The notes: generated by a model from the letters alone, not told the origin. 38,544 nt of DNA from Longimicrobiales bacterium (GCA_028278645.1 JANQDZ010000058.1:1-38544); one strand, 5' to 3'; counted from the first letter of the stretch, positions 1 through 38,544 are shown. Numbers and translations are program-made.

Positions 1-1
1 C

Positions 2-286
2 GACGGAGGGGAGACGAGTCTCAGGAACCTGGTCCTCTTGTGCCGACGGCATCACCGGGCAGTGCATGAGGGCGGGGTCAGGGTGTGCATCGATCGAGAC
101 CACCAGGTCGTGTTTTTCACACCCCGGGGTAACGTCGTGGCCGGGGCACCGCCGCGAAAACCCCAGTTTGGCGACACCCGGCCTCTCACCATCTTACCCC
201 ATGGCGGCGCCCCTCGCTTCAAGTACGATCGGGACATCCCCTGGGAAGTCGAGGCGGAAGCATGGGAAGCTCTGGATCCGGGGTAG
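2..286 (+). CDS. HNH endonuclease (DUF222-type), C-terminal part
   Basis: The reading frame is open from base 2 and ends at a TAG at 284-286, so only the last 94 codons are present. It encodes GGETSLRNLVLLCRRHHRAVH early on, the C-terminal half of the HNH fold, where the invariant CxxHH segment binds the metal. This is the signature of DUF222-linked HNH endonucleases, in which the nuclease lies at the C-terminus followed by a short tail containing a 'FxxPxG' motif; FFTPRG is seen here. The N-terminal domain lies outside the window. Such genes are often present in multiple copies in actinobacteria and Gemmatimonadota-like genomes. The exact role is unknown. It is probably intact rather than a fragment, because the frame runs to the window edge. 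Confidence 0.8.
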   Translation, partial: DGGETSLRNLVLLCRRHHRAVHEGGVRVCIDRDHQVVFFTPRGNVVAGAPPRKPQFGDTRPLTILPHGGAPRFKYDRDIPWEVEAEAWEALDPG

Positions 287-371
287 GCCAACCGGCCAAA
301 GGGCTCAGCGCCGGAGGACGGGGTCGGCACCGTGGTGCGCAACCGAACCAAACCCACTACCCTATTGGGCC

Positions 372-1466
372 ATGAAACCGACCCTGGTCCTCCTGGCAGC
401 CGGCATGTCCACCCGCTATGGGCGGTTGAAGCAGCTGGAGCCCGTGGGGCCCAAGGGGGAGGCCCTGATGGACTTCGCTGTTTTTGATGCCAGCCGGCGG
501 GGCTTCACTCGGATTGTGCTCATTATTCGGGAAGAGCTCGAGCCGACCTTCCGGGTCCACATTGAGGGCCGGTGGCCGGAAGATCTCGATGTGGTTTTCC
601 ACCATCAGAAACTCGACGACCTTCCTGGGATCGACGACCTTCCTGGAATCGAGAACCTCCCGGGTATCGACGACCTTCCTGGAGTCGACAGCCTTCGCGA
701 ACTCGAAGCCGCCCCTGCGGGGAGAGACCGGGCCCCCACACTCCTTCAGGGAAGGACGAAACCGTGGGGAACGGCTCATGCCCTGCTTACGGCGAGGGCT
801 CATCTCTCTTCACCGTTTATCCTGCTCAACGCCGACGATTTTTATGGGGCTGAGGCTTTCGATCTCGCGGCAGCAGCCATCGGTGGGGATCAAGGCAGGG
901 CCGGATTTTCCTTCGCGGACTCCCCGGCGGCTACTTCGACTTTTGGCCTGGTCACCTACACCTTGGCCGATACTCTCTCCGAACACGGGGGAGTGAGCCG
1001 AGGGATCTGTGAGGTGGATGAGGAAGGGTGGTTGAAAGGAATCAGGGAGGTTTTGGAGATCAAAAAAGAGGAGGGAGGGCTCTTCGGTCGAGCCCTTTCA
1101 GGTCGGGCTATGGCCCTCAGTGGGCGGGAGCCCATCTCCACCAACTTCTGGCTCTTTGACACAAGCATCTTCCCGCTCCTGGAGGAGGGCTTTCGGAAGT
1201 TCGTTCGAGAGCGCCTTGGGGAGGTAGCGGCGATCCTCGAGAGTGGCGGAAAGAGCTCCAAAAGCACCCGGCCGCAGCCTGAGTTCCTGATCCCAACGGT
1301 TATCAACGGAGCGATTGAGTCAGGGGCTGTCAGTGTGAAGGCGATTCCCACGGACGCGAGATTCCTCGGCATCACACACCCCCAGGACCGGCCTTGGGTG
1401 GTGGAAGGCCTGGAGGAGATGACGAGTGCGGGCCGGTACCCTGGACCCCTGTGGGGGAAGATATGA
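372..1466 (+). CDS. Sugar nucleotidyltransferase family protein with internal 18-bp repeat expansion
   Basis: The 364-residue protein starts at ATG 372, where LVLLAAGMSTRYGRLKQLEPVG gives the glycine-rich NTP-binding loop of Rossmann-type nucleotidyltransferases; the frame extending upstream to base 66 has no family similarity. TKPWGTAHALL and ILLNADDFYG (the metal-binding Asp-Asp) follow. These enzymes transfer NMP from an NTP to a sugar phosphate in the cytoplasm; the substrate here cannot be read. Residues 82-105 consist of four tandem copies of a DDLPGI-like hexapeptide, immediately before the KPWGTAHA motif. Members I recall have a single LDDLPxGF-like turn there, so the stretch looks like a duplicated native segment. 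The SSS symporter follows on the same strand 91 bp downstream. Confidence 0.82.
   Translation: MKPTLVLLAAGMSTRYGRLKQLEPVGPKGEALMDFAVFDASRRGFTRIVLIIREELEPTFRVHIEGRWPEDLDVVFHHQKLDDLPGIDDLPGIENLPGIDDLPGVDSLRELEAAPAGRDRAPTLLQGRTKPWGTAHALLTARAHLSSPFILLNADDFYGAEAFDLAAAAIGGDQGRAGFSFADSPAATSTFGLVTYTLADTLSEHGGVSRGICEVDEEGWLKGIREVLEIKKEEGGLFGRALSGRAMALSGREPISTNFWLFDTSIFPLLEEGFRKFVRERLGEVAAILESGGKSSKSTRPQPEFLIPTVINGAIESGAVSVKAIPTDARFLGITHPQDRPWVVEGLEEMTSAGRYPGPLWGKI
615..686 (+). repeat. In-frame 18-bp minisatellite, four copies
   Basis: Four consecutive 18-bp units begin at 615, 633, 651 and 669 and encode DDLPGI, DDLPGI, ENLPGI and DDLPGV. A fifth decayed unit (GACAGCCTT...) follows. The first, second and fourth units are nearly identical; the third has several substitutions. 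The unit length is a multiple of three, so copy changes keep the nucleotidyltransferase frame. Confidence 0.93.
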
Positions 1467-1557
1467 TCGGGAGACTCCCAACTCGGGAGACTCCCAACGG
1501 GTGTTCCACGGAAAGGGTGACCCACGACGGGTTTGACACGATGGAAGGGACACATCC

Positions 1558-3333
1558 ATGCAGCTGACCGCAGCGGACTGGTTCGTAGTCATCGCCTATG
1601 GCGCCGTTGTCCTGGCCGTGGGCTTGTTTTTCGCCCGAAGGGCCGGGAAAGGGACGGACGAGTTTTTTCTGGCCGGCAGGAAACTCCCCTGGTGGCTCCT
1701 GGGGACTTCCATGGTGGCGACGACCTTTTCCACCGACACCCCGAACCTCGTCACCGACATGGTTCGCACCAGCGGGGTGAGCCAGAACTGGCTGTGGTGG
1801 GCCTTCGCCATCACTGGTATGTGCACGGTGTTCTTCTATGCGAAGCTTTGGCGGCGGTCAGGCGCTCTCACCGACATGGCTTTCTACGAGCTCCGCTACT
1901 CCGGGAAACCGGCTGCCTTCCTCCGTGGGTTCCGGGCTCTTTACCTGGGTGTGTTCTTCAACGTCATGATCATGGCCACTGTGACTCTGGCGGCCATTAA
2001 GATCGGGGGCGTCCTCCTGGGGGTCGGGAAATACGAAGTGGTACTCCTGGCAGGAGCTGTGACGGTTCTCTACTCGGCGACTTCGGGGCTTTGGGGAGTG
2101 GTGGTGACCGACCTTCTGCTGTTCGTCGTCGCAATGGTCGGGTCGGTGGCGGCTGCGTATTACGCCCTGATTCAACCGGAAGTTGGCGGTCTGACGGGGC
2201 TCATTACCAGCCCGGAACTCCAGGGAAAACTCTCTCTGCTACCAGACTTCACCGATTGGCGAACGGCGGCTGCGGTATTCATCGTTCCGGTGGCGGTCCA
2301 GTGGTGGAGTACCTGGTATCCCGGTGCCGAACCCGGGGGTGGAGGCTACGTAGCCCAGAGGATGTTGGCGGCCCGTGACGAAAAGGAAGCCATGGGAGCT
2401 ACGCTCTGGTTCAACGTAGCCCACTATGCCCTCCGGCCCTGGCCATGGGTCCTGGTGGCTCTGGCTTCCCTCCTGGTGTATCCGAGCCTGGAGTCCATTC
2501 AGGCCGCGTTCCCGCACCTCGACCCCTCCATCGTCCGGAACGACCTGGCCTACCCGGCCATGCTTGTGTTTCTCCCTTCCGGTCTGCTTGGCATGGTCGT
2601 GGCATCGCTTGCTGCCGCCTACATGTCCACGATCAGCACCCATTTGAACTGGGGTGCCTCCTATGTGGTGGACGACTTCTACCGACGCTTCGTCAACGAC
2701 CGAGAGGAGGACCGGCATTACGTGACAATCGGACGAGCCACTACAGTCGGCCTGATTGTCCTGGCGGGGATTGTGTCGTTGTGGTTGGAGAATGCCCTCC
2801 AGGCCTTTCAGATCCTTCTCCAGATTGGGGCCGGGACAGGGCTGGTTTTCCTCCTTAGATGGTTCTGGTGGAGGATCAACGCATGGAGTGAAGTGGCGGC
2901 CATGGTCGTTTCTTTCCTGGTGGCCGTCTACTTCCAGTTCGTCCACACGAACCTCGGACTTCCAGCCCTCGATCCCTCTCTTCAGTTGGTCATCGGCGTT
3001 GGCATAACGTCAATCGGATGGCTCACGGTGACGTTCCTCACCAGCCCTGCCTCGGAGGATACCCTCCGTAACTACTACTCCGCGATCCGACCTTTTGGGG
3101 CCGGATGGCGCAGGGTCCTGAGCCTGGGACCGAACGATCCGGGGCCCGAAACCGGCGGTGTGGCAGCAGGGTTCCTGGGATGGTTCTGCGGGTTGGCGGC
3201 CATCTACGGCGCCCTGTTCGGAACGGGATTCCTCCTGTACGGGAATCTGGGGCTTGGGTTGGCCTGCCTGGCTGTGGCGGGGGTGGCCATGGCGGGAATC
3301 TTCAAGGTCCTGCCGAAGGTGGGGATCTCTTAA
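1558..3333 (+). CDS. Sodium:solute symporter (SSS) family protein
   Basis: The 591-residue protein is almost entirely hydrophobic with about 13-14 likely membrane segments. The N-terminal part has the SSS hallmark of a helix followed by GTDEFFLAGRKLPWW and then GTSMVATTFS, where the sodium-coordinating small residues of helix 1 sit. A conserved ASLAAAYMSTISTHLNWGAS segment corresponds to the helix 8 region containing the second part of the Na2 site (Ser/Thr). SSS proteins couple inward sodium flow to uptake of sugars, amino acids or vitamins; the substrate cannot be assigned from sequence alone. Flanking nucleotidyltransferase and galactokinase genes make a sugar plausible. The stop codon lies inside the first copy of a 19-bp tandem repeat, so the last four residues (VGIS) are repeat-encoded. 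Confidence 0.88.
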   Translation: MQLTAADWFVVIAYGAVVLAVGLFFARRAGKGTDEFFLAGRKLPWWLLGTSMVATTFSTDTPNLVTDMVRTSGVSQNWLWWAFAITGMCTVFFYAKLWRRSGALTDMAFYELRYSGKPAAFLRGFRALYLGVFFNVMIMATVTLAAIKIGGVLLGVGKYEVVLLAGAVTVLYSATSGLWGVVVTDLLLFVVAMVGSVAAAYYALIQPEVGGLTGLITSPELQGKLSLLPDFTDWRTAAAVFIVPVAVQWWSTWYPGAEPGGGGYVAQRMLAARDEKEAMGATLWFNVAHYALRPWPWVLVALASLLVYPSLESIQAAFPHLDPSIVRNDLAYPAMLVFLPSGLLGMVVASLAAAYMSTISTHLNWGASYVVDDFYRRFVNDREEDRHYVTIGRATTVGLIVLAGIVSLWLENALQAFQILLQIGAGTGLVFLLRWFWWRINAWSEVAAMVVSFLVAVYFQFVHTNLGLPALDPSLQLVIGVGITSIGWLTVTFLTSPASEDTLRNYYSAIRPFGAGWRRVLSLGPNDPGPETGGVAAGFLGWFCGLAAIYGALFGTGFLLYGNLGLGLACLAVAGVAMAGIFKVLPKVGIS

Positions 3334-3387
3334 GAAGGTGGGGATCTCTTAAAAAGGTGGGGATCTCTTAGGAAGATGGGGATTCCA
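3315..3387. repeat. 19-bp tandem repeat spanning the symporter stop codon
   Basis: Units GAAGGTGGGGATCTCTTAA at 3315-3333, 3334-3352 and 3353-3371 (the third with small changes) are followed by a diverged partial fourth copy to about 3387. The first copy supplies the C-terminal VGIS-stop of the SSS gene. Because 19 is not divisible by three, each copy enters a new frame. The region is also the convergent gap before the antiporter gene on the other strand. Confidence 0.93.
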
Positions 3388-3414
3388 AAAGTCGGAGAAA
3401 AAGGCGACCGGCGG

Positions 3415-5412
3415 TTACGCGTAGTCGTCCCGGAAGTCCTCCCTGAGGGAGTCCGTGTCCCACCCGGCGTCTCGCTCCTCCTCTTCCCATTCCAACTCGG
3501 AGAGCATGAGTTCTTCCAGGGCCGAGATCCTTTCCCGGGCGGCGCTGAAATAGGCTGCTCGATCGTGGCGCATTCGCCCCAGCGCTCGGACCGAATCCTC
3601 ATCGTGTTTGAAAAAGGTCTTGCTAGCTCGCTGGACCTGGTAGGCGGGACGACCCAGAAACCGTAAGGCGTCCACTCCCATTCGAAGGGCGGTCTCCACC
3701 CCGTCTCGATAGAGATGCTCCATGCCCCGGTCGAGAAGGTCATAGGCCTCCGGCCGCCCAGCCACCCGCACCAGGACCTTCAGATGAGGGAAGTATTTCT
3801 CGGCCAGCTCCACGATTTTCCGGATCACGTCCTGGTCGTCCACCGCGACCACCAGGAGCCGGGCGTTTTCGGCACCAGCGGCCCGTAGGAGATCCGGCCG
3901 TGAACCATCGCCGTAGAACACCTTCAGACCCAGGGCCCTGAGCGATTCCACCCGATCCGAATCATGGTCCAGAACCGTGGGCTTGACCCCGTTTGCCCTC
4001 AGGAACCGGCCGATAACGCTCCCGGATCTACCGAACCCAACGATGATGACCGTCCCTTCCTCGTCGATCTCGTCGGCCTCCTGGTCCTCGGTGCGTCGGG
4101 TCCCGAACCGAGGCTGCACCAACCTTTCGTTGACGACCATGAGGACCGGGGTCAGAGCCATGGAGGTGGCCACGACGGCGATCAGTAGGCCGATGGTGTC
4201 GGCGGGGACCACTCCGATCTGGTCGGCAAAGGAAAAGAGGACAAAACCGAATTCACCGCCCTGAGCCAGGGCGAATGTGAAGAGGAGGTTCTGGTCCAAA
4301 CCCATGCGAAACACGCGGCCAAGCGTGAAGAGGACCAGGGCCTTCAGGACGATCAAGCCCCCCACAAGGAAGGCGATGCTTGCCGGGTTTCGGGAGATGA
4401 GACCGAAGTCCACCGAGGCCCCCACAGCGATGAAGAACACGGCAAGGAGGAGCCCCTTGAAGGGTTCAAGGTCCCCCTCCAGCTCGTGCCGGTACTCGCT
4501 GTTGGCCAGGACTACGCCGCCAAGGAATGCACCCAGGGCCGGGCTCAGGCCGACCTGTGTCATGAGGAGCGCGATTGCGATGACCAGGAGGAGAGCCGCA
4601 GCGGTGAAGAGCTCTCGTAACCCGGTTCCGGCGATTACCCGGAAGGCCGGTCGGATCAGGTAACGCCCCACCAACACGATGGCTATGACCGCCCCCAGGA
4701 CCATGAGGGTTTGACTTCCTGCGGAAAGCCCCTCCACCCATGTCGTGGCATGGCCCGCCGCGTCGGTTGCGTGACCCGCCGCCTCCCCGGCTTGCCCCGC
4801 TGCATCAGCGGCTTGCCCCGCGGCGTCAGCGGCTTGGCCAACGACCGCCTCGGTACCGGGGCTCTCCGAAACAGATCCGGCCCGGCCTCCTCCCGCTGCC
4901 AGCAGGGGGAACACGGCCAGCATGGGAACGAATGCCACATCCTGGAAGAGGAGGACCGAGAAGGCTGTCTGGCCCCCCTCAGACTTCATGAGACCCTTTT
5001 CGGATAAGGTCTGGAGGACGATGGCGGTTGAGGAGAGGGACAGCGTAAGCCCAACCGCTACACTGGCCTGCCATGGGAGGCCCAGGAGCATGGCCAGAGC
5101 GGCAATGAGGGCTGCTGTGGATGCCACCTGGAGTCCACCGGTTCCGAGGATCGGCTTGCGAAGGCGCCAAAGGAGGGCTGGCTGGAGTTCCAATCCGATG
5201 AGGAACAGCATCATCACCACGCCGAACTCGGCGAAGTGGAGGACGTCTTTTCCTTCCTCTCCGATGAGACCGAAGCCAAAAGGCCCGATAGCCATACCGG
5301 CGATGAGGTACCCGAGGACCGAGCCGAGGCCGAGCCGCTTTGCTATGGGGACGGCGATGACAGCGGCTGCCAGATAGACGAAGGCCTGGAAGAAGAAACC
5401 CTGTTCTGCCAC
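3415..5412 (-). CDS. Kef-type CPA2 monovalent cation:proton antiporter with RCK (TrkA-N) domain
   Basis: The 665-residue protein starts at GTG 5412, two bases after the flavodoxin-like gene stops, with GGGGAGGAG as ribosome-binding site. Residues 1-430 form the Na+/H+ exchanger membrane domain (for example FGVVMMLFLIGLEL, and LLFQDVAFVPML with the Gln-Asp pair typical of KefB/KefC). Residues about 453-575 form an RCK domain with the nucleotide loop VGFGRSGSVIGRFL. Kef systems exchange cytoplasmic K+ for protons during electrophile stress. The loop at residues 192-226 carries five Gly/Ala-rich seven-residue repeats (GQAADAA-like) between membrane helices, which is unusual for the family. An acidic C-terminal tail rich in Asp/Glu follows. 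The neighbouring ancillary protein supports the Kef assignment. Confidence 0.88.
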   Translation of the reverse strand: MAEQGFFFQAFVYLAAAVIAVPIAKRLGLGSVLGYLIAGMAIGPFGFGLIGEEGKDVLHFAEFGVVMMLFLIGLELQPALLWRLRKPILGTGGLQVASTAALIAALAMLLGLPWQASVAVGLTLSLSSTAIVLQTLSEKGLMKSEGGQTAFSVLLFQDVAFVPMLAVFPLLAAGGGRAGSVSESPGTEAVVGQAADAAGQAADAAGQAGEAAGHATDAAGHATTWVEGLSAGSQTLMVLGAVIAIVLVGRYLIRPAFRVIAGTGLRELFTAAALLLVIAIALLMTQVGLSPALGAFLGGVVLANSEYRHELEGDLEPFKGLLLAVFFIAVGASVDFGLISRNPASIAFLVGGLIVLKALVLFTLGRVFRMGLDQNLLFTFALAQGGEFGFVLFSFADQIGVVPADTIGLLIAVVATSMALTPVLMVVNERLVQPRFGTRRTEDQEADEIDEEGTVIIVGFGRSGSVIGRFLRANGVKPTVLDHDSDRVESLRALGLKVFYGDGSRPDLLRAAGAENARLLVVAVDDQDVIRKIVELAEKYFPHLKVLVRVAGRPEAYDLLDRGMEHLYRDGVETALRMGVDALRFLGRPAYQVQRASKTFFKHDEDSVRALGRMRHDRAAYFSAARERISALEELMLSELEWEEEERDAGWDTDSLREDFRDDYA
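4735..4839 (-). repeat. 21-bp in-frame repeats in the antiporter loop
   Basis: Five 21-bp units encode GQAADAA, GQAADAA, GQAGEAA, GHATDAA and GHATTWV in the antiporter (residues 192-226). The first two units are identical in protein sequence and the others are progressively diverged. The segment is polar/Ala-rich and lies between hydrophobic helices. Confidence 0.85.
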
Positions 5413-5414
5413 GG

Positions 5415-6047
5415 TCAGCTCCTCCCCTGGCCGTTGATGACCCGATCGAGATCACTGTTCAACCGCGAGGCGGATCGGGCGGAGTCCAGGTCCAGCCGGC
5501 CGTCCCTGATGGCTTCCAAAAGTCTGCGGTAGTCCGCCGCGTGAGCCTCCATTTCCTCGAGGGGCATGTGATGGGTACCGTGGGCGACGAAGGGAGGGAG
5601 GAACTGCATCCCGCAGAGTCGAGCCGTCTGATCCAACGGTGCCAGGAAACCCCTGATGGTGAATCGGTTGTACCCTTCGTCTCGGTAGGCTTCCTCCCGT
5701 CCTCCGGTGGTGACGACGTTGAACAGGATCTTCCCTCGAAGGGCGTTTCCAGTGCTTCCATAGGCCCAACCGTGTTGCAGAACGAGGTCTTGCCATTCCT
5801 TCAGGATTGCCGGCGTGCTGTACCAGAAGAAGGGATGGTGGAGGACGACCACGTCGTGATTGGTCAGGAGGTTCTGCTCGATTTGGATGTCGATATCAAA
5901 TTCGGGATAGGCCTCGTAGAGGTCGTGGAAGGTCACGCCTGGGACCCCCCGGACTTTCTCTACCAAGACCTTGTTCACCCTGGATTTCTGAAAGGCCGGG
6001 TGGGCGAAAAGAACCAGGATTCTGTTTTCGAAAGTCGTGGAATCCAT
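5415..6047 (-). CDS. KefF/KefG-like NAD(P)H:quinone oxidoreductase, antiporter ancillary protein
   Basis: The 210-residue protein has the flavodoxin_2 fold: ILVLFAHPAFQKSRVN is the first strand and phosphate-binding loop for FMN/FAD, followed by VVVLHHPFFWYSTPAILKEW and a GWAYGSTGNALRGK segment, all hallmarks of the KefF/KefG/MdaB group. KefF and KefG bind to and are needed for full activity of the KefC and KefB antiporters, and reduce quinones or electrophiles. Here the gene directly precedes the antiporter with a two-base gap and no room for a promoter, so the two are very likely co-transcribed. Length matches the family. The specific KefF versus KefG label cannot be decided. Confidence 0.88.
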   Translation of the reverse strand: MDSTTFENRILVLFAHPAFQKSRVNKVLVEKVRGVPGVTFHDLYEAYPEFDIDIQIEQNLLTNHDVVVLHHPFFWYSTPAILKEWQDLVLQHGWAYGSTGNALRGKILFNVVTTGGREEAYRDEGYNRFTIRGFLAPLDQTARLCGMQFLPPFVAHGTHHMPLEEMEAHAADYRRLLEAIRDGRLDLDSARSASRLNSDLDRVINGQGRS

Positions 6048-6140
6048 GTTGCCTCGGGCAGGCTCAGAACAGAACGATGTGCTGGATTCGGGTGGCCTAG
6101 GTTTACCAGCGGCGGGGGCGTTCGTTCCCTTTTCCGGCCC

Positions 6141-7379
6141 TCAAAGCGTCTCCACCGTAGCGCCCTGGGATGCCTCGGCCTGGAACAGGATTTGGTCCAA
6201 CTTTCCGACGTCACCTCGCGGTTGGTAAAACCCCTGCTCCATGGATTCCATGACTCCGTCCACGCTGTCGGGACCGGCCAGGGCTACCATACACCCGCCA
6301 AAACCGGCTCCTGTCAGGCGGGCGCCTGCAGCGCCGGCCCCCAATGCCAGGTCGACCAGCTCGTCCAGCTCTGGAGAGCTCACTTCATAGTCTTCCCTGA
6401 GACTCTGGTGCGAAGCGTTCATCAGGAGCCCGAACGTGAGGCGGTCTCCTCGCTTCATGGCGTGCTCTGCGTCGTAGACCCGAGACCCTTCCGTGACCAC
6501 GTGTCGGAGCCGTTTCAGGAGGGTCCCTTCAAGGTTTTCCTCACCCAGGTCCACCAGGTCCTGGATACAAACCCGTTCGAGGAGGTGGTGGTAGGAAACG
6601 ACGCCTTCCGGAGCCAGCCCTCGGGCTGCGGCGACTCCCGCGACGACCTCCAGGGCTTCTCGGCATTCCTTCGTCCGGGTGTTGTAGGCGTCCTGGGCGA
6701 ACCCGGACTTCTCTGCCCGGACGAGGGTGTGGGCCACCACGAACCGCCAGTCTTCGGGCACGGGTGTTTCAAACACCTCGAGAGGGCCGAACTCGATTCG
6801 GCTCGCGTGTCCCTCGAGGGCCCCAGCGGAGATGGCCTGGTCCATGCCTCCCCCCTGGGTTCCGGTATACCGTTCGGCTGCGGCCATCTCCTCAGCGAAA
6901 TCCAGTGTGGACAGAGTCTTTTCGTTCACCCTCAAGACCGCCTGACCCAGGGCGATGACCAGGGCCGAGGACGAAGAGAGGCCCGAAGCCACCGGAAGGG
7001 TGGAGCTGACAAGGGCGTCAAATCCGTTGAGGTCGCCGAATCGTCGGGCCAGCGCTTGACATGGCGCCTTGAGGTAGTTGGCCCAGTCGCCGGTCACATG
7101 GGGAGGGATTTCGTGCGAGATCGTAAACTCCCGGGGGCCGAACTCTCTCTTTCGGTTCACCACCCGGACCAAGGCGTCATCCCTGGGAGAGAGGAGGATT
7201 CTGATCTCCTGTCTCAGCGCCATGGGGAACACCGGGAGGCCGTTGTAGTCGGTATGCTCCCCAATCAGGTTCACCCTCCCCGGGGCCCGGGAGAGAAGTG
7301 TAGGGGAGCGTCCTGGGAAGGCCTTTCGGAACGCCTCTGAGGGGTCCGGTAGTCCATGATCTACCCAGGAAGAACCCAT
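6141..7379 (-). CDS. galK: Galactokinase
   Basis: This GHMP kinase phosphorylates galactose to galactose 1-phosphate with ATP in the cytoplasm. From ATG at 7379 the protein has 412 residues; an AAGGAGG site sits at the right distance, whereas an in-frame upstream codon near 7415 has none. Residues 34-47 are GRVNLIGEHTDYNG, the galactokinase signature that binds sugar. Residues 129-141 are the ATP-binding PVASGLSSSSALV loop. GGGMDQ at 176-181 contains the catalytic-base Asp, and TGAGFGGCMVAL at 356-367 is the third GHMP motif. No galT or galE lies in the window. An upstream symporter and nucleotidyltransferase on the other strand could belong to the same sugar pathway. A related hexosamine or arabinose kinase is a less likely alternative. 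Confidence 0.9.
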   Translation of the reverse strand: MGSSWVDHGLPDPSEAFRKAFPGRSPTLLSRAPGRVNLIGEHTDYNGLPVFPMALRQEIRILLSPRDDALVRVVNRKREFGPREFTISHEIPPHVTGDWANYLKAPCQALARRFGDLNGFDALVSSTLPVASGLSSSSALVIALGQAVLRVNEKTLSTLDFAEEMAAAERYTGTQGGGMDQAISAGALEGHASRIEFGPLEVFETPVPEDWRFVVAHTLVRAEKSGFAQDAYNTRTKECREALEVVAGVAAARGLAPEGVVSYHHLLERVCIQDLVDLGEENLEGTLLKRLRHVVTEGSRVYDAEHAMKRGDRLTFGLLMNASHQSLREDYEVSSPELDELVDLALGAGAAGARLTGAGFGGCMVALAGPDSVDGVMESMEQGFYQPRGDVGKLDQILFQAEASQGATVETL

Positions 7380-7478
7380 CCCCTTTTTCCTCCTTTTCTC
7401 GATACGTTGCCCCAAAACCCGTTGAACCCTACCCTCCAGCCACCATCAAACTCGAACCTGCTTCCCGGAAGGTAGATC

Positions 7479-9008
7479 ATGAGGATGCCCACCCCCAAGT
7501 CCTGGCGGCATGCCACCACACCGTCTGTGTGTTTTCTCCTTCTGTTGTTCGCGATCCCGAACCTCGGAGCTCAAGAACTCGATCTGCTCCCTGACGAGCC
7601 TGCGGTGACCCAGCACACGGCCACGATCCAGGGGGAAACGGTCAGGTACACAGCCGAGGCGGGCACCCTCCCCATTAGGGCCGATGGGAAGGTGACGGCG
7701 GAGATGTTCTACATCGCCTACACCCGGACAGACCTTCCAGCCGGGACCGTGAGGCCGCTGGTTTTCTCGTTCAACGGGGGGCCCGGAACCGCCTCGGTTT
7801 GGATGCACATGGGGTACACCGGGCCGAGAAGAGTTCAGTACGACGACGACGGGTTCCAGCTCCAACCACCGGTGGGTCTGGAGGACAATCCGGAGTCCAT
7901 CCTGGACGTGGCCGACATCGTTTACATCGATCCCATCGCCACGGGTTTCAGCAGGATGGTGGAGGGTGAAGACCCCCACATGTACCATGGGACCCTTTCG
8001 GACATCGAGTCGGTCGGAGAGTTCATCCGGCTCTACATCCTCAGGAACAATCGATGGGATTCTCCCAAGTTCTTGATCGGCGAGAGCTACGGCACCACCC
8101 GCGCTTCCGGCCTGGCTGGGCATCTGGCCGACGCCCACCAGATCTATCTGAATGGGGTGATCCTCGTATCCATGACCGGCCTGAACGTCGAGTTCGGTCC
8201 CGACGTTTCCTATGCGACCGCCCTTCCTCAGTACGCGGCGACGGCGTGGTACCACCAGCAGCTTGCCCCCGAATTCCAGAACCGGCCGATCGCCGATTTC
8301 CTCGCCGAGGTGGAGGACTTCGCCATCGATACCTACCTGCCGGTCTTGGTCCGGGGGGACCAGATCGATGACGCAACCCGGAATCAAATGGCTAGGCGGG
8401 TGGCCGATTACACCGGCCTTTCTCCGGCGTACGTCGTGTCTTCGAACCTGAGAATCGATAGCAGGCGGTTCTGGAAGGAATTGCTAAGGGACCAGCGGCT
8501 GACGGTGGGACGGCTCGACTCCCGGTATGTCGGGGTGGATAAGGACGCTGCGGCTGAAACCCCGGAATACGACCCGGCCATGGCCGATTGGGATGGTCCG
8601 TTCGGGAATGCCGTCAACATCTATCTGCGGCAGGAGCTGGGGTACGATCCCGATTTGAAGTACAACATCTGGGGGCCGGTACGGCCCTGGAATCGGGACG
8701 ACGGGGCTGACGTGGGCGAGATGCTCCGGAGCGCCATGCAGGCCAATCCCTATATGAAGGTCCTGATCCAGGGTGGGTATTTTGACGCGGCCACGGACTA
8801 CTTCAGTGCCGTATACGCCATTTCCCACATCCAGCCTGGCGGTGAGTTCAAGGACCGGTTCCGGTTCGCTTGGTACGAGAGCGGCCACATGATGTACCTG
8901 CGGAAAGCCGACCTGGCGAACTCGAATCAGGACCTGCGAGAGTTCATCGCTTGGTCCCTGGAGGGGAACCCGGACTATCCGTATCGGGTGAGGCCGGCCG
9001 GAGGCTGA
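7479..9008 (+). CDS. Secreted serine carboxypeptidase-like peptidase (family S10)
   Basis: The 509-residue protein begins with a signal peptide (hydrophobic SVCFLLLLFAIPNLGA, likely cleaved near residue 31), so it acts in the periplasm or outside. FSFNGGPGTASVW at about 97-108 is the S10 oxyanion-hole motif, GESYGTTRA at 201-209 carries the nucleophile Ser203, GGYFDAATDY carries the catalytic Asp (436 or 440), and ESGHMMY contains His470. S10 enzymes remove C-terminal residues from peptides at acidic pH. The start is supported by GGAAGG upstream. It is divergent from galK across 99 bp, which must hold both promoters. All three catalytic residues are present, so it is probably active. Confidence 0.9.
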   Translation: MRMPTPKSWRHATTPSVCFLLLLFAIPNLGAQELDLLPDEPAVTQHTATIQGETVRYTAEAGTLPIRADGKVTAEMFYIAYTRTDLPAGTVRPLVFSFNGGPGTASVWMHMGYTGPRRVQYDDDGFQLQPPVGLEDNPESILDVADIVYIDPIATGFSRMVEGEDPHMYHGTLSDIESVGEFIRLYILRNNRWDSPKFLIGESYGTTRASGLAGHLADAHQIYLNGVILVSMTGLNVEFGPDVSYATALPQYAATAWYHQQLAPEFQNRPIADFLAEVEDFAIDTYLPVLVRGDQIDDATRNQMARRVADYTGLSPAYVVSSNLRIDSRRFWKELLRDQRLTVGRLDSRYVGVDKDAAAETPEYDPAMADWDGPFGNAVNIYLRQELGYDPDLKYNIWGPVRPWNRDDGADVGEMLRSAMQANPYMKVLIQGGYFDAATDYFSAVYAISHIQPGGEFKDRFRFAWYESGHMMYLRKADLANSNQDLREFIAWSLEGNPDYPYRVRPAGG

Positions 9009-9051
9009 TAGAAGGGGCGTTTGGGGCCGGCCTCAGGCCTTCCGGGTCTGG

Positions 9052-9456
9052 TTACACAAGCGAAAGGGAAGGGGGCCCGAGGGTGCCGGGTGGGTATTTG
9101 AAGTACGAGGCCCGCTGGATGTCCTGGATCTCTACGGTGATCTGCATGTCCAGCGGGTCTGTTCCCTCCAGGGCAGGGGCGAAATGATCGTGTAGGAGCT
9201 CCACAGCTCCGTTCCCCACCGCCTGCTTCAGCTCGGGCGCGCGCCCCTCCAGGAACCGCACGTCCAGGTGGACAAAAGCCGACTCCCCCTGGCCGTCCCC
9301 CACAACCCAATCCTCAATCACTCGCCACCGGCTCTTGCAGTTTTCGATCTTGATACCTGCTGCCGATTCCAGGAGGCGATGAAGGCTGATCAGGAGACCC
9401 GGGTCAGAGGCCCATTCGTCCAGATTCGCGGTGTATTCCAGGGTCAGGTGAGGCAT
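9052..9456 (-). CDS. 5-carboxymethyl-2-hydroxymuconate isomerase (CHMI)-like tautomerase
   Basis: The 134-residue protein begins MPHLTLEYTANL; after Met removal Pro1 would be the catalytic base, as in the tautomerase superfamily, and the PHLTLEYT start is typical of HpaF/CHMI. In homoprotocatechuate degradation this enzyme isomerises CHM. No other genes of that pathway are visible here, so the physiological substrate is uncertain. The gene is last in the minus-strand cluster, 20 bp after rsmD, and ends 43 bp from the convergent S10 peptidase gene. Confidence 0.8.
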   Translation of the reverse strand: MPHLTLEYTANLDEWASDPGLLISLHRLLESAAGIKIENCKSRWRVIEDWVVGDGQGESAFVHLDVRFLEGRAPELKQAVGNGAVELLHDHFAPALEGTDPLDMQITVEIQDIQRASYFKYPPGTLGPPSLSLV

Positions 9457-9476
9457 GGTGGTGTCTCTGTGATCTG

Positions 9477-10082
9477 CTATTGGTTCCGAAGTTGATAGAT
9501 GGTAAAGGCGGAGTCCTTGAACACCCTCCGGCTCCCGCGACCAGAGAGCTTGATGTCGGGGGCGTGTTCGACGGACAAGATCCGACTGAAAGGGTGTCTG
9601 AGCCAGAGGTTTACCAGCCGGTCCCCAGCCTGGGAAGAATAGGGTGGATCGGCCAGGACCACGTCATAGGCTAGCCGGAAACCGGCTGAGGAGGCGCTCG
9701 GCTCGTCGTCGGCGCTGTCGTCGGGTTGAGCGGTGCCGGCCCCCTTTTCGGCCCAATTACCTTCCACACCGGAGAGAAACAGGAAGACGTCCTTCTTGAA
9801 TAGCCTTACCCGGTTCTGGACCCGGAGCTTGGCGATGTTGGCTTTGAGGGAGTGGAGGGAAGGCTTTCCGTTCTCGACAAAATCGACACGACGGGCTCCC
9901 CTGGAGAGGGCTTCCAGGCCGAGTGCTCCCGTCCCGGCAAACAGATCGAGGACTCTGGCGCCCCTCAGGTCCGGCTCCAACTCGGACAACCAGGCCGCCC
10001 GGACCACCTCCTGGGTAGGCCTCACTCTGGATCCAGGGGAGACCAGAGAAACATCAGCCCATTTCCCGGAAACAATTCTCAT
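9477..10082 (-). CDS. rsmD: 16S rRNA (guanine(966)-N2)-methyltransferase
   Basis: RsmD methylates G966 of 16S rRNA. The protein has the family start MRIVSGKW, then RPTQEVVRAAW, the SAM-binding motif VLDLFAGTGALGLEALSRGA, and the catalytic VVLADPPYSS motif. I place the start at ATG 10082, which overlaps the upstream stop as ATGA, giving 201 residues; a TTG at 10091 would add three codons. An Asp/Ser-rich linker (around GTAQPDDSADDEPSASS) before the DPPY motif is not part of the usual core and probably forms a surface loop. Translational coupling places it in the five-gene operon. Confidence 0.93.
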   Translation of the reverse strand: MRIVSGKWADVSLVSPGSRVRPTQEVVRAAWLSELEPDLRGARVLDLFAGTGALGLEALSRGARRVDFVENGKPSLHSLKANIAKLRVQNRVRLFKKDVFLFLSGVEGNWAEKGAGTAQPDDSADDEPSASSAGFRLAYDVVLADPPYSSQAGDRLVNLWLRHPFSRILSVEHAPDIKLSGRGSRRVFKDSAFTIYQLRNQ

Positions 10083-11257
10083 CCCAGCCAATCCCTGCTT
10101 AGCTCCACCACCCGGTCGATATCGGCTTCATTGTTGTAGAGGCCGATGGACATCCTCAGGATCCCTCGGCGGATGGAAATGTTCACGCCGTTGTTGATGA
10201 GGTGATGGAACAGCTCGTTCATGGCAGGATCGTCGGCGCTGTAATGCCGTCCGCCGCCGCTCTCCCCCACGGCCACGATGTGGGCCAGGTGGGGTCCGGG
10301 CTCCCCACCAGCCACCGAAAGCCCAAGGCTCACCATTCCGGTCGCCAGGCGAGCGGCCAGTCCCCGGACATGAGGCTCGATTTGGTCCACACCCACAGAG
10401 TTGATCAACTCCAGCGAAGGCTCAACCGCTGCGAGACCCATGTAGTTGTAGTTGGATAACTCGAACCGAAGGGCTCCCGGTTTGAAGTCCAGGGTCCCTG
10501 GTCCGATGGCCGTTTCGTGGGCGTCGGGACCCAGGTCCATTCCGTATCGTGCCACGAAGACTGGGTTCAGTGTCTCGGCCAGATCCCGCCTTATATACAA
10601 AAAACCGAGGCCGTAAAAGGCCAGGAGGTTCTTTTGAGTTCCGATGGAGATGGCGTCCACGCCCAACTCTCGAACGTCGGTGCGGATCGACCCCGCCGAC
10701 TGGGCCGAGTCGATCAATGTCAGCACACCTCTGGCCCGGGCCTCGGAGGTCAGGGCCTGGACATCGGTGATGAAGCCAGGGGAGAAGGTCACGTGGGAAA
10801 CGGTGGCTACCCGGGTTTGGTCGTCCATGGCCTCGATCATTCGGCCAACGGGAATGTTCCCGTCCTCGGGGAGAACCTCCCTGACCTCCACCCCCTTCGT
10901 TTCCCTCAGGTGATACCAGAGGAAGACGTTGTTCGGGTGCTCCAACTCCGGGCAGAGGACCACATTGTCACCAGGCTTCCAGTCCAAGCCCGAGGCGAAG
11001 ATGTTCAAACCCTCAGAGACGTTTTTTGTAATGGCGACCTCCACCGGATCCGCGCCGATGAGACCTGCCACCAACGCCCGAACTCGCTCGGCTTGGGCGT
11101 GGAGTTCCTCCTTGACTGCGCCTCCCATCACTCGCTTCTCGAGGTGGGCCATAACCGCGTCCCTCGATGGGATCGGCATAAGACCGTTGAGGGAGACGTT
11201 CAGGTAAACCTGGTCCCTGACACCGGGAAACAGCTCTCGCGCTTCGGAGAGGTTCAT
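10079..11257 (-). CDS. Class V PLP-dependent aminotransferase (cysteine desulfurase / isopenicillin N epimerase-like)
   Basis: The 392-residue protein has fold-type I aminotransferase features: LIDSAQSAG with the PLP-ring-binding Asp183 and IGTQKNLLAFYGLGFLY with Lys209 as probable Schiff-base lysine. The N-terminal YLNVSLNGLMP and C-terminal GILRMSIGLYNNEADIDRVVE segments are typical of the SufS/NifS-like and epimerase-like branch. The usual desulfurase active-site Cys near residue 330 is not evident (SIRRGILRMS in that area), so a role other than sulfur mobilisation is likely; the exact reaction is unknown. It sits 3 bp after the symporter and overlaps rsmD by four bases. Confidence 0.83.
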   Translation of the reverse strand: MNLSEARELFPGVRDQVYLNVSLNGLMPIPSRDAVMAHLEKRVMGGAVKEELHAQAERVRALVAGLIGADPVEVAITKNVSEGLNIFASGLDWKPGDNVVLCPELEHPNNVFLWYHLRETKGVEVREVLPEDGNIPVGRMIEAMDDQTRVATVSHVTFSPGFITDVQALTSEARARGVLTLIDSAQSAGSIRTDVRELGVDAISIGTQKNLLAFYGLGFLYIRRDLAETLNPVFVARYGMDLGPDAHETAIGPGTLDFKPGALRFELSNYNYMGLAAVEPSLELINSVGVDQIEPHVRGLAARLATGMVSLGLSVAGGEPGPHLAHIVAVGESGGGRHYSADDPAMNELFHHLINNGVNISIRRGILRMSIGLYNNEADIDRVVELSRDWLG

Positions 11258-11260
11258 GGC

Positions 11261-12538
11261 TCAGCTTGGGCTTTCACTTGGGAGGTTCTTTGCCTCTGAG
11301 TGGGAGACGATGGCCGTACCGACCATGTCACCCATGACGTTGATGGTGGTGTTCCCCATGTCCACCAGGCGGTAGATGCCCCCAACAATGGCGGCAATTT
11401 CCAGGGGAAGGTTGAAGGCTTGGACAAAGATGAGAGCGATCACCAGGCCTCCGCCGGGAATGCCCCCTGAACCCTCCGAAAGGAGGAGACCGACAAGCAG
11501 GATCGTCACCATCTGAGCCAGAGAGAAATCCACGCCGGCTGCTTGAGCGGTGAAAACCAGGACCGCCGTCAGCATGATGGAGGTCCCGTCCTTGTTGATC
11601 TGGGCCCCGAGGGGAAGCGTGAAGGAGTAGACCGCCCGTGGAAGCCGGATCTTCTCGGCCATCTCCAGGGCCACAGAAAGTGAAGCGAGGCTGGAAGTGG
11701 TGGCGACCGTTGTGGCCCACAGCGCGCCGGTGCCTCGCAAGAAGCTCCACGGGCGCCGGTCGGTAAGGAGAATCAGGAGGACCATGTAGGCGCAGAACAT
11801 GAGCACTTGGGTCCCCCAGACTCCGAGGAGGAACCGGGCCATCGGCCCAAAAAGCTCTGCGCCGTATCGCCCCACTGTTACGGCCATGAGGGCTCCGATT
11901 CCCACCGGAGCGACCCATAGGATCCCGTCCACCAGCTTTCGGAAGAGGACTGCCAACGCCGCGTATCCTCTTCGCAAAAGGTCCCGCGGGTCCTCCGGAA
12001 GAAAGAGCGTGGTGATCCCCAACAGGACCGCAACCACGACCAACTGGGCCACGTTTCCTTCCGTGAAGGCCCGGAAGATGTTCGTGGGAATCAACTGAAG
12101 GAGTAAGTCGGTCACTTCCGGGACCTCGCCGATGGCGTCGTCCACTTCTCCGGTGAGGGTCATGCCCACGCCTGGCCGTACCAGATGCATGGCCACCAAT
12201 CCCAGCGTCAGGGCAGTGGCCGTGGTGACCAGGTAGTAGCTGACGATTTTGGCCGACAGTCGGCCAAAGGTCCGGAGGTCGGTCAGGGCGGTGAGGCCTG
12301 CGAGCAAGTTGAAGAACACCAGGGGGATCGCCGCCATCATCAGGAGACGAATGAAGAGGTCCCCGATGGGCTCGACGACCGTGGCCTGCTCTCGGAATAC
12401 GATCCCGGCTCCAGCCCCAACCACCATCCCGATGAGGATTTTGGTGCCTAGGCCGAGCCCGGGCTTTTTCCCCTCTCCATTGGCTGAAGCCGGCTGGGGG
12501 TTGACGCCGCCCCCGGTGCCTTCGAACCGGATGGTCAT
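11261..12538 (-). CDS. Dicarboxylate/amino acid:cation symporter (DAACS family)
   Basis: The 425-residue membrane protein matches the GltP/DctA/GltPh family. TTSSLASL (280-287) corresponds to the serine-rich hairpin HP1, NKDGTS (315-320) is the family's NMDGT sodium-coordination motif, SGGIPGGG (357-364) is HP2 and DMGNTTINVMGD (393-404) is the substrate-binding helix 8. It should import glutamate, aspartate or C4-dicarboxylates with Na+ or H+. In GltPh the substrate amino-group Asp is in DMGRT; here DMGNT has Asn in place of the Arg that binds the substrate side-chain carboxylate, which hints at neutral amino acids. Its start overlaps the upstream lipoprotein stop as ATGA. Confidence 0.9.
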   Translation of the reverse strand: MTIRFEGTGGGVNPQPASANGEGKKPGLGLGTKILIGMVVGAGAGIVFREQATVVEPIGDLFIRLLMMAAIPLVFFNLLAGLTALTDLRTFGRLSAKIVSYYLVTTATALTLGLVAMHLVRPGVGMTLTGEVDDAIGEVPEVTDLLLQLIPTNIFRAFTEGNVAQLVVVAVLLGITTLFLPEDPRDLLRRGYAALAVLFRKLVDGILWVAPVGIGALMAVTVGRYGAELFGPMARFLLGVWGTQVLMFCAYMVLLILLTDRRPWSFLRGTGALWATTVATTSSLASLSVALEMAEKIRLPRAVYSFTLPLGAQINKDGTSIMLTAVLVFTAQAAGVDFSLAQMVTILLVGLLLSEGSGGIPGGGLVIALIFVQAFNLPLEIAAIVGGIYRLVDMGNTTINVMGDMVGTAIVSHSEAKNLPSESPS

Positions 12539-14199
12539 GGCCGTCTCATCTCAAGAGCCGCGAGGTACTCCCACGCCCGGCCCATCAGGATTCCGTAATA
12601 CCCGTCTGCGTTTTCGGCCGTAAGGGGAATCCACTCGTCCACCGCGGCTGGATTCCCTTCCAGCACTTCGCCGTTCGGTCGGATGGTGTGACCGATGGAC
12701 CACATGTATCCGACGACCGGTTCCGCGGTCCCAGGGAAACTCAGAACCTCGTACCACTCCCACGTGTTGGAGTACCCACCCGGGGGCATGCCTAAGATCG
12801 GCCCCAGCTCGTTGTCGGAGACGATGCTCATGAACTGATCCAGGTGGGAGCCGCCGTTCGGGCCGGAAAAAACCACCAACGGTCCCCTGAAATGAACCGG
12901 AGCCGGTTGGAGGATTCCATCGGAGTCCTTCGGAGCATGGGCCAGCTTGAACGGCACTGGGACCGTCACCGAGTCCCCCCGGTCCAGGGCCTCGAGCAGA
13001 TCGTTTTCAAGCCAATCCATAAGCCACGTGCCGTCGTCCACCGTTTCCGGGCCGCCGCTGTCGTAGATGGCCTGTGCGGCGAACTCCTCCCGCTTCATCT
13101 GGACAAAGGGTTCGATGACGTCGCTCAATCTGAGGGTGCCAAAGGTGGTTTTGAACGGCTTGGGTTGGATCCTCTGAACGGCGTAGGCCCCGAGCGAGCC
13201 GCCTCCGCTTCGGGTCGCGTCAAAAATGATCGCCTGGTCCAGGAGGTTTTCCGTTTCGCCGAATTCCACCAACCTATCGATGTCCTCGATGAGGCTGGAC
13301 GATTCGAACCGGTGCCACTGGAGAATGATGGCCCTCTGCCCTGCCGTGGGTAGGAATAGGTCGTAGGTAGGCGTGCTCCACTCGAGCTCAAAATCCGAAT
13401 AGAAAGGATCCGAGTATCCAATCCACTGGAGGCTTTCGGGATCGAAGTAGGCCAGGGATTCCCGGACCTGACCCCCACCGGGCTTTTCCACCGTCAACTC
13501 GAGTGATCTTCCGCGGAAGGCACCGGGGAGGATGGCCGTCTCCTGCGACAGGGCCTCGGCGATTTTCCACCGGAGTCCTGGAATGCTGGAGTGCCTGATG
13601 TAAGGCGCCAGTGTGGACCGGAGGTCCTGGACCGGTATGCCGTTCACCTCGACGATCCGATCCCCGAAACCCAGGTCTCCCAACCCCACATCAGTTCCGA
13701 CATCGGAGGAAGCCAGGTCCGAGATAAAGTATCCTCCTTCATCAGAGCCGAAGTCCGGTAGGAACCGGACGGGAGCTTGAAGTGGGTCGGGGGGTTGAGG
13801 ATCGGTCTGGGCCGGGAGCCCGCGGGTCAGGTTGGGACGAATCCCGCCATCGACCAAGAAGACCGAGAGGTGCCGGTCCTTCCGAGCGTTACTCAGACGG
13901 AGGAGGGCGTCGAAGAGGGCGTCTTCGGTGTCAGCCTGGACCACCGATTCCCTGAGCTTCTCCATTTCATCCAGGGGGTCGTACCCGAGGGCGTCTTCTT
14001 TGGGGACCGAGAAAGCACCCCTTCTGGCTGTCATGGCAAGGATTGAGTCGAACAAAGCCTCCCGTAGCTCGGGAGTTCCCGCAGGCCCCGGGTAGGCAGA
14101 ACCCTCCCGGGTTCCTTGTTCGCAGGCCGACGTCCCCAGCAGGGAAAGGAGCCCGATTCCGATCAGAGTCTGGGACCGGAGGAGGCGACGGTATTCCAT
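12535..14199 (-). CDS. S41-family peptidase-like lipoprotein with PDZ-like region
   Basis: I set the start at ATG 14199, preceded by GGGAG and opening a lipoprotein signal (hydrophobic residues 11-22, lipobox LGTSAC with Cys26); the frame continues upstream to 14439 but that part lacks family features. The mature protein has a PDZ-like module (about 155-235, GDRIVEVNGIPV), then IIFDATRSGGGSLGAY, which resembles the DxRxNGGG signature of C-terminal processing peptidases, and VVFSGPNGGSHLDQF at the place of the S41 nucleophile region. It is probably anchored at the membrane and acts on peptides, but the catalytic Ser/Lys pair is not obvious to me. It is first in the five-gene operon; divergent promoters must lie in the 164 bp before the dehydrogenase gene. 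Confidence 0.72.
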   Translation of the reverse strand: MEYRRLLRSQTLIGIGLLSLLGTSACEQGTREGSAYPGPAGTPELREALFDSILAMTARRGAFSVPKEDALGYDPLDEMEKLRESVVQADTEDALFDALLRLSNARKDRHLSVFLVDGGIRPNLTRGLPAQTDPQPPDPLQAPVRFLPDFGSDEGGYFISDLASSDVGTDVGLGDLGFGDRIVEVNGIPVQDLRSTLAPYIRHSSIPGLRWKIAEALSQETAILPGAFRGRSLELTVEKPGGGQVRESLAYFDPESLQWIGYSDPFYSDFELEWSTPTYDLFLPTAGQRAIILQWHRFESSSLIEDIDRLVEFGETENLLDQAIIFDATRSGGGSLGAYAVQRIQPKPFKTTFGTLRLSDVIEPFVQMKREEFAAQAIYDSGGPETVDDGTWLMDWLENDLLEALDRGDSVTVPVPFKLAHAPKDSDGILQPAPVHFRGPLVVFSGPNGGSHLDQFMSIVSDNELGPILGMPPGGYSNTWEWYEVLSFPGTAEPVVGYMWSIGHTIRPNGEVLEGNPAAVDEWIPLTAENADGYYGILMGRAWEYLAALEMRRP

Positions 14200-14363
14200 G
14201 AGCTGGATCTCCCGGAAGAGTAGGGCGGAGACGGGCGGATATGCCGTCAGCAACCTGACCTCCCCTGTCGCCGTGGCGCAAGGAAGTAGCCATTTCAGAG
14301 ATCTCAACGAAGATTTCATGGAATGGCGTGAACCTTCTGGCACCCAAGGCAGAGAAAGGCTCG

Positions 14364-15431
14364 ATGGCCCAGTACGATATCGCGGTGATCCCCGGAGACG
14401 GGATTGGTTCCGAAGTGGTGCCCGAGGGAATCCGAGCATTAGAGGCGGCCGCTTCCCGCTTTGGCTTCTCCCTCAACTGGGACGAAAAAGATTGGAGTTG
14501 TGACCGGTACCTCCAAACCGGGAGCTTCATGCCTTACGACGGGATCGATCAGATTCGAGGACATGATGCCATCTTCCTGGGGGCCGTGGGGGATCCACGC
14601 GTACCGGATCATGTGTCGCTTTGGGGGCTCTTGATTCCGATCCGACGAATGATGCGTCAGTGGGTGAACCTCAGACCGGTTCGGCTCATGCCTGGGGTCC
14701 CAACGCCACTGAGAGATCGAGGCCCGGAAGAGATCGACTTTATGGTGGTGAGGGAAAACAGCGAGGGAGAGTACTCCGAAATCGGTGGCCGTCTGGACGT
14801 GGGCGGGAATGCAGAGCGAGCCGAGAGCCTCAGCGTTTTCACGCGAGCAGGCGTCGACCGGATTCTTCGTTATGCTTTTGATCTGGCGAGGAGCCGACCA
14901 AAAAAACACCTGACCTCGGCGACGAAGTCCAATGGCATCATGCACACGATGCCTTACTGGGATGAGCGCTTCAAGGCCATTGGAGAAGAGTATCCCGACG
15001 TGCGGACGGACCAATACCACGTCGACATTTTGGCAGCCAATTTCGTTCTTCATCCCGACTGGTTCGACGTGGTCGTGGGAAGCAATCTGTTCGGTGATAT
15101 CCTTTCGGACCTGGGACCGGCCGTGGCCGGAACCATAGGGATCGCTCCCTCAGCGAATATCAATCCGGAGGGTGAGTACCCTTCCATGTTCGAGCCCGTC
15201 CACGGCTCGGCTCCGGACATCATGGGGAAGGGCATAGCGAACCCCATCGGGCAGATCTGGTCTGGGGCCATGATGTTGAGGTACCTGGGAGAGGAATCCG
15301 CCGCCTGGACCTTGGAGCGGGCCATTGAGCGGGTTTTGGACGAACCCGACCTCCGAACTAGGGACATGGGCGGTACGGCGACCACCAAAGAGTTGGGAGA
15401 AGCGGTGGCCCAGGTGGTGAGGGAGGTTTGA
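14364..15431 (+). CDS. Isocitrate/isopropylmalate dehydrogenase family protein (tartrate/D-malate dehydrogenase-like)
   Basis: The 355-residue protein is a NAD(P)-dependent beta-hydroxyacid oxidative decarboxylase. VIPGDGIGSEV opens the fold, NLRP (102-105) and VRENSEGEY (129-137) are substrate and phosphate-region motifs, Lys188 and Asp221 are the expected catalytic pair, and Asp245/Asp249 in GDILSDLGPA bind the divalent metal. The IPIRRMMRQWVNLRP segment and the 'VRENSEGEYS' form fit tartrate/D-malate (TtuC/DmlA) enzymes better than LeuB. No leucine-pathway gene is nearby. Start at ATG 14364 gives the family N-terminus; an upstream ATG at 14328 adds only 12 unmatched residues. Confidence 0.85.
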   Translation: MAQYDIAVIPGDGIGSEVVPEGIRALEAAASRFGFSLNWDEKDWSCDRYLQTGSFMPYDGIDQIRGHDAIFLGAVGDPRVPDHVSLWGLLIPIRRMMRQWVNLRPVRLMPGVPTPLRDRGPEEIDFMVVRENSEGEYSEIGGRLDVGGNAERAESLSVFTRAGVDRILRYAFDLARSRPKKHLTSATKSNGIMHTMPYWDERFKAIGEEYPDVRTDQYHVDILAANFVLHPDWFDVVVGSNLFGDILSDLGPAVAGTIGIAPSANINPEGEYPSMFEPVHGSAPDIMGKGIANPIGQIWSGAMMLRYLGEESAAWTLERAIERVLDEPDLRTRDMGGTATTKELGEAVAQVVREV

Positions 15432-15461
15432 GGAGTGGTCTTTTTCCGCGAGATTACCTGA

Positions 15462-16535
15462 ATGGATGCCATCGTAGAACTCTACAATAGGTGGACCACA
15501 TTCCTGGAGCCCTACCCGGCGCTCCGGGCTCTTGAGACCGTCGCGGTCTTCCTGGTCCTGGCATGGTTGGTGGATCGCCTCATCACCGGGATTGTCTCCC
15601 GTATGGTGGCCAGGACCGAGACGGACCTGGATGACAAGCTTCTGGCCATGATGCACCGGCCCGTGTTCTCGACGGTCGCTCTGCTTGGTGTGTTGTTGGC
15701 GGTCTATGAATTCGACGTGGACGGAGACCTGTCGGTCTGGGCCGTGCCCGTCGTAAAGACCATCCTGATCTTCATCTGGATGGTCTTCGGTCTGAGGTTC
15801 TCCCGGTTGATTTTGGGCGCGTTCAAGGATCGGACCGAAAGGTTCGAGTTCATTCAGCCCACCACCGAGCCCCTCCTGCGGAATGCCGTTGCCGTCTTCC
15901 TGTTGTTGGCGGCGGCGTATGCCATTCTCCTCGCCTGGGATATCGAGGTAACCGGGCTGGTGGCCAGCGCGGGAATCGTCGGTCTCGCCCTAAGCTTCGC
16001 CGCCCAGGACACCCTGGCGAATCTGTTTGCCGGCGTGGCCATCATGACGGACCGCCCGTACGCATTGGGTGACTACATCATTCTGGACAGTGGGGAACGG
16101 GGCGAGGTCACCCACATCGGCCTCCGAAGCACGAGGCTCCTCACCAGGGACGATGTGGAAGTCAGCATTCCCAACAGCGTCATGGGTGCCGCGAAGATCG
16201 TGAACGAAGCATCGGGTGTGCCGAACCGGTATAGGATCAGGGTGAAGGTGGGTGCTGGGTATGGCTCGGATATCGATCTTGTGATGAAGGTTCTTCTAGA
16301 GATCGGGAAGGCCCACGAGAAGGTCAGGGCTGAGCCCGAGCCCCGGGTTCGGTTCCGCGCTTTCGGCGAATCCAGCCTGGACTTCGAGCTCCTGTGCTGG
16401 ATAAAGAAGCCTGCGGACCGGGGAAAGGTGACACATGAGCTCAACTGCTCGGTGTACCGAGCCTTCGCGAAAGCCGGCATCAGCATCCCGTTCCCGCAGA
16501 GAGATTTGTACATTAAGGAGATGCCGGTAGGGTAA
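15462..16535 (+). CDS. Small-conductance mechanosensitive channel (MscS family)
   Basis: The 357-residue protein has N-terminal helices, then the MscS pore helix and beta domain: VTGLVASAGIVGLALSFAAQ and DTLANLFAGVAIMTDRP (about 163-199) match TM3 with its small-residue packing face, and LGDYIILDSGERGEVTHIGLRSTRL (202-226) is the beta domain. The SIPNSVMGAAKIVN stretch is also diagnostic. It is an inner-membrane channel that opens on membrane tension and releases solutes. Its gene starts 30 bp after the dehydrogenase and may be co-transcribed with it. Confidence 0.9.
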   Translation: MDAIVELYNRWTTFLEPYPALRALETVAVFLVLAWLVDRLITGIVSRMVARTETDLDDKLLAMMHRPVFSTVALLGVLLAVYEFDVDGDLSVWAVPVVKTILIFIWMVFGLRFSRLILGAFKDRTERFEFIQPTTEPLLRNAVAVFLLLAAAYAILLAWDIEVTGLVASAGIVGLALSFAAQDTLANLFAGVAIMTDRPYALGDYIILDSGERGEVTHIGLRSTRLLTRDDVEVSIPNSVMGAAKIVNEASGVPNRYRIRVKVGAGYGSDIDLVMKVLLEIGKAHEKVRAEPEPRVRFRAFGESSLDFELLCWIKKPADRGKVTHELNCSVYRAFAKAGISIPFPQRDLYIKEMPVG

Positions 16536-16615
16536 GGGACGGGTCCGCAGGAAACCCCTCAACACATCCCCCCGTAGGGTGGACAGCTTCTACCTATCCG
16601 ACGGGGTGAGATGTC

Positions 16616-19042
16616 ATGTCAGAGTTCGCCAAAGATATCCGTGTCGCCTTCCGCAGTCTGGCCAAACAGCCTGGGCTGGCGCTTCTGGCGGTGATCGCCC
16701 TTGGAATGGGAATCGGCTTCACGGCCATCATGTACAGCATTGTCCATGGCGCCCTCTATCGTGATCTGCCCGTTCCCAATGGTGAGAGGGTCTTGGCTGC
16801 GATGGCCACCAATCCCGCCGAGGGCATCGACCAAACCCAAATCTCCATCCATGACTACTTGGACTGGCGGGATCAGCAAAGTTCATTAGAGGGTTTGGCG
16901 GCCTACTACAGCGGGACCATCAATATCACCGCAAGCGAGGGTCCCCGGCGGTACGACGGTGCCTTCATGACGGCCAACGTCCTCCAGGTCCTCGGTGTCC
17001 AACCCTTCCTGGGCCGTGGGTTTCGGGATGAGGAAGACCGTCCCGGGGCCCCGTTGGTGCTCCTTCTTGGCCACCAGGTCTGGCATGATGACTACGGGAG
17101 CAATCCGGGGATTCTGGGCGAGCAGGTAAAGGTCAACGGCGAAATGGCTACGGTCATCGGAGTCATGCCCGAGGGCTTCCTCTTTCCCAACAATGAGCAG
17201 GTATGGGTGCCCCTCAGGCCGGATCCTTTGGTCGCGGAACGAGGAACCGGTCACTTCGTAACCCCCATTGGTCTACTCCCGCCTGAAATCAGCATCGAAC
17301 AAGCCCAGAGCGAGTTCACCGGAATCGCGGCTAGAATCGCAGAGCAGTTTCCAGAAACCAACGAAGGCTTGGATGCGAAGGTGATGCCTTTCACCGAGAC
17401 GGCCATGGGGGGAGAAGGCGAAGCCATCATGCTATCCATGTTGGCAACGGTTTTCCTGGTCCTGATTCTTGCCTGCGTCAATGTGGCGAACCTCCTCCTG
17501 GCCCGGGCCGCCGGGCGAACCAAGGAGTTGGCAATCCGGACGGCGATGGGAGCCCGACGTTCCCGTGTCCTGGCCCTACTTTTATCGGAAGCCGGTGTAT
17601 TGACCCTGGGGGGCGCCCTGGGGGGCTTGGCGATAGCCAAGGTTGGGATCGACATCTTCGCCCGGTTGGTAGTCGATACCGAGCCTCCCTTCTGGTTCGT
17701 ATTCGCTCTGGATGGACCAATCCTGCTTTTTGTCATGGGGAGTACCGTGGTGGCTGCCCTGGTTGCAGGACTCATCCCGGGCTTGAAGGTCTCGTCCGGA
17801 GGTCGGCTCAACGAACTCCTGAAGGATGAATCCCGAGGTTCCTCCTCCATGCGTATCGGGAAGCTGAGCCGCCTCCTGGTCCTCGGTGAGGTGGCCATGT
17901 CTGTGAGCCTCCTGGTGACGGCAGGCCTCATGGTGAAAGGGATGGTGAAGCTTCGGACCATGGAATACGGTTTTGATCGTGAGGAGGTTTTTACCGCCCG
18001 AATCGGCCTGTTCCCAAATGACTTTCCAGATCTTGAGAGCAAGTCGGTCTTCTTCCGGGACCTGCAGGATGGTCTGGAGGCCCGACCGGAGGTGTCGCAA
18101 GCAACCATCACCGACGTTCTTCCAGGCCTAGGGGCCGGCCTCGGTCCTTTCGCCATGGAGGGGGATGCCTATCCGACAGACCGGGACTACCCCAGAGCCC
18201 GAGGTATCAGAGTGACCCCCGGCTATTTTTCCACCTTCGGTGTCGAACCGCTCCAGGGTCGAAGCTTCAACCGGGGTGACGACAGGGATGCTCTTCCGGT
18301 GGCTGTGGTTAACCAGAGCTTTGTGAGGCGGTTCTCACCGGGCGAGGATATCCTCGGAAAACGAATCCGAAGGGGTACCTCACAAAGTGAAGAGGCTTGG
18401 CTCACCATCGTGGGAGTTGTCCCGGACCTCTTCATGGAAGGAGTGGGGAACGACAAGGAGTTTGTGCACGGGATGTACCTTCCTCTGGCTCAGTCCGATG
18501 CTCAGTTCGTGAGCATCGCCGTGCGGGGCAGGGGGGATCCTGCAACCCTGGCTCCCCTCATACGGGACGAGGTGGTGAGACACAGCCCTGACACACCGAT
18601 TTACTGGCCCCAAACCCTCACAGAGGCCGTGAACGAGAACCTCTGGTGGGTGGATGTCTTTGGTGGCCTATTTGTCGTTTTTGGCCTTGGCGCCCTCTTC
18701 CTGGCGGCCGTAGGACTCTACGGAGTGATGGCTTTCTCGGTGAAACAGCGGACCCACGAGGTGGGCATCCGCATGGCTCTCGGCGCCCAGGCCGGGAAGG
18801 TGCTGGGACTTATCCTGCGCCAGGGCGTGGTGCAGGTGTTCCTCGGCCTCTTAATTGGCCTTGGTTTAGGGGCCCTGCTATCGAGAGGACTCAGGCAGGG
18901 TTTCACCCTGGTCGAGCCCTGGGATCCCCAAGTGTTCGTAGGAATCTGCCTGGTCCTGCTGACCGCGGCATTCCTCGCCACTATATTTCCTGCCCGTCGG
19001 GCGACTCGAGTGGATCCCGTGGAGGCTTTGCGGGACAGTTGA
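16616..19042 (+). CDS. ADOP-type duplicated FtsX/MacB permease
   Basis: The 808-residue protein has the layout of the acidobacterial duplicated orphan permeases: one N-terminal helix (LALLAVIALGMGIGFTAIMYSIV, about 19-41), a large periplasmic MacB_PCD domain, a first FtsX triplet (LILACVNVANLLLARAAGR... about 285-400), a second helix and periplasmic domain, and a C-terminal FtsX domain (VKQRTHEVGIRMALGAQ near 710) ending VDPVEALRDS. No ATPase partner is adjacent, as usual for this orphan family. Substrate and role are unknown. The start follows GGGGTGAG. It ends eight bases before the tRNA gene. Confidence 0.88.
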   Translation: MSEFAKDIRVAFRSLAKQPGLALLAVIALGMGIGFTAIMYSIVHGALYRDLPVPNGERVLAAMATNPAEGIDQTQISIHDYLDWRDQQSSLEGLAAYYSGTINITASEGPRRYDGAFMTANVLQVLGVQPFLGRGFRDEEDRPGAPLVLLLGHQVWHDDYGSNPGILGEQVKVNGEMATVIGVMPEGFLFPNNEQVWVPLRPDPLVAERGTGHFVTPIGLLPPEISIEQAQSEFTGIAARIAEQFPETNEGLDAKVMPFTETAMGGEGEAIMLSMLATVFLVLILACVNVANLLLARAAGRTKELAIRTAMGARRSRVLALLLSEAGVLTLGGALGGLAIAKVGIDIFARLVVDTEPPFWFVFALDGPILLFVMGSTVVAALVAGLIPGLKVSSGGRLNELLKDESRGSSSMRIGKLSRLLVLGEVAMSVSLLVTAGLMVKGMVKLRTMEYGFDREEVFTARIGLFPNDFPDLESKSVFFRDLQDGLEARPEVSQATITDVLPGLGAGLGPFAMEGDAYPTDRDYPRARGIRVTPGYFSTFGVEPLQGRSFNRGDDRDALPVAVVNQSFVRRFSPGEDILGKRIRRGTSQSEEAWLTIVGVVPDLFMEGVGNDKEFVHGMYLPLAQSDAQFVSIAVRGRGDPATLAPLIRDEVVRHSPDTPIYWPQTLTEAVNENLWWVDVFGGLFVVFGLGALFLAAVGLYGVMAFSVKQRTHEVGIRMALGAQAGKVLGLILRQGVVQVFLGLLIGLGLGALLSRGLRQGFTLVEPWDPQVFVGICLVLLTAAFLATIFPARRATRVDPVEALRDS

Positions 19043-19050
19043 GCGTCTGA

Positions 19051-19124
19051 GCGCCCTTAGCTCAATTGGATAGAGTACCTGACTTCGGATCAGGTGGTTG
19101 GGGGTTCGAGTCCCTCAGGGCGCG
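19051..19124 (+). tRNA. tRNA-Arg (anticodon UCG)
   Basis: A full cloverleaf can be folded by eye: acceptor GCGCCCT/AGGGCGC with discriminator G at 19124; D stem GCTC/GAGT; anticodon stem CCTGA/TCAGG around loop CTTCGGA (anticodon TCG, 19084-19086... read as T-C-G at loop positions 34-36); five-base variable loop; T stem GGGGG/CCCTC with one G-T pair and loop TTCGAGT. CCA is not encoded. Its 3' half is the attachment site of the downstream island, which restores a complete tRNA end. Confidence 0.95.
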
Positions 19125-19125
19125 T
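19083..19125 (+). repeat. attL (direct repeat, tRNA 3' half)
   Basis: Starts at the first base of the anticodon loop and ends one base past the tRNA discriminator. It is identical over 43 bp to 37314-37356; after one mismatch, six further bases (GCGGAA) also agree. The anticodon stem CCTGA-7 bp-TCAGG makes a natural core site with a 7-bp overlap, as used by many tRNA-targeting integrases. Confidence 0.95.
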
Positions 19126-19186
19126 GGCGGAAGTTCTTTAATCACAAGGGCTTTCGCTTTTTCTATTGCATGCGGCCTCCCTGTCA

Positions 19187-19204
19187 TAGTAACGTGGTAG
19201 TAAC
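19187..19204 (+). promoter_or_regulatory. Paired TAGTAAC repeats upstream of the integrase (possible arm sites)
   Basis: TAGTAAC occurs at 19187-19193 and 19198-19204, spaced 11 bp (about one helical turn), right before the integrase ribosome-binding site. CAGTAAC recurs near the right end at 37220-37226. The spacing and location fit integrase or excisionase arm binding or autoregulation, but seven-base words can recur by chance. Confidence 0.3.
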
Positions 19205-19218
19205 AGGAGGTGCAGACA

Positions 19219-20310
19219 ATGCCCAAGCTCTACCAGCGAAATCAAGGCGGTAAGTCACGGTATTACGCTGACTTACGAGATATTGGCGGCGGACAGGTGG
19301 CCCTGAAGCCCCCAGGAAGCTCCAGGGCGACCTTTGACAAAGAAGAAGCCGCCCAACTGATGGCGGCGAAGATTCGAGAGCTTGGCGGCGTGACGGTAGC
19401 TCCCGGCACGCGGCTGGGGGAGTTTGTCGAGGAGTTTCTCGCCGTGAATCCTGGAGGCGTCACGGAGAGGTGGCTTGAGGAACAGGCCCGAAGACTTCGT
19501 CGGGCTGTCGAGTTCTTCGGGACGGATAGGGATCTCAAGACCATTCGCCCCAGGGATGTCCGCCAGTGGTTGGCGCAGTACGCCCACCTGTCCAACAGCA
19601 ACCAGCGTCATCACCTCCATGCCCTCTCAAGCCTGTATCGGTATGCGCAGGAGTTGGATCTGGTGCCGCTGGGCTACAACCCCGTAGCAGGCCTCTACCG
19701 GAAGCCGACTGCGGTCAAGAAGACACAGAGGACGGATGAGTTCTTTGAGATTCCCGACGCTGCGCGCTTTCTCCAGGCTGCGAAGGAACTGGATGATTAC
19801 CATGAAGTCATGGCCACCTACCTCCTCACCGGTGGTCGTAAGAGTGAGGTTTTGGGCCTTCTAGTGGGTGATGTCGACTTCGACGCAGGGCTCATCCGTA
19901 TCCGCCCCAACGAGCACCGAGGATTGAAGAGGCAGTGGAGTGAGCGCGTGGTTCCGTTATGGCCCCAGTTGAGAGAGATCCTCGAACCTTACGTGGAAGC
20001 CCTCGACGCGTCCCCGGACGACCTCCTCTTCCCCGGCCTCACTGGAGGGATGATCATCGACCTTCGCAAGCCGTTGAAGGAGATCGCCAAGAGGGCAGGT
20101 GTCGCTGTGCCCCGGCTCACCAAATTCCGCCACACTTACGCCACCGCACGCCTCCAAACCACCGACGGAGGCAAGGAGATTTCTGTCTGGCAGGTGGCGA
20201 AGGAATTAGGCCATCGTAGCGTGGCCAGAGTCGAGGACACCTACGGTCATCCGAGCCATTTTCGCCCTAGGGGGGAGGTGGTGGAGTACCGCGTTGATGC
20301 CGGCGGTTGA
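19219..20310 (+). CDS. Tyrosine recombinase / integrase
   Basis: This 363-residue integrase catalyses site-specific insertion at the adjacent tRNA gene. ATG 19219 follows AGGAGG with eight bases of spacing. Residues about 65-150 form the SAM-like core-binding domain, and 175-345 the catalytic domain: Arg207 in TGGRKSEVL, candidate Lys237 in the beta hairpin, Arg304-His305 in TKFRHTYATA, His332 in LGHRS and nucleophile Tyr342 in VEDTYGH. The usual first His of box II (HxxR) is replaced by Thr301, a variation present in some active recombinases. The N-terminal 60 residues probably form the arm-binding domain. It lies 95 bp inside the left end and reads into the island. Confidence 0.95.
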   Translation: MPKLYQRNQGGKSRYYADLRDIGGGQVALKPPGSSRATFDKEEAAQLMAAKIRELGGVTVAPGTRLGEFVEEFLAVNPGGVTERWLEEQARRLRRAVEFFGTDRDLKTIRPRDVRQWLAQYAHLSNSNQRHHLHALSSLYRYAQELDLVPLGYNPVAGLYRKPTAVKKTQRTDEFFEIPDAARFLQAAKELDDYHEVMATYLLTGGRKSEVLGLLVGDVDFDAGLIRIRPNEHRGLKRQWSERVVPLWPQLREILEPYVEALDASPDDLLFPGLTGGMIIDLRKPLKEIAKRAGVAVPRLTKFRHTYATARLQTTDGGKEISVWQVAKELGHRSVARVEDTYGHPSHFRPRGEVVEYRVDAGG

Positions 20311-20667
20311 CCCCCTCTGTGTTTGACGGTCTGAACTCCGGCCCCCGGAGGGGGGGTACCCCGGGGAAGAAAGGGACCGGCAGATCGTATCTATACCTTG
20401 TGTTCCAGAAACCGGGCCTTCGGCGCTTGCGAGGCTTCTCTGCGCCTCTCTGCCTGGCACACTCTGAGGCGCCGTAGAGTGGCGGCCTTCGAGATCCGAG
20501 TCCTCAGGAGGCTGACTTTTACCTTGACCCTGAAACCAACCTCGACGCTGGAAAACCAATCACAGGTCGGGCGAGGTCCTAGCACTTTGCTCAAATGAGA
20601 CTGGCTGGATCGACATTCCCACCTTATTGTTTTGAATTCGGGTTTTATTCGGGCCACGGAACAAGAA
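20311..20667. other. Gene-free stretch with GC-rich inverted repeats
   Basis: I see no convincing gene here. Just after the integrase stop are two compact inverted repeats, CTCCGG-CCC-CCGGAG (20336-20350) and the palindrome GGGGTACCCC (20353-20362); neither is followed by a T run, so a terminator is only possible. The promoter for the DUF5131-TcmP pair should lie in the A/T-richer part after 20580. Short open frames on both strands have no family features. Confidence 0.5.
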
Positions 20668-21444
20668 ATGGCAAAAAGAACTGGCATTGAGTGGACCGAC
20701 TCCACCTGGAACCCAGTGACCGGTTGTACTCGTGTCAGTGCCGGGTGTGACAATTGTTATGCCGCGACCCTTGCTGGGCGGCTGTTACGGGACGTCTACC
20801 GATCTAGACCTCCGGTAGTCGATTCCGATATCACACGAAGAGATCCGTTCGCCGTTCGATTGTGGCCGGAGCGGATATCCCAGCCCATTGGGTGGCGGGA
20901 ACCGCGGATGATCTTCGTCAACAGCATGAGCGACGTGTTTCATGCGGATGTACCCGACGATTTTGTGAGGTCTATGTTCTTGACCATGACAGAGGCGTCT
21001 TGGCACACCTTCCAGGTTCTCACAAAAAGGCCTGCTCGGGCGTTGAGGTTCTGGAAAAAGAACAAGGACCTTTTTGGTGATGGTCCCTTCCCCCATCACA
21101 TCTGGATCGGAACCTCGGTCGAAAATCAGGATGTTTCCCACCGGGTGAGGCATCTTCAGGAAGTGCCTGCAACCATTCGCTTTCTTTCCTGTGAACCGTT
21201 GATCGGTCCTTTGGACCCGGACCTATCCGGTATCCATTGGGTGATTGCAGGGGGGGAGAGCGGGCCGGTCCGCCGCCCATTGCAGGAGGAATGGGTGCGG
21301 TTGCTCCGTGATCGCTGTCTCGACCGTGGGGTGCCGTTCTTCTTCAAACAGTGGGGGGGGAGGACTCCTAAAGCCGGTGGCCGTGAACTAGATGGGAAGT
21401 TTTGGGATGCCATGCCAAGAGTCGCGGGCCTGGGGGGCATATGA
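20668..21444 (+). CDS. DUF5131 family three-Cys protein (phage Gp37/Gp68-like)
   Basis: From ATG 20668 the protein has 258 residues and begins TGIEWTDSTWNPVTGC, the diagnostic opening of the Gp37/Gp68 family. Cys20, Cys27 and Cys30 form a C-x6-C-x2-C cluster followed by YA, which may bind an iron-sulfur cluster or metal; this is not the canonical radical-SAM CX3CX2C. Other conserved blocks are FVNSMSDVFH, TKRP, IWIGTSVENQ, LSCEPLIGPL, VIAGGESGP and FFFKQWGG. Biochemical function is not established to my knowledge. Its stop overlaps the TcmP start by four bases, so the two are translated as a pair. An upstream ATG at 20632 would add 12 residues outside the family. Confidence 0.9.
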   Translation: MAKRTGIEWTDSTWNPVTGCTRVSAGCDNCYAATLAGRLLRDVYRSRPPVVDSDITRRDPFAVRLWPERISQPIGWREPRMIFVNSMSDVFHADVPDDFVRSMFLTMTEASWHTFQVLTKRPARALRFWKKNKDLFGDGPFPHHIWIGTSVENQDVSHRVRHLQEVPATIRFLSCEPLIGPLDPDLSGIHWVIAGGESGPVRRPLQEEWVRLLRDRCLDRGVPFFFKQWGGRTPKAGGRELDGKFWDAMPRVAGLGGI

Positions 21445-22310
21445 CAGCCGTTCCAGGAGGTGGCTTCCTAAGGGGCCTCGACGGGGATGGGCATTTCACC
21501 CCGCCCATCAAGCGGCATTCGCTTGGAAAGATCACCCTCCATAACCAGTATGCTGCGATATTCAGCCGGGCTACCAAGAATTCTTGGCCCCAGCGGGCCT
21601 ATATCGGGCTCTACTCAGGTGCTGGGAGGGCGAGGGTAGAACCATCCGGGGAGATCATCGAGACCACAGCAATGTCGGTCTTTCGCCTTTCCGATCCTTT
21701 TACGCATCACATCTTCGTGGATAACGATGCACGTTGTATCGAGGCCCTCGGAGAACGAATCCGATCCATGGGTGGAGACCACGATGTCTCGCTGATCCAG
21801 AAGGATGTAGAGGACTCAGTGCAGGACATCAAGAGAGCCCTTCCAGCCTACTCATCTCGGAATAGACTGCTCTCGCTTTGTTTCATTGACCCCTTCTCAG
21901 CAGCTCTCGACTTCCAGGTGATCAAACAACTTGGGAGCGCACTCCGGATGGACTTCCTGATCCTGCTTATGTCCGGCGTAGATATCAGAAAGAACTTCCG
22001 GAGGTATCTCGAAGATGAGTCCGACAACCGTATTGCTAGGCTGATTGACGATCCATTGTGGCGAAAGGAGTGGGCGGAGAGAGGTCTGCGGAAGACGGAC
22101 CTAATTCGATTTGTTCTACGGAAGTTCGATACCGCCATGACCCATTTGGGTTATCAAGCCCAACTCCCGGAAGAGAGCCACCCAGTCAGAGTCTACGGGA
22201 AGGGTGTCTTCTTGTATTCCTTGGTCCTGTATTCGAAAGACCCGCTCGGAAAAAAGCTATGGAGTGCAGCGAGGGCAGCCACCGACCCTCAGACAAACCT
22301 AAGAATCTGA
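21441..22310 (+). CDS. tcmP: Three-Cys-motif partner protein TcmP
   Basis: This 289-residue protein is the family partner of DUF5131 proteins. The start is ATG 21441, in an ATGA overlap with the preceding stop. Visible features are YIGLYSGAGRARV, a glycine-rich loop after a strand reminiscent of SAM-binding folds, HHIFVDNDARCIEALGERI, which fits the next strand with an acidic end, and LCFIDPFSAALDF, the family's DPF/DPY segment. These suggest a Rossmann methyltransferase-like fold, but no activity is known. A conserved two-gene cassette in mobile regions suggests joint modification of an RNA, DNA or protein target, possibly in conflict with phage; this is inference. Confidence 0.88.
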   Translation: MTAVPGGGFLRGLDGDGHFTPPIKRHSLGKITLHNQYAAIFSRATKNSWPQRAYIGLYSGAGRARVEPSGEIIETTAMSVFRLSDPFTHHIFVDNDARCIEALGERIRSMGGDHDVSLIQKDVEDSVQDIKRALPAYSSRNRLLSLCFIDPFSAALDFQVIKQLGSALRMDFLILLMSGVDIRKNFRRYLEDESDNRIARLIDDPLWRKEWAERGLRKTDLIRFVLRKFDTAMTHLGYQAQLPEESHPVRVYGKGVFLYSLVLYSKDPLGKKLWSAARAATDPQTNLRI

Positions 22311-22455
22311 CCAAGGGGTAGGTGGGATTCGTGTGCCTACTGCATTGGGCGTGTTTCCCTTCCTGGGCTTGAGCTTCCACACGCCCGCGAGCATTCTGTT
22401 TCGATGCAACTTCCCTGCCGTCAACGGAACCTTATGATCCCTCCAGGATTCAACT

Positions 22456-23055
22456 GTGGCTTTGACAGAATCTGAGTTGTGGCAACTCCGCAGCTTTCGT
22501 AGGGCTGCCAGCCAGGTCCGAAATGCGTCGATCATCGATAGAGGGGAGACCATCCACATTAAGGCCGCCCCAGGCAAACCTGGTTTTGTGGACATTTTCG
22601 TCCAGCTCTTATCAGAGGAACCATTTCGGTCGTTGGCTCTCGCAATACGCCTCGTCCACCAGCAGCGGGAGCCTGCCAATTTCTTCAGAGTGTGTAACCT
22701 GCTTTCGCGCCTTGGAGATGATGACGTTCGGGGTCGTGTCGCATCCATCCGCAGAGAGTACAAAGAAGCGCTAGCCGACTCAACAAATGAGGTTTCGGTG
22801 GACGACGACCAACACCCGAGAAGGTTTACGGCCAAGGAGGTCTTCGAACACTGGTTGTACGGAGTCACTTTCCATCAGGACAGTGACAGGCAGACCGTGG
22901 TTGGTCGGCTGGCTTCAACTGGGGCCCGCTTCCAGCTCTCTGTCCAGTCCACCGCCCTCCAACTTGCAGGTCGGATTCTTGATTTGGATGACGTCGTGGC
23001 TGACCTCCTAGAGGAGCCTCGTGTTCCTAGGATCAGAGCACAGGAAAACCCCTAA
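22456..23055 (+). CDS. Hypothetical protein, possibly mixed alpha-helical
   Basis: I do not recognise a named domain. The 199-residue product starts at GTG 22456 and contains EPFRSLALAIRLVHQQREPANFF and LQLAGRILDLDDVVADLL, which read as amphipathic helices, and a central VFEHWLYGVTFHQDSDRQTVV stretch with His and Asp residues. No signal peptide or membrane segment is seen. It lies 145 bp after TcmP and 233 bp before the DUF4145-like gene on the same strand; a GGGGG-CAAA-CCCCC hairpin (23077-23090) follows. The start codon is not secure because the upstream purine stretch (AGGA) is poor. Confidence 0.6.
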   Translation: MALTESELWQLRSFRRAASQVRNASIIDRGETIHIKAAPGKPGFVDIFVQLLSEEPFRSLALAIRLVHQQREPANFFRVCNLLSRLGDDDVRGRVASIRREYKEALADSTNEVSVDDDQHPRRFTAKEVFEHWLYGVTFHQDSDRQTVVGRLASTGARFQLSVQSTALQLAGRILDLDDVVADLLEEPRVPRIRAQENP

Positions 23056-23076
23056 ACCACGTTTCAGACGGAGAAC

Positions 23077-23090
23077 GGGGGCAAACCCCC
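23077..23090 (+). terminator. Possible hairpin GGGGG-CAAA-CCCCC
   Basis: A perfect five-pair GC stem with a four-base loop lies 22 bases after the hypothetical gene. No T run follows, so it may pause or terminate transcription only partly, or be incidental. Confidence 0.3.
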
Positions 23091-23288
23091 AATGGTCTGC
23101 GATAATACCCTCCTTTGGACTTTTGCCGTTTCAGCTGCGTGCGATCATCGCCGTCCCCTCGTAGACTGGGGGAGAGGAGCGGACAACGGTCGAGAAGCCT
23201 GATCCGCGCCGCCACCATCTTCCGACGGCTGCGGTCTGGTGGACGTGGCGACAGTCTCCTGAATGCCCCAACCCACCCCGGAGAGGAT

Positions 23289-24002
23289 ATGACGCTTGAC
23301 TATGATGAGCGCCTGGAGCTGGATTCTGCCCTCAGGTTTGCTCTTGAGGAATGGGTACGGACAAGGGAGGAGTACTGGGCCGAGGGTGTAGCCGAGGATC
23401 ACATGTCCTCTGGCCAGCTTGCTGATGACCTCGCAGAAGCTGTGTTGGCAGGAATCGATGGCTTGATCCGACCGAGAGCTGCGAAGGGGATTTCGGCGAC
23501 CCTGCTCGGCAAGGGTTTCAAGTCCCTTTCAGATCTGTTCAAGATAAAGGGTCTGAGGGAGTTGGGGTTGGAGAGAATTGAAATAGAGCTGGCATCTAGA
23601 TATTCCATCTACCCACGATCCATGGCGGACCGGGCCTTGGATCTTGCTGAGTTCGTCCTTGAAGATCCCCCGTCACCAGCAGTTGCCAAGTACCTTGCGC
23701 GGCTCAGCAAGAGCTATGTCCTGGGTCTCTCAGCGGAGACCATAATCCTCTGCCGTTCCGTTCTCGAAAATGCCGTCTCGTCTTGGTTTGAGAGAAAGAA
23801 GCACGCGGCCCCTGAAACAATGCGGTCCAAGCTGCAATGGATGGTGTTGTGTGGCGCTCTAAGCTCGGAAGAGGAAAGCACCGCCCTATCCATCTGGCAC
23901 CGTGGGAATACGGCAGTTCACAAGGACCCTGGCGCCACCTCCCTGATCCTTGAGACCGTATCTGCAACGATGGAGATAGTCAGGTCGGTTGAGAGTGTCT
24001 GA
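23289..24002 (+). CDS. DUF4145/HEPN-like domain protein
   Basis: From ATG 23289 (preceded by GGAGAGG) the protein has 237 residues; the frame extends to 23115 but that part is Arg/Ser-rich and lacks a ribosome site. The C-terminal half has AETIILCRSVLENAVSSWFERK, then a linker helix, and SIWHRGNTAVHKDP, which is the LExL... RxxGNxxxH pattern of DUF4145 and related HEPN-fold domains. HEPN domains often act as RNases in toxin or defence proteins with an RxxxxH motif; here WHRGNTAVH fits R-x4-H (RGNTAVH gives R-x5-H, so the match is approximate). The N-terminal half is helical with no recognised motif. Function is unknown. Confidence 0.68.
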   Translation: MTLDYDERLELDSALRFALEEWVRTREEYWAEGVAEDHMSSGQLADDLAEAVLAGIDGLIRPRAAKGISATLLGKGFKSLSDLFKIKGLRELGLERIEIELASRYSIYPRSMADRALDLAEFVLEDPPSPAVAKYLARLSKSYVLGLSAETIILCRSVLENAVSSWFERKKHAAPETMRSKLQWMVLCGALSSEEESTALSIWHRGNTAVHKDPGATSLILETVSATMEIVRSVESV

Positions 24003-24054
24003 TCCCGTGCATCAGCTTGGCCCCAGGACCGTACCGAACTCCAATGACGAAGTT

Positions 24055-24084
24055 CGGGGGCTCCGACCGAAGCCGAAACCCCCG
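24055..24084. terminator. Imperfect hairpin between convergent genes
   Basis: CGGGGG and CCCCCG arms (24055-24060 and 24079-24084) can pair across an 18-base interior in the gap between the DUF4145-like gene and the convergent DUF1508 gene. No T run follows on either strand, so termination is only a possibility. Confidence 0.25.
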
Positions 24085-24107
24085 TGTGATCCTGGTCAGG
24101 ATCTCCG

Positions 24108-24275
24108 TCACTCGTAGATTGGCGCGTTAGCGGCTCCCTTTACGAGCGATACCGCAGCCAGGCAGTCCTGTTTATTCCGATAGGACTCGCCAGAGTCTGC
24201 GATGATCCGGTGATTGCCGGCTCGAAGGCGCCAACGCCATCCAAGGCCGACGTCCCGGTAGATCTGGAAGTACAT
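24108..24275 (-). CDS. DUF1508 (YegP-like) mini-protein
   Basis: From ATG 24275, preceded by AAGGAG, the product has 55 residues: YFQIYRD, WRWRLRAGNHRIIADSGESY and NKQDCLAAVSLVK. The order 'yfxxyxd..WRWRL...NxxxIAxSGExYxxKxxC' is that of the UPF0339/DUF1508 fold, a small beta-alpha unit seen in YegP. It is one repeat long, with no linker to a second. Role is unknown. An in-frame extension to 24344 lacks a ribosome-binding site and family similarity. Confidence 0.8.
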   Translation of the reverse strand: MYFQIYRDVGLGWRWRLRAGNHRIIADSGESYRNKQDCLAAVSLVKGAANAPIYE

Positions 24276-24401
24276 TTCCCGTCTCCTTATTTCAGACGGA
24301 CCCCTTGCAACCGGCGGCTCTTGGGTGCAACCTTCTTTTACCAAGCCCGGGCCTGTCCCGGCCTCCCTTTGGGTGGTCCGACTGCCCGTGGGAGATTGCG
24401 T

Positions 24402-24439
24402 CCGATGCCATTCGCCGTGGCATCGGGCGTATTTTTTTT
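24402..24439 (+). terminator. Strong intrinsic terminator
   Basis: CCGATGCCA/TGGCATCGG forms a nine-pair stem with a seven-base loop (24402-24426), then GCGTA and eight Ts (24432-24439). It reads on the plus strand. No plus-strand gene ends within about 400 bases upstream. The T run also encodes the stop of the convergent minus-strand gene at 24438. Confidence 0.8.
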
Positions 24440-25010
24440 ATGCCCCGTCGGGTGACCAGCTCATCCGTGCCAGGACCCCTGGGTGAGCAGCTTTCTCTTT
24501 GCTATGCCACTCGAACTCCACTTCCACCGGGATATTCAGCGTTTGGGCTAACCTCAGGACGCTTTCCCATGCGAGGCGCGCCTCCACGCCTTGAATGGAA
24601 ATCCCAGCCTCAGGCAAAAACACGAAACCCCTTTCCGTGAACTCGTCCACCCTGACGTTGCTCTTCGTCACCTTCATCACGGCGTCAACCGATTCGAGTC
24701 GGCGTAGGGCTCGGACATGCATCAGGTGAACTAGGCCGTTCCATTTTGGCCTAGGGACAGGCTCCCCGTCGATCCGGGCCTTCAGGATTCTCGTGTGGGT
24801 GAGGTCCTCCGGGTGTTCGGGATCGATCATCATGGCCTGCCTTGGACCCTTGGACTGGAGAGGTCCGGTTTCCTCCGGCTTGGCAGAATCACCTGACTGA
24901 ATAGCAGCGTCCACCAGGCGCCTGATCACATCTTCAGGGGTGTCCACGAAAGGTTCAGCCAGCTCTTGGAGCTTTCTGAAGGTTGGGCTTGAGATCTCAA
25001 CAGTGGGCAT
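24438..25010 (-). CDS. Hypothetical protein with SeqA/ribbon-helix-helix-like N-terminus
   Basis: The 190-residue product starts at ATG 25010. Residues 1-35 (VEISSPTFRKLQELAEPFVDTPEDVIRRLV) resemble the short N-terminal dimerisation motif of SeqA and ribbon-helix-helix proteins. The C-terminal region (about 70-185) has HTRILKARIDGEPVPRPKWNGL, ISIQGVEARLAWESVLRLA and VEFEWHSKEKAAHPGVLARM, which reads as a conserved globular domain that I associate with proteins near restriction genes, but I cannot name a family. It is divergent from the DUF262-HNH gene and could be its partner or regulator. No catalytic motif is evident. Confidence 0.6.
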   Translation of the reverse strand: MPTVEISSPTFRKLQELAEPFVDTPEDVIRRLVDAAIQSGDSAKPEETGPLQSKGPRQAMMIDPEHPEDLTHTRILKARIDGEPVPRPKWNGLVHLMHVRALRRLESVDAVMKVTKSNVRVDEFTERGFVFLPEAGISIQGVEARLAWESVLRLAQTLNIPVEVEFEWHSKEKAAHPGVLARMSWSPDGA

Positions 25011-25052
25011 GGCTCAAACTCCACGAAGTCGTCAAAAACATCGACATGTAGA

Positions 25053-25082
25053 ATAATCGCACGTACGCCACAGCTGTGTCAA
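25053..25082 (-). promoter_or_regulatory. Candidate sigma-70 promoter for the minus-strand hypothetical gene
   Basis: On the minus strand TTGACA (25082-25077) and GATTAT (25058-25053) are separated by 18 bases, about 40 bases before the gene start at 25010. The palindrome CACAGCTGTG (25069-25078) overlaps the -35 and could be an operator. Confidence 0.4.
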
Positions 25083-25274
25083 CCCCGTATCGTATGGGAT
25101 TTATGTACAGTAGTGAGTTCGGCCTTCGTTCGGTTTTCCTGGTTCGCTCAAGACGCCCTCCTTCCTCACCGGTGCGGCGGAGTTGGGGATCGCCTAGTTT
25201 CTTGCTCGCAGGGAATCCACAGGAACGGGGCCAGGAGTGGAAGCTGTCAACAGCAAACGGAGGGAGAGGGAACA

Positions 25275-26699
25275 ATGTTCGATCCCGAGCCGGCTTATGA
25301 CATCAAACCCAAAGCGATTCCAATTCGGGATTTCCACGACTACCGCGAAGAGTTCGTGACTCGCCCGCCGTACCAGCGGAAGAACGTCTGGAGCCGGAGG
25401 AAGAAACAAAGCCTCTTGGACAGCCTATTCCGACGGTTCTATGTGCCGAAGGTTGTCCTTCGGGAGGTTCGCCTTTCAGAAAAGGCCACTAGGCTTGAGG
25501 TGATCGATGGCCAACAGCGAATCACCGCCGCTCAGGAATTTCTGTCCGATCAGCTTCCGCTTCCCAAAAGCCTGGCCTCTTTAGATCCGAAACTCCCCGG
25601 CAAACGCTTTTCTAATCTCCCGGCAGATCTCCGCCGGTTCGTGGACCGAGAGATTGTCTACGATGCTGACCTAATTAAACGCATCGATGACCCCTTGGAC
25701 CCGGGGCACCAGAGGATAGCGACCGAGATATTCTGGAGACTCCAGCAGGGCGAAAGCTTAAACACCATGGAGGTGGCGCACGCCCGCCTGGCCAGCCTCG
25801 TACGGAACTTCCTGGTCAAATACGCCGACGATCAAAGATTCGATTTCGAGGCTTATCAACCGGTTGACGAGAACCCGGACAAGCACCCCTTCTTCGCAAT
25901 CGTTGATCGCCCCAACGAACGCATGCAACATCTGGCACTTTTGGCCCGTCTTCTCCTTCTGGAGCGAAAAGGCGGACCTGCCGAGATTCGCGATAAGGAT
26001 GTCGTGGAGTTTATCGACGAGGCACAGGTGGATGGGGGGATCGGGAACGAGTCGTACGAGGACCAGGAAAACGCCCGTGGCGTTTTGGGCAACCTCCAGA
26101 TGCTCACCGACCTCTTCTCAGATGATCCCATCATCAAAGGTGGTGGCACCGTAAAGGAACTCCGGATCGAATACTTCATCGTCTCCGTCTACCTCCTCCT
26201 TCATCATATCCGAAAATGGTATGTCTTCGGGGAAGATGAGAAAGGACTCCTCAAGAAGTTCATACTCAGTTTTCATGAACGGTGGAGGAGAAGGGCCGAG
26301 TCAGACAGTGACGTGCTCATCTTCTCAGACAATCGACAGCAGTCCGCGGCAGAGATCGCAACGAGGGATCGTATTCTCAGGCAGCTCTTCTTTGAGTTTG
26401 CTGAGCAGGAAGGCCAACCTCTGAAGGACAAGGATAAGAAACGGGCCTTCAATGAGGCAGAGAGGATTGCTATCTACCGGAGGGATGAAGGGCTTTGCCA
26501 GGAGTGTCTCGCAGAAGAAAAACCAGAGAAAGAATGCGAGGTGGGGTGGACGGAGTTCGAGGCCGATCACGTCGTTCCCCACTCGCGGGGCGGAAAAACT
26601 GTGGTTGAGAACGGGCAGGTGCTTTGCCGGGTCCATAACCGTCGTAAGGGGGCCACCCTCGCGGAGAATCCCCGGGCCGGATCGCCCGAGGCGGACTGA
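25275..26699 (+). CDS. DUF262-HNH endonuclease (GmrSD-like)
   Basis: From ATG 25275 (preceded by GGAGAGG) the protein has 474 residues. PPYQRKNVWSRRKKQSLLDSLF and VIDGQQRITA (77-86) form the DUF262 signature; DUF262 resembles ParB/sulfiredoxin-type nucleotidases and is the N-terminal GmrS part of type IV systems that cut modified DNA. The C-terminus has an HNH nuclease: Cys408-x2-Cys411, DH at 431-432 in FEADHVVPHSRGG, Cys451 and HNRRKG at 454-459. Having both parts in one chain suits a type IV-like restriction enzyme or an NTP-driven DNA nuclease. No methylase is next to it; the neighbour on the left is the divergent unknown gene. All key motifs are intact. Confidence 0.87.
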   Translation: MFDPEPAYDIKPKAIPIRDFHDYREEFVTRPPYQRKNVWSRRKKQSLLDSLFRRFYVPKVVLREVRLSEKATRLEVIDGQQRITAAQEFLSDQLPLPKSLASLDPKLPGKRFSNLPADLRRFVDREIVYDADLIKRIDDPLDPGHQRIATEIFWRLQQGESLNTMEVAHARLASLVRNFLVKYADDQRFDFEAYQPVDENPDKHPFFAIVDRPNERMQHLALLARLLLLERKGGPAEIRDKDVVEFIDEAQVDGGIGNESYEDQENARGVLGNLQMLTDLFSDDPIIKGGGTVKELRIEYFIVSVYLLLHHIRKWYVFGEDEKGLLKKFILSFHERWRRRAESDSDVLIFSDNRQQSAAEIATRDRILRQLFFEFAEQEGQPLKDKDKKRAFNEAERIAIYRRDEGLCQECLAEEKPEKECEVGWTEFEADHVVPHSRGGKTVVENGQVLCRVHNRRKGATLAENPRAGSPEAD

Positions 26700-26739
26700 T
26701 TCAGACCCGGCGGGTGAACGCTCTGAAGGGTTTGAGGGC

Positions 26740-27435
26740 TTATTCTGGCTCTCCTCCACCCCCTTGGTGCTTTTCTTCGGCTCGTTGCTCTAGGAGGCGG
26801 CGGCCAGGGTGTTCATGGGCGAATGTAGTATCTGTCCTCACCGCTCTTATCAATGGAAAGACTGCAGCAACCAGGCTATAAAAAAAGGCTGTCGCCTCCT
26901 GCTGCCGCAGGTTTCCGAGCTCGACGAACACGTCAGGTTCCTCAAACGGTGCTGTCGCCATCTTCTCCAAGACTCGTTCAAGTCTCTTCAGCGGTCTCCC
27001 CCTCTTGACCGGGTCCCGGTTGTGCCAGGCCTGTGTATCGTCTCGGTATTCTGGGAATGCATAGAGCGAAAACATGAGGGAGTTCAGCACGCTCCTGACT
27101 TCAGGCCCGAAAGGATCGAAAGGGCTCTTGGGCCTTTCGCGTGGTTCATCGAAGTCCTCTTCCCTCTCGACGGGACCGGCTGACGGTTTCTGTGCCCCGA
27201 ATACCATGTGCTCGATGTTCACACGGCGGGGAAAAGCCCTGGCCAAACCTTCGAGGAAAATGACCGGAGGCTGGGTTTTGGCCTCGTAGTCACTCACGGT
27301 GCTCAGGCCGAACCTCCTCCTACCCTTCAGCTGCTCGTTGACGGCCTTTTGGACCTCTCCGAGAGACAACCCCATTTCCGCACGCCATTTGCAGAACCGA
27401 TCAGCGGTGGTTTCCGGTTTTCCGGCAGAAACCAT
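26740..27435 (-). CDS. XRE-type helix-turn-helix regulator
   Basis: From ATG 27435, preceded by GGGAGGAAACA, the product has 231 residues. Residues about 9-70 read as an XRE-like HTH (ADRFCKWRAEMGLSLGEVQKAV, then LSTVSDYEAKTQPPV), the Cro/C1 type. The C-terminal 150 residues have no recognised domain and include a helix-rich stretch (FFYSLVAAVFPLIRAV). It is divergent from the ATPase-xis operon across 348 bp that contain inverted repeats, so it is a good candidate for the island repressor. It is convergent with the DUF262-HNH gene. Confidence 0.75.
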   Translation of the reverse strand: MVSAGKPETTADRFCKWRAEMGLSLGEVQKAVNEQLKGRRRFGLSTVSDYEAKTQPPVIFLEGLARAFPRRVNIEHMVFGAQKPSAGPVEREEDFDEPRERPKSPFDPFGPEVRSVLNSLMFSLYAFPEYRDDTQAWHNRDPVKRGRPLKRLERVLEKMATAPFEEPDVFVELGNLRQQEATAFFYSLVAAVFPLIRAVRTDTTFAHEHPGRRLLEQRAEEKHQGGGGEPE

Positions 27436-27514
27436 TGTTTCCTCCCAGGAACTCAATCCCTTCCGGGAACGCGAAACCTCGTTGCCCCACTGCCTCTAGG
27501 ATGCCTATTTTCGA

Positions 27515-27636
27515 GATATCGGAACACTAATCCGGAATATCGTGACTCCCAAGCGTCCGAGCAAGTCCCGGCCTTTACCGGTGATGTCGGACAAACCCCA
27601 CGGTTGGAGACCGATTGATTCGGACTGGTTCCGAAT
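27515..27636. promoter_or_regulatory. Divergent control region with candidate operators
   Basis: The 348 bp between the regulator and the ATPase gene hold no gene. ATTCGGA-CTGGT-TCCGAAT at 27618-27636 is a perfect 7-bp inverted repeat; an imperfect relative, GATATCGG...CCGGAATATC, lies at 27515-27541. Both share CGGA...TCCG cores. An XRE regulator is encoded next door, so these are possible operators; promoters were not resolved by eye. Confidence 0.45.
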
Positions 27637-27783
27637 GAGTGGTGCCCCTCTTGTTTGCCCCGATTCCTTTGAGCTGAAGTGGATCGGGTCGCTCCCTTCG
27701 GTATGAACGGGGCTCGTGCGCCTATGGAGGGGTGACGCCAAGTGTTCGATTCGACCTCACAACCATGAGAAAACGAGGGACCA

Positions 27784-29208
27784 ATGAATGCTCCAAAGGC
27801 TTTTGACCAAAGGATCGATGTTGTTGAACTAAAGGACGGAACCCTGGCATGGGTTGTAGCCACTGCCAGTGGCATTGAAATCGTCTCTGAATGGGAGGGG
27901 GAAATCCCCTGGCACCGGAAGTACCTACCTTGGGACTCAATCCCGAGGGCGGAAGATGTTCATAGGGCGATGGAGTCGGGAGCTGTCTGCCCGTTCGAGG
28001 AACTTGTTGAGTACCTCCTAGAACGAGTCTTTCTACCTTCGCCAGAGAGGATTTGGGCTATCCTTCTGGCTTCCTGGGTGATCGGCACCTACTTCCTCGA
28101 TGATTTCGACCATTTTCCTCTGATCTTGATCGAGGGTCTACCGGAGAGGGGGAAAACTCGACTGGGAAAGGCCATGATCTTTCCGTCTCTGAGGGGGTGC
28201 TACATGCCGCATACAACACCGGCGGTCCTCTTCCGGTATCGGGCCTACCACCGGGCGGCTTTGCTTCTGGATTACGAAGACCTTCCAAGAAGCCTACGCA
28301 CTGACGGACTGAAGGACCTGATCCTCAACAGTTTTGAACGAGATGGGAAGGTTCCGCGAGTCATCGCCAGTGATGCAGCTCCCGAGAAGCAGATCCAGAG
28401 TTTCAACACATATGGTCCCACAGTCCTCGTATCGAACCGCTCGGTAAGGCCCCGGGACCCCCTGTATTCCCGCTGCATTCGTGTCCAGATGCCAGAGTGC
28501 GGAGGCGAACGGGTTTTTGCCCCGGTTAGGCCGGAACAAGTCACTCTGCTTCGGGCGAAACTCGTGACTTTCTCAGCCCGCATTAGATCTGAAGGGAACT
28601 CCCTGCCCCAGTTCCGAAACCCATTCCGAGGGCGACTGGCCGACATATCTCAGCCGATCTTCCGGGTCCTTCAGGCCGTTCATCCCGCCTCGATTGGGGA
28701 GTTGGAAGAGCTATTCGGGCAGATTGATGGGGGTCGCCGGCAAGACGCTGCCTCCACCCCGGAGGGCCGAGTGGGGTTGGAGGTTGTCAAGCTCCGAGAT
28801 CAGTTCTCGACGGAAGGGCTCACGATTCGAGATCTGGAAGGGAGTGTCAACCGAAACCTGACTCGACACGATCCCGAATACCTCGATAGTCAGCAGGTTG
28901 GCTATATCACTAGAGATCTGGGTCTTGAGAAGGGGAGGGGATTGGGGGGCAGGACGATCTTGAGGTGGCCCGGAGACGAAGTGATAGAACAGTTGGCCCT
29001 GCGGTTCGGTGTGGGTGGCCCATCTCGGAAGCCCTCAAACCCCTCAGAACCTTCAGTTTCTCCCCGGCGGCAATCCGATTCGGACGTGGAGCCTTCGCAA
29101 ACCTCCGCCGAGTCTGCCGGGGCCGAAGGAAAAGCCGTGGGTGATCCTGAGCTGAGGGGTGAGGATGTTGAGCTTTGCCGGGTGGAGAAGGGGGTGGTGA
29201 AGAAATGA
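27784..29208 (+). CDS. P-loop ATPase of the mobile-element replication/primase-associated type
   Basis: The 474-residue product has Walker A GLPERGKT (118-125), a Walker B-like LLLDYED (160-166), a sensor-like VSNRS (Asn218) and Arg230 in PLYSRCIRVQMP, the order seen in AAA+ helicase-like proteins of integrative elements and phage satellites. The N-terminal part contains no primase motif that I see. The C-terminal 60 residues are Ser/Pro/Glu-rich and disordered. The gene overlaps the excisionase-like gene by ATGA, so it belongs to the lifecycle operon, but an ATPase subunit of the methyltransferase-helicase system cannot be excluded. GAGGG precedes the ATG. Confidence 0.75.
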   Translation: MNAPKAFDQRIDVVELKDGTLAWVVATASGIEIVSEWEGEIPWHRKYLPWDSIPRAEDVHRAMESGAVCPFEELVEYLLERVFLPSPERIWAILLASWVIGTYFLDDFDHFPLILIEGLPERGKTRLGKAMIFPSLRGCYMPHTTPAVLFRYRAYHRAALLLDYEDLPRSLRTDGLKDLILNSFERDGKVPRVIASDAAPEKQIQSFNTYGPTVLVSNRSVRPRDPLYSRCIRVQMPECGGERVFAPVRPEQVTLLRAKLVTFSARIRSEGNSLPQFRNPFRGRLADISQPIFRVLQAVHPASIGELEELFGQIDGGRRQDAASTPEGRVGLEVVKLRDQFSTEGLTIRDLEGSVNRNLTRHDPEYLDSQQVGYITRDLGLEKGRGLGGRTILRWPGDEVIEQLALRFGVGGPSRKPSNPSEPSVSPRRQSDSDVEPSQTSAESAGAEGKAVGDPELRGEDVELCRVEKGVVKK

Positions 29209-29495
29209 GGCTATGTGAAAGACTGCGTGGAATGATCAAAGGCTATCCGCCGGGATCACTGGTTTCCCTTCCAATCGAGGTCATCGAGGGATGGTTGGCA
29301 GATGAGGGGATCAGCTTTGAGCCCGATTTGACGGTTTCGGAGGTGGCGGAGCGCTTTTCTCGCTCGCCTTGCACTGTCCGGGCTTGGATTAGGGCCGGTC
29401 TCTTGAGGGCCTACAAGTTTCGGGGCCGGGAATACCGTATCCCCTCCTCTGCTTTGGAGGAATTCCAGCGGCGTGAAGCACTCCGTAGGAACTGA
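29205..29495 (+). CDS. Excisionase-family (HTH_17) DNA-binding protein
   Basis: The 96-residue product starts at ATG 29205 inside the stop of the ATPase gene (ATGA). Residues about 40-92 (LTVSEVAERFSRSPCTVRAWIRAGLLRAYKFRGREYRIPSSALEEF) are the winged-helix MerR-like HTH_17 fold of excisionases and related DNA-binding proteins. Excisionases steer the integrase towards excision. It is far from int (about 9 kb) but within the same element. Confidence 0.85.
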   Translation: MRLCERLRGMIKGYPPGSLVSLPIEVIEGWLADEGISFEPDLTVSEVAERFSRSPCTVRAWIRAGLLRAYKFRGREYRIPSSALEEFQRREALRRN

Positions 29496-29590
29496 AAAGT
29501 GAAGCTCTAGGCTGGTGTTCATACCGAGGTAATTAGCGTGCCACGGTGAGTGAGTCGCTGTTACATATCCTGAGGAAGGTAAGTCCTTAT

Positions 29591-29619
29591 TTGACAATAA
29601 TTTGAGAGGAAGGGATAAT
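29591..29619 (+). promoter_or_regulatory. Consensus-like sigma-70 promoter for the methyltransferase-helicase operon
   Basis: TTGACA (29591-29596) and GATAAT (29614-29619) are separated by exactly 17 bases. Transcription would begin near 29626, giving a leader of about 70 nt before the intrinsic terminator at 29667-29695. Confidence 0.75.
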
Positions 29620-29666
29620 CGATTCGAGGTGTTGGCTTTGAGCCGCGAAGGTGAGTAGGATTGGCG

Positions 29667-29695
29667 AAAAACCGGGTGAAAATGCCCGGTTTTTT
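29667..29695 (+). terminator. Intrinsic terminator in the leader of the methyltransferase gene
   Basis: AAAAACCGGG and CCCGGTTTTT form a ten-pair stem (29667-29676 and 29685-29694) with the loop TGAAAATG; six Ts end at 29695. It lies 57 bases before the methyltransferase ATG and downstream of a strong promoter, the arrangement of an attenuator or of a small RNA gene. Confidence 0.78.
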
Positions 29696-29752
29696 GTCTA
29701 TGTGGGAGCAGGTTACGCCACGTTCCAAGGCCAAGAAGCGTGAAGGGTCCCG

Positions 29753-32700
29753 ATGCCGGGGACGGTGATTCCTGCAGATGAGGTTGACCGGCACAAAGGA
29801 CTGAGTGGGGTGAACACGTTTACGCCCTGGCGTCGGACCACTAGACACTCTTACTCTTTCCTCCCCCCCCCGCGAACCGTCGGACTGAGGGAGAAGAGAG
29901 TGTTTCTGGCCAATCGAGAAGCACGTGCAGTCCAACTGGATGTCCAAGGTAAATCGGTCTCTGGCGAACTATTCCTCGGCCAGGGTGCTCTCGGCCTAGA
30001 GGTGGTGGCCTTCACCGCCGCCCATAGGCCGTCCTTTTCAAGTTTGCGGTCGGCGTTTGAGGCGAGAGCCGGTCGGAGGGCTGCCCCCGTCTTGATTGCG
30101 GTCCTTTGGGGAGATGACCGAGCGGCGCTTTTTGGCCCGACCTCCCAGAACCCGATGGGCGTCCTAGAGATCCCTCGGACTCAGGCCAGTAGGATCTGTG
30201 ACGTATCGCTGGAAGCTCCGGATCGCCATTCCGCCATTCGATTCCTGAACCGTGCCATACCGCAGCTTGAGGCCCCGATACCTGGGCTACGGAACAGCGG
30301 TTTGTTCGCCTTGCAAGAGTTGAGGGCCGGGGTCCCCCTCCGGGAGGACTGGGACGAAGCGCGCCGGCGCTCAATCAACGTTTACTCACTTCGAGGGCGG
30401 GACCTCATACACGGCCTAGGGTTCCAGACGGAGCATTTGCCCGGGCCGGCTACGATCCTCCTCGCAAAGGGGGCCAAGACAGCGATTGCAGTCTTTCTTG
30501 AACGGCCTGAAGAGATTGATACCGCGAACCAAGCGTTCGATGGCGTATCCCCGGTGTCCTTCGCATTGGCCCGGGCGGACCGTGAGCGTCTTGACTATGT
30601 GGTCGTGTCCGCCGGCTCCACCCTGAGGGTTTATCCGGCCAAGCCGGGCGTTGGGACGGGAAGGCGAGGCCGAACCGAGACCTATGTAGAGGTGAACCAT
30701 GACCTTCTAGGTGAGGACCATAGTGGGTACCTCTGGCTTCTTTTTGGCGCGGATGCTCTCTCTGACGGCGGCACCTTCCAGGAGATCCTGAATCGGAGCG
30801 AGGAGTTCGCCGTTGACCTGGGGGCTCGTCTCAGAGACCGAGTGTACGTCGAGGTCGTACCGCAGCTGGCCCAGGCTGTTTCCGAGGCAAGGGAACTAAA
30901 GGCTCCCTCCCAACAGGAGCTGAAGTCCACCTATCAGGCGGCTCTTGAGGTCCTCTTCCGACTCCTCTTCGTAGCCTATGCAGAGGACAAGGAGCTTCTT
31001 CCACTGCACCAGTCGGCCGCCTACCGAGACCACTCGCTCAAGAGAATCGCGCAGCGGCTGGTGGAAGCCAAGCGGGCCGAGAAGGCGTTCGGCTCCGAAG
31101 GCTTCTATTGGCGAGAGATCTCGCTCATCTGGACCGCTGTGGACAAAGGAAATCCGGAATGGGGGGTACCCGCTTACAACGGTGGGTTGTTCTCCAGCGA
31201 CCCTGACACTTCTGCAACTGGTGCCCTTCTAGCGGACCTCAGCCTTCCGGATTCGGCTTTCGTGCCGGCACTCACTGCACTTCTTGTGGATCGGTCAGAG
31301 GAGGGAGTGGAAGGCCCTGTGGACTTCCGATCTCTCAGTGTGCGGGAGTTTGGAACGATTTACGAAGGTTTGCTTGAGAGTGAGCTGTCGGTGGCTGAGC
31401 AGGATCTTTCCGTAGATCCCGAGTCAGGCGCCTACTTCCCTGCCGACCTAGGTACTGAAGTGGCCGTACCAGCCGGGGAGGTGTACCTGCACAACGCTGC
31501 TGGAGCCAGAAAAGCAACCGGGTCCTACTTCACTAAGGCTTTCGCAGTCGACCATCTCCTTGATCGCGCTCTTGAGCCGGCACTAGACGACCATCTCGGT
31601 CAGCTGGATGAGCTGGACACCCGGGAGGCTGGCAAGCGTTTCTTCGAGTTCAGAGTAGCCGATATTGCTATGGGGTCTGGGCACTTTCTGGTGGCCGCCG
31701 TGGACCGGATCGAGAGACGGCTGTCCAACTACCTAGCGTCGAGGAACCTGCCGGACGTTCACGATGAGCTCTTTCGGCTCCGGCAGGTTGCAGTGGAGGC
31801 CTTGGGAGATGAGTGGGCTGGTGACCCTATCGAAGATTCGCAACTCCTCCGAAGGCAGATTGCCCGCCGCTGCATCTTCGGGGTTGACCTCAATGAAACT
31901 GCGGTCGAGTTGGCCCGGCTTTCGATTTGGATTCATACCTTCGTTCCGGGCCTCCCACTCTCCCTCTTGGACTACAGCTTAGTAAGAGGCAACTCCCTGG
32001 TGGGGGTAGCCACTTTCGACGAGGCTGCGGACCTAATTGTGTCCGACGAAGCAGATCTCTTTGCTTTTTCCGCGACGGAGCGGTTGAGTAGCCTCCAGGA
32101 ACCCCTTAATCGATTGGCCGGCCTGACCGATGCGAACGATGCGGAGATAAGAGAGGCCCGGGAGATCTACGAACAGACCAGAGAAGCAATCCGTGCCGAG
32201 AATGACTTCCTCACGGTCCTTACGGCATCCAGAATCGACTCCGAAATCCAGGCCGCCGTGGACCAGGGGCAGATAGCAACCCGTCTACGTCAACAGGGTG
32301 ACGTCTTCAGTGATAGGTTGATCAGACGGGCTAATGATCTCCTTGAGGGAACGAACGTGCTCCACTTTCCTGTTGCCTTCCCTCATGTCTTCCTAGGAAA
32401 ACGCGGGGGGTTCGACGTGATCCTGGGTAATCCCCCATGGGAAAAGGCCCATGTCGAGGAACACGAGTATTGGTGTCGGCACGTTCCGGGCTTCCGAGGA
32501 TTGACCCAGAGGGAGAGGGCCGCACGTTATCCGATGCTTCGCGAAGAACGACCGGACCTGGCGCGCCAGTTCGAAGCCGAGCGGAGGGCAACTGATACGG
32601 TGCGTGCTCTTCTCCTGGCGGGCCGGTACCCAGGTATGGGGAGTGGACATCCGGACCTTTACAAGGCGTTCACTTGGCGGTTTTGGGATTTGGTGACCCC

Positions 32701-33922
32701 AGACGGCGGTCGAATTGGAGTGGTCCTACCGAGGTCAGCGATGGCAGCAAAGGGTTCCACCGAATTTCGGCGCCTAGTCTTCGAACGTGCTGAGACCGTT
32801 GACGTGACGACGCTCCTCAATAGTGGTCGCTGGGTTTTCGATATGGAACCCCGATACACAGTGGGACTGATAGCACTGAAAAAGACGGCCATTTCGGGTG
32901 ACGCAATTGTCAGTCTGAGTGGTCCGTTCTCCAACCTCTCTCAGTATCGTGCTGGTTTGGTCAGAGAGCCGCCACGGTTTTACGGATCGGAAGTGAGACA
33001 GTGGAGCGACTCAGTCACTCTACCACTCCTCCCAGGCAAAGAGTCTGTCGATGTTCTCTCCCAGTTGGGCAAGGCCCCTAGGCTGGACATGGACGAAAAG
33101 AGCAGCTGGCGGGTGAGACCGATACAGGGAGATCTGAACGCCACGACCGGAGCGCCCTTGTTGGATTTCGAATCAGGGGACTGCCCGCCCGGATATTGGC
33201 CCGTATTCAAAGGTGAATCCTTCGACCTCTGGAATCCAGATACTGGATCGTACTACGCATGGGCCGACCCGGAGGTCGTCCTTCCAGAACTCCAGAATAG
33301 ACGCGAGCAGGCGAGTAGCAGGTCGGCCTTCTCAGAGTTCAGTGACGAATGGCGGTCAGACCCGGGGACCCTTCCGTGCCTCAAGCCGAGGATTGCCTTC
33401 AGAGACATCTCACGCGCAACGGACACCAGGACCGTACGCGCCGCACTGGTTCCCGGTGAGGTCATCATCACGCACCAAGCACCTTTCTTCGTCTGGCCGA
33501 GAGGGACCGCGAAGGAAGAAGCCTTTCTTCTGGGAGTGTTGAGTTCCATTCCTCTGGATTGGTTTGCACGACGCTTTGTCGAGACGCATCTCACCTTCTT
33601 CGTCATCAATCCATTTCCGATCCCTCGACCAGTGGCTGGCGATCCCTTGCGGGAAAAGGTGGTTCAGCTCGCTGGGCGACTTGCCGCTTCGGACGAGCGG
33701 TTTTCCGGGTGGGCGGACCTGGTGGAGGTAGGCTGGGGTCCCCTTCAGCCCGATGAGAAGGAGTATATGATCAACGAGCTTGACGCTGCCGTGGCTCACC
33801 TTTTCGGTCTCTCGGAGGTCCAACTCACCCACATCTTCGAGACCTTCCATGAAGGTTGGGATTACGAAGAGAGACTAACGGCGACCCTTGAGCACTTCCA
33901 CTCTCTTCGGAGGCTCCGATGA
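29753..33922 (+). CDS. Class I (Eco57I-like) DNA adenine methyltransferase, large, defence-type
   Basis: The 1389-residue protein has an N-terminal region (about 1-560) without a recognised motif and a gamma-type N6-adenine methyltransferase core: KATGSYFTK motif X region (587-594), motif I VADIAMGSGHF (635-645), VDLNETAVELARLSIWI (711-727) and catalytic GNPPW (892-896). The C-terminal 300 residues should include the target-recognition domain. The Eco57I/PglX-type architecture is used by type IIG enzymes and by methylases of BREX and DISARM. I see no nuclease motif here, so cutting would come from the partner. ATG 29753 follows AAGGG; the first 50 residues are less certain. Its stop overlaps the helicase start by ATGA. 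Confidence 0.85.
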   Translation: MPGTVIPADEVDRHKGLSGVNTFTPWRRTTRHSYSFLPPPRTVGLREKRVFLANREARAVQLDVQGKSVSGELFLGQGALGLEVVAFTAAHRPSFSSLRSAFEARAGRRAAPVLIAVLWGDDRAALFGPTSQNPMGVLEIPRTQASRICDVSLEAPDRHSAIRFLNRAIPQLEAPIPGLRNSGLFALQELRAGVPLREDWDEARRRSINVYSLRGRDLIHGLGFQTEHLPGPATILLAKGAKTAIAVFLERPEEIDTANQAFDGVSPVSFALARADRERLDYVVVSAGSTLRVYPAKPGVGTGRRGRTETYVEVNHDLLGEDHSGYLWLLFGADALSDGGTFQEILNRSEEFAVDLGARLRDRVYVEVVPQLAQAVSEARELKAPSQQELKSTYQAALEVLFRLLFVAYAEDKELLPLHQSAAYRDHSLKRIAQRLVEAKRAEKAFGSEGFYWREISLIWTAVDKGNPEWGVPAYNGGLFSSDPDTSATGALLADLSLPDSAFVPALTALLVDRSEEGVEGPVDFRSLSVREFGTIYEGLLESELSVAEQDLSVDPESGAYFPADLGTEVAVPAGEVYLHNAAGARKATGSYFTKAFAVDHLLDRALEPALDDHLGQLDELDTREAGKRFFEFRVADIAMGSGHFLVAAVDRIERRLSNYLASRNLPDVHDELFRLRQVAVEALGDEWAGDPIEDSQLLRRQIARRCIFGVDLNETAVELARLSIWIHTFVPGLPLSLLDYSLVRGNSLVGVATFDEAADLIVSDEADLFAFSATERLSSLQEPLNRLAGLTDANDAEIREAREIYEQTREAIRAENDFLTVLTASRIDSEIQAAVDQGQIATRLRQQGDVFSDRLIRRANDLLEGTNVLHFPVAFPHVFLGKRGGFDVILGNPPWEKAHVEEHEYWCRHVPGFRGLTQRERAARYPMLREERPDLARQFEAERRATDTVRALLLAGRYPGMGSGHPDLYKAFTWRFWDLVTPDGGRIGVVLPRSAMAAKGSTEFRRLVFERAETVDVTTLLNSGRWVFDMEPRYTVGLIALKKTAISGDAIVSLSGPFSNLSQYRAGLVREPPRFYGSEVRQWSDSVTLPLLPGKESVDVLSQLGKAPRLDMDEKSSWRVRPIQGDLNATTGAPLLDFESGDCPPGYWPVFKGESFDLWNPDTGSYYAWADPEVVLPELQNRREQASSRSAFSEFSDEWRSDPGTLPCLKPRIAFRDISRATDTRTVRAALVPGEVIITHQAPFFVWPRGTAKEEAFLLGVLSSIPLDWFARRFVETHLTFFVINPFPIPRPVAGDPLREKVVQLAGRLAASDERFSGWADLVEVGWGPLQPDEKEYMINELDAAVAHLFGLSEVQLTHIFETFHEGWDYEERLTATLEHFHSLRRLR

Positions 33923-36900
33923 GCCAACCGGAATTCATCGATAACCTGGATGGGAACACCCTTGAGGTGGCCCTTAAAGGTCGCCTTGAGCACCTCCTGG
34001 CCACGCTTCGAGATCCTGTCCGCCTCTCCGTGGCTACGGGATATTTCAACCCCGGGGGTTTTGGGCGACTCGCAGGGGTCTTGCGGCAGGCAGGAGGCAT
34101 CCGTTTGCTATTGGGGGCCGAACCGCTGCCCCCGGCGACCCTTCCGGAACGCCGGCTGGGGGAACCGAGGGGAGAGCGTTTCGAGGCCAGGCTAATCAGG
34201 CAGGTTTTGGAGCAAGGTGAGGAGAGGCTTCGTCGAGACCGAGACCGAATCCCGTTCGACCGTTCTTCGCATCAGGCAATTCTCGACCTTTTGGAGTTCC
34301 TAGAGTCCGGGAAGATTGAGGTCCGGCGTTACGAGGACCGCTTCCTTCACGGCAAGGCGTATCTCTTCTCGGATGGCAATGGAGTGATCGCCGGTTCGTC
34401 GAACTTCACCACCGCTGGGCTTACCACGAACCTGGAGCTCAACCTAGGTCAGTACCAACCGTCGGTTGTCGGTCAGGTTGAGGCATGGTTCGAGAAACTG
34501 TGGGACCAGGGCTCACCCTTCGACCTGGCCTCCATTTACGAAGCACGCTTCGGGGAGTACCACCCGTACCTCATCTATCTCCGCGTCCTCTGGGAGCGAT
34601 ACAGGCAAGAGCTGGCCGAGGAGGAAGAGGCGACCGGGCGGATTCAACTCACTCGTTTTCAATCCGATGGCGTTTTTCGGGCGAAGAGGATTCTTGATCG
34701 CTTTAATGGAGTCTTGGTGGCAGACAGTGTTGGGCTCGGAAAGAGCTTCATTGCCGGGGATCTCTTCACCGAGGTGATTGAGAAGAACCGACAGCGGGCC
34801 CTCCTCGTGGCACCAGCGCAGCTGAGAGACGGAAGCTGGGATCGATTCAAGGCAAGGTACCAGGTCGGCGTGGAAGTGGTATCCTACGAACAGCTGGCCA
34901 ATGACGTTCAGCTCGGCGGCGACGGCCACTCACTGAGAGCGGGACTGGACGAGTACTCCCTAATCGTCATTGACGAAGCACACGCGTTCAGGAATCCGGA
35001 TACAAAACGAGCACGAGCACTTCGGCACCTACTCCGAGGAGATCCTCCGAAGAAGGTGGTGATGCTCACGGCTACACCCGTGAACAACAGTCTCTGGGAC
35101 CTGTACGATCTCTTAGCCTACTTCGTGGGTCATGATGCGGCATTTGCCGACGCCGGAATCCCATCGCTCAAGAAGCGGTTTCAGGAAGCTGCTGGGGAAG
35201 ACCCCTTCTCCCTGAAGCCCGACGTCTTATTTGAGATTCTGGACGCGACGACGGTCCGGCGTACTCGCCATTTTGTGCAACGTTACTATCCTCGTGATCA
35301 CTTTCGGCTGCCCGATGGCACCGAGGTCCGGATAAAATTCCCGGAGCCGCATGTCTCCTCCAAAGCCTACGATCTGGACGACATTCTTCCCGGTTTCTTC
35401 GAGGAGTTCGCCGAGATTCTGGCGCCGGAAGAAGGGGAGCCCCTCCTAACCCTGGCAAGGTACTGGCCCAGCCGTTATCGACGGGACGGAGGAATTGAGG
35501 CGAGGGAAGCTGCTCTGGTGGGCCTCCTCCGTTCAGGGTTACTGAAGCGGTTCGAGTCTTCCGCCCAGGCCTTTGCCAATACGACGTCGAGGATGGTTCG
35601 AGCTCATGAGTTCTTCCTACAGGCTTTGGAGGAGGGAATCGTCCCATCACCCGAAGCGTTTGTACAGATTCATGAGACTGATTCAGACGAAGAGTGGGAA
35701 GAGCTACTGGATGGAGGCGAGAGCACCGAGGAACTGGAACTGGATGTAGACCGGCTCAAAGCCGATGTGCAGAACGATCTGACTCTCTTGGAGGGTCTTC
35801 GTGACCGCGCAGCTTCAGTGACCCCCCTGGATGATCCCAAACTCCGGCTACTCCGTGAACAGCTCGTTGCCGTCGCCGAATACTCAGAGAAGCACGCTAC
35901 GGGTGAACAGAGTCAACGCAATCTCCGGAAAGTGCTGATATTCAGCTACTTCGCTGACACGGTTGATTGGATAGCAGAGTACTTGGAAGAAATCCTCGCA
36001 ACGGACCGGCGGCTTGCTCAATACCGTGGGCGGCTGGCGGTCGTGAGCGGCACCGATTCGCACCGTGGCGTCTCTCGCCGAGAGGCGGTTTTTGGCTTCG
36101 TGCCGGAATCCTCGGAAGCTCCTCCAGGTTTGGATGAAGACCGGTTCGATATCTTGGTGACTACAGACGTCCTTGCTGAGGGCATGAACCTTCAGCAGTG
36201 CGGGAGGATAATCAACTATGATCTCCCGTGGAATCCGATGCGGTTGGTTCAACGGCACGGTCGGATCGACAGAATTGGGAGCCCACACCAGAAGGTTATT
36301 ATCACTTGTGTCTTTCCGGACAAGCAGTTGGAATCTCTGCTCGCCCTGGAGCTGAGGATCAGACGGAAACTCGCACAGGCCGCCGCATCCATCGGTCTTG
36401 ATCAGGTCGTGATCCCAGGCATAGAAAAGACGGAACAGGTTTTTTCCGAAACCAGATCGGAGATCGAAGCGCTAAGGAGAGGAGAAGCTGGCATCTTCCA
36501 AATGGGGGGAGAGGGCGTCCATGCTCACAGCGGGGAAGAATACAGGCAAGAACTGCGGCATGGACTCCAGCGTTGGCAGAACGAGATCAAGGATCTCCCC
36601 TGGGGCGTGGGCTCAGGGATCGTCTCCGGGGAAAGGGCGGGCCACTTCTTCTGTGCACGGGTGTTCGACCGAGTTTTCCTTCGGTTCGTTCCCTCCGACT
36701 TGGCGGAAGAAGTTGAAAGGGATTCACTTACCTGCCTCGGCATTATCGCTTGCGAGGAGGGTACGCAACGGGTCCTGCCCTCTGAAGCCGCTGAAGCAGC
36801 TTTCGACGCATGGGAACGTGCTCGTCGGGATATCTTCGAGGAGTGGGAACGGGGAACTGATCCGGCGAACCTTCATCCCGATGTTCGGCCCCTATTCCGT

Positions 36901-37191
36901 GCAGCGGCTGAACACGTTCGTCAATATCCGGCGGAAGGCATGACTCTTGAGGAACTGGATCGCCTGGCTGAGGCTCTCGAAGCTCCTTGGGGCATCCGAA
37001 TCGAGAAGGTTCTCAGGAAGGCGTTTAAGCCTGAAGAGGCGAGGGGAGGGGCGTCCACGAAATCGATTGCGAACGTCGTCAAGGAGCTGGGCCTTCAACC
37101 CTGGAGGGCTCCTGAGCCCCTCCCCCCAATTGAGGTTGACGAAGTTGATCTGGTAGTCTGGATGGCAGTCCAGGCCAAAGAGAATCCCTGA
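33919..37191 (+). CDS. PLD-nuclease / SNF2-like helicase fusion
   Basis: The 1090-residue protein has an N-terminal phospholipase D-like nuclease domain (residues about 1-200; HGKAYLFSDGNGVIAGSSNF at 144-163 is the HxK motif and GS-N element) and a superfamily 2 helicase: DSVGLGKS (269-276) Walker A, IDEAH (351-355), TATPVNN (384-390), VTTDVLAEGMNLQQC and QRHGRIDRIG at the C-terminal motor. A linker of about 300 residues lies between motor halves, as in SNF2/RapA-type proteins. It likely translocates on DNA and cuts or remodels it. Coupled to the methyltransferase by ATGA. It is the last gene of the island. Confidence 0.88.
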   Translation: MSQPEFIDNLDGNTLEVALKGRLEHLLATLRDPVRLSVATGYFNPGGFGRLAGVLRQAGGIRLLLGAEPLPPATLPERRLGEPRGERFEARLIRQVLEQGEERLRRDRDRIPFDRSSHQAILDLLEFLESGKIEVRRYEDRFLHGKAYLFSDGNGVIAGSSNFTTAGLTTNLELNLGQYQPSVVGQVEAWFEKLWDQGSPFDLASIYEARFGEYHPYLIYLRVLWERYRQELAEEEEATGRIQLTRFQSDGVFRAKRILDRFNGVLVADSVGLGKSFIAGDLFTEVIEKNRQRALLVAPAQLRDGSWDRFKARYQVGVEVVSYEQLANDVQLGGDGHSLRAGLDEYSLIVIDEAHAFRNPDTKRARALRHLLRGDPPKKVVMLTATPVNNSLWDLYDLLAYFVGHDAAFADAGIPSLKKRFQEAAGEDPFSLKPDVLFEILDATTVRRTRHFVQRYYPRDHFRLPDGTEVRIKFPEPHVSSKAYDLDDILPGFFEEFAEILAPEEGEPLLTLARYWPSRYRRDGGIEAREAALVGLLRSGLLKRFESSAQAFANTTSRMVRAHEFFLQALEEGIVPSPEAFVQIHETDSDEEWEELLDGGESTEELELDVDRLKADVQNDLTLLEGLRDRAASVTPLDDPKLRLLREQLVAVAEYSEKHATGEQSQRNLRKVLIFSYFADTVDWIAEYLEEILATDRRLAQYRGRLAVVSGTDSHRGVSRREAVFGFVPESSEAPPGLDEDRFDILVTTDVLAEGMNLQQCGRIINYDLPWNPMRLVQRHGRIDRIGSPHQKVIITCVFPDKQLESLLALELRIRRKLAQAAASIGLDQVVIPGIEKTEQVFSETRSEIEALRRGEAGIFQMGGEGVHAHSGEEYRQELRHGLQRWQNEIKDLPWGVGSGIVSGERAGHFFCARVFDRVFLRFVPSDLAEEVERDSLTCLGIIACEEGTQRVLPSEAAEAAFDAWERARRDIFEEWERGTDPANLHPDVRPLFRAAAEHVRQYPAEGMTLEELDRLAEALEAPWGIRIEKVLRKAFKPEEARGGASTKSIANVVKELGLQPWRAPEPLPPIEVDEVDLVVWMAVQAKENP

Positions 37192-37219
37192 GGCGGCGTC
37201 TGAGAAACAGTCACAATCA

Positions 37220-37313
37220 CAGTAACAGACACCCCTGATCGGTGGTCACTGCTGGTGAGCGAAGAGCTCAGAAAACGAACGTGTATGCCTCGCTATGACC
37301 CCCCTGAACCTTC
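37220..37313. other. Right end of the island, no gene
   Basis: Between the helicase stop and attR I find no coding potential. CAGTAAC at 37220-37226 echoes the repeats near int. CCTGA at 37303-37307 lies a short distance before the attR core, mimicking the tRNA anticodon stem. Confidence 0.4.
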
Positions 37314-37356
37314 CTTCGGATCAGGTGGTTGGGGGTTCGAGTCCCTCAGGGCGCGT
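37314..37356 (+). repeat. attR (direct repeat of the tRNA-Arg 3' half)
   Basis: It is identical over 43 bp to the tRNA copy at 19083-19125. Only the anticodon loop, T arm and 3' acceptor strand are present, so it cannot fold as a tRNA. Chromosomal sequence resumes after it. Confidence 0.95.
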
Positions 37357-37406
37357 TGCGGAAACAGGTCCCAGGGCAGCGAAGGAAACCTCGGGGGAGT
37401 CGGCGA

Positions 37407-37823
37407 TTGAAGCTCACCATTGAGGAGAACCGGGAAGCCATCAAGAGGTACCGGCATATCAAGCCGGCTTCTCACCCTGGTTCAATACCCTGCTCCGCAT
37501 CCTGCCCAGGCACCTCACGTACATGTACCCTCAAGCGGGGTCACGCCGGGCCCCATATCGCCCATGGCATGTTCAAACGCGTGGTGGCGGTATGGGATCG
37601 AGGTTATAAGGTCGCCGCACAGAATGTCACGACGGTCAGGCATCTCCGGCCCGATCCTCCCCTTCGCAAGAACACGGGTGGGTTCTTCACTACGCTCCGG
37701 GATCTCCGGAAGAGCATCGCCCGCAGAGAGCACTACATCGAGGCGGCGTTGTTTTTGGTCTTCGGCCTCGCCATGGTGGGGTTCGCCATAGACTGGGCCC
37801 TGCGGATTATGGGGTTGAAGTAA
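37407..37823 (+). CDS. Small membrane protein with Cys/His motif
   Basis: The frame starts at TTG 37407 preceded by GGGGGAG; a start inside attR (37329) has no ribosome site. The 138-residue product has [14 protein letters not shown] then [10 protein letters not shown] (Cys/His spacing of a small zinc-binding motif) and a C-terminal membrane helix ([20 protein letters not shown]). It is chromosomal, the first gene past the island. No function is known. Confidence 0.6.
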
Positions 37824-37829
37824 GAGCCG

Positions 37830-38326
37830 GGTTCCCTCGCCAGGTCTCACGGCTCCTTACGCCACCGAGGCACTCGAGTATGTGAAAGGCCGGGTGTTGG
37901 ACGTGGGTTGTGGGGCCGGCCGCGTCTCGATCGTTCTACAAGAGAATGGGCACGACGTCTGACACCATCGTCATGTTCGGGAACAACTTCGGGCTCTTTG
38001 CCAGCGAGAAGCGGGCCCGGTGGCTGCTTCGGAGGTTCCACCGGCTCACCAGCGATGAGGGCCGGATCATCGCGGAATCTCTGGATCCTTATCAGACCGA
38101 CGAGGAGATTCACCTGGCCTATCATGAGACGAATCGCCGGCGGGGCCGCATGGGTGGCCAGATCCGCGTCCGGGTCCGATATAAGCTCCACCGGACTCCC
38201 TGGTTTGACTATCTCCTGGTCTCGGAGGAGGAGATGAGGGGTTTGTTGGAAGGCACCAGGTGGGAACTGAAACACGTTTTTGAATCGGGTAGCGGTCCTT
38301 ATTCCGCGGTGATTGAGAAGACATGA
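37830..38326 (+). pseudogene. Class I SAM-dependent methyltransferase, decayed
   Basis: Two pieces of one methyltransferase lie in different frames. The first encodes [14 protein letters not shown] then [22 protein letters not shown] (motif I) and stops at TGA 37960-37962. The second, beginning around 37961, encodes DTIVMFGNNFGLFASEKRARW through VRVRYKLHRTPWFDYLLVS to the normal end at 38326. The roughly 35 residues expected between GHDV and the DTIVMFGN motif (containing the acidic SAM-binding strand) are missing, and the N-terminal part before the fold is also short. An internal deletion with frameshift explains this. The 3' end overlaps the next gene by ATGA. Confidence 0.8.
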
Positions 38327-38544
38327 ATCCACGTCAGTACAAGCCATTGGTATTGGTCGCAGCGGTCCTGCTTTCCTCCTGCGACACTATTCTCAGCCCG
38401 GAAGAAGACCGGCGGGTGGGTGTCATCGCTTTCTACGACATGGGGGTGACAATCGGCGCTCCCGACACGGTCCAGATGGGTGTCCCGTTCGAGATCTCCA
38501 TCATGACCTATGGCAATGGGTGTATGAGCGAGGGGGCCACGGAA
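38323..38544 (+). CDS. Lipoprotein, 5' end only
   Basis: ATG 38323 overlaps the stop of the decayed methyltransferase (ATGA). The product begins with a basic N-terminus, a hydrophobic stretch (LVLVAAVLLSSC) and a lipobox Cys20, so it should be exported and lipid-anchored. The remaining 54 residues (for example VGVIAFYDMGV) show no recognised domain, and the gene runs off the window. Confidence 0.72.
   Translation, partial: MNPRQYKPLVLVAAVLLSSCDTILSPEEDRRVGVIAFYDMGVTIGAPDTVQMGVPFEISIMTYGNGCMSEGATE

Follow-up and report, generated by a model that had tools for sequence, protein, structure and literature searches.

A two-gene locus coding for a type IIG-like methyltransferase and a PLD-SNF2 protein: a candidate compact restriction-type defence system

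Towards the end of a 38,544-nucleotide stretch of DNA from a Longimicrobiales bacterium (the window), a gene for an adenine methyltransferase runs directly into a gene for a PLD nuclease fused to an SNF2 motor. The locus raises the question of whether the two genes form a defence system of their own or belong to one already described. The analysis suggests that the pair is a candidate compact, unnamed restriction-type immune system against foreign DNA, and we consider it likely that it acts as a two-gene, ATP-dependent restriction-modification-type defence system composed of a type IIG-like methyltransferase and a PLD-SNF2 effector. The best reading of its kinship is that of a minimal relative of the DISARM, BREX and HMA cores.

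Coupling and distribution of the gene pair

A preliminary description of the window reported two genes overlapping by ATGA, with motif I and NPPW in the first and a PLD nuclease motif, fused to a motor with Walker A, DEAH and C-terminal helicase motifs, in the second. The same open reading frames (ORFs) joined by the same ATGA overlap were found (Table 1). Motif I was located as D-I-A-M-G-S-G-H-F, Pfam detected Eco57I in the first gene, and PLDc_2, SNF2-rel_dom and Helicase_C were detected in the second, placing the PLD domain and the SNF2 motor in one chain. Because homologues of the methyltransferase begin about 48 residues after the ATG at 29753 and AGGGAG precedes the GTG at 29900, this GTG is the likelier start, which would probably make the protein about 1340 aa long.

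Table 1. Positions of the gene pair, its domains and the carrier island in the window
Feature	Position	Strand	Remarks
Methyltransferase ORF	29753..33922	+	1389 aa from ATG 29753; probable true start GTG 29900; N-terminal ~560 aa, Eco57I-type N6-adenine methyltransferase core, C-terminal target-recognition region
N-terminal domain, residues ~46-202	29888..30358	+	No clear assignment; weak structural matches only
Degenerate nuclease-like domain (putative), residues ~203-343	30359..30781	+	Predicted fold like DrdV/BpuSI type IIG nuclease domains
N6-adenine methyltransferase core	31571..32878	+	Motif I D637-F645; motif IV NPPW 893-896
C-terminal target-recognition region (putative), residues ~1046-1389	32888..33919	+	Exchanged among close relatives; sometimes separate tandem ORFs
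PLD-SNF2 gene	33919..37191	+	1090 aa; PLD, SNF2 motor, C-terminal region
PLD/HKD nuclease domain	Residues 1-~212 of the 33919..37191 product	+	H144, K146, N162, E173
SNF2 motor	Residues ~235-870 of the 33919..37191 product	+	Walker A K275, DEAH 352-355
C-terminal region of the PLD-SNF2 protein	Residues ~870-1090		
attL, 43-bp repeat	19083..19125	+	At tRNA-Arg 3' end (tRNA 19051-19124); left island boundary
attR, exact second copy of the 43-bp repeat	37314..37356	+	Right island boundary; empty site in congener
Tyrosine integrase	19210..20310	+	Left island end; carrier, not system component
Small HTH_17 excisionase-like protein	29175..29495	+	Island gene (carrier)

One genome per species was scanned, which gave 80 helicase loci; the close helicases, with the plasmid loci and the window included, numbered 62. 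A methyltransferase of about 1330 aa lay upstream of the helicase and on the same strand in 56 of the 57 loci with enough upstream sequence (55 paired by script and locus L052 on inspection), and the paired genes mostly overlapped or abutted. Among the remaining six of the 62, five helicases began less than 500 bases from a contig end and one (L042) was partial. In 395 genomes of the same phylum as the window, 25 places with a close helicase were found: a methyltransferase match on the same strand lay no more than 3 kb upstream in 22 of them and at 7-9 kb in two more, and one place was on a broken contig. Methyltransferases scoring above 500 bits without a helicase in this sample seemed mostly to be contig-end cases, as judged by eye from the tables. 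The prospect, raised in the preliminary description, that homologues of the two genes would rarely neighbour each other was thus false, and their pairing is not due to chance.

Six plasmid relatives from haloarchaea and actinobacteria encoded helicases 37-49% identical to that of the window, each with the methyltransferase directly upstream as an unannotated 'hypothetical protein' of 1317-1375 aa (37-47% identity). The pair spanned at least eight phyla, including Gemmatimonadota, Rhodothermota, Pseudomonadota, Chloroflexota, Planctomycetota, Actinomycetota, Acidobacteriota and the haloarchaea. Phage records contained partial, distant matches to the methyltransferase only. No paper on this two-gene combination was found in the open-access literature, an absence that is weak evidence.

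In a FastTree helicase tree, which has some long branches and in which the PLD columns may have aided grouping, the PLD-SNF2 helicases formed one group of 84 rows apart from the DrmD and HMA helicases, and within it the 57 rows of the window-type pair formed one clade with a local support of 99. Sister to this clade was a second PLD-SNF2 group of 21 (L070-L090; tier 2). Like the window pair, the tier 2 pair places a PLD-SNF2 protein beside a methyltransferase of the Eco57I class labelled 'type IIG', and the two genes frequently overlap, but the gene order is reversed and the methyltransferase has an N-terminus that looks unrelated, together with a TaqI_C specificity domain. Locus L076 (9983-16542) is an example, with the helicase first and the 'type IIG' methyltransferase after it.

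The methyltransferase and its exchangeable C-terminal region

The catalytic motifs of the methyltransferase were intact. NPPW was invariant in 42 of 42 methyltransferases, as were the motif I positions checked, except for G643 (G or A). Over its full length, the protein matched the PADLOC model REase_MTase_IIG (PDLC03620, 'Type IIG restriction enzyme') at 989 bits. The possibility that profiles would place both proteins firmly in a described system was only half true: the methyltransferase received this generic label, while the helicase had no good model, the best being C3a139 (HKD+Snf2).

From 28 homologues, AlphaFold2 modelled residues 46-606 with confidence (mean pLDDT 89). Foldseek returned nothing convincing for this N-terminal model, and sequence searches of the PDB with the whole methyltransferase and with its N-terminal profile gave no meaningful match. 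In a second look at the model with VIA, the top three rows were type IIG enzymes. The matches to DrdV (Z 6.8, large rmsd across several domains) and BpuSI (Z 6.5, 118 residues, 4.2 Å) aligned at the N-terminal nuclease domains of these enzymes, with Z values that are modest, fall below the level excluding a common arrangement, and are not proof of fold by themselves. The match is in keeping with the family and with where the region sits in the chain, and the modelled region resembles a type IIG nuclease-like fold.

The strand expected to hold (D/E)xK, mapped by secondary structure, was A-I-A-V-F-L (A244-L249). None of the 42 homologues had D, E or K at any of these six positions, and the strand was wholly hydrophobic in nearly all of them. 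We infer that the nuclease domain of the methyltransferase has been inactivated, although it may have an unorthodox active site. Because the strand is without an acidic residue or lysine, DNA is probably cleaved by the PLD domain of the partner, and with an inactivated nuclease domain the type IIG label of PADLOC is likely wrong about the self-sufficiency of the methyltransferase. The full-length match and the type IIG-like N-terminal fold would also suit a self-sufficient type IIG enzyme, with the PLD-SNF2 protein encoded by a separate accessory defence gene; this is very unlikely given the absence of D, E and K from the strand in 42/42 homologues and the rarity with which the two genes occur apart.

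The C-terminal region of the methyltransferase was exchanged among close relatives while the helicase stayed constant. Between loci L040 and L041 of Microbacterium, the latter from M. enclense, identity was 95% in the methyltransferase N-terminus, 76% in the core and 96% in the helicase, but 28% in the C-terminal region; the corresponding values were 68%, 57%, 74% and 20% for L005 and L033, and 68%, 51%, 69% and 19% for L003 and L004, where L033 is from Geodermatophilus saharensis and L003 from Halorubrum lacusprofundi. Identity of the C-terminal region was below 45% in 10 of the 43 pairs compared; exchange was frequent, not universal. A swapped C-terminus beside a constant helicase carries the signature of a target-recognition domain, and the exchange is consistent with sequence-specific methylation. 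Since it occurs independently of the helicase, sequence specificity would reside in the methyltransferase, and the motor-nuclease would be indifferent to the site. With an exchangeable recognition domain, one motor-nuclease may therefore serve many specificities.

A conserved third gene in the gap that some loci show between methyltransferase and helicase was considered and rejected. The ORFs in these gaps were mostly unrelated, and related ones, where found, were extra copies of the recognition domain or lineage-specific. Some loci encode the recognition region in an ORF of its own, or in two arranged in tandem. In L021, two such ORFs (8345-9187 and 9106-10005) precede the helicase, and a tandem duplication of the separate recognition ORF ahead of the helicase was also found at G136:C112:714-2359. 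Separate tandem ORFs of this kind look like an emerging specificity subunit.

The PLD-SNF2 protein and a proposed mechanism

Among 32 diverse helicases, H144, K146, S160, N162, E173, K275 and D352-E353 were invariant, and H355 was nearly so. Each chain contained a single HKD motif, from which a dimeric active enzyme would be expected, as in BfiI and SauUSI (PMC7913695). The nearest fold matches of the motor were SNF2 remodellers and RapA-like proteins, and those of the protein included SauUSI, a solved PLD-plus-SF2 restriction enzyme that translocates and shreds DNA (PMC7913695).

We propose that the methyltransferase has a type IIG-like ancestor, that its C-terminal domain reads a specific DNA sequence, and that adenine methylation by the enzyme marks self; its presumably inactive nuclease domain probably serves as a DNA-contact or docking domain. 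Unmarked sites would recruit or license the PLD-SNF2 protein, which would probably join the methyltransferase there. Powered by ATP, the SNF2 motor would travel along double-stranded DNA, and a single active site, built from the paired PLD domains of two protomers, would cut the invading DNA. An encounter between protomers may lead to the cut, a scheme put forward for SauUSI (PMC7913695) and similar in spirit to that of type I enzymes. The preliminary description had read the pair as a compact modification/restriction system, a reading that gains support from the conserved pairing and the intact catalytic motifs. From its domains and their conservation, the pair is predicted to form a complex, mark self, translocate, cleave DNA and defend against phage.

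The system could also exclude foreign DNA in a BREX-like manner without cutting, the methyltransferase marking self and the PLD-SNF2 protein blocking replication or remodelling protein-DNA complexes, with a PLD domain that only binds. The fold of the motor, closest to remodellers and RapA-like proteins, would suit such a scheme, and cores of helicase and methyltransferase are likewise found in BREX type 3, ARMADA and DISARM (PMC12458937, PMC12839542). However, the complete PLD set of H, K, N and E is retained without exception across a divergent family, which would be difficult to account for if the domain did not cut, and exclusion of this kind is unlikely. Besides DNA cleavage, as favoured in the restriction-modification reading, the PLD domain could act on RNA or be regulatory.

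Relation to described systems and the carrier island

No described system was found to hold just this methyltransferase and PLD-SNF2 pair. The absence of drmA/drmB, pglZ and brxC, reported in the preliminary description, was borne out, and no HMA, DISARM or BREX core gene was present at the window locus. Neither drmA nor drmB was found in the window, DUF1998/MZB (PF09369) was absent from the whole host genome, and no drm genes were annotated beside the plasmid homologues. No pglZ or brxC gene was recognised on the island; one PglZ-domain gene was located elsewhere in the host genome (G000:C41).

The next-best models for the pair were DrmMI (213 bits) and DrmD, which reached only 160 bits where its curated cut-off is 610. 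Class 1 DISARM (DrmD-DrmMI) resembles the pair in combining an SNF2-family helicase with a large adenine methyltransferase of similar layout, but the window pair has no drmA, drmB or drmC, its PLD domain is fused to the motor, and the methyltransferase comes first. On the window-family profile, DrmD proteins of the same phylum scored 83-118 bits and had no PLD motif, whereas full-length core-clade helicases scored above 1200 bits. Membership in DISARM was rejected on the DrmD score, the absence of MZB and a helicase clade separate from true DrmD.

Hma, a helicase-methylase-ATPase triplet, has been reclassified among the DUF499-centred BR systems (PMC8565338, PMC12839542), of which Type-2 BR has a Swi2/Snf2 helicase with an HKD nuclease at its N-terminus and, in addition, DUF499 and DUF3780 (PMC12839542). 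An N6-methyltransferase and a helicase are common to HMA/BR and the window pair, and the HKD-Snf2 fusion is shared with Type-2 BR, but the pair has neither the DUF499 ATPase nor DUF3780. DUF499 (PF04465) was absent from the host genome and had no match in 35 of 50 related genomes; DUF3780 had no match among the island ORFs scanned with Pfam. HMA had been named as the nearest comparison, and this did not hold, because the helicases of sampled HMA (DUF499) loci scored only about 60-120 bits, most without a PLD motif, and fell in another clade. With DUF499 absent and the helicase distant, HMA membership was rejected.

ABC-3C systems have an ABC ATPase and a middle component beside the effector. 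Pfam recognised no ABC ATPase on the island, where some ORFs were unassigned, and the C3a139 match of the helicase was 195 bits. The second-best DrmMI and DrmD scores, C3a139 as the best helicase model and the HKD-Snf2 fusion of Type-2 BR (PMC12839542) might indicate that the pair belongs to DISARM, HMA (DUF499-centred BR) or ABC-3C as a split or degenerate form that has lost its other genes. This is highly improbable: the two-gene form is stable over many phyla, DUF499 and DUF1998 (MZB) are missing from the host genome, and the helicases of true DISARM and sampled HMA form another group, mostly without the PLD motif; the methyltransferase-first order also argues against it.

Like the type IIG enzymes DrdV and BpuSI (PDLC03620), the window methyltransferase combines a nuclease-fold N-terminus, a methyltransferase core and a recognition C-terminus in a single chain, but its nuclease motif is lost, and an obligate-looking partner brings a motor and a different nuclease. 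A PLD nuclease driven by an SF2 ATPase is shared with SauUSI (type IV) and with CglI/NgoAVII (PMC7913695, PMC5737866, PMC4267653). SauUSI, however, recognises methylated DNA by its own domain, whereas recognition in the window pair most likely lies in the methyltransferase; in CglI/NgoAVII, different subunits carry the PLD and the ATPase, and recognition is by a B3 domain in the R subunit. Type I restriction-modification likewise joins a modification/recognition component to an ATP-dependent translocating nuclease, but in the window pair M and S are in one chain, the nuclease is PLD and not PD-(D/E)XK, and the motor is of SNF2 type. Related helicase-methylase cores are found in ARMADA (PMC12458937), and HKD occurs with an SF2 helicase in CxC-ABC systems (PMC10853773).

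The broader proposal, for and against which we see the balance as even, is that the pair represents an unnamed ATP-dependent restriction-modification type of bacteria and archaea, in which a type IIG-like enzyme lost its nuclease and cleavage passed to the PLD-SNF2 protein, giving the helicase-methylase core of DISARM, BREX, ARMADA and HMA in its smallest, two-gene form and a source of false 'stand-alone type IIG' calls. Current tools split the pair, counting the methylase as a complete type IIG enzyme and missing the motor or labelling it weakly as DrmD or ABC-3C; if the two genes were recognised as a pair, inventories of archaeal and bacterial defence systems would be corrected. With recognition, marking, motor and nuclease assigned to two genes, it would offer the simplest setting for studying helicase-methylase cores, whereas DISARM, BREX and HMA need more genes.

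The pair is located at the end of an 18.2-kb tRNA-Arg island (19083-37356), with attR adjoining the end of the PLD-SNF2 gene. The island also contains the tyrosine integrase, a DUF5131/TcmP pair, a GmrSD-HNH gene and the excisionase-like HTH gene, and its GC content was 57.3% versus 61.1% on the left side. The empty site was found in the congener L175 (G445), where tRNA-Arg was joined straight to the right flank (83% identity). This congener also lacked an ADOP permease gene that in the window stands between tRNA-Arg and the left flank (16616-19042), a separate indel beside the island.

Restriction-modification pairs are able to stabilise their carrier by post-segregational killing, and the location of the pair on plasmids and at one end of an integrative island would fit a role in epigenetic or mobile-element upkeep, such as stabilising the island in this way, and not in phage defence. 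As upkeep is compatible with a restriction-modification mechanism, not opposed to it, and motor-nuclease fusions are otherwise typical of restriction, this alternative to defence is hardly probable at all. In favour of a defence role, defence-type genes lay near the pair both on the island and in Geodermatophilus, and PADLOC matches were scattered among 96 neighbouring proteins. Against it, the neighbours were not overwhelmingly defence genes.

On the island itself, the adjacent genes at 20632-22310 code for a DUF5131 protein (PADLOC PDC-M41B, 301 bits) and its three-Cys-motif partner TcmP (PDC-M41A), a second candidate defence pair. The DUF262/GmrSD_N protein with a C-terminal HNH (25113-26699) is likely the product of a type IV-like or modification-dependent restriction gene. 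A 474-aa protein with a Walker-A-like GLPERGKT (27784-29208), the upstream P-loop ATPase once suggested as a third component, was rejected in that role: it had no Pfam match and, because no homologue was found near any other copy of the pair, it is probably outside the system, an island gene unrelated to the pair. In Geodermatophilus saharensis (L103:2449-20000), a complete HMA operon was found about 6 kb upstream of the pair, and the two are therefore separate systems.
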